Origin: Rhynchonema sp. JSB1_4
Taxonomy: Eukaryota; Nematoda; Chromadorea; Monhysterida; Xyalidae
DNA: 64,000 nt
Direction of reading: 5' to 3'
Assembly (NCBI GenBank): GCA_030248065.1
Contig: JASAMV010002510.1
Location: 1-64,000, forward strand
Part shown: positions 1 to 64,000 of the stretch, in pieces
Layout of the letters: each line of letters opens with the position of its first letter
How positions within the stretch are numbered: the stretch's first letter is position 1
Position numbers and translations under genes: made by a program
Notes under the pieces: generated by a model
The model's database searches: none
Told to the model about the DNA's origin: nothing
Seen by the model: only the letters and a program-made list of their open reading frames with translations

Positions 1-194
1 TAAGTCCGAAACCTTCCCCCCCCTAGGGTATCTTGGGTCGATTGGCCTGCCACCACACTGCCGAGAGGGGCTCGGGCCGGGCCGGGCCGGAGATTTGGGG
101 GCGACCTCTGGGGGGTCAATTGTTCATTTGGCCCCCCGCCCGACGAAAAAAATCATTGTTAATAATGCCCCTAAAAATGGCTTGTTTTCGGTAT

Positions 195-1275
195 TTTCTA
201 ACTTTAAAGGGGGCCTGCCGCTATTGTTTTTTGGGTTTTGGACCTCGGTTTTTTTATATTAATCGTTAGTTGGCACTGAGATGAAGAACATTAACCTTCA
301 AGAACTTCACCAAATTGACGTTTACCCACCGAAATCGATCAACCAACATGGCCGCACGGGAACAAATTATCCCAATATTGATGCACTATGTGTGCATGGA
401 AATCAGGATTTCCAAAGCAAAATTCAAATCACAGAGGTGTGGTATAGGCTAGGGTTAGAGAGATGTCGGGTGTCGGCTGTCGGGTGCCAAAAAAGTGTAG
501 GTGTCGGGTGTCGGGTACCCCCAGATGTCGGGTGTCGGGTTTTTTGGGACCCGACACCCGACAGCCGACACCCGACACTTACGGTTCAAAACATCAGTTT
601 TGCTGAGAGAAGAATTTTGAGAGAAAATTTTCTTCGAACCGAATGTTTCCGATGACGCAGAATGTGACATTTTGGTGTTTATTTCGTGTGAAAATACTTG
701 AATTCAGTAACTTGAGCCAAAAAATTGCACAAATGATGCAAATAAGCAAAAATTTGCCTGTTTTTGTTCCAAAAACAGGTGTCGGGTGTCGGGTTTTTTT
801 CAAAAACTAGATGTCGGGTGTCGGGTTTTTTTGCAACTGTCGGGTGTCGGGTGTCGGCTTTTTTTCTGAGATGTCGGGTGTCGGGTGTCGGGTACTTCCA
901 GATGTCGGGTGTCGGCTGTCGGGTGTCGGGTACCCCCCCGACCTCTAACCCTAGTATAGGCGGCGCGTTACGGTAGGTTGACAAACATTTGTTATTTACA
1001 AAAGAGCTAATGTTTTATCGGGCCACCGTAACCCGCCGCCTATATCACGCCCCAGTGATTTTGAATTTCTCTTGTCATTCCTGATCATCATGTGCAAAAG
1101 TGCATCAATATCGGACAGTTTTGTTCCCGATAGACCATCTTGGCGGATCGATTTCGGTGGGTAATCGCCATTTTGGTGAAGTTCGTCAAAACTAATGTTC
1201 TTGATCTCGATGCCAACAAACGATATAAGTGAAAAAACCGAGGTCGAAAACCAAAAAAACAATAGCGGCGGGCAG
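195..1275. repeat. Long foldback repeat with a younger element at its centre
   Basis: The arms at roughly 195-445 and 1040-1275 are diverged inverted copies of each other. The left arm reads from the CCTGCCGCTATTG block to the GTGTGGTATAGGC block, and the right arm gives the reverse complement. The apex is occupied by a separate TIR element (450-953). The inner arm ends read TATAGGCGGCG and CCGCCGCCTATA. No protein is recognisable. It may be one non-autonomous foldback transposon or two head-to-head copies of the same element. Confidence 0.6.
450..953. mobile_element. TIR element with GTCGGGT arrays and 8-bp TSD
   Basis: The ends are perfect short inverted repeats, TAGGGTTAGAG on the left and CTCTAACCCTA on the right. 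They are flanked by the identical 8-bp direct repeat GTATAGGC (442-449 and 954-961). The interior is built from GTCGGGT units at both ends in opposite orientation around an AT-rich middle. An 8-bp duplication with short TIRs fits non-autonomous hAT-type elements; the superfamily is inferred because no transposase is present. Confidence 0.75.
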
Positions 1276-1595
1276 TGTAGTGGCAGGCAAATGGTTGCAA
1301 GGTACCCTTGGGGGGGGATGGATCCAGATGGTTGCAAGGTACCCCCTACCCAGCCTCCGGAAGGTTGCAAGGTACCCCTTGAGGTCCAAAAAAAGGGTGT
1401 TTTTTGCATGCATTATACTGCAAATTTGGCTGAAAAATTGGTACTTTTTTGCGTTTTGGCCGAAAATTTGCCTAAAATACCTATTATATGGAGGTTTGCG
1501 CGCGGAGCGCGCGATTTTTGGGGTTTTGAGGTCGAAAAACACCCATTTTTGCCTATAAAAACCATAAATTGATGGTTGCAAGGTACCCTCCGGGG

Positions 1596-2006
1596 CAGAG
1601 GTGGGAATCGGGCCGGGTTACCTCGGCCCGGCCCGGCCCGACCGTTCGGGCCGGGAAGTCCGGCCCGGCCCGGCCCGACCTGGAAAAAAGTCGGCCCGGC
1701 CCGGCCCGATTTTTTCGGTCCGACTTTTTCTGATGACATTTTGAAGCAATTTTTGGTGCAAAAATTACTGTTTTTTTTGTTTAAAAATACCTGATAATTA
1801 TGGAAGTCGGTACTGATTTGCAGAATCGTGAGAAATTTTGGCAAATTTAGCCTAAAAAATCACGATTTTTTATTGAAATTCGATGATGTCGGGCCTTTTC
1901 GGGCCGGCCACCCCGGCCCGGCCCGGCCCGACATTCCGGAAAGTCGGCCCGGCCCGGCCCGGCCCGACCGTTCGGGCCGGAAACCTCGGCCCGATTCCCA
2001 CCTCTG
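1596..2006. mobile_element. GGCCC-array TIR element (nested)
   Basis: TIRs CAGAGGTGGGAATCGGGCC and its complement enclose inverted arrays of GGCCCGGCCCGG around an AT-rich core. The 8-bp duplication CTCCGGGG is perfect (1588-1595 and 2007-2014). It is inserted inside the 1273-2525 element and is therefore younger. The same family inserted into a LINE at 3543. Confidence 0.8.
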
Positions 2007-2045
2007 CTCCGGGGTGGTTGCAAGGTACCTACCCTTCCCCCCATC

Positions 2046-2438
2046 CAGTGTAGTTCCTGGTCCGGAGGGGGAGATAGCGGACCCTCCGTTTTTTTCGGAG
2101 GGGGAGATAGTGTACCCCCGAGGGGGGGGAAGGGGGGGGAAGACCCAAATTCGGGAAAAAGTCACTTTTTGAGGTAGAAAATTTGACCGATTTTTGCCCC
2201 TTTTTGGAAAAAATTCTTCATAAAAAGGGTATTTTGGCGACTTTTGAGAACATTGACCTGAAAATCACACATTTTAGGCCTAAAAATGCCCATTTTAGGC
2301 CTAAAAATGGCCATTTTAGGCAAAAATTGGGGGAGATAGTGTACCCGGAGGGGGAGATAGGGGGATAGTGTACCACCCGAGGGGGAGATAGCGTACCCGA
2401 GGGGGGGACCCCCCCCCCTCCCCCCAGGAACTACACTG
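2046..2438. mobile_element. hAT-like TIR element with CAGTGTAGTTCCTGG ends (nested)
   Basis: TIRs CAGTGTAGTTCCTGG and CCAGGAACTACACTG are flanked by the perfect 8-bp duplication CCCCCATC (2038-2045 and 2439-2446). Inside are repeated GGGGGAGATAGTGTACC subterminal motifs and a middle with two TTTTAGGCCTAAAA palindromes. Related copies lie at 31447, 44519 and 44881. Confidence 0.8.
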
Positions 2439-2559
2439 CCCCCATCCCCCCCAAGGGGTGGTTGCAAGGTACCTACTCCTTTGGGGGGGAATCCCCCCCA
2501 TCCCCCCCCCCCAGCCACTACACTGGCGGCGGGGCCGCTTTAACACGGCAATTACCTAC

Positions 2560-4755
2560 GCTTTCAAATTCAAATTTTATCTGTAAGCTCACGCAAAGAC
2601 CTTCAGGAGATCCGGCAAACACCTAAAAAAAGAGACATATCAGTAAATAGCACACAAAATTATAATCATGAATGATCAAACGACAAAACGTACCGGAGAG
2701 ATTCAAAAAACAACAAACAACACAGCAACGGCAGGCGATAAATCAGCGATTGATGGCGAACACGAGATGGTAACAGATGTCAACAAAATTGATGATGACC
2801 TGAAAGCAGCAACCCAGTGACTGAGGGGATCAGTCAACGACAGCTGAGAATTTTGATGAAATGTGGCAAGAAACTACGTCTCGACCACGTGAGTTTAGTT
2901 TAGTTTTAAAGGCCGCAATTGAGGCAGCAGAGACGACGTCCTCTGGGAGCCTGTTCCAGAGGTCCACGACACGATAGGCCCAGTACCCGGACAAGTCTGC
3001 ACCCGCGCCATGGACTCGACACAAACTGTGGGAGTGCCCTCGGGTTGGGCGGCCGGTGTCACGAGATGGAAAGAAGGATTCCTTGGTTACCCCAGGTATG
3101 TGACCGTGAATGACCTTGTACACAAGCACCAGATCGTTCACGGTCCGGCGATAAATTAGGGGGTCTAAATTTAGGGCATGCAAACGCTGTTGATAAGACA
3201 GTGTCTGCATGCCAGGTAAATAGTAGGTGAACCGACGTTGAATTTTCTCAACGTTTTTAGCTAAAGTGACATTTTGAGGGGACCAAATGGACGTGGAGAA
3301 TTCCAGCAATGGGCGAACATAAGCCAAGTATAGTTTTCTGAGGAAATCGAGATTTCGACTGTGGAAGTTTCGGCGGATGGTCTTCTCCATTCTACTGGCG
3401 TCAGCCACAATTTTACCAATATGTGATTCAAATTTCAAGTTTTGTTGGTCTATTAGGACACCCAAGTCCCGGACATGGGGTGGTGAAATAATTTGCTCAT
3501 TCCCACAGAAATAGACAGGGGGGACTTGGGGGCGATTCCCAACAGAGATCGGAAACGGGCCGGGTAAAGTCGGCCCGGCCCGGCCCGGTCGGCGAAAAGT
3601 CCGGCCCGGCCCGGCCCGGCCCGGTGGAGAGCTGCAGGTCGGCCCGGCCCGGCCCGTTTTGGCTTGAGGTCGGCCCGGCCCGGCCCGGTCAGCCAATTTT
3701 CAAGGGCTGAAAACTAAAAAAGTCCAAAAAGCTGAAAAAAATTCGAAAATTTTCTGCAGAATGCTTGTTTTCACTGGTACAGCTGGGGGGAAGGGTAGGT
3801 AGGTAAGGTAGGTAGCTACGTAGACAGTAGACTGACGCGCCATCCTGATGCAGTACGTAAGTCGCCGCCCCGGTTTGTACAATAGTAGGTATAATTTTTG
3901 ACTCAAAATGGTTTAAAATCGGTATTTTTCACTCCATATAGGCGAAAAATAATTAGCGCTTAAGAATACATTCTCATCAATATGTAGACATAAATTTTGT
4001 TCCCGGACGACTCCCCCCAGCTCGGCCGGTCGGTACAGTAGGTAGGTTGATTGCAGGCAGGCTTTTTTGGTGGTACAGTATGTTGATTGCTGCAAAGTCA
4101 AGGCCTGGGTATGGGTAGCTACGGTACTGCTTCTTTCTTCAAAACGATGACTGAAAGGATCAAGAACTAGGAAATGTTATTGCGCGAAGCGCAAAAATTT
4201 TGAAAATTTTGGTTCAAAAAAATGGTAATTTCGTTCAAATTTAGGCATACCGGGCCGGACCGGGCCGGGCTGCTCGGCCCGGCCCGGCCCGGTCCCCCCA
4301 AATCTCCGGCCCGGCCCGGCCCAGCCCGGTCGACCAACTCCAAAATCGCGGCCCGGCCCGGCCCGGGTACCGGGCCGGGCCGGGCCGGGCCGGGCCGGGC
4401 CAGCCCGTTTCCGATCTCTGATTCCCAAGCCTTACTGTGACGCTCTTACGGCTGGCAAGAGCCATGCCATTTGCAGAGAGCCAACTAATGACCGCATTTA
4501 TGTCACCCTGGAGGATTTTGTGATCTGCAGCACTACGGATTTCCCTGTAAATTTTGATATCATCAGCGTAGAGATACAGATAGGTACCTGGATGTACCAC
4601 ACTGACGACATCATTTATGTAGATGAGAAAAAGGGTCGGGCCGAAAACACTGCCCTGTGCGACGCCGGAGGTGACCGGAATCCACCCAGAGACTGTGTCC
4701 CCGACCCGAACCCGCTGTGACCGCCCATTTAGGTATGAGGATACCCAAATGAGTA
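2560..4755 (-). pseudogene. CR1/L2-like LINE, broken copy 1
   Basis: This minus-strand non-LTR retrotransposon fragment is closely similar to the copy at 6190-8819. The C-terminal part (2830-3535) carries the typical end block with WAYRVVDLWNRLPEDVV. The segment with the reverse transcriptase active-site motif YADD lies at 4429-4720. The coding sequence is split by the 878-bp TIR element at 3543-4420 and is 5' truncated near 4755. It ends at 2560 in an AAATTTGAATTTG-like 3' tail (read on the minus strand). It is dead as a gene. Confidence 0.9.
3543..4420. mobile_element. GGCCC-array TIR element inserted in the LINE
   Basis: TIRs CAGAGATCGGAAACGGGC and GCCCGTTTCCGATCTCTG are flanked by the perfect 8-bp duplication ATTCCCAA (3535-3542 and 4421-4428). 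The uninterrupted LINE copy at 7150-7175 shows the empty site. The ends hold inverted GGCCCGG arrays. The middle holds GTAGGTAGG-rich sequence that resembles the 34.1-34.7 kb repeats and may itself be a nested insertion. Confidence 0.85.
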
Positions 4756-4759
4756 AATG

Positions 4760-4995
4760 AGCTTAAAAAGCTGTATTCTGCGGTGTACGCAAGGTCAATT
4801 AATGGGGGGTTCTATTTTTAATTTCGAGCCATTTGGGTGGGGTTCAACTAATGGGGGGGGGGTTCTATTTCCGACAATACGGTATTTAGGTTTTTACGGT
4901 ATTTAGGTTCGGTGTGCATCAAAAAGAAAACACTCCATTCTCTTTTATTATTTTTTTTGGGTGGGCCAACCGTCCACCCACCCAACCAGACGCAT
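4760..4995. other. Degenerate repeat stretch
   Basis: No gene seen. It contains remnants of the CCGTAAAAACCTAAATA element family (TATTTAGGTTTTTACGG near 4882) and GGGGGGTTCTATTT blocks, so it looks like an eroded copy of the 6020-6187 element. Confidence 0.45.
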
Positions 4996-5169
4996 GTTGG
5001 GAAAAGCTAGTCCCGTTGCCTTGACAGAGAGAAAACGCGAATTTTCGATTTCGCGATAGAAGGCACGGGTTGGCTCAAAGAGGAGTTAAAAATCTTTGGA
5101 AAATCATCCACGCCTATAAAAGGCAGAAAACGGCGATTTGAGGCCAGCCGCTCCAGATTACGTTTAAGC

Positions 5170-5250
5170 ACAAGCCTAAGAAGCCTGGGCCTAAGCCTAA
5201 GCCCAATCATAAGCCTAAGCCTAAGCCTAGGCCTAAGCCTAAGCCTAAGC
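5170..5250. repeat. Interstitial telomeric repeat (GCCTAA)n
   Basis: Imperfect tandem GCCTAA hexamers, the complement of the nematode telomere unit TTAGGC. Confidence 0.85.
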
Positions 5251-5391
5251 TGAAGGAAACAAACAAAAAATGATGGCTATGTTTTGACACCCCAACCCCG
5301 ATTTTACTGTTATAAACACTATTTCTCATTATTTTGTGCATGTATAAATTAGTTTAAACCAAAAAAGCCAAAAAACAAAAAATTTTCACGG

Positions 5392-5468
5392 CGCCGGCGG
5401 GACTCGAACCAGCGGTCCAACAGGCACGAGTCCAACGCCTTTACCACTGAGCCATCGAGCCGACACAC
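5392..5468 (-). tRNA. tRNA-like sequence or tRNA-derived SINE core
   Basis: On the minus strand there is a good A box (TGGCTCAGTGG) and a perfect B box (GGTTCGAGTCC) at normal tRNA spacing. The acceptor stem, D stem and anticodon stem do not pair well by eye, and the base before the presumed anticodon is not T. I read this as a degenerate tRNA or a SINE head within the foldback element, not as a working tRNA gene. Confidence 0.4.
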
Positions 5469-5640
5469 ACTGCCGTCTATCCACTGGTATTTATGTTTAG
5501 CGCTGCTGCTGTCTAATACACACACGTGTATTAACTAATGCACACACACAGCCAGCTGCGTGTAACGGTTAAACCTGATGATCAAGGGCACCTGGATGAT
5601 TTTCCAAAGATTTTTATCTCCTTTTGTTGGCTCAAGGTTT

Positions 5641-5700
5641 GGCCTAAGCCTAAGCCTAAGCCTAATAGTAAGCCTAAGCCTAAGCCCAAGCCTAAGCCTG
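5641..5700. repeat. Interstitial telomeric repeat (GCCTAA)n
   Basis: Second imperfect GCCTAA array, in the same orientation as the array at 5170-5250 and inside the same foldback element. Confidence 0.85.
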
Positions 5701-6019
5701 AGAAAAAGGGAAGTCAATTTTGAAACGGGACTAGCTTTTCCCAAAATGCCAACCAGACGCATAACCAGACTAAGACAAGGGGAACCCCAAGACAAGAACC
5801 AAGAAGACACACTGACCCAGTCAGTGCTTTACGCGGATTCAGCGTTTTGTTGAAAGCATAGCACTGTGGCAGTAGTCGCAATCGGGAAAAATTCGGGCCG
5901 GGCCGGAGATTCGGGAGATCGGGCTGAGCCGGGCCGGCCAAACCCGGCCCAATTGCAACCTCTGGTTGAAACTGAAAGTTGAATTGAAAATGTTTTTTTG
6001 AAAGCCAAGAAGACCAATA

Positions 6020-6187
6020 CCGTAAAAACCTAAATACAAGGGGGGCTCTATTAATTCACTGACCCCATTTTCAAAAAATTATTTTCGTTTCTCAGCGAGA
6101 GCGTTCCAAATCCGGTGTTATTTTCGATCGATATTTCGAGGGGGGCTCTATTCCGGGGGGGGGGGGGCTCTATTTAGGTTTTTACGG
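6020..6187. mobile_element. MITE with CCGTAAAAACCTAAATA ends and TA duplication
   Basis: Near-perfect TIRs CCGTAAAAACCTAAATA / TATTTAGGTTTTTACGG are flanked by TA, as in Tc1/mariner-type elements. The interior has inverted GGGGGGCTCTATT blocks. Related copies lie at about 8822, 35889 and 36324. It abuts the 3' end of LINE copy 2. Confidence 0.7.
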
Positions 6188-6189
6188 TA

Positions 6190-8819
6190 TACCGTTTCAA
6201 ATTCAAATTTTATTTGCAAGCTCACGCAAAGACCTACAACGAGATCCGGAAAACACCTGAAAAATAAACGAGTGTACGTAACACAATGATAATCATGAAT
6301 GAACAAACGACAAAACGTACCAGAGAAATTTTAAACCAACCAAAAACAGCAACGACAGGCGAAAATCAGTGATCAATGGCGCACACGAGATGAAAACAGG
6401 CGACAACAAAAACCAACGATTACCTGAAAGCAGCAACTCAGTGACTGAGAAGATCAGTCAACGACGGCTGAGAATTTTGTTGAAATATGGCGAGAAACTA
6501 CGTCTCGACCACGTGAGTTTAGTTTAGATTTAAAGGCCGCAATTGAGGCAGCGGAGACGACGTCCTCTGGGAGCCTGTTCCAGAGGTCCACAACGCGATA
6601 AGCCCAATACCCGGACAAGTCCGGACCCGCGCCATGAACTCGACACAAACTGTGGGAGTGCCCTCGGGTTGGGCGGTCGGTGTCACGCGGTGGAAAGAAT
6701 GATTCCTTGGTTACCCCAGGTATGAGACCACGAACGACTTTGTACACGAGCACAAGATCGTTCACGGTCCGGCGATAAATTAGGGGGTCCAAATTTAGTG
6801 CATGCAAACGCTGTTGGTAAGACAGTGTCTGCATGCCTGGTAAATAATAAGTGAACCTACGTTGAATTTTTTCAACGTTTTTAGCCAAAGTGACATTTTG
6901 AGGGGACCAAATGGACATGGAAAATTCCAGTAATGGACGAACATAGGCCAAGTAGAGTTTGCGGAGAAAGTCGCGATTACGACTGTGGAAGTTACGGCGG
7001 ATGGTCTTTTCCATTCTACTGGCGTCGGCCACAATTTTACCAATGTGTGACTCAAATTTTAAGTTTTGTTGGTCAATTATGACACCCAAGTCCCGGACAT
7101 GGGGAGGTGAAACAATCTGCTCATTCCCACAAAAATAGACAGGTGGGACTTGGGGGTGATCCCCAAGCCTTACAGTGACGCTCTTATGACTGGCTAGGGC
7201 CATGCCATTTGCAGAGAGCCAACTAATGACCGCATTTATGTCACCCTGGAGGATTTTGTGATCAACAGCACTACGGATTTCCCTATAAATTTTGATGTCA
7301 TCAGCGTAGAGATAGAGGTAGGTGCCTGGATGCACCACGCTGACAACATCATTTATATAAATGAGAAAAAGAGTCGGGCCGAAAACACTGCCCTGGGCAA
7401 CCCCGGAGGTGACCGGAGTCCACCCAGAAACAGCGTCACCGACCCGAACCCGTTGTGACCGTCCACTTAGGTAGGAAGATACCCAAGTGAGTAAATGACG
7501 GGGGAAACCGTAGTGCTGTAGTTTTTGCAGCAGCGCAGAGTGGGGGACAGTGTCAAAAGCCTTTTGGCTATCTAAGTAGATGATGTCCACTGCGCTCCCC
7601 CGCTCTAACGCTGCTGTCCAGTGTGACATGCAGCACAGAAGTTGGGCCTCCACAGAGCGACCAGGTATAAAACCGAATTGGCAGGGAGATAATAAATTAT
7701 GTTTTTGAAGATGAGCCATAACCTTTGAATTTACAAAGGACTCCAAAAGTTTGCAAGGGGAGGAGGTAAGGGAAATAGGACGATATTTTGTGACACTTTT
7801 AGGGAATTTTTCCTTGGGTATCGGGACCACATCGGCCAACTTGAAATCATTGGGAACAACGCCGGTGTGGAGAATTTGGTTGAAAAGGAATGAGAATTGA
7901 TCCACAAGTGCGAGGCCCAACTTCTTCAAGAAGGCCGAAGGGATCCCGTCAGGCCCGGGGGTAGTTTTGGTTGGAAGTTTTCGAAAGAATTGAAAGAGAA
8001 TGCGGGGAGAACAGACTATTTCCTCCATGTCCGGAACGGGATGGGCTGCACACAGAGGGATTGTGCCTGCAATTCCAAGGTTGGAATTGAAGACAGAGGC
8101 AAAATAGGCGTTGAAGGCGGTGGCCTTGGCCTCGTCCTCCGTGTGAAGCACACCGCTGGTGTCAGTTACATCAGGAAGATCAGTCCTAGGGCTGATTTTT
8201 CGTCTGATGTAACTCCAAAACTTTTTTGGGCTTGGATTTGTGACCAACGACTGTTCCCGCCTACGGACCCAGCTCCGTCTGTGTCGGCGAATGGTGCGAG
8301 AGATTTTGCACCGGGAATAGTAGGTATTGATATTTGGTTCCCGATGCATGCGCGAGCGCAGACGGGACTCCGTTCTACGTAGGCGGGACAGCTGAGGTGA
8401 CCAATCGGGCATATACCCGGTTGTCGAGGAGACGCGCGAGATGGGCACAAATTCTTTAATGGCCATTTGGCATGCCAATTTGATGGCATCCCAGGTGGAA
8501 AGTGGGTCAGAAAATGGGCCATAAAGAATTTCATCCCATGGAATATTGAGAGAAAGAAAAGCTTCCATCACGTCCCATTTCGCTCGGCCCCAGTTCCGAA
8601 AACGGGTGATTTTACGACATTTTGATGTCGTGTAACTGGTTGTGAGCCAGACGGGACGGTGGTCGCTTTGGACGTCTCCAAGACTTGTGGGCACCTCAAT
8701 TTTGGTGATTTTGCTGGCGTCAGTCACAAAAACCAAGTCCAATAAATTTGAGCCACGTGTTGGAGTGTTGACCAATTGAGTGGCGCCAGCAGTTTGGATA
8801 GTGTCCAAAAATAATAATG
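6190..8819 (-). CDS. CR1/L2-like LINE ORF2, 5' truncated (reverse transcriptase)
   Basis: One long open frame on the minus strand, about 790 codons, ends at 6454. From the N-terminus it holds the tail of an APE-type endonuclease, then a connector, then reverse transcriptase with TTPGPDGIPSAFLKK, KYRPISLTSS, AQGSVFGPTLFLIYIND and the catalytic YADD. It closes with the CR1/L2-type C-terminal block WAYRVVDLWNRLPEDVV. The frame is intact, but the 5' half of the endonuclease is missing because another repeat begins at 8820. The usual PQGS..GP.LF motif reads AQGSVFGPTLF. The untranslated 3' end (6190-6453) matches the other copy, suggesting recent common origin. Probably not autonomous. Confidence 0.93.
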
Positions 8820-8821
8820 GA

Positions 8822-9400
8822 TACCGTAAAAACCTAAATACAGCCCCCCCCCCCGAATAGAGCCCCCCGTAATACAGCCCCCCCAAAAAGGGTCAGTGAA
8901 TTAATAGAACCCCCCCCCCCGGAATAGAGCCCCCCAAAGCAGTGTGGTGGCAGGCCAATCGACCCAAGATACCCTTGGGGGGGAAGGTTTCGGACTTACT
9001 CGAGATACCCCCCAGAGGCTACCCAAGATACCCATATGGTCCGTCAAAAGGCGAAAAAAGGCCGTTTTTTGCATGCAATTTTACTGCAAAATTGGCCTAA
9101 AAATGGGTACTTTTTGACATTTTTGCCGAAAATTGGCCTAAAATGACCGTTTTTGGGTGTTTGAGCGCGGAGCGCGCGATTTTTGGGGGTCCCGAGGTAG
9201 AAAAACACCTATTTTTGCCTTTGAAACCCATAAATCTACTTACTCGAGATACCCTTTGGGGTCGGCTCGAGATAGATACCATTCCCCCATCCCCCCCCCC
9301 CAGCCACTACAGTGCCCCAAAGTAACATCCCCTTGTGGTGCACCTTGGTCTTGGAAATTAGTGTACCTTAGGGGGTCCGCTAGTGTTATTAGATTGTCTA
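8822..9400. other. Remnant of the CCGTAAAAACC family with later insertion
   Basis: It begins with TACCGTAAAAACCTAAATA and poly-C/GAATAGAGC blocks, truncates the LINE, and is itself split at 8940 by a TIR element. No right-hand TIR could be found. Confidence 0.5.
8940..9314. mobile_element. hAT-like TIR element, 8-bp TSD
   Basis: TIRs CAGTGTGGTGGC and GCCACTACAGTG are bounded by the perfect 8-bp repeat CCCCAAAG (8932-8939 and 9315-9322). Internal ACTCGAGATACCC motifs repeat near both ends. The GAGCGCGGAGCGCGCGA palindrome occurs near 9163. It is an empty shell without a transposase. Confidence 0.8.
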
Positions 9401-9875
9401 TCTTTGTTTCCGCTGTATTACTGCAGGTGGAAAAAAAACGTTTTCCCCCTTAAAAATAAAAAAACGTTTATTTCCAGAGGCCAAAATAACGAACCAATAT
9501 TTTTCCGGGCACTGGACAAATATTGGAACTTTTCGGAAAGATTTCCAAATTTTCCAAAGAAAAACCAGGGAAGTCGCAAGGTCAGTTTCTCTAATCATGC
9601 AAAAACACTATTTTTTATGTCTGTATAACACTGTGTCTGCACTGAAAGTTTTCAGAAAACCTTTTTCACACCGTATTCAGCTTAGAAAATATTCAGAGGG
9701 GTTTCTCGGACAAATATCGCAGTTTTCGAAAGAAAGTGGTGGCACTCATCCCTGCCACTAAAATGACCTGTACAGTTGACAGCCTTGAGTGTTGTGGGGC
9801 GCACTTTTCCCAAAAAGTGAGTTCCTGTCCATTTTATTAGCAATAAAGCAGCTCCAGGCAAGAACACGGCAAAAA
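9401..9875. other. Intergenic sequence upstream of the GET1-like gene
   Basis: AT-rich sequence with no recognisable gene; it may hold the promoter of the gene starting at 9876. Confidence 0.4.
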
Positions 9876-12172
9876 ATGGATGACGGAACACACTATGATC
9901 AAGTTTATGTGTCGCTGAACGTCATGACGCTTCTTGTTTGCTGCGCAGTTTGGCCAAAAGTGATTCCTGTAATTTCCAAATTTGTAAGTTTTGATTTTTT
10001 GTCATAATCCAGTGTCATAACATCTGTGTTGGGTTGAGAATACATAATTCTATCGTTCAGCGCCAATTTTCGGTTATTTTGAACCAAGGTTGAGTAAAAA
10101 TTGCACGAAAACGATAAGGTTTGGTGCTTACGCTCAACCTTCTACTTCTTGCAACATCCAACTAGCGATACAGATGTAAATACCAAACATTTAAAATAGA
10201 TATGAATGAATATAAAATGAAAACCACTAAATATATAAAGCGAAATCCAAGTGACAATTTGAGAATGTCAGGTGGCGAAAAAAGCATGACAAATAGGGCA
10301 GGTTAGGCGTAGCGACCCAGTTCTTGCATTCTTTTGCATCCGTGTTGCAGCTGGCATCGATTCTGGTTCGTTTGTCGGGCGACAACGTGATTCACATTCG
10401 ACTGGCGTACAAACAAGCCCAAGACGAACTGGCCCTTTTGTCGCCAGTCGGCGAGTTTGCGGCGTACGCGCGGAAGAAACGACAGGTTGACGCGTTGAAA
10501 GATGAGCTGACAACAAAAGGTACGTCATTCATGAACAACAACAGGCCTTGTTATAAATATAACTTTCCTCGGCTCTCTTTCCCTGTTGGTTTGCAAAGAA
10601 GACAACTGAGTGGATTGTCTTTGCTTGCGCAAATATTCTCAGATTCTGACAACCGTCTACGAGTCTCTCTTCCCACCTAGACTGTCGTTGACATACCATG
10701 CAAGTGCAGCGTTGTTCTCTCCATGTGCCGAAGAAAAGTGCTGACAAAATCCTGCAATGCAATGTTGCATATTACATTATTATTATTATACTTTGCCATT
10801 ATATTTGCCCATTATACCCATTATACTTGCGTATTTTTCCGCAAAATATATTTTTGGAAAAAAACCGTTTTTTTTCGAAAAAAAAATAAACCTTGGAAAA
10901 ATGTCTCGGAAATTCTTGGAAAAAACCGTTTTTTCCAAAAGTTGCCACTTGGAAAAATTCCCCGAAAAATAAAAACGTTTTTTCCGGGCCTCGGAAAAAA
11001 CGGTTTTTTTTTCGGTTTTTTTTGGGAAAAAACGGTTTTTTTCTGGCTCGCAAGTGTAGGTACCATTCAAATTTGTTGTGCTATCAAAGCCCACGACCAA
11101 ATCCTGTGCAATGTTTGCCAGAGCTGCAGAATTTATCAGATCATTTCAGCCTCATCTCTCGGCACCCGCAGTCTAATGTTCACGTTTGTGATCCAAATTG
11201 TGCTCTACTTGCCGCTGGTAAGACATTTACGTATCTTTCTTTTAATGCTGAATGAAATGAAGCGTTAACGCTCAAATTTAAGAAGGCAATCTTGATGAAG
11301 TAATGTTGTGGATGTCAATGCTACATTAACATGATTTTTTTCGGAGCTCATTACAAGTTTTGTGCAGCTTGTCAAGCCACTAAGTGCACATAAGATTGTT
11401 TGACTGTTGTTTGTCTGTGAGCGACTTGAGCGGCAGGACTATCAGCACAGCAGTATCGTAGCTCGCTGCGTTGCTCCAAGTGAGACCACACAACTTTGTT
11501 TGTTCAACAGCTTATCCGTTACAATGTTGAGCATTGTTTCGCCCACACCGCCCTCTGTTAAATGCATTGGTTTCTTTTTTTGCTGTAATTTTGACAAGTT
11601 GAAGTTTTTGAATAAGTGCTGAATACACAGCAACTGGTGCACAATTCTGTAGATTGCTGTTATGATTTTTAAACTATTGCCATTTATTTCGGCATCCAGT
11701 TATTTATTCGGTCCCATACCCTTTGTTATTTCAGGTGCTAACATACGCCTACTCCGTCTACCATTATTTCAATGTGCCAGTGGCGCGTCTTCCTAAAATA
11801 TGGTTCACACCTATTTTGTCAGCGATTATGTCTGTGCCGTTTCTCAACTCTACGCCTGAATATAGTGAGTTCGATTGATGCAAAATGTTTATTATTATGA
11901 GCACATGGTTTCTGACGCTGGTGATGGTAAAAAAATGTCACATGCCGAACACATTGTGTGAAATACGATCTGACCTTGCTGACTGTGACTGCAATTGCAA
12001 GAAACATTTTCCGCAGCTGCACAACACAAGTAGTCTCTTTTTATTCGCACAGTTGGTGGTCGGTCGAACGTGAGTCTTTCCTCTTTTTTCAGCCAGCGTC
12101 AGCTTCCAGTTTGCCAGCGCGTTGACGTTTGCAATGACTCGCGTGCTCTCATCGCTCAATGCGCCTTCTTGA
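9876..12172 (+). CDS. GET1/WRB-like tail-anchored protein insertion receptor
   Basis: Exons 9876-9983, 10351-10519, 11150-11217, 11735-11864 and 12093-12172 join in phase to 184 residues; human WRB is 174. GET1/WRB forms, with CAML/GET2, the ER-membrane receptor that inserts tail-anchored proteins delivered by GET3. Seen here: a first membrane span (about residues 12-33), a charged coiled coil whose SPVGEFAAYARKKRQVDALKDEL region matches the WRB pattern (MDEFARYARLERKINKM), a second span (about 104-125) followed by YHYFNVPVARLPKIWFTPI as in YYSVPVAVVPSKWITPL, and a third short hydrophobic stretch at the C-terminus. The start ATG is the first in frame before the first span. The 3' side is unusual: a TIR element lies 25 bp after the stop and its duplication contains AATAAA. 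Confidence 0.88.
10840..11050. repeat. Inverted AAAAACCGTTTTTT repeats in a GET1 intron
   Basis: Several short inverted units built from GGAAAAAACCGTTTTTTCC-like motifs form a strong potential hairpin cluster inside intron 2. No TIR element boundaries were identified. Confidence 0.55.
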
Positions 12173-12197
12173 ATTTTGAGTCGTTGATGAATAAATC

Positions 12198-13002
12198 GGG
12201 TGGGGTCGAAAACCCCGAAAAAAAAACGCCGAAAAAAAAACGCCGAAAAAAAAACCCCGAAAAATAAAAACCCCGAAAATAAAACCCCGAAAACGAAAAA
12301 CCCCGAAAAAAAAACCCCGAAAACGAAAAACCCCGAAAAATATAAAATGTGTGGAAAACAATTCTTTTGGTTAGAGAAGGGTATTCATGTCGTTCGTGCA
12401 CCAAAAAATGGGCACTGGTACAGTTCGGGCACAAGTTAGGTAATTCTCCTTTGTTCATGTCTTCCTGGCTGGCAGCCTAAGCCTAAGCCTAACCCTGAAT
12501 GAAGGCCTATTCCGTTAAACTTTTGTGGATGTTGCCTTCATGTGGCCAGGTCTTCCTGGCTGGCAGCCTAAGCCTAAGCCTAACCCTGAAGGAAAGCCTG
12601 AGCAGTTAAGGTTTTGTGGAAGTTTTCTTCAAATGGACAGGTCTTCCTGGCTGGCAGCCTAAGCCTAAGCCTAACCCTGAAAGAAAGCCTGTGCAGCAGT
12701 ACATTTGTGGATGTTTCCTTCATATGGACATGTCTTCCTGGCTGGTAGCCTAAGCCTAAGCCTATGAACAAGCCTAAGCCCAAGTCTAGGTTCAAGTCTG
12801 ATCCGAAGCCAATTTATCAAGTGTAGGGGTGATGTTTCACTCGTGAGTCACGAGCGACATGAATACCCACCTCTAACAAGATTTTTTTTTCATCCCTGAC
12901 ATTTTTTATTTTTCGGGCTTTTTTCGGGGTTTTATTTTCGGGGTTTTCCGTTTCGGGGTTTTTTTTTCGGGGTTTTTTTTTCGGGGTTTTCGACGGCCAC
13001 CG
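12198..13002. mobile_element. TIR element with telomere-like tandem repeats, abutting the GET1 3' end
   Basis: Imperfect inverted ends (GGGTGGGGTCGAAAACCCCG left, CGGGGTTTTCGACGGCCACCG right) continue into AAAAACCCCG arrays on the left and CGGGGTTTTT arrays on the right. The perfect 8-bp repeat AATAAATC flanks it (12190-12197 and 13003-13010). The interior holds four tandem units with GCCTAAGCCTAA. No reading frame is seen. Confidence 0.75.
12459..12800. repeat. Tandem ~90-bp repeat, four units, with telomeric hexamers
   Basis: Units starting near 12459, 12549, 12640 and 12730 share TCTTCCTGGCTGGCAGCC followed by TAAGCCTAAGCCTAA; the last is degraded. They lie inside the 12198-13002 element. 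Confidence 0.8.
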
Positions 13003-13280
13003 AATAAATCATTGTGCTCAAACGTTCAAAACATTTCTATTCATTCTGTGCTCGTGCTTTACTGAATTTTCGGGTATTTATGTGTTGTTGATCTGATCTG
13101 ATGAATAAAATGGCCACACCTTGGTTATTATGTCATTATTGTCACAAAATGCGTCGGTTTTATGCCGCACCACGTTGTTGTGGTGTTATCATATTGTGCA
13201 TGTCTGTCGGTCAGATAAAAGAAGTATCATTGATCCTTTCAGTATTCGGTGTCATCTAGTTTCAATTTTGTGTCCGTTAC

Positions 13281-16204
13281 ATGATGGCCAAATCAAAGGA
13301 CGATGTTTTCCCCACAACCCTGGAAGGATTCGGTTACGAGTTCGTCAACGGCCGGTTGCGATCAGTCGATACTGGCGAGGTGTTCAAGTTCGAGGTGCGA
13401 AAAAACGACGACAAATACAATCAGAAGAATTACGAGGCGCTTGGAGAGGTTTGCCGATTTTTAAAATACAGTGTGCGATTTACCAATGTTGCATCGTTCA
13501 CACTTTGCAGGTGATTACCGATTATGTCTATGGTCTGCTGGAGGAAGCCGGGTTGCAGCGCGTCATGATTCCCGTGAGTTTGTTGTCCCACTATTTTTTG
13601 GCTTTCATCCCATAAACTGTTACCACTTGTTTTCAGACGGATGCTACGCCGAATGAGCCCCGATCGTTCATTTTTGCGACCGACCGTCACAAAGATCATT
13701 TGCTTGTCATCATCCACGGCAGTGGGGCGGTGCGCGCCGGGCAGTGGGCCAGAAGGTCGGCTGGCTTTATCTTTTAACTTTCATTACTTCTTTCCTCTAA
13801 ATTCTTAAAACATTTATTTTGTTGTTGATTCACTGGTTCTCCGGCATGCAGCGCAATGCTGCGCATAACAGCATTGTGAGGGAGGACAATAAATTTGGTA
13901 TTGACGATTTCCCTTTATTTTACTTCTTCTTGGCAGTCTGATCATCAACGACAGTCTCGATTGGGGCACGTGTCTGCCGTTCATCGATCGTGGTTTCGAC
14001 CGCGATTGTGACGTTTGTGTGATGAACACGAATCTGAATGAAGCGCCGAAACCGAGTGGACAGGGAATGGCCAGAATTAGGGTGCGTTTTGCGGTAGTTT
14101 ATGTCTTTTGATGTTTAATTTTGGGCTTGTAAGTTTTATAGCGCGAATGTTCAACCAATCGGTTTCTGTTGATTGTGCAGGAATCGGAGAATCCCCTCAA
14201 CCACGCCGAGTACGTGTGGCGCAACTTCGTCCAACCATCCAAAGCCCAGCACATCACTATCATTGCGCACAGTGCCGGCGGTTATGTGGTCAGAAATTTG
14301 GTTAGATGAGTGCATAGTTAGTTGGCTTATCCAGCAAAACGAAACTCAGCATTGTTTATTCTCATATCTTTCATGCACTCCGCAGAGCATTTACTGGTTT
14401 GTTGCAAATGGTTCGTTATTCAAATCTATGCTGCTGAAACTGATAAGGCGTTCAACATTTTCAACAAATACAGCCAAATAAAACGAAATTGATTTTCACA
14501 AGCCGCAATCTACAGGCACAGACATTCGCGTCCGATTTCGCCGACCGAGTGATCGCTGTGTGTCTCACCGATGCAGCCTATACAGCACCATCCGACACAA
14601 CTGATGAGTGGTGGGAACGCTTGTGTGAGGTGGCATTAATTCGTCACACTGAAATACACGTATTTTAAGGTATCTTTTAGAAAAAATGGAAAATTACTTC
14701 CAGATCGGCTGTGACTGGGTGGTGTCCGACGAACCGTTGGGTACGCCACTCAAGAATCGTTCAGCTCGTGTGAAACGTGTGTCGGCCGGTCGGTTGTGCG
14801 CGGTTTGATGTTTGTGATGTTTCAACACACTTACAAAGCAACAACAATTATGATTTCAGGTTCAACCAAACACGAACGAACATCCTTTGCCGCTATCGAT
14901 TCGATCTGGGAGTTTATCGACGAAAAACTGGGCGAATCGACAAAATCAGTCAATAATGACACCGAATCGCAATCGACCGAGGAGATTGTTGATGATGAAA
15001 AACTGGACGAACAAAGTGAAAATAGCGAATCGAGTGAGGTACGATGGGTTGGGTGCATGGTCATTGAATGAAGACTCAAAACAACCTTTTGCTGCTGTAG
15101 TAAATTTCTAATTTCGTTGCCTCATGCATTTTTACAGACGCAGGGAAACTCCCGTTCGAAGTCGAACCAGGCAACAAGCGCGACACACAGTCAACAAGCC
15201 ACGCAGCTGGATCATGTGCGGCTCGAATGTTTCAGTCTCACAAGCTGTGTGTGTGTCAGCTGCAGCTGCGTGGCGTGTTGACGGTGTGTTGAGCTTGTCG
15301 CCTCCTCGACTTCGAACGGGAGTTTTCATGCTTCTGTAAACATGCATGAGGCAACGAAATTAGAAACTTACTATATCATACTTGATAATCGGTCCAGCAT
15401 TAATCACGTATAGTAAGTTTCTAATTTCATTGCCTCGTGCATTTTTACAGACGCAGGAAAACTCCCGCTCGAAGTCGAGACAGGCAGCAAGCTCCACGTC
15501 CACACACAGCTAACCAGCCACACAGCTGGCTCGTGTGCGTTTCGAATGTTTCGGTCGCACAAGCTGTGCGTGTCAGCTGCGTGGCTTTGAGCTTGTTGCC
15601 TGCCTCTACTTCCAACGGGAGTTTTCTTGCGTCTGTAAAAATGCATGAGGTAATGAAATTAGAAACTTACTATAACTTGTGAATGATGAAGAATCTTGCC
15701 GAAATTAGGGCAACCGCAAGTCTCCAAATGTCCCGCATTCAACGGTCACGCCACCAGCATTGATTTAATCCGGTCACCAAGTTTGAGAGACCACTTTATG
15801 TCTGTGGCTTCACATCACATCAATGCCGTGAAACATCACCCATACTCACTCAGTCATGTGTTGAGGTTGTTGCGTGCACTGGCAGTGATGGTGCTGCAGA
15901 TGAGCGCGCGAATGACGAAACTGTCAGCTCCAGTTCTGCGACCGAAAAACCGACTGTTGAGCCTGATTTTGCAAGCGCCGATCAGCTGAATGGACACCAT
16001 CAATCACCACAGCAAGAAATCGTTCTGGAAGAATATCCTGAACCCGTCGCTCAGCCGGCTGCAGATCAGGACCTGCTCTCCGAAGCTGCACCGTCGCAAA
16101 AGAAAGCGAGGTTGAATGATGATCTGAACTTGGTACAACCATCTGTAGCTATTATTGAGCCAAGTGGTGACTGGCAGCAACCCGAACCCGAATTTGTCCA
16201 GTAG
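13281..16204 (+). CDS. ARB2A/FAM172A-like protein (Arb2 domain)
   Basis: Exons 13281-13448, 13511-13573, 13637-13755, 13937-14081, 14181-14300, 14516-14629, 14704-14788, 14860-15038 and about 15854-16204 join in phase. The protein follows the FAM172A order: FGYEFVNGRLRSVDTGE, YEALGEVITDYVYGLLEE, TPNEPRSFIF, IHGSGAVRAGQWAR, an HAEYVWRNF block, IAHSAGGYVV (where FAM172A has AHSYGG, a serine-hydrolase-like elbow) and an SAGSTKHERTS end. FAM172A is linked to co-transcriptional splicing control with AGO2/CHD7 in vertebrates; fission yeast Arb2 to heterochromatin silencing. The C-terminal ~100 residues are acidic, low-complexity and carry a possible basic signal (SQKKARL). The start of exon 9 is uncertain because intron 8 is filled by two palindromic MITEs and the last frame stays open upstream. 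Confidence 0.9.
15098..15373. mobile_element. Palindromic MITE, copy 1
   Basis: The ends are long inverted repeats beginning AGTAAATTTCTAATTTCG and running through GCATTTTTACAG to the CTCCCGTTCGAAGTCGA block; the inner part is CACACAG-rich. It lies in intron 8 of the ARB2A-like gene. Confidence 0.75.
15411..15673. mobile_element. Palindromic MITE, copy 2
   Basis: Same family and orientation as the copy just upstream, separated from it by about 37 bp. The outer ends TAGTAAGTTTCTAATTTC / GAAATTAGAAACTTACTA are almost perfect inverted repeats. Confidence 0.78.
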
Positions 16205-16573
16205 AACGTTGTTGTTGAAAAATCGTAAACCTACCTGTTACTGTTAATCTTCTCTGTGGCTTTTTTTCACTTTTATTGACTGAATTCTGCTTTTTGCCTT
16301 GTGTTGTGTTGTTGAACTACTAGGTAAGTACGTTCTTGCTCCACGTCCATTATGGTTCGTTGCATTAACCACTTGCACTCGTTCTATTCTTATATTTACT
16401 GAGCTCTGATTGATTTACTTGTATTATTAAACCGGTGGTCGAATTTCGTTTGAGTCGGTGAAATAATTGTCTCCATCTTTTCTGAGCTTGTGCATTACAT
16501 GTTATCCTTCTGTGTCATAAACGTCAAAAGCAGCATCTTTGCGAAATTGAGTGATTATCGAGTTTTGTTCACG

Positions 16574-17084
16574 ATGACTATTCTGTCAAATGCTGATGAA
16601 ATCAGTGTTAAAATATGCAACTTTCTAGTGAATCGTGATAAAAGTTTTGCCCGTTGTTGCCACAACGTTAATTCTGTATTGCATCAACGCCTTTCGGGCG
16701 TGCGTAGCCGATCCTTAACCCATCCAGCACCTCCGTTTGAGTTTTTCCACGTATCCTATACCTTTTTTCTGTTAATTTAAGTGTCTTAGTCTGCTCATGA
16801 TAGTTTTGGTTTGCCCCGATTCTCAGGCTTCGACTTGGTGCCTGGTCAGCGCCCGACGCGAGCTAAACCAGTGCCCTTTTCAGTATCTGAGTGTCCGTCT
16901 GCGTGTGTCCCGTCTCCGCATCGAACGCAGCGACATCGACTTTTCGAGGGAAACCATCCTGGCTTGTGCACCGTCGATAGCATCTGGTGAATACTACGAC
17001 TCGGACCAGAACCACAATCATGTGACCAACAAGAATGGTGAAAGCATTATGGCATGGATTTGGCGAAAACTCACGTCGGCTTGA
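16574..17084 (+). CDS. Hypothetical two-exon protein (doubtful)
   Basis: An ATG frame at 16574-16750 and a second frame at 16827-17084 join in phase across a 76-bp GT-AG interval, giving about 144 residues. The first exon looks like an F-box-sized helical region (ILSNADEISVKICNFL); the second has LSVRLRVSRLRIERSD and ends in a Trp/Lys-rich tail. I do not recognise a family. It lies just downstream of the ARB2A-like gene on the same strand and could be part of that gene's 3' region. Codon support is weak. Confidence 0.3.
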
Positions 17085-17451
17085 ATTGTTTGATTTTATT
17101 TTGATTTGTGTTTTGCACAGTAATTATCGTCTTGAAACGTGACATTTTTCTGTTCGTTTTGCACAGTTTTGTTTCCTTGCACTGCTTTAAACTTCCAATT
17201 TTGGTGTCAGTTCAGCAGCCACCATTTGCTCTGCGCTTTGCGTCAGTCCGGCATATGTGGCCTCAATTGCTGTGTTTTGTTTGTTCCTTCATTTATGTTC
17301 AAAAATACAAAATGCTCTTTCTATTTCACTCAATGTGGTTTTGACGATATCACAAAATCGTAAAGCGCATCCATAAACACAAGTGTATGTAGAATACCCT
17401 GGTCAAAGGGTGCTTCAATTTCTTGCTGTCCAAAGCACCCCACAAGCATTA

Positions 17452-17985
17452 TCAGCGATCATACAAATAGTCATGGAAGTCGTCGTGGTATGAATCATGG
17501 AAACTCGGTCGTTTCTGGACGATCAGATGCCGCACTTCATCACGTCCACCGTCACGGTCACAGTCGTGGTCGTCTCGCACACAATCGCCCGGCGTGATCC
17601 TGTGTGTTTTCGTTGGTTTCTTTTCACATTCCCATTCAGCACGACGTCCATGAGGAAACGTAGTGCGCCTTGCGAATCCAGAAGAGCAACTCCATTAAAA
17701 AGTGGAAAATTATGCGGATAACACGAACATGCACACCTGCGATCTCGGTACCGATTCGCTTCGCACAGATCCCACAGACTGTCGTACAATCGACCATCCG
17801 ATCCGCAGAGATAGGGACGACTGAGTGACGGACAGTATGGGGTCTTGTCCGGTCCTCTCAATGTCAGACAAGCGAATGGCAACGCCGTTGCCACGTGTGC
17901 CGCTGGAATACAGACACCAAGGTTGATTGGGAACCCCGATGGCAGTTGGTGGGGAACTGGGACAACGGCAACCTCGAAATTGGAC
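17452..17985 (-). CDS. Kazal-like secreted protein, paralogue 1 (5' end not found)
   Basis: Minus-strand exons about 17985-17737 and 17599-17452 join in phase. The first carries the Kazal signature YLCGSDGRLYDSLWDLC after a cysteine-containing lead (LPFACLTLRG, YCPSL). The second continues ITPGDCVRDDHDC and ends in a His/Asp/Tyr-rich tail (FHDSYHDDFHDYLYDR). The block aligns residue for residue with the gene at 19533-20067. Kazal domains usually inhibit serine proteases or occur in follistatin-like proteins; with one domain, an inhibitor or a matrix-like role are both open. No signal-peptide exon was found upstream of 18000, so the gene is incomplete or broken. Confidence 0.62.
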
Positions 17986-18059
17986 TTCCGTTTGTCTCAC
18001 GCTTTTGGCCTATTCTTATGCTCAGATTCAGATAAAACCGTAAGCTGATCCGTGAACTC

Positions 18060-19525
18060 CATCACGACATCAAAAATTCATCTGGGAGGAGTGGGGTCTT
18101 TCCCCCACCAACCGTCGTGGGGTTTCCCAAAATGTGATACTACGAGCGATATTGGATCAGACCGGTCCAGATGCGGTCCGATGCCAGTGATGCTCATGTG
18201 ATCGGTAGGACCCCAAAGACCGATTAATGTGATCGAAAAAGGATCGGTCTTGCACACACAACGTGTAAAAAATGTTTTTGCATATACACTCATCTCTGCA
18301 ACATCATCTACCCAGCCATGCGAATGTATGGTTCAGCTAGTGTGCTGTATGCTGTGACTGCACCGGATGCAACTACGTATGCTTGTGCAACGCACATCAT
18401 GGCCAGCTGGGTGATATTACACTCATAGGTGTCTCCATGAAAACAAGATCCGATCCGATCGCATTGATATGATTGGCCTGGGCCGATCCTATATGATCAA
18501 CAAGCTTGATATCGACATAATTTTTGGGTAAAGCCAGGTGCGAGCACCGTGGCTGCTACTGACAAAATATGCCTGTTAAAATATCAACCATCACGTGCTG
18601 CGCGGCATGTGTTGTCTGCAGAACATTGATTGACAACAATATCTTAAAAAACTAACCCAAAGCACATCCGACTATCAATGTTGTCAGACGCATTCCGTTC
18701 ATTTTTGCAAAAGCTTGTATTTGTTCACTGTGCAAAAGAAAATGAGAAATGCTTGAAAACGATCACGAAATGGCTACAAACACGCGTTCATCCAAATACA
18801 GTATTGCTGTATTGCTGTACAAATACCGTACAGGCTTATCTTACAGTAGTTAACTGAAGTGGTCAAATCACTTCGTCAACTCACTTTGCAGAGTCGTCAA
18901 TTCACCCCGAATGCCATGATTCAATATTTCTCGCACTCACTTGACGGTGCTGTGTGTTGCCGAAGTGATATTGACCATTTGAGTTGACCGCTATAGTACT
19001 AGTTCTTTCGATCCGTGCATGATATTTCCCAAGTTTTTGTTTCCAACACACCTGCGTAGTGCAGCACCAAGTTCAATGGGGTATCCGTAGGGTTTTGTTC
19101 TTGTGTCATTTCACAGGCACCATGTACCTGTATACAGTAACCTGATCAGAACTTGATGGTGTTACAGTGCCTACTGACTGATTTGCATACCCTAATCAGA
19201 AATTCATTCTGCTCGCATGATTTCTTAGAAGAAATAATATTCCGGATATTCATTGCGTGGGTATGGTAGTTTTTGACGTTGCTTCTTGCTTCGTGTTCGT
19301 GGTACGCCCGAATCTTTGCTTCAAGTGCATGATTTTCATGCTCCAAATTCGTAATGCACAACAAAGTAATTTCAATTTGTGTCATTATTGGTCGCACGCA
19401 AACGCAGACATGCACATCAGGAAACCTTGACACGAAGGCCAGTATAAACGTTGCTACTGTTTCGTCCAGCCAATTATAGATTTAGCCCTGACATCCGGAC
19501 CACAATCCTCGGATCACGAACAAAC
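18060..19525. other. Intergenic, no gene seen
   Basis: No credible exon. It holds scattered GATCCGATC/GGTCCGATG motifs (18.1-18.5 kb) that recur near 50.5 and 57.8 kb, and may be old dispersed repeats. Confidence 0.5.
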
Positions 19526-19532
19526 TTGACAG

Positions 19533-20067
19533 TCAATAATAATCGTACGAGAGACTGTTCAAGAAGTTGCACAGCCAGTCTCCAGTAGGACAGTCGTTGC
19601 TATCTGGCGATTGCACAGTGACCCCTACATCATAATCATCAATGTCGTTGAGCACCGTTGTCACCTCTGTGTGATCCCGACAGTCCCATCCGCGCACACA
19701 AATCGGTGTGATGTATTCGCCGAACCATTTGTTCCTCAAACACATGTCCCAGACGGTGTCGTATTCTCGTCCATCCGAGCCACACAACGTCTCACGTCGT
19801 CCGCACCACCGGCGCGTCTCCGGTCCGGTCAAGTACGCACACTCGGGGACAACCGCTGCTCGCAAACGGGGCACTGGAATGGAAACATCGGCATCATCAA
19901 CCACTTTCGGAAGATTCGATCGGACCTTCGGACCGAAGACTGATCGCAGTACTATTGTTATTTTTGCATTGAGCTCCTGACAGAGTTCCGATCCTGTAAG
20001 CAGCTTTTGATATAATTGACTCACCAAAAACACAACCAAAGGTTACAACCAACACTGAGACTTTCAT
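19533..20067 (-). CDS. Kazal-like secreted protein, paralogue 2
   Basis: Exon 1 (20067-20025) starts MKVSVLVVTFGCVF, a good signal peptide. Exon 2 (19993-19533) joins in phase 1 and runs to the stop, giving about 167 residues. The Kazal-like core reads ECAYLTGPETRRWC then TLCGSDGREYDTVWDMC and PICVRGWDC; a further C..GDWLC pair lies near the end. Compared with paralogue 1 the CGSDGR.YD..WD.C signature, spacing and following ITP..CVR block are shared, so the two arose by duplication about 2 kb apart. Likely secreted; target unknown. The intron is only 31 bp, which is short for this window and makes the join less certain. Confidence 0.68.
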
Positions 20068-20445
20068 GATCTGAGCAATACACGACCAACGATGTGGTAA
20101 AGCAATGTATTGACGCTTATCGTTACGAAAACGTGAAAAATCTCCGGGCACTCTCACGCGAAAACTGCATGAAATTGGCCGCATTGATTCTGCTTACGAC
20201 TTTATGTAGCTGTTGGCTTCACATGAATTTCGTTAAATGTGCATCAGATTCTAACTTGTGACCAGTTGTATTTTGTTCAGTCTTCTTTCTGCCAAAAGCT
20301 GAGCTATTTCCAATGTTGTTTGGCTGTTGCTCACTCTGTATATATCCAAACAAATCAAGCGCTGTCAATAAATCAGACCCGAAGCACGCAAGCCACGTTA
20401 TCTGGCACTTGTCATCTCGGAATCGTGCCGAAAATGCATCGTATA

Positions 20446-20690
20446 GTAAATTTCTAATTTCCCTCCCCCTCCCTCTTTCCACGCCCCGGCAACCCCCCTC
20501 CTCGAAGCAGGCAACAAGCTGAACACACAGTCAACAAGCCAAGCAGCTGACAAACAATGCTTGTGTGACTGAAACATTTGAAAAGCACACCAGCCACCAG
20601 CGTGGCTTGTCGTCGGTGTGTGTTGAGTATGTTGCCTCGCCCGACTAACGGGAGTCCCCCAGAATCGTGAGCAACGAAAAGAAAATGCAT
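20446..20690. mobile_element. Degraded copy of the palindromic MITE
   Basis: It opens with TAGTAAATTTCTAATTTCC and keeps the AACACACAGTCAACAAGCC inner block of the copies at 15.1-15.7 kb, but the arms have drifted. ATGCATCGTA occurs directly repeated on both sides. Confidence 0.55.
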
Positions 20691-20699
20691 CGTATTACC

Positions 20700-21155
20700 A
20701 AGAGTTCGGAGACCAAAACTGACAGACGCTGAGCAACATTGTTGTGCGTGCGGTGAGCATAAGAGCACCGAATCAGCACAACTACTGCTCAGAAACTCAG
20801 TAGAAAAAGCATTTGATTTCTCACAGACACACAGGCTTGCGTTTGCGTGCATGAGCATTTTCATTCGACAGTTGAGCGTGTTCATATTGTTTCAAACTGA
20901 CTAAATATATAATCTCACGAAGTTGTTACGTTGTTGTTCAGTTTAACTGTAAAACAAACAGATAATGTCACTGCAATAAGCGACACGACACTCAAAGAAT
21001 TGAACCCAGACAAGCTCGCACAGAACACACGGAACTCTAGACAATAAATCAAGACAAAAAAAGCAGATTATGATCGTATAACACATCAAGGTTTCCACAT
21101 GAACAGGTAGCCATCTTCTGAGAATGTGGCAATCAGATTCTGATGTGGGTGGTGT
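20700..21155 (-). pseudogene. Diverged duplicate of the SMU1 3' end
   Basis: From the SMU1 [20 protein letters not shown] stretch through the stop (21086-21088) and about 380 bp of downstream sequence, this block matches 23.26-23.72 kb with scattered substitutions and small indels. Homology stops sharply on the 5' side at GATCGGCATCG, within the SMU1 last exon. It is a partial segmental duplication about 2.5 kb from its source. It may still be expressed as part of the candidate gene at 21086-22492. Confidence 0.88.
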
Positions 21156-22492
21156 GCGATGCCGATCTGTGATGGGTGGGGACCAACCGCAACCATAGTT
21201 GTCCAAGAAAGCTCTGAAACATGAAATTTATCAATTTGTTAAGTAAAATCAGCGTTGAGTAATGCACAAGGGCCAAGGCTGAGAGAAATACGCCGAATGT
21301 AATGGGTAATGTACCCTTAGCTGAACCGTTGATCGAATCCAGTTGACGAAACTAGTGAGCAATTCGTTGCTCTGGGGTGTGGATGGAGGCTACAGTCATG
21401 ATCACACTGGGATGTTGGTCACAAGCGCACAAAAGTGAAGACACACAAACCGTCGTATAATGGGGTGCAAGCCAGCTGATGTTTCACAAGCGAGCGTCCA
21501 CTGATGCACCTAAATCCGCATGACCCGAATGCAGAAGGCTGAAAAACACAAGGGTTGCAATTCGGAAACTTGATGATCAACAAACGAGGTTATTGGCATT
21601 TGAAGCAGCGTCTTTCATTTCTGATAATGAACAGAAACGCATAAACAAACACATTTACAAACGGTAAGAAAGACTGACCTGTATCGACCAGACGATTGAC
21701 AAACGAGTTGAGAATTTTGTGCCGCAGTTTAATTGACACATGAAGACGGGAAATAAAATTAACTGAAGCTGACAATAATAAAAAAATAAACGGTTAACTT
21801 CCCCAAACCAACCAAATGGAGCGGATCCTTTACTGTGTCATTGATTCGCCATATGTAGCTGCGTTGACGACTTCTACCCGGACGAGGCTTGAACTTGGAG
21901 GTAAACACACAATTGAACGACAGATAAAATGAGAAATGCCTTCCCTTCGGAAGACGCTCACTGCGCTCCCGGACGTCGGTCCCGGTCCGTTGTTGCGTCA
22001 AGTTGATCTCCAGGGCGGCCGATGTTTCAACGCGATGACGATGTGCGATCGAAATGCCGTTGAACCATCTGGAATGAGCCTGTGCATGTGGTTTCGAGTA
22101 CTGCACATGAACAGAAACCATGATTTTCAGGCAAATGCACATCTAACCTGTTATCATGTTCATCAAGTGTTGGAGAAGCGGTATTTAAAAAATGGAATAA
22201 GATGATTACTTAAATGATAAAAGAGTGTATGCATGTGGTGGTGAGGTGTTGGATCCGCCTTTGTGCCCATCGGTACTACTGAACTGAAAAATACCAATAA
22301 AATGCAGAAAACAAAAAAATTGAATGTAAAGTTCACACACCTTTTCCTGGACTGTGATTTATTGTTGCTCGTGTGCAGCAAGTTGTCGGCAGAGAAACGG
22401 GGGGCTGCAAAAACGAGTTGGTTACGGCAGTCATCCTTGTGCCTCTCGATAATGGTGCTGGACAGGAGATACTCTACAATACGCACTGACAA
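21086..22492 (-). CDS. Candidate chimeric gene ending in the SMU1-derived exon
   Basis: The last exon (21213-21086) has its own TTTCAG acceptor outside the duplicated block and reads [16 protein letters not shown] into the SMU1 frame, ending FMWKP. The preceding exon 21768-21679 ([17 protein letters not shown]...) joins it in phase 1. Possible further exons are near 22100-21800 ([15 protein letters not shown]) and 22492-22345 ([19 protein letters not shown]), but their phases do not all agree. I recognise no family in the upstream part. It may be a real fusion gene or chance open frames next to the duplicate. Confidence 0.3.
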
Positions 22493-22689
22493 AGTGTAAC
22501 TTTATGGTGTTGCAACTGCAAGGCTGTTTTTAGGACGGGTTCATTCGTACTGACGATGACCTGGTGCACCGCTTATCTGTTAAAACAGGTTGTGATGAGC
22601 TGCTGTCGAAGCGACGCACTGCGCTTTTGATTCGCCTCTTTCGTGAGAAAGGCTTTGAAAACCCAGCGTGAGCCAACCAATCAACGACA

Positions 22690-23157
22690 TCAGCGACAAC
22701 TAATCAGCGATCGAATGCATGAACGAGCTGGCCACATTTCGTGTCGGCAGTTCTTGCAGAGTGGAACGGACCTGAAATCAAAAGCGACAACATGAGACGT
22801 GAGTTGGTTGACTTGCTGGATCAGGGGTCGTCTCCAGTTATTTGCTGTCGAGTCCTCTTGAATGATCGGCACGTGAGACAAACGCGCCGCGTGCATAATG
22901 GAAGGACTGGGCAAACTGCGAGGAATGAAACATCCTGGAACAAGAACAAACATTCCGACCGGAATGAGGCGAACAGATGGAGGGGGACCATGATCATAGT
23001 GGAGGGAGGAATGCCGTCGACAGCGGATACAACAAGAGAGCACAGCCGCAAGGCAACAATTCGAGAGAAGGAGTGAAACAAATGAAAGTGTAAGAAAAAC
23101 AGGAGAGAAAACCAAACCGAGACCCCCAATCCAATCTAATCGATTAAGGATCAGCAC
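22690..23157 (-). CDS. Possible small membrane protein (doubtful)
   Basis: A 155-codon minus-strand frame has two hydrophobic stretches (GLVFSPVFLTLSFVSLLL and SVRLIPVGMFVLVPG) and a Cys-rich link. No family is recognised and no splice context supports it. It could be an upstream exon of the candidate chimeric gene or chance. Confidence 0.2.
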   Translation of the reverse strand: MLILNRLDWIGGLGLVFSPVFLTLSFVSLLLSNCCLAAVLSCCIRCRRHSSLHYDHGPPPSVRLIPVGMFVLVPGCFIPRSLPSPSIMHAARLSHVPIIQEDSTANNWRRPLIQQVNQLTSHVVAFDFRSVPLCKNCRHEMWPARSCIRSLISCR

Positions 23158-23630
23158 TCAGTGAGCTTCGGTACGATTGATGATCCCAAACAGCAAGCGC
23201 ATGACAGTTTGGCGCCTTGTGAACCGAAAATGTAACACATCGATGAAAGCTCAACGCATTCAAGGACAAAACTGACAGATTGAGCAGCAGTGTTGTGCGT
23301 GCGGTGAGCATCATCAAAAGAGCACCGAATCAGCACAACTGCTTATCAGAAATTCAGCCGAAAAAGCATTTGTTCTCTCACAGCCTACGTGCATGAGCAC
23401 TTTCATTATACATACATTCGATAGCTGAATGTATTCATATTCCAAATGACCAAATAATCTGACAAAGTTGTTAAGTGTCGTTGTTTAGCTTCACATTGTA
23501 CCACAAACAGATAATGTAACTGCAATAATCGACACGACACGTAAAGAATGAACAAAGACAAGCTGGTCACACAATGAACTCTGGACAAGAAATCAAGATA
23601 AAAAAGCAGATATTATGATCGTATAATACA

Positions 23631-27574
<3,944 letters not shown>

Positions 27575-27601
27575 GTCGGTTGCTTCAAACCTGAAAACAA
27601 G

Positions 27602-28505
27602 CTAATTTGAGGCAACGTATTTGAATTCGAAGAAAGTAGTGCTTTTGTTACGCAGATGATAAAACATCCCATGTACCCCTAAACCGAAACTATCCCACAA
27701 CAGCATCCTTTTATGCAAATACTTAATTGTAATAATCATAAAATAAATTATCCTCTTGATGAAGGCATCTAAACAGCAACACAGTGAGAACGGCATAAAA
27801 GTAAAGATGCAATAGTTGTGGCGGTTTAGTGTTCTCTCACAAGCCACCGCAACAAATTCACAAAAGAATAAAAGGTGTAAAAGAAGAGAATGGTGATAAG
27901 TTTCAAGTAATATATTTAGCCAACTGAAACCACCAACAGATTTTTTTGTAGAAATAACACACAACAAAATTATATTGTTCACTGTAACCAACAACAAGTA
28001 TGATCAATATTTTGGACATCTGAAATTTCCAGCACTTTTAACGCAAAGCTGTAGATAAAAGCGAGGACGGCTTCTGTCCACTTCCTCAACACCATATACA
28101 AACAAATAAATAGCTACGCAGTTTATATTAGTAATATAATATTACATCCCAAATTCAGTTCAATTTTGCAATAAAAATTCAGTACCTAAACTGAAAACCC
28201 ATACCGAACCCATTTTTTTTGTCAAAACAATGGATCAAACAATAAACAGAAATAGCTTCATCTTTCATATCACACAGCATCAACTTAATTCGTCGATTGA
28301 GAAAAAATCGAATATATTTTATTTGGCCTCTGTCGTCCGAAAGCAAATTCAGATTTCTCCACAACCGACTAACGATTTGATAATAACAAGCAATGTGGAT
28401 AACAGTAAAAAGAAAAACCCAAAAAACAAGAACGACGTGTTTTTGTGTTTGTGCCTGCATAATAATCGGTTGACGGCGGGTTAGATCAAGATTATGATTC
28501 TGAAA
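27602..28505. other. AT-rich intergenic region
   Basis: No gene seen between the SMU1 start and the GRASP stop. It presumably holds the SMU1 promoter and the GRASP 3' UTR. Confidence 0.5.
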
Positions 28506-28516
28506 ACATAAAAATT

Positions 28517-31500
28517 TTACTCTTTTTTACCAATGTATCCAGAAGAAGACACGCAACCTCTTTGTGCCATCGCCGCTCCAGCCGGATAGTGAGGGAAACT
28601 GGATGGTGGAGGTGGAATAGATTGGCCGCTAATCGTGCTCATCGCCTGGAATCCACTCGCTTCTGAAAAAGAAAATCATGTTTTCAGCAGAAATTATAAG
28701 AAAAAGAAGCGGAAAGACAGCGCCACCCAGATGGAACTCACGTGCGCTCACGCCAGTTGTGTGCGGAGGAGGGGGGAACGGGTTGACCATTGCTGACGCC
28801 GGTTGTGTCGGCAGTCGGAACGCAGTGGGCGGCGGTGGCAAGGTTGATGCGCTGATGCCTGAAAAGTTTGCTATATTGAAGAAATTGTGTGCCGTATGTC
28901 GCATGGAAATTGCTCAGTCCGTCTCATGTGCTAGACGCTGTATTCACGTATTTTCAATTTTCAACGGACAGTCAACCTCAAGCATACCTAAACTGCTCAG
29001 CGACGGCATCGGAAATGAAATGGGTGGTGGCGCACCGTGCCCGCCTGCTGCCGGGAACATTGATGCTGCTGACGGGGTGGTGTTGGTCGAGGGCAGACCT
29101 GTGTGGTGTGGAATGAGGTGCAAATTGCGCACAACAACACAAAAGCTACGAATATGCACCAAGTGCGGGTGTAATGACGATTTCGGCAGTTATAGCATGA
29201 CATTGTCGTGTTTCACACACTCGGGAAAAGAAAGAGAGAGCTGTTGACTGACACAGTCGTGTCGTTCAGAAATCAAAGTCGGGATACCTGATGCGCAAAA
29301 TCTACCGAGGAGGGTTTGTACAAAGAAGGTGATGTTTTGGAGGAAACTTGAGCAACACTGCTGCTGGAAGGGTAAAAATTATGGTCATTCCAAGCGGCTG
29401 TGCTTTTGATGAGCAAGCGATTTTGAGCATTTTGGAGGTAAAAATGGTCGATCAATACAGTTTTTGGAAAGCTGTTAGGTTAAGATGCCCTTGGACAAGG
29501 TGTCAGGTTACCAGATGCCCTTGGGTGAAAAAATGGATTAACCAGATAGCGAATAAAAGCGCCCCCTCCCCCGGAACGACACCACTGCTGCCATACAAAA
29601 GGCCGACAACGGCCCAGGTTGCTTTCTCATTGACATTTCACTTTCGAGTGACCACTGTGCAACCAAATAAAGGCCATTGTAAATTGACCGGTGCCTTGAA
29701 CACCTAACGAACAAAAACCACCACAACAAACTCGCCAACGCACCCGTGTTTGTGCCATTCAACGATCCAGTGCTGCTGGGTGGTAGTGGTGGTGGGAAGG
29801 CCATGTTCGATGCTGGGGGCACGCTCGATATGGGCGGGGGCATGAAGGCTGCAAGTGGAATACACTGATAGCGGAATCATACTCTTACAAACATTTTTTG
29901 TGCATTTGGCTTTTATTTCGTGGGTGTTTTCAGAAACTTTGTCTGTTTTGGCGTGTGGAATGACACTGGTGCGTAAGACATCAATTATCTCCCAAACTCC
30001 CAGAAGGCCGATTTGTTCAAAAAAGCTACTATCAGCAACTTTTCATCAACATTGAAAACACACTAACGTTTGCTAACAGGTGGCGGTGGTGCCCCATAGC
30101 TGGTTGTGGGTGCGGTTGTGTTTGCCACACTGAACGGGTTGTCCATTGCTGCTGCTGTGGCAGGCACGGAGGGCATGAACACGCCTGCCGGCATGGTGGT
30201 CGTACCCGCAGTTGTGATGGCCGTGTGCGGCATGGGCACGCTGCTCGGCGGTGCGGGGAAGCCGTTTTCCGACGGAGCGCTCATGGGTGGCTCCGCTGAT
30301 AAATAAACAGCTCTTGATATCACTTCTTCGGGGGTGAATTTCCAGCCGACAGGGATATTTGCCAGTTTTACTGACATGAGCCAGTTAGAATGTAAAATGA
30401 GCCTGTAGCTTTTTTGGGCAAATGAGCCAGCGGGTTATTTTCAAAACGAAACCTATTTCTAACATGGTAAAAGTTGTCGATTACGTGCCGTCGTAGGGGA
30501 GCAAGTTCCACGGTGCTGGTTGAAATTAGTAAGCCAACTTGAGTACCAAATACCGCCATAACATCACACACACAACACAGACCAACCAGCAGTGCCCGTC
30601 ATTGGTGGTGGTGGTGCAGCATTGAATATCGGTTGTATCTTTCCGCCAATCGGTGCCTGCGGTTGTGGCACTTGCAACGGTGGTGGGATAGCAACGATGT
30701 CGTTGTTGACACTTGATGAAGCCGCTATGCTTGTTTGCGGGTCCTGGATGTTATATTTTGTTTTATTATTCGTATCGTAATTTTTCTTTTGAGCCAGACT
30801 AGACTGGTATAGGTGGAATCGTGATACAAGTTTTCTGACTTAAAAATGCATCGCATAACGTAAAAAAGTAAAATCCTGATAGTTTAGATACTTGAGCTTT
30901 GTGCAACGTACTTAAAAAATGATGCAGGCTCAGAAACGCGAAAACAACACAATTATTCACCATGAGCACTCCAGCAGGTGCGTATGATGTCGGTGGTCCG
31001 CCCATATTGACGGGTTTGGAGCGATCGACGCTGATCGGGATACGATGCAAATAGCCGTAGCCGATGTCACAGCCGAGACTGGAAGTGGTGATGAGAGAAA
31101 ATATTGGGTTCAATAAATATAACATCATTTTATTGGCCTTCAATGAAGAGTGCGCTATAAATATAATACACCCAGCACCAACTGACCATCCCTCCCCGCC
31201 CCATCCACTATTCGGTGTCAGTGTCACCTCCCTGACCGCGTCTGTGTCTACATTGTACACGTACAGTTTGAGTGGTTTGCCCTCATTCGCTTGCACCAAT
31301 GCTATTAGATCGTCGGCCTGCAGAAAAATATGGGTCTGAAAAAAATTTGATCAATTAATTGGCATTGTAGGACATGAACTACAGTTAAACACAGTGCAGT
31401 TGTAGTTGCAGGTCCGGGTGCGGAATAGACGTTCCCTCCTGGTAGGCAGTGTAGTTCCTGGTCCGGCGCGGCGGTTAGTGTACCTACCCCTTTTTCCGTG

Positions 31501-34500
31501 CGGCGGTTAGTGCATCTCTCTGGGGGGAGAAGGGGGGGGGGTGGAAGACCCAAATCCTGGAAAAAGCCACTCTTTGAGGTTGAAAATTTGACCGATTTTT
31601 TGCCTTTTTTCGAAAAAAATCTTCATAAAAAGGGTATTTTGGCCCCTTTTGAGAACATCGACCTGAAAATCACCCTTTTTAGGCCTGAAAATGCCCATTT
31701 TAGGCCTAAAAATGCCTATTTTGGGCAAAAATGGAGGCGGTTAGTGCACCTGGCGCGGCGGTTAGTGTACTAGTGTACCTTGGTCGCGGCGGTTAGTGTA
31801 CCTTAGGGGGGACCCCCCCCCCCGAACTACACTGCTGGTAAGAAGACCCAATTTCGTGGAAAAGGCATAAGAAGACCCAATTTCGTGGAAAAGGCATTTT
31901 TAAACGTCAACAACTTAACCTATTTTTGCCTTTTTTGGAAAACATTCCCTATAAAATGGATATTTTGGCGATCTTTGACTGCTTTTCCCTATGCTACGCC
32001 TAAGATTTTAGGCAAAGATTGTGGGAGACGGCGCACCTCGAGGGGGACCCTCCGCCAGGACAACAGTTACTATTTTACACATGCGGTCCTGCGAATATCT
32101 CTTCAATAAAAAAAACAGAATGATTTGTGTGACCAAAGACAGAGCTGTTGATCTTGTTGACGGAAACCGACTGCATATTCACATGTTACGTGAACACACT
32201 TGTCAATGATACCAACGTTCGCTCTGACGCAGAATGCCAACTCGGACTCACATATTGTGATTCAAACGGTAAGAACAACAAAACAACCCCAACGTGTTAG
32301 CCGACCTCATTGAGAACTGATTCGGCGCCCAGAATGTAATCGGTGTGCGGTCGGAGACCAGCTATCGAAGCGGGGGAGTTCGGTTGGACGTCCTGCAAGC
32401 AAAACAACTGAAAGTTGACCATCGCACAATAACCAAAACATTTCATATAGCATCAAAGTGAACCACCGACCATGACATGCCAGATATTCTGCGCGGCACC
32501 TTCGAACGAACAGAAACGAATCGATACGCCCAGCAAGCCTTGACCGCCCCAACATTGTGACGGTGTGATCTGTGAGAGCACATTCGACATCAGTACAATT
32601 AAAGTGACTCTACAATTGATGGTTGACCGCGTTTGTTTGCAGTCATTTTTTCAGAAAATGAAGACTAGGTATCAGAAACCCAGATTTAGGAAATAGATTT
32701 TCAAGTCGTTGTTTTGTGAAGTTTCACGGAGCCCACACATTTTTACAGGAGGAGAAAAAATGAAAAAACTTTGAGGCAGGCCTGTGCGAAACACAAGGTA
32801 ATCCAATAGAAGATATTTGCAGCGTTTTATACTCAGACGTTTTTCTGTTAAACGAGATGTAAAGCATTGTGCGAAACGCCATGTGTGATAAGTAATAAAC
32901 GAAACACTCCAAAAAATCAAGCCTTTTTAAAGCACCCTTTTACTCTAGCATAATTTTAAGCATCTGTGGTGAATGAAATAAGTTGTCAATTAGAAATAAA
33001 AATCGTCTAATTATCAAGTATTTAGGATGTGCTTTTCGTTTTTCAAAACCCTACACAGCTCACACAATGTTTACCCCAACATGCGCAAGGCAGCCATTCA
33101 GACCACGCACAACGCACACACAACGACAACACACAGCCGGCCGGGGATAATGTTTCAGCTTTGTGTGTGTGCGCTGTGGGAATGGGTGCCGCGCATGTTG
33201 TGGTAAACATGGGAGCGGAGTAGAAAAAAAACCCAACAAAATTCTCACCTCCTCCCCCCAAAAAGAAACCAACTTCCCCCCCAAAAACCCCCCCCCCCCC
33301 TTCTCCCCACCCAAAAATCCTCATTCATTTTCTGAAAAAATGACTGCAAACAAACGCGGTCAACCATCAATTGTAGAGTCACTTTAAGAAGGAATAGTAA
33401 GCACTTGGCTGCACAATATTGTTATAGTCGTCCACCTGTGTTTGTCTGACGGTCTGAGTTTTGCTGTTGAATACGGTCAATTCCAGTGGACGCTCCACGT
33501 GCTGTTTGAGAATCTCTTTTAACGTGTCGTTGTCCTTGTCCTGAACACAATCAGCGTTTTCTGGATCTTGATAATGGAGAGTGCAACGATGGGTAATGAG
33601 CACGCGTCACACGGCTAGCACACTGCCACTCCAAGGGCGTCAGTCGGTCAACAATTGGCAGAATTTGTGAGGAACTTGTGAGGACTTGTACCCCGCCCAA
33701 AGAAATGGTTGGGCCGATAACTTACCATAACCTGGCTTTCTGCCAAATAAAAAATTAATATTTGAACTGAACCAACCAAACGTTGATTTCCGACAGCAAC
33801 CACAAAATCGAAAAAAGGCTCAAGTCCAGCTTTTTGACCGGGCGAATTTTCTTGAACCTGAAATTAATGCACTTACGACGCTCGATTTTAGGGAATACGG
33901 TAGGTCAGTGAAAAAAGATAGGGCGGCAATGGTTGGATATATGGAACCAAGTACTTTTAAGGACAGAGCATTGAGGCTCTTGATTTCACAAAAATTGGGT
34001 AAAAATCTTACCAAAAAAATCGGGCCAGGCCACGCGCCCACAAGGAGATAGAATAAACAAATTTGTAATCCAACTGACGAGAAACTGCCGCATCCTATCA
34101 CAGTTAGATTTTCGTTTCAAGCTTAAGTGTAGTTCCAGGCAGTGAGTTCCTGGGGGTCCCCCCTCGGGTACGCTATCTCCCCCTCGGGTGGCAGTGCTGT
34201 GGCTGGGGGGAGGGTGGTCCCCCCCCCATGGTAACCCAAACCCCCCCCCCCCCCACAACAACCCCCAAGTGGTGGGGGGGGGGGGGGGGGGTCCCCCCCC
34301 CAAGGTACAGTAGGTAGGTTGCCGCCCCTCGCCTGGTACAGTAGGTAGGTTGCCGCCCCTCCCCTGGTACAGTAGGTAGGTTGCCGCCCCACCTAACTTT
34401 TCACCCAAAACATTCATTTTTGGCTTAAAATTGCATAAAATTAGCATATTTGTCTGCAAATAGGCGAAAAATCGCGCGCTGCGCGCGAAATTAGTGTTTT

Positions 34501-35784
34501 AGGCCACATTTTCTTCAGTATTTAGACATAAAAAATTTCGGTTTCCAGATGACCCCCCCCCCCAAGTGGTACGACCCCCCCCCTAGCTCGGCTGGTACAG
34601 TAGGTAGGTTGCCGCCCCGCATTTTGGGTGGTACAGTAGGTTGCCGCCCCGCCTGGGTAGCTACACCACTGCACTACCCCCCTACCCGCCCCGCTCTGGT
34701 ACCCTACCCGCCCCGATTTTTGCCATCAAAATGCCCATTTTCGGTCAAAAATGGCCAAATTTCGACCGAAAACCCTTAAAAGTGCAAAAAATCGCGCGCT
34801 ACGCGCTATATATCCACTTTACAGCATATAAAAATAGGCAACCAAAAAACTTGTATTGTACCCTACCCGCCCCGGAAAATCTCCCCCCCCCCCAAACCGG
34901 ATTTCCCCCCCCCAAGATCCCAGGTACACTACCCCTTACCCTACCCGCCCCGGATTTTTCCACCTATGTACCCTACCCTAAGCGCTGTCGGGTGGTACAC
35001 TGCAGTGATGTAGTTGGTCCGAGCAAGAAAGCTAGCTAGCTGGAGGGGTCCGGTACAAGAAAGCTAGCTAGCTAGCCGGGTACCCCGATTTGGGGGGGTA
35101 TTGGTCCAGAAGTCAAAAACAGGGGTATAAAATTTGGTCGAAATTATGCTAAAATAAGCCTTAAAATGCGTATTTTTGTGCACGTGTGAGAAAATTTGAA
35201 CGAATTTGACCATTTTGGCCCATAAAATGGTCATTTTGGCACTAAAATCAACACTTTTCTTACTTGATGACCGGAGCAAGAAAGCTAGCTAGCCAGTTTG
35301 GGGGGGGGTATGGGTTTCGGAGCAAGAAAGCTACCTAGCAGTTGGGGGGGGGGGGGTTATACCCCCCATACCCCCCCAACCACATCACTGGTACACTGTC
35401 CCTCTCTCCCCCTGTGCCTAATTATAAAAATGGAAAGTTGTGACAGATTAATATTATTATATATATTATATTATATTATATTATTATTAAGCATAAGCCT
35501 CAACTGAAGCCAGCTGAAAATACGCACGACCAAGTCAAAACGCGCGACGATGTCCCCGGACCGACCGCTCCAACACTGGCCGAGCCGGGCCAGTCCGAGC
35601 TTTGGTTCAGCTCGGCCAACTCGGGCCGGGCCGACCAAACCAGGCCCGATTGCGACCTCTCTGACCTCTACCTCTGGTTTTTACGAAACTGAAATGGAAG
35701 GATAAAAAAAGAAGGTCCAACTCTGAGAACATGATAGCCTTCGGTGCCGCCTCCTGGAATTTCAACACTTTGTCCGGCACCCAT
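28517..35784 (-). CDS. Golgi reassembly-stacking protein (GRASP55/65)
   Basis: Thirteen exons: 35784-35722, 33857-33777, 33540-33436, 32569-32471, 32392-32306, 31317-31187, 31078-30961, 30743-30587, 30295-30068, 29848-29744, 29098-28988, 28858-28742 and 28662-28517. All phases agree (515 residues). The start [20 protein letters not shown] has Gly2 for N-myristoylation. Two PDZ-like GRASP domains follow: [18 protein letters not shown]...[11 protein letters not shown], then [34 protein letters not shown] and [14 protein letters not shown]. The C-terminal half is Pro/Ser/Thr-rich, the variable regulatory tail of the family. GRASPs tether Golgi cisternae and act in unconventional secretion. The usual GEGSLG reads GEGCLG across an intron. 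Intron 1 (1.86 kb) and the intron before exon 6 hold many TIR elements, yet the frame is intact. Confidence 0.95.
31447..31834. mobile_element. hAT-like TIR element, CAGTGTAGTTCCTGG family
   Basis: It begins CAGTGTAGTTCCTGGTCCGG and ends CGAACTACACTG. The flanks CTGGTAGG / CTGGTAAG are an 8-bp duplication with one change. GCGGCGGTTAGTG subterminal motifs and two AGGCCT palindromes lie inside. It sits in a GRASP intron, next to an eroded relative at 31850-32080. Confidence 0.75.
32598..33388. mobile_element. TTAA-flanked element with 60-bp perfect TIRs
   Basis: The first and last ~62 bp are perfect inverted copies, starting AGTGACTCTACAATTGATGG, and the element is flanked by TTAA on both sides. 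TTAA duplication is typical of piggyBac, but the terminal bases are not typical of piggyBac, so superfamily is open. Inside is an imperfect palindrome (33058-33219, GTTTACCCCAACATGCGCAA / TTGTGGTAAACAT) and a poly-A/C stretch. No transposase; it lies in a GRASP intron. Confidence 0.75.
34130..34994. repeat. Complex of GTAGGTTGCCGCCCC and CCTACCCGCCCC repeats
   Basis: Several eroded TIR-type elements lie within GRASP intron 1: GGTACAGTAGGTAGGTTGCCG units, poly-G/C runs, and CGCGCTGCGCGCG palindromes near 34475 and 34790. I could not assign clean ends or target duplications. Confidence 0.5.
35003..35390. mobile_element. TIR element with GCTAGCTAGC arrays, 8-bp TSD
   Basis: TIRs CAGTGATGTAGTTGG and CCAACCACATCACTG are flanked by the perfect duplication GTACACTG (34995-35002 and 35391-35398). 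Repeated AAGAAAGCTAGCTAGC motifs lie near both ends. It is inserted in the repeat complex inside GRASP intron 1. Confidence 0.8.
35550..35690. repeat. Degenerate GGCCC-type element remnant
   Basis: GCCGGGCC and CAGCTCGG inverted motifs resemble a decayed relative of the elements at 1596 and 3543, as do the short stretches at about 60-110 and 5870-5964. Confidence 0.4.
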
Positions 35785-35888
35785 TTTGGCTCAACGAATC
35801 CTGAAATTTCATAAATTTTGCTTTTTATTTCAATTTTAACTGAAATACCGAAAGGCGGGGCAAAAAAATAAAAATGGCTAGCATACTA

Positions 35889-36321
35889 CCGTAAAAACCT
35901 AAATAGAAGGGGGGGCTCTATTAACTCACTGACCCCATTTTGGGGGGGCTCTATTACGGGGGGGGCTCTATTCCGGCGGGGCCTCTATTAATTCACTGAC
36001 CCGAACCTGAAAAATTGTTCCCAGAAATACCCCCCAAAAACCCCTAAAAAGAGGTTTGAAAGGATGTTTTTTCGCTTGTAATCGCATTTATTCGTGTCTA
36101 TTCGTCAATAGGAGGCGTATTATGTGCTCTGAACGAACAACAAACGTGCATAAATGTACCTGTACACCACTATCAAGCCTTAATACACTACAGTATAGGG
36201 GATGTTACTTAGGGGGGGGGGCTCTATTCCGGGGGGGCCTCTATTAATTCACTGACCCCTTTTTGGGGGGGCTGTATTACGGGGGCTCTATTCCGGGGGG
36301 GCTGTATTTAGGTTTTTACGG
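35889..36321. mobile_element. MITE, CCGTAAAAACCTAAATA family
   Basis: TIRs CCGTAAAAACCTAAATA / TATTTAGGTTTTTACGG lie between TA dinucleotides. The interior carries GGGGGGCTCTATT and TTAATTCACTGACCCC in inverted copies. A second, left-truncated relative follows at 36324-36470. Both lie just upstream of the GRASP start. Confidence 0.7.
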
Positions 36322-36479
36322 TATACCCCCCCGGAATAGAGCCCCCTCGGAATATCGATCGAAAATAACACCGGATTTGGAACGCTCTCGCTGAGAAACG
36401 AAAATAATTTTTTGAAAATGGGGTCAGTGAATTAATAGAGCCCCCCTTGTATTTAGGTTTTTACGGTATTCTATTTTTA

Positions 36480-36910
36480 TTTATTTGTTGGTAATTTCCG
36501 GTAAGAAACCGGACGCGTTCCAGTTGTCAAGGGGGATCAGGCAACGTTCATTTTTAAAATTTGCTTTGCTGGGACGTGGGTGTGTGGTATAGTCCACCCA
36601 ACAGCTCATGACACTTTTGTCAGCTGAAAAGCTTGACAGGATCCAGTAATGTTCCGGTTCCGGTTGGCTTGCGAAAAAGAAAAGAAAGATAAATCGGTTT
36701 TTATTTCTATGTATTTTTGTGCGCCGTTTTCTCTGACATTGACTTGCGGAGGAACAATTTTTCACAACGGAACCTGAACCTCCCTAACAAAAGTGCCATG
36801 AGCTGATGGGTGGACCATATATTGGACGCTGTTCAGGTGGGGAAACTAGTGTGAAAATTGTATTGATTCAAAAATTATACCTTCCTACTTTTCTAGTTAG
36901 TGCATATATT
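36480..36910. other. Intergenic, no gene seen
   Basis: Open frames occur but none resembles a known family or has splice support. Confidence 0.4.
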
Positions 36911-36914
36911 TTGG

Positions 36915-37074
36915 CAATTCTTTTGGGAGAAACTTTTCAACCGCGTTGCCTGATCCGTAAAGCGCATTGTGCGTGCACTGGCTACGGAAGTCACGTGACC
37001 GCTATAGCCAGTGCACGCATCATGCGCTTTACGAATCAGGCAACGCGTTTGAAAAGTTTCTCCCAAAAGAATTG
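36915..37074. repeat. 160-bp near-perfect palindrome
   Basis: The two ~75-bp arms, from CAATTCTTTTGGGAGAAAC to its complement, differ at only a few positions and meet at a CACGTGACC centre near 36994. It is most likely a hairpin MITE; no clear target duplication. Confidence 0.8.
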
Positions 37075-37179
37075 TCAGAGTAGACCTACATACAACAGAT
37101 CCACGCGATTTTGGCAAACCCAGCTATCGAACACTACATCGCATCGATCTTCGACTGTGGGACAACCGATACCAGTTTA

Positions 37180-37351
37180 GGGCGGGCTCAGGTTGATCCG
37201 GAAATCGGAATCCGGAATTATTTCCGGAAAACGCATTATTTTTGCATGTAAATTCTTGCGTTTTCCGGAAATATTTCCGCAACCCAGAAATGCATTTTTG
37301 CATGCAAATTATTTCCGGCTTCCGGATTCTGGATTTAACTTAAGTTCGCCC
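37180..37351. mobile_element. Harbinger-like MITE (GGGCG ends, TTA/TAA flanks)
   Basis: Ends GGGCGGGCTCAGG and CCCGCTTGAA-like right complement enclose inverted TCCGGAAATC/TTTCCGGA blocks. The flanks are TTA on the left and TAA on the right, close to the 3-bp TWA duplication of PIF/Harbinger. TIRs are imperfect. Confidence 0.45.
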
Positions 37352-37565
37352 TAACCTTTTTTATATATATTCATCAACCAATCACGCTTTTCAACATCCA
37401 ACTCAAACAAACCAAAAGTTATTGATATCACTCATTGTGTCCTTGTTTCCTGTTCAATCTGAAACCTCTCAAATAAACTGATCTATGCTCTCTCCAATAA
37501 TATGTAAGCAGTAAAAATGTCAGAATCAAATTTTCCATTGTCATCTTCGATTATTCTGATGTGCT

Positions 37566-38954
37566 TCAAATCTCAACCGATTCGTACGGCGGTGGCGTGT
37601 GCGGTGCCGGCTTCAGGTGGCATTTGTGTGGCGTTTGTTTCTTGCGCACCTGACGAATTGCTTTGTCATTACAGATTTTGTTTCATTTGTTTTCGAGCAT
37701 CATCGAAAATTTGATATGATGTCCAGTCTGACTCACGACGATTCCGATTTTTTCCAGATTCTCCGCATTCTCCTTCTTCTTGTTGTCGACGTCGATGTAA
37801 TGCCAGAATTCAAAGAACATCACCCCCGCATAGATGAGCACCAGATGCGTACCCAGATACGCGAACATAATCATCCAGTCGGCAATAAACACCCTGATTT
37901 AGCAAGGTAAGATCACTGGTACGTTCCCAATATCAGGGGCGTATCTAGTGGTGGAAGCGGAGTGGTACACAGCGCCCTGTTCGGCCAGTTCAAAAGAAGG
38001 AACAAGGGCCTATAAATCATGACATTTTCATTTTGATGCACGTTTTTGGCGAATTCCGACGGTTAAAAATTCCGATGTGTTCCAAATTTTCGCGCGCTAC
38101 GCGCGCCCTCATCTTTCTGACCTTCAATTAGTTTAACAACGGCCAGGTCGCAACAAGCACAAGATAAAAATGAGTTTTTTTTATCACAAACTTCCAATCG
38201 TGGATGTCGACCAGATTCAAGGCGTTCGTCTTGATCATTTGCTTTGTGTTCACAGCCAGTCGCAACTCACTGATCACACACGCGGGCACTGCCAGGATTG
38301 TGGCACGAGGGTGGATGGCAGACGCGGCAAGCATCACCTGCAAACCGAACTGGATAATCATCTAGTCTCGACCTGGACTAGGAGTTTGGTGTGTTGTGTG
38401 AATCACATCGGCACCGAAATATAAAATTTCCCAATGCCAATTTCTTTCCAAATAAGGGCGCCCTTAGTCATAGTGGAAAATGCAAAAAATATTCTATGTC
38501 CAATTTTTCCATTTCCATTTTCCATTATGACTAAGGGCATACTGGAAAATGGAAAATGGAAATGAAACAAAACATTTTCTGTGTGAAATCTGACCGATCA
38601 GCTGCCGAGAATTGGGTGGAACAGAAAATGTTTTCGTCACATGTCAAAACATGACTGCTGCAGTTTCATTTCCATTTTCCATTTTCCAATATGCCCTTAG
38701 TCATACTGGAAAATGGAAATGGAAAACTTGGACATAGATTATTTTTTGTATTTCCATTTCCATTTTCCACTATGACTAAGGGCGCCCTAACCAACCGTGC
38801 TAAACCAAATGTCCAGTCCGGGCATTGCATCTTCGTTTTCGAAGTCTTTTTCATCGAGCATTGCCACCCAGACGAACATGACGATGAGATGGCCGAGTGC
38901 CAACAGCAACGCACAGCGGCGCGCTGTCGGGAATGTGTAGATCGGGTGTGCCAT
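37566..38954 (-). CDS. Small multi-span membrane protein with C-terminal PPPY motif
   Basis: Four exons, 38954-38796, 38337-38192, 37893-37737 and 37649-37566, join in phase to 181 residues. Hydrophobic segments: CALLLALGHLIVMFVWVAML (about 16-35), VMLAASAIHPRATILAVPAC (54-73) and WMIMFAYLGTHLVLIYAGVM (about 107-126), the last long enough for more than one pass. The acidic loop DEKDFENEDAMPG follows the first. The tail is basic, then HTPPPYESVEI, a PPxY motif that can bind WW domains of NEDD4-type ligases; LAPTM4/5 proteins have a similar plan, but I cannot assign it to that family. The splice between exons 2 and 3 (TGGAA|GTTTG) is inferred. A MITE lies 9 bp into intron 1, next to the donor. 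Confidence 0.65.
38456..38787. mobile_element. Harbinger-like MITE with GGGCGCCCTTAGTC ends
   Basis: TIRs GGGCGCCCTTAGTC / GACTAAGGGCGCCC are flanked by TAA on both sides (38453-38455 and 38788-38790), the 3-bp duplication expected for PIF/Harbinger. The arms extend inward as GGAAAATGGAAATGG in inverted copies, giving almost full palindromic folding. Confidence 0.8.
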
Positions 38955-39085
38955 GATATTTTGCGACTCGAATGTTTGGTATCAGAATTCGATTCAACGT
39001 CAAATACGAAAAATTCATGTCACAACACGCTTTATCGCATAAATTATCCAGTCCTTCCCCACAACAAGTATAGTATTCCATCCTC

Positions 39086-41552
39086 ATGTCCCAATTGCCT
39101 TACATCGTATTTTTTCTCTTGCTGATTTGTCCCAGCAAAATTGTGCCGGCGGAAGAAGAATTATTTGACACGGACGATTTCTGCGGCTCGGAAAGCAGCT
39201 CCGAGGTGCTGGCTATTTTGGAAGGCGTCTCTTATATTCAATATCTGACTACCAATTGCAAACCACTTGCCAACGAAACAGGCTTGGCCTCCGACACACC
39301 AAAAGTTGATGTTTCATTCGCACGGAGGAAGATATACCCCAGAAAGCACATTTGTCCCGCCCCGGCCCGATGCCCCATACGAACCAATCAGAATCGCGTA
39401 CCTATTTTCGGTCGACTATCAGCAAAATGAAACAAAATTCTCGACTCCAGAACAAATCTTCATAAAGGTGTGCAACATTTGGTGTGATGACCTTCGAGAA
39501 AAGATTTATTCCTCGTTTTTTTGTTGCTCAGAAGGTTGTCGATCGCACCGTACAAGACTATGAGCGACTATTCAAAGTGCAACGAGCTCCAAACGGAATG
39601 TGAGTATTCTCCGTCAGACTAATTCACCCAAATAATCCAAAAAATGGAATCATAACAACATGCAGTTCGCATACGAGCAGTGCCCCGTGCCCGGTGTCTT
39701 ATACGGGCGGTGCGCCGATGATGTCAAATCAGAAATGGTCACCGTTCGTTTCATTGCGAATGCTATCAGATGGCTCGCACATTGTTCATGTCAAAAACGC
39801 CGATTATCTGTTGAAAATTTATGGTGCGAACGATTGTGTCAACAAAACTCATTTGTAAGCCACAAATATTCTATTGTACATAGGTTCCATTTTCAGGCGG
39901 TTGTCACGGCAGCTGCTCAGGCTCATGTGCAGGAACGACCATGGTGCTCGCCTATGCCCAAACTTGTGAATACACGCCTGACCGTGTTAGAAGGTACCCA
40001 TGGTGTGTTCATAACCTTTTACTCCGGATGTACATACCAAAAGCATCTGTGCTGTGTTTCACAGACCGATGGTTTCCTACATCTACATTTGTGCAAGTGC
40101 GGTGAAGGAGATTGGCATCGACAAAGCCTGGTACACCATACAACACGAACTCATGCACGCTCTGGTGGACGATCTTGAAAAATTCTATAATTATTGCAGC
40201 AATGTTTCTTGACAAACGTAATCTCTGTCAGGGCTTTGCATTCAACGTGCAAGCGTTGCCGCACTTGCGAGTGACGAAAAATTTCACCTGGAAAGTCAAC
40301 GGTTTCCCAAACGGAGTCATTAACGATTACGAACGAATGTTCTTGAGAAAACAATACTTTCCCAAAGCATGGGTAGGCCGAACTGTATGTACCTGTCCCA
40401 CACCAAGTGAATCAAACCACAATAGCTTGCTTTTTGTAGCAGGCCTTGAAAGACCACTTTTGGTTCACCGATGAAGGTTGTCCAGAATTGCCGGGCATTG
40501 AGCTCGAGAACAACGGGGGTGGTGGCTCGAAGGGTACACATCTGGAGGCGCGCATATTTCAGGTTCTCGTTCGCTTTTCTGTGCTTTTTCTGATCTGATT
40601 TACACTTCGAATCGCAGTTTTACATTTTAGTTTGACGTTATGACGGCCTCCGTCACCGCCATAAATTACATCTCACCAATACTAGCGGCCATACTTGAAG
40701 ATCTGAGGGACTTCATGACAAACGAGTCACCAAGGTTGGTTGTTAATCGATTGACTCGATCGAACCTTTTTTAACCAATTGATTGATTGATTGCAGCTGG
40801 TACCAAATAAATCGAACGTACATCCAGGCCGATCTCGACCATTACCCGTGGGGCCAAGGACTCGGCTGTCAGTTTCTAACGATGAGCTGTTATGAGTTCA
40901 TCCGTTTCAGTCAATGGCAACGTTCCTCTAGGTCGCATGGAGTGATGTTTCAAGTGTTCATATTGTGTACCCACCATGTGTGCCATTGCTGCAGACATGC
41001 TCCCGCGTTCCCATACTGCAGTCTGTCGAATGTACTGGAGTCGCTCAAACATACCGTCAGTCCCCTGGACCACTGTGCCAAGGCTGACAAATCGTTACGA
41101 TTCTATTGCCATGTCAAATTAAGAGACCCAAGTGAAAGTGCGTCTTTTATAGAGTGATAAATTCACCAACGGAGGGAAATTTATTATGAAATTTTCAGGT
41201 CACATACACAAGGATTCCGCATCCAGAATAACGAGACACACAAATTTTATCAAAAAATTCGGGGTAAGTCATATTGTCAATGCCGTTGTTCTTACATTTT
41301 TTGAAAGACAAATTATTTTCTCCATTTTTTCAGACATTTGAGTACGAACTCAGCAGACACAAACGCGAATTGGCTGGGCGCATTCACGGATATTCAAAAT
41401 ATGCTGATCACTGCCCAATCTTCACATTCAAAGAATTGGTTCGCTATTTCACGCTTTTTTTCTCATTTTGGATAAGGATACTTTGCACGCTCAATATTTC
41501 AGAGCAAAAGCCAACGTGCACGCGAATTAAAGATCGGAATCGCAAGGCTTGA
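39086..41552 (+). CDS. Leishmanolysin-like zinc metalloprotease (family M8)
   Basis: Exons read as 39086-39226?, 39282-39467, 39532-39599, 39666-39835, 39897-39993, 40065-~40195, ~40200-40372, 40443-40562, 40631-40734, 40797-~41145, 41335-41446 and a short end near 41552. It begins with a signal peptide (LPYIVFFLLLICPSKIV). The M8 hallmarks are in order: PMVSYIYICAS before IQHELMHAL (HEXXH zinc site and catalytic Glu), GIELENNGGGGSKGTH (third zinc His, family GxxxxxHWEKR), FDVMTASVT...SPILAAILED, SWYQINRTYIQADLDHYPWGQGLGCQF, FPYC and KYADHCP. Such proteins (invadolysin/LMLN) cleave matrix or surface substrates. Odd point: between HELMHAL and FLDKRN the frame shifts with no usable intron, so the gene may be damaged or misassembled. 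The first join is also uncertain. Confidence 0.87.
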
Positions 41553-41559
41553 AAACGAC

Positions 41560-42580
41560 AGAATTGACTGCGATGGAAACTGAAGCGAATGCGACTCAAG
41601 AACATTTTCTACTTATTTCCCTAGTTGCATAAAGCTAACATTCAGTAGGTATATGTACACAGTGAGTACACCCATGGGAACCTTGAGCGCCCAGCCATTT
41701 TGTATTGAACAGCCTATTTAAAGAGTGTGTCTAACGTCTCTTAACCCCATGTTTTATTAGGTGCAATCGAAAGATGACCCCGACAGGCCGCCGTGTGCAA
41801 AAAAACGCGTCTTCCAGCTCGCTAAATCGCGAAATATTGAGCGTTACTTTTCGAAAAAAAACAAACCCCGGACACAAAACCCCAGGCGCCTTTGAGGCGC
41901 GCTAACATTCACGTTTGGCGTTTTCTGATGAAACATTGCATGTTTAAGCGCGGCTCAGCCGCCTGTACACCCACGTAAACGCACAACACACAACGCTCTG
42001 GCTGCTGGCTTACTGTGGACACAATGAATGTTTCATTTAACCCACAGAAGCTGGTTTGTGTGTGTTTCGCTTCAACTCTTCCTGTCTCCTCAGTCTGAAT
42101 TTTGTGTCCGGAAATTGATTTAATTCGAAAAGTAACCCTCAAGATTTCGCGAAGCAGAGAAGTCGCGGTTTTCGCACACCGCAGCCCAACCCCCCCAGCC
42201 ATTTTGTTGAACAGCCTATTTAATGCTTTTGCGAAATCAGACGGTGGTGGTGTTGACTGGCTTTTATTGCACTGGTTTTGTTGATCTGTCGGACGTGGGT
42301 TAACAAAATCAAACTGGACCTGGTTCGTGATGCATCCCATTTTTACAATTCCTTTGAGAAATTCCGTTATATGTATGTACCCATCGCACCGGTTCGAATG
42401 CATCATGTAGTCTGCCACATGTTGACCCACAAACAATGCAAAACTTTTATTTCTTCCACCACTCACGATAAATATTATCGCGATCCGAAATGATTGATAA
42501 CGCACATATGTACTTGTATTATACACATTTTTATAAAAACAGAATTTTTATATCCAAATATTCAGTACTTTCCAATCGCA
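41560..42580. other. Intergenic with a diverged direct repeat
   Basis: The block CAGCCATTTTGT..TGAACAGCCTATTTAA occurs twice in the same orientation (about 41692 and 42198), and AGTAACGCTC-like and GCGAAATATTGAG / CTCAAGATTTCGC blocks are inverted between them. This suggests an eroded TIR element spanning about 41.7-42.2 kb. No certain gene. Confidence 0.4.
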
Positions 42581-42586
42581 ACCAAA

Positions 42587-45500
42587 TCAAGTGTGCATCT
42601 GTTTGTTGATCACGGGTGGCGGGGCAACCGATTGTGCATCGGACATTGACGATTGGCTCGCAGCCACTGATGAGCCAGACAGCCGGTCGGCGAAGTACGG
42701 GAATCTTTCTGAAAAACAAAAAACATTGAAAACAATGACATCAATCATTTTGGTTCATAAATGTTGCCGACGTTTTCCAAACCTGCCAACTCGGCCTGTC
42801 TCTTCGGAGTCTGGTAGTTGGCGTCTGTCTTCATTTGAACATCTTCATCCGAGGATCTGTTCTTCAAAGCGTCCTTTTTCGCTTGAGCGCTTTTCTGAAA
42901 AAAATCAGCAGCGCACAGTAAACGTGCTGAACACCAGTGCAACATCAACGTCTAGGCAAGCTCCAACCTTGGTCTTCGTGGTTTTGCGAACCAACGACCG
43001 ACCCTGGACGTTGTTCTTCTTTGAATTTCGATACAGACAATAGCCGATGATGAGCATACAAACTGCCACACACCCGACCCCACTCGCGATCACAACGGGT
43101 AGCAACCAGCTGAGATTGCGTTTGGTCGACTGCTTCGGTGTCGCTCGTTGAGTCATAATAACTGCAATACAAAGCTGAGCTTGGGATGGCATCTGAGCTG
43201 GCTTGAGCATTGAGTTCTTTCTACTTATGGTATTTGGGTATGGAGTACTGGGGGGCCACGATTCGATTATGTTTATTCGACTGGGTCTACAGTTTTACGC
43301 TGGTCAAAATTTGTGGCCTCGGAGAATTTGTCATCCTTGTTTCAACAGACTTCGGTCACCAATTCAGGTCCGGTCCCATCCACGCACTCAGCAAGTTTGA
43401 TTCCGGTCACCACCGCTTTGTTATCATGCCCATTGGACATACAACCCAATAACTAATAAAAGTGCTAAATCATGCCAACTTTTCGTGGGTCGTCCGCAGT
43501 ATCGCAGACTCCTCGGTCTGTGTGCCCACCGTCCATCCTGACAGGTGTACTGTATCATGCTGCTACTGGCCACGATGGTGGTCTGGCTGTCATCAGTGCA
43601 TCGGTAGTGCAACGTGGTGCCCTCGTAATACGTCGAATTGGAGTCGTGATCGGGATCGGGCTGCGTGATTCGGTGCAGCTCGGCGTGTGGAGGGGGTGGG
43701 TGGTCGGGCGGACAGGCTGTATGGATGCATTTATTGATTCATTGATAGATTGCAACAATTCAACCAACGTTTCGGTTCGTATTCGCACAAGAACGGACGG
43801 CCTGTCTTGCAACGTTGCTCCCTCGGTCGTTGCGTGAAGCAATCGAACAGCGGACATCGGAAATCGGTCAATGACACCCAATACCTGTTGGCTGGCCCTT
43901 CTGGAGCGCAGTCTGGGTCCTACAATTAAGTTCATTTCATTTCACATTTCGAGTTAAATTCAAAACGTAACCGCACTAACCAATCTATTCAGCAATACTT
44001 CAAATCTCATGCCATATTCATCCCCAGCGTTCGCCAGTTTTCCACTCATAAACCCTCTCGGTGTCGTTACCTTGCAAAACTGCTCTCTCGTCCCATTCGG
44101 AGTGATTCAAAACACTCCGCTGCGGAGTAACCCAGAAAAAAAACTACGTGGAGTTTTTCAAACACGCTGCGGAGTGATTAAGCTCCAACACTCTGATTTT
44201 GGAGTGATTGTGAAACACTCCGCTTTGGAAAGCACTCGATAAAGAGAAAAACAAATTTTTTACGCCATTTTGCAGCATTTTGAGAAATTTTATTGTTATA
44301 ATTATTTCTTTTGCGTGTTTATCAGCATTTTGTGTTCCAGCTATTTTATCTATGTTGCGCTACGCTTACTGTCGAAAGGACCGTTTCACCGCTGTGTCTG
44401 GTCAATCGACAATCAATCTCACGACCCATAAAAAAGAATTCGGCAAACAAGGCATTATCACAAGTGTGGTCAGTTGAGCGCAAACGGCCAGCCAAGCAAA
44501 CGTGAGTACACATCAAAGCAGTGTTGTTCCTTGTCCGGAGGGGGAACAGGCGATACCCTCTTTTAAAAGGAGTGATTAACAGTCGTACCCACCAGGGGGG
44601 AAGACCGAAATTTGGAGAAGTCATTTTTCGAGGTCGAAAATTTGACCCATTTTTGCCCTCCTTGAAGAAACTCTCAAAAAAATGGTATTTTGGGGGTTTT
44701 GACAACATTGACCTAGAAATCACTCATTTCATGCCTAAAAATGCCTATTTTAGGCCTAAATTTGCCTATTTTAGGCAAAAATTTGCCTATTTAAGGCAAA
44801 AATTGGGGGAGCAGACGTACCCGGAGGGCGAACAGGGGGGGGCAGGCGTGCCATGGAAGGGGAACAGACGTACCCGAGGGCAGTGTAGGTCCTGGTCCGG
44901 CGGGGAAATTAGTGTACCTCCCTACTTTTTCGGAGGGGAAATTAGTGTACCTCCCTGGGGGGGAAGGGGCGGGAAGACCCAAAATCAGGAAAAAGTCACT
45001 TTTTGAGGTTGAAAATTTGACCGATTTTTACCCCTTTTGGGAAAAAATTCTTCATAAAAGGGGTATTTTGGAGACTTTTGAGAACATTGACCTGAAAATC
45101 ACACATTTTAGGCCTAAAATGCCCATTTTAGGCCTAAAAATGGCCATTTTGGGCAAAAATTGGGGAAATTAGTGTACCCGGAGGGGAAATTAGTGTACTA
45201 GTGTACCTTGGTCGGGGAAATTAGTGTATCTCAGGGGGTCCCCCTCCCCCCACGAACTACACTGCCCGAGGGGGACCCCCTCCTCCCAAGGAACTACATT
45301 GCATTAAAGAACAGTCGGCGTCGACATTTGAGTTTGCATCTCAATTCTGCACCGCCGGGCCCGAAACACAACAATGATGATGACTCAACGGACTCTGGGG
45401 GTGGACCCGAAAATAAAGAGCCAAATGAACAGTCTGAACCTTATACTTGCTTTTTGTTTTTGAGTAAAGAGTTTGCTTGCTTGTTCTAGCGCAGCACTAC

Positions 45501-46050
45501 ACATCGTTTTCTCTTTCGTCAAACTCTTGTGCTTAGGAATATGAATATCACAGGATTATAACATGGATTATGGGACGGTTGTTGTTGTGTGGTTATCTAA
45601 AATAAAATTCTGCGTTGATTTTGCTGTTTGTTGTTGCTTTCTGTCGAAAAAACCATTTTCGAGAACAGAACAAAAGAAAACACTCCGCAGAAGTGTTTTA
45701 TCACCCGCTGTTGAAAGCACTCCGCGCCGGACAAACCACTCCCGATTCGGAGTGGTCCTTAGCACTCCTTGGAGTGATCAAAACACTCCGGCGGGTATTG
45801 CTCGTTTTTAACACTCCGCGGAGTGCTGAAATCACTCCAATGGAACGAGAGAGTGTGCTGCATCCTTGTGACTCAGTTTCGGTGTTTTGTACAGCACGTA
45901 GCATTTCGGGGGCTCAGATAGAGACATAAATGCAGATATATTCGCACTTTTGCCGGTTACTGACTCGCATTTGCTACGTAAACTGCTCACTGCCACAACT
46001 ATGGGCCACAAGCAGCAGAAACTGGTCAAAACTGGGATCAGCCAGAGCAT
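42587..46050 (-). CDS. Putative C-type-lectin-like/sushi single-pass membrane receptor
   Basis: Exons: 46050-~45846, one ending at 44370 (start uncertain), 43919-43769, 43716-43480, 43161-42968, 42894-42783 and 42708-42587; the last five agree in phase. It starts with a signal peptide (MLWLIPVLTSFCCLWPIVV). A C-type-lectin-like region has PPKCYVLYKTPKLSHKDAA, RYWVSLTDF and the end motif GRPFLCEYE. Next is a Pro-rich link, then one sushi/CCP domain (TLHYRCTDDSQ, IQYTCQDGRWAHRP, YCGRP). After an NLSWLLPVVIASGVGCVAV... membrane span and a basic stop-transfer comes a cytoplasmic tail of about 110 residues with YQTPKRQAE. The lectin-sushi-membrane order is selectin-like. Ligand unknown. Exon 2 has no visible acceptor because a transposon stack lies 38-150 bp upstream of it. 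Confidence 0.65.
44519..45301. mobile_element. TIR element, CAGTGTAGTTCCTGG family (outer)
   Basis: It starts CAGTGTTGTTCCTTGTCCGG and ends AAGGAACTACATTG. The flanks CATCAAAG / CATTAAAG form an 8-bp duplication with one change. Repeated GGGGGAACAGACGTACCC motifs and AGGCCT palindromes lie inside. A younger family member (44881-45264) is nested in its right half. It lies in an intron of the lectin-like receptor gene. Confidence 0.72.
44881..45264. mobile_element. TIR element, CAGTGTAG family (nested)
   Basis: Ends CAGTGTAGGTCCTGG and GAACTACACTG are flanked by the perfect duplication CCCGAGGG (44873-44880 and 45265-45272). GGGGAAATTAGTGTACC motifs and two TTTTAGGCCTAAAA-like palindromes lie inside. 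Confidence 0.82.
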
Positions 46051-46059
46051 GACGTATAC

Positions 46060-47730
46060 TTGCGTTTCAAAGAATATCGGAATATATTTTTAATCGGTAT
46101 AAATAACGGCGTTTTTAATCTTGTGTCTTGAATAATGTTGTGATGTGAGCCCTCCGCTGAAGTCTCGTTCTCGTTGCAGCCCAACTTTTTAATCCATTTG
46201 ATTTCAATTATTTTATTTCTCGCACGGTAAAACGGAAAGTATATGTAATAATAAAACCACGCAATAATATATAACAGGAACACAGTCGAAAGTGGTAATA
46301 GTTCATTATATCGGGGGTTTCAAATGATTTGAGGAAAACCCAATCTCATCTCTGACCCAATTTCTGCGAAGTATCCAAAACTTTTCTTGAAAACTTTATG
46401 ATCAAAATTTGGAAAGTTGCGGATACTGTGCTTGTTGATAACTAATGCCAACTTGGGTTCCGTTTGCTATACGTTGTGCACACGTGAATGGTTCAAAAGT
46501 TCAATGCTAAACAACTGAACATTCACACAAAACTGTGAATAAATCCACCACTGCCAGCTATCCATACTGTTCGCTCCAAACACGTAAAGATCACATTTTT
46601 TCCGAGATAGAAAGTAAACACAAAAACAAAAAACCGTCAAAATCAGACAACAACGAACAATAAAGGTCGTCAAGGTCTCTAAGATAAAAAACCAATACAG
46701 AAAAATTATCATCATATAAGTTTCATATTGATCAACATAAAACCCTGACAGAAGTAAACGTATTTTCAAACCAGTTTTCTTTTGAAATTAATTTAGAAAC
46801 TATTTACAACAAAATAAAATGTTAAAATATATCATTTTCAAAACACAACATAAGGTTCAACGCACTAGAGCTAGATAATCAGAACATAACGCAGAAAATT
46901 GATGCTTTTTGGCTTCGTAACAAACAAAACTTTCACAATTTAGTTATAGCTTCATAGCATATAATTTCAAAACTTTAAAAATCTGACCTCTCGTTCTTGT
47001 ACGGTCGCGGTGTTATAAAGATTAAACATTTCAACAAAAGTTGAGGAATTTGCTCAGAAGAAAGAAGGGTGTAAAACGGGGAAAAGCTCGAAAGAGTAAC
47101 CAATCAGTGTTTTAGAAACACAAACACTTTTGACGAAATTGACTGACAATGTAATATATCATGAACAAAATGTGAAATTTTGAATCGTTAAAGACAATAT
47201 TATCGGTTTACCATGTCGCAGTCTACCAGCAGGCATTCCATTGCCAGGTTAAATATAGTATTTTGTAAACAATCGTACATTATGGTCCGATTATGTTCGC
47301 AAAACACCTCCATCAATGATAACCATAGTAAAAGCCATGCAATATTATGTAATTGACACTCAACTCAATTTTGTTTTTGTAAAGACGGTCAAGACAGAGC
47401 AAAGACCAGTGTACCACAGCCGCGTAACACAATTGTCTCGAAAATGAATAGGGTGACAGAAAAAGAAACGAGTGAAAAATGACACGCGTTTGTACTTTTT
47501 CGTGTCACGCCCAATGAAATCTCAGATGCCATTGTCATCATATACATAAAAGTGTATGTACTGTGTAGCTACGAAATTTTAAAATCCCTCTGAACTGCTC
47601 CCATCAACTAGAATTCAGTCTTATGGAGGTAGGGTCGGGTCAGTTGTAATGTTAGGTCACAAACAAACGTTGCAGATCGCCGATTGCCACAAGGTGGCCC
47701 AGAAGATACCTCCCAATATATAATAATGGC
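46060..47730. other. AT-rich intergenic region
   Basis: No supported gene. A 100-codon hydrophobic minus-strand frame at 46467-46769 lacks any family resemblance or splice context. The region likely holds the lectin-like gene's promoter and the FOXO 3' UTR. Confidence 0.45.
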
Positions 47731-47737
47731 AGATGAT

Positions 47738-50700
47738 TCACAGATTTTCGAACTTTCCAAACTCGACTTTTCCGGCGACACTGAGCTCGTGCTGGAGTAC
47801 AGCTTGTATGTCGCATTGTACGTCCATCGGCTGCAGCCAGCTGCTGTCGACGTAACCACTCAGATCATTCGGTAGCGTTGTGGCTGGCACTGGCATTGAT
47901 GCTTGTTGACTTGGCATGCCTGTCCGTGGGAGAAATGTCATTGATGAGGTGTTTCACATCCTGATAGCCTGATGTTATGATTATTCCTCCGTTTTGTCAC
48001 GGAGACGCGCTGCTCAGGCGTCCACAACACGTAGAAACTGTCAATTTCAGTACCTAGGCTTCAGACGGCATTGGCCTGACAGTTGGACAACTTGATACCA
48101 CCATTTTTAGGCTAAGCCTGAAAACGTCGGATGCAGTTTTCGCTTACCAACCGAATGTTATACGACTGACCGACAAAAACTTCTAATCCACAAATCCGAC
48201 TGACATAACAATTACTAGGATCCGGTTAATAACCCTTTAAATCAATCGGCCAAACTCAAACGTCATTACAATCTTGTCTCTCACCGGGTGATTGATAACT
48301 GCTGAGGTGATGTTGGAATGGTGGCGGTGGCTGTATGACTGTTTGTGTCTGGTATCCATTATGTTGCAATGCCTCCCTCAGCATCGGATTGGCCAATCGG
48401 TTCATTGTTGTTGGGTACAACTCCTGGTACGAAGTCGGCAACGACGATTCACTGCTCGTGCGCATCGGACCGTGACCATTTGATACGGTGGACTCCATCG
48501 GCTCCAACTGGATAAATATTTGTAACATTTTAGTTCTCTTTTCAAATTTCAATTGTAAGCTTTTCTGGCGCAAGAATGGAAACAGACCTTGCAGTTAGGC
48601 GACGTGGTTGGCTCACATTTGATCGGACTAGAAAATCGACAGACCGGTGGTGGTGGCGGAAGCAGCGGATGACATGAGGACGTGCCTTGAAACATCAGGC
48701 AACAATTGATGTCAGAATAATGTGAATAAGGAAGTATACCAACAAAAAATGGAGTTGAAAAATTTTAAGCGTACCGCTGAAAGACCGTGTATGCGGAAGT
48801 TGGAACGGCGGTTGCGGTTGCGAGCCGTTGGTTTGCGGCGGAGGAACAGCGGGCTTGGGTGGAGGATTGAGTCGCATATTGCCTGAATGGGAAAGGCAAC
48901 TTTGACGTCTGGGGAACGAACAACCGGCACATTAAAGCCCCAAGCAACACGCACCGGTCATATCAACGAGTTCGCCGGGCACAGGTGCAGGTTCACCGTG
49001 ATTGTTGCCTGACACAGTCGGCACCGGGGGACCGGACGGGGGCATGGTCCAATATGGTTGATAGTCGCCATCCACAGGGCTCAGCCGGCCACCGGGGGTT
49101 GAATAGTCGGACAGGGTTGAACCAGATCGACCTCTGCAAATATAGATTGAGGACAATTATGATATTGCACATTCCGGTCTGAGACCAGGACCGAAATGAA
49201 TTGAAAGATAAAATCATCACTGTAGCTTACCGAAACGCTGCCGTCGGATCGGCGAACTGCTCCCCGGTTCCACCATTTTCTCCTTCATGCGAATCGCTGC
49301 CATTGATACCCATCGCGCGCAACTGCTCGACCTGGAAATAAATTTCTTGGTAAACTTTTTCGTGCCCAGATTTTTCCCAATTTTCCCCAAGGCATGCACT
49401 GAGAGTTGAGAAGTGTTGTTACTTTGATACGCACTCCGTCACACACAACACAATCGCAAGTGATGGAGTAATGGGTGATGACGTCAACACGCTACAATCG
49501 AACGAACAATTGGCACAATTGATTTGAAAAACTTTAAAACCAAACACTACCTTATCATACCTACGCATTACATTCGTAGAATCCCAACGTTGCCTCTAAC
49601 CTTTTTCCTGACTCTGCCCCGTTTCCTTTCCAACGCTTTATTGGCCGATTCCATTGTTTGTGCTCTTCGCCTGGAGGCCTTGCCCGGCTTCGCGTCAGGG
49701 TTGATCACCCACCTGTAATGCAGTGCATTTGGATGGATATCGATTAAATTAAGGAATGCGCTTATAAAATTTAAATTTTGTCCTTAACCTACCCACTTTT
49801 TGACCCAAGAAATAAAAACGAACCATGACGACTTGCCAGCGCCCTCGTTCTGAATGCGCATGAACCGACTGTGCAGCGAGAGGTTGTGACGAATGGAGTT
49901 CTGCAAGGAAAATTCGCAGTTTGAAGTTTTTTAAACTTGATTTTTTATAAAATGTGTGCCCGGTAGTACTGATCTGTCCACTGTTATTTTTCAACGTTGG
50001 ACACATTCAAACTGGCAATCATTCACATTGATTTGCTTTTCAAAAACCCCTGCGACTGTTTCTTTCTCATCACCTTGTGCAATTTCTGCAGCATACATTC
50101 GGTGTTCTTACACCACATTCCCTGTCACAAAAAACGACACCGCAAGACACTTTCTCACTCACAGACACACTCAATGCTCTGGTAACCGCGTCCTGAACAG
50201 GTTCGGTACCTTAGACGTTACATACTGTAAGTGCGTCTGGTCAGCTGCAGCATTCACTTTGGTCGATATCAAACTTGGTGATCGGATGTGATCGGAGCTA
50301 ACTTGCCTCGGTAGCGCGCGATTCTTGCATTATAAGGATATTAGACATTTACTGGAGCCACTAAATTCGTCCAGCTTATTAGTTATTCATTTTAGGACGG
50401 GTCTTTTATGCTCGATGAAATTAGTGGCGTCAATAAATTTCTTAATAACTTTAATCAAAAAAAAGTCACGTGCACCGTGACCAAGGCACGGGGGCGAGGC
50501 ACCGTGATCACATTCGATCCGATCCGACCACCAAGTTTGACATCGCTCTTTGTCACATTTTTTATAAAATGTATGTTTGTTGTGTTCAAGGTTATGATAA
50601 TCTTACGCGAATATAAAGCAAGAAAACCGTACACATTCTTGTCTGGCTTGACAGCTGAGCAGACTAATCCAAACTCCGCTATCCCCTGTCATCTTGGTCT

Positions 50701-51995
50701 GGCTATCCCAAACCACAGAATGTACCAGTCGAACGCCCAGCTAGACGTAGACATGTACATTGCGTTCATCCCAGCAGACAGCGGGGGAACCACGTTGGTG
50801 GTCCAAAAAGGTGCACACAGAACACCAACTAACAAATAGTACATACAGATCGCGAAATGGACAGACTTTCGGGTACAGTCCACACAAAATGAGACCAACT
50901 CTTGGATTTCACCCGATAAGATGGAATTGGCGCAGCGATAAGCGAGTGGACGCATAGCGAATACAAGTGGAGAGAAAATCGGCTTTGGAAAATGGCTGTG
51001 CGGTGCGCTACTGTGATATTAACGACCAGGTAGTGAAGTTGGAATACGCATGTTCTCGAGCACAAAGGTTTATGTACAATGTATAAGTCACTCAAGATTG
51101 TCTGATAGAAATCTGCTGGTATACCTGTTTACAAAGAGCACCCAAAAACTTGAAGCGGAAGCGCAAATGTGAATTGTTCAGCAATGTGCTTTTTGGTTGC
51201 CCGTTTCGACCTGCGTTCGCAGACGGGCGGTGCACCAGGTCATCGTCAGTGCGAATGCACCAGATGGCCACGTGACCCCAAAAAGACCGACGTTAGCAGC
51301 GGGCGTTCACACAATTTGCGCTATACTGCCTGTGCGCAGTGGTGGTGGTCCACGCGACCGTAACAATACCGCAACTTTTCTACGAAACTGGATGCAATGT
51401 TGTGGTTCCTAATGTAACCAGGCATTAGGTACCTGTGTTCAGTCCAATCACGTGCGGGTGTCTTGAGAAATGAACACGTCATACGCTTTTAACCACATAG
51501 TGTTGATCATAAGGCATGAAACATCAAGCCCACCTTCCATCCAGCGGCGGCTTCGGGATTGGATCGTTCATGAAAATACTGTATGTTGTCAGCAAACCAC
51601 TGGTAGATCTCGGACAGTTTCATTCGACCCCCTGGTGCACAGAGCAATGCCCTGGTGATTAGGTCGGCATACGAGGCCTCGCCCCACGGATTCGGCTTTT
51701 TGGTCGGCGCTACAGGGGCACCTGACGAAGTCCCACTGCCGTCAATGTTTTCGGTCGAGGTTCGCTTTTTCTTCGACACGGAGGGCCGTCGGGCCGAGTC
51801 AGTGGCAGGGATGGGGATTGATTCGTCACTGGGTGCAAGACTGGACACTCCTGACGGGCCCAGGCTCGATGACGGGGTGCACTCGATGGCAGCCGATGTC
51901 TGAGAAGGACCGGCCGCAACCATTGTTGGCCACGTGAAACATCGGTCACGAGCGATCGGCTCGAGGTCGTCGATCTCGATGTCGGCCGATTCCAT
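47738..51995 (-). CDS. daf-16: FOXO transcription factor, DAF-16a-type isoform
   Basis: Exons 51995-51534, 49900-49824, 49712-49601, 49331-49231, 49133-48955, 48882-48775, 48685-48588, 48507-48285 and 47919-47738 join in phase to 513 residues. It starts [18 protein letters not shown], followed by CFTWP, so RDRCFT is an AKT site of RxRxxT type. The forkhead domain runs from [17 protein letters not shown] through [12 protein letters not shown] and AAGWK into the shared [20 protein letters not shown] and [20 protein letters not shown] is the second AKT-type site, at the nuclear localisation region. The C-terminus is Pro-rich and ends with the FOXO transactivation helix [19 protein letters not shown] is the nuclear output of insulin/IGF signalling (stress, longevity, dauer). 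The NPWG...QWF half-domain is the DAF-16a type. The stop follows KFENL. Confidence 0.95.
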
Positions 51996-54900
51996 GCTGA
52001 TTCACCGATTGATTGGATCGATTTGCAGATAATCACAGTTTGCTAACGGCTGACCTGGCGGTGTATCGGACTTCGTCAGTTAAATATTTTTTTGTAAGAA
52101 GGTCGCGATTGATTTATCCCGGTGAGATCAAGATCAACGCATAGTTGGTCGACATTTCGATGTGAAAACTTCCGTTCGGCTTGCGAGTGTCCAGGAAAAG
52201 GATCAGTAGTACTGCAAATATACAACGCCCATTCTCAAAACAAAGTATGCAAGTAAGAAAGAAAGAGAAAGAACAAAGGGCAGGTTCGGTCAAAGGCTAC
52301 CTGACAGGCTGCAGATACACACGTGAACTATTATACAGCCAAGTTGTAACATTGTGACCCTGGGTCACCATCAAAAGAAGGGTGCAAGAGTGTGCAAAAA
52401 TGGACCTACAGAGCTGTGTACATACGAGTAAGAGCAGACACACATTTCGTATAATGTTACCGGCAGACAGTGAAAGAGAGTGACCACTGTCCACCCCACT
52501 ACTGCGTGTGTGAATTGACAGGCTCCATTGGAGCATAAAGAATGCCTCTCACTGCACACAGAGCACTACCCACTGACGGGCTGAAGCGAAAAACCAAACC
52601 AGTAGCAGACAGCCTGCCTGCCACATTCTATAGAGAAACGTTCGGGTCGAAAATTGCTGGCATTACATGCACACCACACACAGAGGGTGGGGGGCATTTG
52701 TGTGAACGTCGCTGCTGATAGAATTTGGCAATGGACGGCTTACGACGACGGCCGGTGACGCCTGAGATTTCTGCGAAGGGACCCCTTATTCTCAGAAAGT
52801 CCTGCGTCCTGTGCTGCTGAACATCAGCTGATTTCGTGCGAGGGATGTCCAATCATAAATCTCAGGTCAGTAATCAGCCGAGGTGACCACTGGTCACCAC
52901 ATATACATGTACGCACGTGTGCATTCTCGTTCTCTCTTCTCTTAGATAAAAACCAAATATAGGCACGCACATTGCCCTTGATGCATCTGCACTACGTAGA
53001 CACGTGGCACACACCCACACACATACGTTGTGGCCTGCTGCTGCGTTTTCAGTTTCCGAACGGTTAGACGCAGGGCTCAGGGGCCATACAGGGTCATACC
53101 AAGATGGTCGGTATTCTCGGATCTGTTGTTTTTGTCGCATTGCAAGCTTCGGGGCATGTGCACTGTGATGATCAACGGTTGCATGCTGCTATACGAAGAG
53201 TGCCGGCGCACAACGCGTGTTGGACGAGTCTCTAACTTTGCACAACACCTTCCAAAATACGGTCGAAACATCAACCATCACTGCTGAAGGCGAAAAACGA
53301 ATGCAAAATTGGACGGGAGAGAATGTAGAAGGCTCTGACCTTGTCCCCGAGTGGACAGACACACATGTGTGACCAGGCAAGATTACGGTAGGATTGCTGG
53401 GGGTCAGGACATGTATTTGGAGGTGTGATGAAGAATGAGGGTGCACTTTAATTGAGTTATGAAAAAAATGATTGTCTGATGTTCAACCTGGGTAAAATTC
53501 ATGGCAATTCAACATTAAAATTGAATCATTACAGTTTTTTGCCTTTAAGCTCATGTCCGAAGGTGAACCAGTTGCCCAACTACACAGCCGATAAATGCTA
53601 AGCCTTTTACGTAGTGCGCACATCAGAAGCCCGTGTACGCGTGGACAAGCGATTTTTCTTTGCATTCTATTCACTGTCTGTGTGGTGGATACATGTTCGC
53701 TTCGCCACACACTGTGATGAAAGCATACACATAGAAAAATTATGATGGTCAAAAGGGTGAGAAATTGCACCAGCGATGGTGTGAGATTTTGATCTATTGA
53801 TGCTGACTGGCTGATAGAGCGATTATGATAATGGGAGAAAATCAATGTGAGAGATTGATTGGAAAGGCTATCGGGATTGCCAGTCAAGGCACGCGGCACT
53901 CACATTAGAACATTGGCGCTCGATTCTTGTGCTGTTAATTCACACACGCACACACGCACACACACACGCAAGCTTCACTTTGACAGACATTCACGCAACA
54001 AAATGAGAACTTCCAAGTTTCTTCCTTGCACAAATAATACATATATGAAACAGTCCCCACCGACCTTCCACCCGGCCGAACTGTTGCTATCGCCTTTGTC
54101 ACGGAAATACGGCACGTTTTGTACCATCCAATCGTAGACTGAAACCAAGCACAATTGCTACAATGTGTGTGTGTACATTTGAGAAAATGTTCGTTTTTGA
54201 ATATCAGTGCCACGCGTATAAAAATGATGTACACGGGATGTTGAACAAAAATGGAAAATCATGGAAAGACAACCAACTTTGTGACAAGGTCAATCGTTGT
54301 TCCCTTGAGCTGAGTATGGCTTGGGTGATGAGATCGGCATAGGACATGTTGCCCCACGCGTTGCGTCGATTGGCCACACGTTTCGACACCTGAATTGGGT
54401 GGTTGATGAACACTTGTTACAGGCATTTTAGTCAGGTTCGGTTTAAGGCCTGGTTCGGTTCAGGCTTAAGAGAACATAACCGCAACAGCAAAACCACCCT
54501 TGTTTGAAAGCCCGCCGGCACCATCACACCGTTTGAACACAAAAATTCACCTTTGTTTGTGGGAAACGGTTATCAATTCGTTATAGGCATTTGCAGGAAG
54601 AAAATTTGGTTGGCTGTTTTGGGTGCATGCGGTTGTCTAAAATACCCCGCCCTGCACGCGCGCGCACAGTAAAAAAAGTGCTGCGCCAAAAAGTTGAAGC
54701 AAACTTTACTTTTTTTATCTGCGTTAAACTGCTTTTACAACATGACCGAAAGCGTCGAATGATTGTTAGAATGAAAAGAACGCCCCGCATCACCTAAATC
54801 ATACACCAAACATTATGAATTTTAGGTAATATGTTTTGTGAATACAAAAATCATCACACGGTCCGATGACACTGAAGACAGTAGGCAACGTCTCCGTTAT

Positions 54901-57900
54901 AACGGAATTCGGTATAGTAGAACGATGTTCTTGTCCCAGATTAGAATTTTGGAAAGACACAATATCATCACGTTCGTTACGATGGAAATTCTTGTCCCAA
55001 ACTATTCTGTTGTAAGTTACAATTGGGGCTCTATAGACTCGGGGCCACCCCCCAGAAACTACCGTAATCCATGTGCTACCGTACCCAAACTTTTGTCACG
55101 TGATATACAGACCCATATGAACTTGTAATATTAGTTTTGGTCGTGTCGGTCAACGGAATCGGTCACGGCCGATCGCCATCGGTGGCATCGAGGTCAAATT
55201 TCAAAGTTGTCCGAATGTTACATGTAGCACTTCTATCATATTCAGAATTTTTCGCTGATTCCAAAAATGTTAAGCTTATTTCATTCCGACGTCGCATGAA
55301 AGAGTAACAGTCTATTTTTCACTCATTCTCTTCTTGCGCCGTGCTGTGCGCTTGCCTTTTTGCAAGTAAGCGTGCACGCTCGACTCGTTCCAACCTTCTC
55401 TGTTGTCGTTCTCGCTTGTTTCTGGTTCATTTTTGCTCATTTTTTCTGCCAGGCTCCTTGTGTATTCTTCCCAAACTTTTCGTGCTTAGCTTGTTTCCAT
55501 TCCTGCTCTATAAAATTCGGTAATCGCAATCAAACTTTTCCTCGCCTCATCTCCATACAAATTTTTCAATTTGTTATTTCTCGGCCATCTCCACACCTTT
55601 TTCAATGCCGTTTTCGCCGATCGTGTGCAGGTCAGTTCTGTTTGGTTTTTAAGTAGTTTTATCGTGATTGTGAGCTTTTTCCCAGCTTTTTTTTTTCGCA
55701 AACAATTTAGCCTTCCCAACCCCTGTCAAATTTTTTGCATTACCGTAACCCGTTTTCACAACCATTCCCGCGCGTCGGTTTTTCTGTGCTGTGGCAGCCC
55801 CTCATCTCACCCAATAGCATGTTGCGTGTTCTTGCGTTGTGTATGCTGTGTCTGTGTTACATGTTCATGTCCATTATGTATTCTGTGTGTGTGCAATCTG
55901 TGAATGTGAATGGTTTAGCAACTAAACACAAATTTGATGAATTGATCGTGCATTGTGCAACGTCCGAGCCCCGACCCGATGTGCTGTGCGTCCAAGAAAC
56001 CAAGTTGGACGATCAATCATGTGACGATTTCAAGATCCCAAATTATCGATTCTTCGCGAGGAACCGAACTCAGCACGGTGGTGGTGTCGGGGTTTACATT
56101 AAGAACAGTCACAACCCATACATGATGCCTGTCAAAATTCCTGATAATCTAGAAATTCTGCCCGTCGCCTACACGATTGCCGGGGTCAAGTGCCATTTGT
56201 ATCCCACGTGCTAAAACTCATATTCTCGCTACCAGTGCTATTGTTATCATGTCCCATCTTTACAATGCTTTACCTGATTTTGCTGTTTTCCTGCGAATGG
56301 GCACATTCAAAGGAGTCATTCGTTCGCAAAGCTTGATTGTTGAATTGTTGTACAAATTGCGATTGCTGCCAGTGAAATTTATTCCGTCCGTGTGTGAAAT
56401 GTAATTGACCGATCATGCTGTGTTTCTGTGTTTTCTGTGTTTTTGCTCCTTATCATCATCTACATCTCTCGATCCGTAACTATCCACTGGCCCACTAAAC
56501 ACTTGTAATTATTTATGGTCTCGTCGTTACTGTCCAGCTTATGCGTGTTGTTGACGTTACCATGTTGCTTCTGATGCAATAAAAACTTGAACTTGAACTT
56601 GAACTTGAACTCAGTTGCACGCTCGCTGGATTTTAGCCAACAGTGCAGCCAATCAGCGCGCATAGGGGCAAATAACCTTGAGGCAGCATGTGCACTGGGT
56701 GTTGCATGTTGGTTACATGGTGTTGTGCGCACATACATAGCACCCGCGGCACACGTGAGTGGCATAAAAGGCGGTATACCTGCGCGCGCAACCCCCATTG
56801 TATTTGCTCTCAGCAAGTGATCTAATTGCACATCATATCTAATTGCTCTCTTCCGTGCCGATTCGCGGGCAACCGTCCTTGGGTTGTCACACCACCCTTG
56901 TCTCGACCACTTACCCGACCAACGGCCCTCTTAGGGCCACCCCTTAAACCATGTTATGGGCTGTGGGAAACAGCATCTTGACACTAGGTGCACAAATGCT
57001 TCCCAAACAAGCACAAATGCACAATTACCAAACCTTTTCTTCCTGATCAATGAAATAAGCTTAACATTTTTGGAATCAGCGAAAATTCTAACATGATAGA
57101 GGTGCTACATATAACATTCGACAACTTTAAATTTACCTCAACCACATGGCGATCGGCTACCATTCGTTACCGACACACCAAAACTAATATTACAAGTTCA
57201 TATGGGTCTGTATATCACGTGACAAAAGTTTGGGTACGGTAGCACATGGATTACGGTAGTTTCTGGGGGGTGGCCCCGAGTCTATAGAGCCCCGTTACAA
57301 TTTATAACGAGTGTCGATTGCTTTCGTCACCGGTAAAGCTTGACGCTGTGTAACGTTAGTTTAGACTTGCTTTCGCAGCCAAGAAGATTGACTAATTTTA
57401 CGGAAATCCACCCGTTTTGTGTGTGCTTAAGCATAGTCCCATACTTAAGCTTTAGGCTTCTAGTTCAGGCTTAGGCTTAGGCTTAGGCTTGCGGTTAGAC
57501 TTAGATCTTAGGCTTAGGCTTAGGCACCAGCCTGAATCAGATAAAACCCACAGCCACGGCGAAAAACGGCTGTATCTTTCGTGGACGCGTGGTCGGTCGG
57601 GTGGATTTCCGTATAATTAGTCGCTCGTCAGCCAAGCTGTGCATCAGATAATTGCCAGTGCAAATGCACCAAATGGACAACTAATTACTGTATGTGCGTA
57701 CTAGGTGAACTGCATCAGAACGGATGCAGCTGGTTTCAAACTTGGTGGATCGGATCCGATTTGCCTGCTGACCAGTACATCAGGGCGTTCTCACTCTCTG
57801 GCGACTGATAAACATCTGTCAGGCAAGTGGAGATCGCTGACATCATTAGCACCAAAGATCACCCAGTCAGGTCCGATCGCATGCGATTAAGGTCACTGGT

Positions 57901-60900
57901 CTATCGTAGTCCGATGCGATGACCAAGTTTGATATACGAAGACGGTCAAAGTGTGTCAAAGGTGCACGTACGGGTTGTTGTCCGTTGCTGGATAGGCCCG
58001 AGTCACTGGTGGATGGCGATGGCGTGCTCGGTTCGACACACGTGTGCGGCGCGATCAGTTCGGCGCCATTCTCACCCGTCGGAGGGCCGTCGCTGCAACG
58101 CAAACAAGCACACGTTTGAGTTTGTACATGTATGTAGATGGTTGTACTATTTTGATTTCGAAATGAATACCAAGATGTGACAAGCTTGAAACATCAGAAT
58201 GCCATCGTCCCCTTGACAAGTAAATAATCCCACAGAACAGAAAAAAGGTCGTGACTCTGTGAAGACGAAGCCAAGGTGCACTGATTAAGTCCCAGGTAAA
58301 CTAAAGTCCAGAATAGTGTGGAATGTACACGCATAAAATTGCCAGAGACCTCTGATGTGCTAAGCATATCTCCTCACCCGTGTAATGTGTAATTAGCACA
58401 AAGTTAAAACTATACGATTCTTAGAGCCAGCAGGGGATTACCTTGGTCTGAAAATGACTACGTTATGTGGATGAGTCCTCTGCTAAGGGACTTCCCTAAG
58501 TGGACAATTTGCGATATTAGCACGTGGCGCACAGATGTTCTGCTGCTGACCGCAGCTGATACTGTACGCATGCAACCTTGGCTGTCCGTTTTTTTCATCG
58601 AGCATGTATAATGTGGCGGATGTTGCATTTACATACTATACTACATGTTCGTTTTCCCATGCACATATGGAAAGATGTACAAGTCATACTTTTTCGAATG
58701 TTACGCATCTGGTTAGGCATCATAGTAAACAAACCCACACCACAATTTACATTTACTACTCGATGGGTGGCCAGACTCACAGGGCACATTACACGTCGAT
58801 TAAAAAGTTAGGGCAAAACTTTTTTCGGATTTGTGGCAAAAGCTGTATTCCACTTGATGTTGCTTTCCCTCGATAGGAGTGCCATCTCAGTACTTTTCAA
58901 CTAAAACATCTGTGTATTATGTGGTGTACTACCTGGTGGAACGTGTGTGCAATACATTACAGGGTAAACCCCATGACCACAAAATATATCGGCATCACGG
59001 CATGTGTGTTGTGTCGGCGAAAGTTCCAGAAAAAAATGATCAGATGATAAGGTGGTCTGGCTTCCCACATGCAACTGGCAAGTCGGAAATACAAAAAGTG
59101 CTCGTTGCAATTTTGTTTACGTCCGGGCAACGTCTAAATTTAGGTAGTTTGTCAACATTTCACTTGCCGTGTTCCGTAAGCAAGTGTTTTTTAGTTTGCT
59201 TGCTGCATATACCCAGTTAAATTTCAGCATTTATGAGGGCTCACAAATTGCGGACTCGATAATTGTTAAACCAGCCCACGCACTTTGTTCGAAAACAGAA
59301 AAAGTTTGATATCGACCCTGGCTGTCGGTTCGTATGACATGTACCACATGTATGTCGTCATTAATCACGTTGATTTTTGACACAGAGCGACTAACAGCTG
59401 TAACCATTAATGCCCCATGCGCGCCCACGCCACGTATTCGCGATTAGTCCCATCGCTCTTCCACAGATACTACCATTGAGGTATACCATTGCAAGCTTTA
59501 AGCGAGAAAGGGGCTCGTTCTCTTGCAATTACGGCCAACTGAACGCAGACACAGTGTGTCGTTTTTTTGTGCACATGCGCAAATTTAGTCAGAATCATAA
59601 TAAAAGCGCAGTAGTTGCGAGTTGGTCGGCTCGCAAATGCACTGTCCCCCACTGTGCCTCCGAGCCCGGTCCATCCACTAAGCCGTTACCACGCACTTTC
59701 ATATGACGTCACACGTTATATTCAACTGCGGTCCGTATATTAGTGCAAGTGTGTGCGCACATGCAGGATATTGGCAAGTGGTTCTTACTTTTGGAGACAA
59801 GATTTTTGCAATACTTTTCTACTGCTGGTAGTTGATGAGGTGCTGAACAAGTTCTCCTTTTTTGTCCCAGATTTGACCCAACCAACTGCAGCTATATTTT
59901 TCTGCACTGAGCAATCCTAAAAATGTACCAGGCGCGGGTGCGAAACCCAACCCGAGGTCTGCCTGCACGTCTCTGTGACTGGGAGGGTGGTACCACGTGG
60001 CATATCTCACACACACGCATATTCACAAACTATATATGTAAACCGTGAGTGCAGCAGCAAAAAATGCATTGGGCAGTAAAAATGGAATTATTCGGACTGA
60101 TAGCTAAATTCGTGATCGCAGAATTTGCCAACTATGATACAGTATACACGTGCATATGTGCAGGGAATCTAATTTGTATTACCAGACTTACGCAAATTGT
60201 GGAACCAGTTTAAACTTGTGCAGAAATAGCACAGAAATCCCGCTGAGCTGTTGTAGTGTTCACCAAAAATATGGAGATGCAGCTTTTTGAGACGTTACCC
60301 ACTTTTGCACCAGATTATTCTCTGATGAAACGGAGATTACCCAATACATACTGTAGGTCACGAGAGAAGTTAGTCTTTGCAAACCCGCTTTTATAGAATG
60401 CTGCTTTCTTCATGGTCCAAAATGGCCAAAGAAGGAGCCAAATCCAAAAAAGTCATTTTTGTCTGGTGCTTGTTCCGTTTTTGAAAAACTATTTTTATCC
60501 AGTAATTGTTTGGAATTTCCGCTTTTTACACCAAACTGTGACAATACGCGCGAAGCGCGCGAAATTTTGGCACTTTTACGCTCGTGAAAGCACAATCTCT
60601 CGTTTGAAGTGTATCACAGTGAAAATCCTGCAATCTAGCGGCCCTTTTCCTTCTTCCTTAAACGGTGCCCCCTTCAGAGGCCAAATAGGCCGAAGGGGGC
60701 ATGGCCCCTGTGGCCCCCTTGATTCGCCCTTGCCTGCCTGCTAGATATGGTATCCAAATGAGTTCAGGGCGCCATTGTGTGCCGACAGTCCCTTAATACG
60801 GCATGGTTAACGTTAAATCGAAGAAAATTATTTGGCGTATTGGGTATGTTTGTACTTGAGCTAACTTCCTTTCTAGTTCATGTTCAGGCACACCTGATTT

Positions 60901-61660
60901 TCTTTCAAAGGCCAGCTGTCACTCAACAACAAGATGTGAGGTCCGGTTCTCAGTCCGGGCAGTGGCCTCTCGAGTGTTCCGGTCGTCACAATAAAGACCG
61001 ACGGTAACCCGGGAGCGTGAAAAGGTGCAAATGTGGACTATGCTCGTTTCCGGAATTTAGGTCTGATATTTAAACTTAATGGGTACTACGTGTATATGTA
61101 TGTATATGTACCTGTTTTGTGCAGGCACATTTGACCAAGATGCGACATTTACGTTTCGATGAAAAAAAAACCAAGAATCGTGGATACGAAGTTGAGTGAC
61201 TTTTGCAAACGGATGAGAATATTATTGTGACAAGTAATGCCGACGTAAAATGAGTTAATAGTCGCACTCTTGGACCAGTCGGTAGTATGTATTCTAGAGA
61301 GTACCCAATTTCCAACATTCCTTTAGCCCAAAAAGTTAGGAAGCTTATTGTCCCAGGCAACGTTTGACGTATACTGACAATAAAAACCTTGCGAATCTAT
61401 CATGTTGCACATTGAGCGAAAGCAGAAGATGTCTGACCACACAGCGAGCGCAAGGAATTTGCCAGCGGTCCCAGATTTCAGGACTTCAACGTATACCTAC
61501 GAACGACAAACCAAACAAACAAAATCGTTTCGCGCACCAGAAGTAGTCGGTTTCCTCCTCCTCCTCATTGATGTGTTCGTGCATGAGAGCACAGTCATGC
61601 GTTTGTGGAGGAGTGGTGTCGCCCTCGTCGTCAGGCGCGTGCAACGGCCATGTGTTGCAT
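47738..61660 (-). CDS. daf-16: FOXO transcription factor, DAF-16b-type isoform (5' end not found)
   Basis: Upstream exons 61660-61538, 58092-57972, 54389-54278 and 54138-54065 join in phase and continue into the common exon at 49900. The first supplies [13 protein letters not shown], the alternative AKT site whose preceding Arg comes from a missing 5' exon, then [14 protein letters not shown], as in DAF-16b. The second is Ser/Pro-rich ([14 protein letters not shown]). The next two encode the other forkhead half: [38 protein letters not shown] and [12 protein letters not shown], typical of DAF-16b and vertebrate FOXOs. Both halves end at the same codon (AAG), so either fits the shared second half. 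Transcription probably starts beyond 61.7 kb, possibly outside the window. Introns of 3.4-4.2 kb carry repeats. Confidence 0.9.
49905..51530. other. FOXO intron between the a-type exon and common exons
   Basis: No extra exon seen. It holds dispersed repeat pieces such as GGTGCACCAGGTCATCGTCA near 51227, also seen in altered form near 22546 and 57640. Confidence 0.4.
51996..54064. other. Putative promoter region of FOXO isoform a and intron of isoform b
   Basis: No gene recognised. It includes an ACACACGC microsatellite near 53940-53970. The position directly upstream of the isoform a start makes an internal promoter likely. Confidence 0.4.
54390..55009. other. FOXO isoform b intron, left part
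   Basis: No exon seen; short GCGCGCGC run near 54658. Confidence 0.4.
55011..57305. repeat. Inverted repeat arms flanking a LINE relic
   Basis: Arms of about 280 bp (55011-55290 and 57043-57305) are inverted copies, e.g. CTATAGACTCGGGGCCACC / GGTGGCCCCGAGTCTATAG and CAAAAATGTTAAGCTTATTTC and its complement. The interior holds a LINE fragment and a CTTGAA tail. The arms are too diverged to be new. Could be one large composite element. Confidence 0.75.
55735..56612 (+). pseudogene. Internally deleted non-LTR retrotransposon relic
   Basis: The frame at 55900-56215 encodes the N-terminal half of an APE endonuclease: [28 protein letters not shown] and [15 protein letters not shown]. The next piece (about 56220-56404, [20 protein letters not shown]) looks like the C-terminus of a LINE ORF2. 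Reverse transcriptase is absent, so a large internal deletion has occurred. The 3' end carries tandem TTGAAC at about 56584-56612, a microsatellite tail seen in CR1/RTE-type LINEs. Not the same subfamily as the LINE at 6190. Confidence 0.75.
57465..57530. repeat. Interstitial telomeric repeat (TTAGGC)n
   Basis: About nine TTAGGC-type hexamers, several altered, in a FOXO intron and oriented opposite to the arrays at 5.2 kb. Confidence 0.85.
58095..61535. other. FOXO isoform b intron
   Basis: No gene recognised. It holds a CGCGCGAAGCGCGCGA palindrome near 60547 and a GCCCCCTTC...GAAGGGGGC hairpin near 60669-60702, both likely inside an eroded repeat at 60.4-60.75 kb. Confidence 0.4.
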
Positions 61661-61737
61661 CTGAAACATCACACATACAGTTGGTCACACACCCACACAG
61701 GGTGATACAAACACACAAAAGAAACAGTGTGATAGAC

Positions 61738-61798
61738 CTCGGTGTAAACTTGAAACATTCCACGTTAATAACAGGCAATGTTTCACGTTTACACCGAG
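61738..61798. repeat. 61-bp palindrome
   Basis: CTCGGTGTAAACTTGAAACAT and ATGTTTCACGTTTACACCGAG-type arms fold into a hairpin about 80 bp upstream (transcript sense) of the FOXO exon at 61660. Confidence 0.7.
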
Positions 61799-61799
61799 C

Positions 61800-63630
61800 T
61801 ACGCCGACCGAGTTTTCGACCGAACTTTACGCCGACCTTTACGCCCAACTGACCTTTACACCGTTTCGAAAATTCCACCCACACACGGGGTGCACTGACC
61901 AGCTTCGGCTTCTTCTTTTCTTTATGTCCTGGTCACAAACGTGGTGACCGGATCGGACCTGCCTTGATCACGTGACGTTGTTGAACTAACAAAGATGATG
62001 TTGACTGATGCTATACGAAGTTGGATTAGCGCAGAGATTACATAGGCACTAATCTGGGAACAACTTTTACGCTGGTAGAAAATGTGGTAGCAGTGAATTA
62101 CGAAATACTCTCAACACCAAAAGTCACGTGGTCGGTCAGATCAGACCGCTAAGTTTTATCTTGTGGTGACTTTCGATCAAAAATAAAAAAACAGCAACAA
62201 TGTCCATGGTAGGGTTGCGCAAAAATTTTAAGCAAAACGGTTTTTAAAAAATTTTTCGGGGCAACAAAATACTCTAAAAAGTCCAAAAATGGCCTTTTGA
62301 GGGTTATTTTGTGCCATTTTTCTCAAGGGTCGAAAAGTTTTCTTCATTTTTTTAAAAAATTTGAAAAGTTTTTTGAAAGTTGTCTGAAAAATTTTTCTTC
62401 CAACCCTGGTATACAATGCATGTATACATACCTGTCCCTGGACTGCGGTTCAAGCTCAGTAAGCAATTCCGTCTCCGCGTTTGGTCGTGCGAATGGCATC
62501 ATGTGCACACAATGGTTCAGAGAATACGGTTGGATGAATCACCGGTAATTGTGCAATTGACGCTCCAATTGTACGTTGAATCAAACGTGTCGCATATCAC
62601 AGAGTTTTTTCATAGAAATTTCAAATCCAATAACGTATATAATTTCCATCTTTGAATTTCATCGGTTCTGATTATCTTTGAAACATCACGAGTTGGTGTC
62701 ACCGGGTTAGGGATATTGTGGGTATGTGGATATCTCGCTGTTGCGAGGATGCCGCACCCTGTAATCAGTTGTGTCTGAAAAGAAACTTTGATGCCTGAAG
62801 GCAGAGGTGCCTTTGTGACATACTGCAAGTATCGTTGTTCAAGATGAGGGATGACTGACTGTCTGGGCAAAGCTGACCAGCAAAACAAAGGAGCATAATG
62901 AGTGGTCAAACGAAACAAAGCATGTAAAGAAATACATACCAGCTGTAGTGCGTGAAACGTCGAAAATTCATGTGTGGAATCAGTAAGTATGTATATGTTA
63001 GTGCTATGTATCCATGCAATGTACCTAGCGTTTCACCGATGTAGCTATACGAATCCAATTAACTAAAATTAAGCGCAGGACGGAGAATGATGAATAAGGG
63101 AATCCGCAGCAATCAAGGTCAGCAGGGGAAACTGACTCATGATTAACACAACACACGCGTGGTTCTTCGGTGTAAAAATCTGACGTGCCATTATCTGCCC
63201 GAATGTAAATCTAGCAAATTGAGCCGTGGGGATAATACTACTACGGGGGCACCAGACGGAAAGGTGCGCTATGATTTATCATGCGCTGTGATCGGGTTTG
63301 CAAGGCAGAAGTGTCACACAATTAAAAAACAACTATCATCCTTTATTATCTGATACTGCGAGTGCGCCATTCATTGCGGAAGTAAAGCTTGCAGATGTTT
63401 TTAATTAGCGGCAGTATTGATCCAATTACATGCGTGTATTCAGTAAGGGATAAAAAAACATAACGTGTTTACGTGTCTTGTCCTCATTTGTCTGACGTGC
63501 TGCATTAAAGGTTCCTCGTTTAAGTATTTGTATGCTCAAGCAGCACCCAAAAGTAAAGTCAAGAAAAATTAGTTCCAAAGGAGCTGTCTGGCGGTGTTCT
63601 TCATGGGAATAGCAGTAACAACATCAGAAT
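61800..63630. other. No gene recognised
   Basis: Searched on both strands for the missing FOXO 5' exon without a convincing hit. A TTTTTAAAAAATTT-type inverted stretch (62222-62400) looks like an old repeat. Confidence 0.4.
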
Positions 63631-63636
63631 TTGTGA

Positions 63637-64000
63637 TCGAGGGTAGGTGATCGAAACGAGGATCAGTTGCTGGCAAAGATACTGGAATCAAAATTGAATG
63701 AAGAAAGAGAATACAGATGCAAACCAGACACGCTGGCCGCACCAGGCCTCCGATTTGGAATAAAAGCGACGTCTAAATTTCAAAAGAAGAACATGAGACA
63801 GACGTCCTGCTCAGTTTGCAGAATGAAGGGACACAATCGAAACGTGCTGAACGGTGTGGAAATTCAGAATAGCAAATCTGTTCATGATAACGATTCTGAC
63901 GTGATCAGACACAGAACTCGCAGTGCGCACATTGTTCCCGTTCCACGAACAATGCGTCGCATAGGGGCCAGAATTGGGTCACGTGAGACTGTATACATAG
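63637..64000 (+). CDS. Open frame at window edge with degenerate zinc-knuckle motif
   Basis: A frame of 121 codons without stop runs off the right edge. It has a helical, charged start (EDQLLAKILESKLNEEREY), then TSCSVCRMKGHNRN, which resembles a CCHC zinc knuckle (C-x2-C-x4-H) but lacks the last Cys. There is no ATG near its start, so it would be an internal exon or part of a transposon. I cannot name it. Confidence 0.3.

Follow-up and report, generated by a model that had tools for sequence, protein, structure and literature searches.

The closest described systems, as given in the available parts of the respective reports, are the daf-16 loci of Caenorhabditis elegans, Strongyloides stercoralis, and Brugia malayi. 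C. elegans has one FOXO gene, whose b form arises from a promoter inside the gene, in intron 4 (PMC5364836), with part of its DNA-binding domain supplied by a distinct exon (PMC5364836, PMC9790082). The a and f isoforms are described as governing lifespan and dauer formation, and the b isoform as acting in neuronal form and behaviour (PMC9790082). In S. stercoralis daf-16 (fktf-1), three a-specific exons are followed by a large intron and then by b-specific exon 4 (PMC2660150); the two forms have separate promoters (PMC3493385), and AKT sites of the b form govern its nuclear versus cytoplasmic location (PMC5364836, PMC2660150). B. malayi daf-16 (Bm5392) has a separate large b-type 5′ exon, an a-type form with another N-terminal section, and shared 3′ exons, and two isoforms are trans-spliced to SL1; both isoform kinds drive a six-DBE reporter, the b-type being weaker in two of three experiments (PMC12536313). 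Thus, FOXO loci of this type, with two forkhead halves and a first exon specific to the b form, are already known. Homologues of daf-16 have been reported in all 23 species of one study, clade I included, where the word isoform is absent from the main text as far as it was available (PMC4924289). A literature search at the level of titles and abstract openings yielded no report of a b half outside Rhabditida or of the time when the b half originated.

The window analysed here is a stretch of 64,000 nucleotides from Rhynchonema sp. JSB1_4 (contig JASAMV010002510.1, positions 1 to 64,000). Its minus strand contains a FOXO gene of 14 coding exons (62502-47738), rebuilt from the sequence. Five upstream exons (A0-A4) provide an RRNAWG-type forkhead half, a single exon with its own start (B1), situated inside the intron after A4, provides an NPWG-type half, and eight exons (C1-C8) lie downstream of both. 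We consider this locus, with a probability of about 0.88, to be a two-start daf-16 (FOXO) gene, belonging to a nematode that branched off early. The original prediction had recognized the daf-16a/daf-16b arrangement, i.e., two N-terminal halves, each with an AKT-type motif, and one shared remainder, and this description stands; at that, the letters a and b had been exchanged. The available part of PMC12536313 likens the large-5′-exon form to isoform b of C. elegans (DAF-16b protein; protein isoform a in WormBase). By the usual gene names, therefore, DAF-16b is the form with the single-exon NPWG half, and DAF-16a the form with the multi-exon RRNAWG half. The earlier letters fit the isoform letters of WormBase and UniProt only; thus, protein P0068 ("Isoform a" in UniProt) has the NPWG half. 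The usual gene names are followed below.

The first coding exon of the a form, A0 (62432-62502), encodes MMPFARPNAETELLTELEPQSRD plus R and has a GTATGT donor in phase 2; its junction with A1 yields RDRCNTWP. It emerged from a scan for RxR in phase before GT, run on the minus strand above position 61680 of the 103,600 bases that comprise the window and 39.6 kb beyond it. Three sites passed the filter, and a FOXO-like ...SRDR|CNTWP junction with a GTATGT donor was obtained only at 62432. This exon had indeed been missed when the a form was said to lack its first exon within 51534-61660, but the gene extends past both limits: the first exon places its start above 61660, and the shared 3′ part lies below 51534. 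The four a-specific exons recognized previously are all present. A1 (61538-61660) carries the remainder of the AKT motif (CNTWP) and an acidic stretch, between a gatgtttcag acceptor and a gtgcgc donor, and A2 (57972-58092) has a gcgttgcag acceptor and a gtacgt donor in phase 0. The forkhead half itself is split between A3 (54278-54389; acceptor caattcag, donor gttggt, phase 1), which ends its first part at RLTLSQ, and A4 (54065-54138; acceptor ggtttcag, donor gtcggt, phase 0). The split had been placed directly after the LSQ codon; it is real, but falls one base further, after the first base of the following Ile codon (A|TC).

Exon B1 (51534-51995) is 462 nt long and open throughout, and all elements previously claimed for it, namely, the start codon, an AKT-type motif (RDRCFTWP), and the NPWG...QWF...GWK half, are read in the sequence. 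Both halves end in ...GWK, with AAG|gtgggc in B1 and AAG|gtcggt in A4, so that the same phase-0 border precedes C1 at 49900, as predicted. All introns of both chains are GT-AG. The spliced frames remain open to the same TGA at 47738, yielding proteins of 526 aa (RRNAWG form) and 513 aa (NPWG form), with no stop or frameshift in either half. In-frame stops precede the two start codons at a distance of 9 nt in B1 (TGA) and 39 nt in A0 (TGA at 62541). The NPWG half is a single exon, as had been claimed, but this is not special to the present genome, given the b-specific exon 4 of Strongyloides and the large 5′ exon of Brugia. The a-specific part has five coding exons in the present worm against three in S. 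stercoralis (PMC2660150).

Among the shared exons, C1 (49824-49900; acceptor ttgcag) encodes the recognition-helix region of the forkhead domain, C2 (49601-49712) carries the second AKT-type motif, RRRAQT, and C4 (48955-49133) carries the third, RGRSGS, together with GRLSP; the first Arg codon of RGRSGS straddles the C3/C4 border. C3 (49231-49331), C5 (48775-48882), C6 (48588-48685; acceptor tttcaag), and C7 (48285-48507) continue the spliced chain, and C8 (47738-47919) contains the C-terminal end and the stop codon. By eye, this end resembles that of P0006, LQCDIDAVMRHELNVAGNIDF. Three AKT-type RxRxxS/T motifs, i.e., RDRCNT or RDRCFT, RRRAQT, and RGRSGS, thus surround the forkhead domain in the spliced proteins and are candidate phosphorylation sites.

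From this anatomy we infer two routes of expression. An upstream promoter would give transcripts in which A0-A4 are spliced to C1-C8, encoding a DAF-16a-type FOXO. Another promoter, downstream of A4 in the following intron, would give transcripts that begin in or above B1 and join it to C1-C8, encoding a DAF-16b-type FOXO; such joining is suggested because B1 has its own ATG, with the frame above it closed by TGA, and its own donor. The candidate b-promoter stretch is the 2,069 nt between A4 and B1 (51996-54064, minus strand), chosen after the position of the beta promoter in C. elegans and Strongyloides. The two proteins would share the C-terminal part, two AKT-type motifs, and that half of the forkhead domain which contains the recognition helix; the first AKT-type motif and the forkhead half preceding this helix would be specific to each form. 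The halves, described earlier as interchangeable, would be so in this sense. Since the GWK|NSIRHN border presumably lies just before the recognition helix, the exchangeable part would consist of the N-terminal arm with helices 1 and 2, and both forms would have the same base-reading helix. The two forms are therefore predicted to have a common core DNA site and to differ in affinity, flanking contacts, partners, and tissue of expression. Activation of one DBE reporter by both isoform kinds of Brugia is as expected from a shared recognition half. The separate roles of isoform b and of isoforms a and f in C. elegans (PMC9790082) also fit this prediction.

Another reading of the same exons is that part of B1 is spliced behind A4, so that the protein carries both N-terminal forkhead halves, one after the other. 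Predicted FOXO proteins with an a-type forkhead start and, after it, a b-type half occur in other nematodes in five cases (P0001, P0002, P0003, P0004, and P0008), and may be either annotation fusions or real double-half transcripts. Together with acceptor-like AG sites inside B1, they speak against the two-start model. Four of the joins were inspected: P0001 and P0004 reach GWK and continue in b-exon-like sequence, as tandem splicing would produce, whereas P0002 and P0008 interrupt the a half before GWK, as mispredicted models would. The start codon of B1 with the in-frame TGA 9 nt upstream, and the separate starts in published transcripts of Brugia and Strongyloides, as far as these are given in the available parts of the reports (PMC12536313, PMC3493385, PMC2660150), make tandem halves very unlikely, and we retain the two-start model.

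Judged by sequence similarity, the locus is one FOXO gene with a Forkhead domain of the FOXO type. Both proteins pass the Pfam Forkhead model PF00250 with 79.2 and 89.6 bits (cut-off 27). The best match of the NPWG-type forkhead domain among solved structures is 2mbf (E 6.3e-45, 155 bits), which carries the same NPWG...NEIYNWF b-type half and which we take to be the Brugia malayi DAF-16a domain; a 2014 study of the B. malayi DAF-16 domain is cited in PMC12536313. The next structures for the b form are FOXO3, FOXO1, and FOXO4 (at least 110 bits), and other FOX classes reach at most 58 bits. The Pfam FOXO-TAD model PF16676 has no match at E 0.01 in either form, which counts against the reading. 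This domain is listed for Trichuris, Trichinella, and P0006 entries, but the C. elegans entry P0068 lists PF00250 alone, and hence PF16676 is typical rather than defining of FOXO. A search of the 203.9-Mb assembly with B1 and part of the shared region, which scores best candidates only, listed 13 matches. Two are exons of the FOXO gene, and the best of the other 11 by E-value is 48% identical; no second B1-like exon was listed.

Two protein searches (best 120 of 1,903 and best 120 of 2,165 matches) gave together 161 different proteins, and a forkhead half could be extracted from 160 of them. By our rule, 120 halves are a-type and 40 are b-type among the matches listed. Organism names are available for 39 of the b-type proteins, and all of these are nematodes, presumably belonging to Rhabditida sensu lato (Rhabditina, Tylenchina, and Spirurina); the remaining one is P0019. 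Trichuris and Trichinella FOXO proteins share with the present locus the a-type forkhead half and the next region (the T. muris match is at 57% and covers 51% of the a-form query), but all six are a-type only and none has the b half among the matches listed, as far as proteins go, since unannotated exons may differ. One further protein, P0121 (460 residues, ENA), has by eye four degenerate FOXO-like forkhead repeats.

Over 53 positions, the consensus sequences of a and b halves have 25 residues in common. The a half of the window agrees with the a consensus at 48 of 53 positions, whereas its b half agrees with the b consensus at 38 and with the a consensus at 25, so that it is diverged in sequence compared with C. 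elegans daf-16. At the 28 positions diagnostic of a versus b, it is b-like at 16, a-like at three, and like neither at nine; the latter two counts are another point against the two-start model. The low agreement might indicate that B1 is a decaying or non-functional duplicate, as only 3 of 40 other b halves have as few or fewer b-consensus matches. An exon without function would hardly, however, have kept 462 nt open, an intact donor in the shared phase, the AKT-type motif, and b-like residues at 16 of 28 diagnostic sites; moreover, its third-position GC content (0.62) is like that of other exons (0.66 in a exons, 0.58 in shared exons). We regard decay as the least probable alternative, even less likely than tandem splicing, and treat B1 as a diverged but probably functional b exon.

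Two other relationships between the halves were considered and rejected. The window's b half is not an intermediate towards the a type, as its 25 matches to the a consensus fall within the range of the 40 other b halves (21-29), and only 3 of 28 diagnostic sites are a-like. There is also no sign of recent gene conversion between the two halves, which are the same at 95 of 159 bases and 25 of 53 residues, with identical codons for 15 of the 25.

A tree was built from 51 halves, namely, 24 b halves out of 40, 21 a halves out of 120, four internal a halves, and the two of the window; with its 55 columns, it is unreliable in finer branching. It unites the b halves, including those of the window and C. 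elegans, in one clade of 25 rows (support 100/100), the stem of which measures 2.12 changes per column. Among a halves, differences between phyla are small. Within the b clade, the half of the window branches off outside the remaining 24 at 96/68; this branch is not starred, and the bootstrap had not converged. The locus thus combines the features of a daf-16a/b locus: two halves in the same phase before C1, a b half in the DAF-16b lineage, and B1 situated between A4 and C1. Given the long stem of the b clade and the near uniformity of a halves among phyla, the NPWG half is by this comparison the derived copy, and the tree indicates a single origin of the sampled b halves. In both the consensus comparison and the tree, the RRNAWG half is of the type that other animals have too, in line with the initial suggestion that it is closer to vertebrate FOXO and that the other half is derived.

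In human FOXO genes, the first exon is unsplit and ends at the GWK|NSIRHN border. The b half could have originated when such a first exon of FOXO, still unsplit, was duplicated along with the donor that follows it. We lean towards one origin of the second forkhead half before the split from Rhabditida; the half would since have remained a single exon, in which the first exon of the ancestral FOXO gene may survive undivided. Alternatively, intron loss could have produced the single-exon b half, or the half could go back to a processed copy of the a-type 5′ region, made through cDNA. B1 covers a region that is cut by four introns in the a form, as such an origin would produce; on the other hand, the end of B1 coincides exactly with a donor at GWK|NSIRHN, and a cDNA inserted at random would not produce such a match, though plain intron loss is unaffected by this argument. 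We hold this alternative to be a real, if somewhat less probable, competitor of unsplit-exon duplication, which we tentatively prefer.

The position of the worm was assessed on the shared FOXO region, using 55 of the 161 proteins and the window. In the tree of these 56 rows, 39 Rhabditida-type rows (28 named) form a clade (100/99) that does not include the window, which pairs with P0006, a JGI protein (95/68). In a test run, the best tree of the 56 rows joined the window, P0006, and Trichinellida at 72/46, against our reading. Approximately unbiased tests of the 56 rows did not reject three alternatives: a group of the window and the 39 Rhabditida-type rows (p-AU 0.479), the same group plus P0006 (0.524), and the window outside Rhabditida-type rows plus Trichinellida (0.279). 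In a set of 32 rows, with long-branched rows left out, 21 nematode-type rows including the window form a clade (100/99), as do 15 Rhabditida-type rows (13 named) without it (100/99), and the window, P0006, and the Rhabditida-type set are apart from Trichinellida at 91/85. Placement beside Ditylenchus is rejected (p-AU 3e-5), placement beside P0062, the outermost Rhabditida-type row, is borderline and narrowly kept (p 0.052), and placement outside all other nematodes is kept (p 0.136). The end branch of the window is long in both trees. The likeliest reading of these trees is that the worm is an early-branching, non-rhabditid nematode.

Since the window lies outside the Rhabditida-type set, as judged by the shared FOXO region alone, and its b half lies outside the other sampled b halves with moderate support, the two-half locus is probably older than Rhabditida. 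If so, the two-start FOXO locus predates the parasitic lineages and dauer-type pathways where it has been studied. A b half in a lineage outside Rhabditida would bracket the start of the division of labour between FOXO isoforms, and so distant a b sequence helps to show which b residues stay constant.

Other markers were also considered for placement. COX1 has its best match at 82% (an ENA protein), and the named matches listed, at about 68-72%, come from many phyla, which makes it uninformative. Canonical SL1, to which two Brugia isoforms are trans-spliced (PMC12536313), was not found in the assembly either as a 22-mer with up to two mismatches or as an 18-mer with one, a weak negative. RF00198 likewise had no match in the assembly, a weak negative given that it had none in any of 14 control genomes. 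The mitochondrial contig (C2636) has ten protein genes on one strand, except that a second piece of nad5, at the beginning of the contig, is inverted; nad6 was identified, and nad4 and nad5 were named, by eye. ARAGORN in its bacterial setting found no tRNA in this contig, and we take the gene layout and the absence of ARAGORN tRNAs to be nematode-like. Much of nad5 is present twice, in opposite directions (C2636 (L015), 636-3026), probably owing to an assembly palindrome.

The rest of the window contains several further features. The intron between A2 and A3 includes a stretch of about 2.3 kb (55025-57293) flanked by perfect 117-nt inverted repeats, with a plus-strand frame (55711-56213) matching a fragment of the endonuclease/exonuclease/phosphatase family PF03372 (25.3 bits, cut-off 24.5); it is probably a mobile-element remnant. 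Pfam gave no matches for the minus-strand frames 42905-43294, 43424-43738, and 43555-43941 or for exon C4 in its own frame. By eye, the minus-strand frames at 23593-26515 presumably encode a protein similar to the splicing factor SMU1 (WD40), and that at 30799-31350 a protein similar to Golgi reassembly stacking (GRASP) proteins. Finally, a minus-strand frame of 812 residues (6454-8892) resembles, by eye, the reverse transcriptase of a non-LTR element, and a similar shorter frame is located at 2830-3699.
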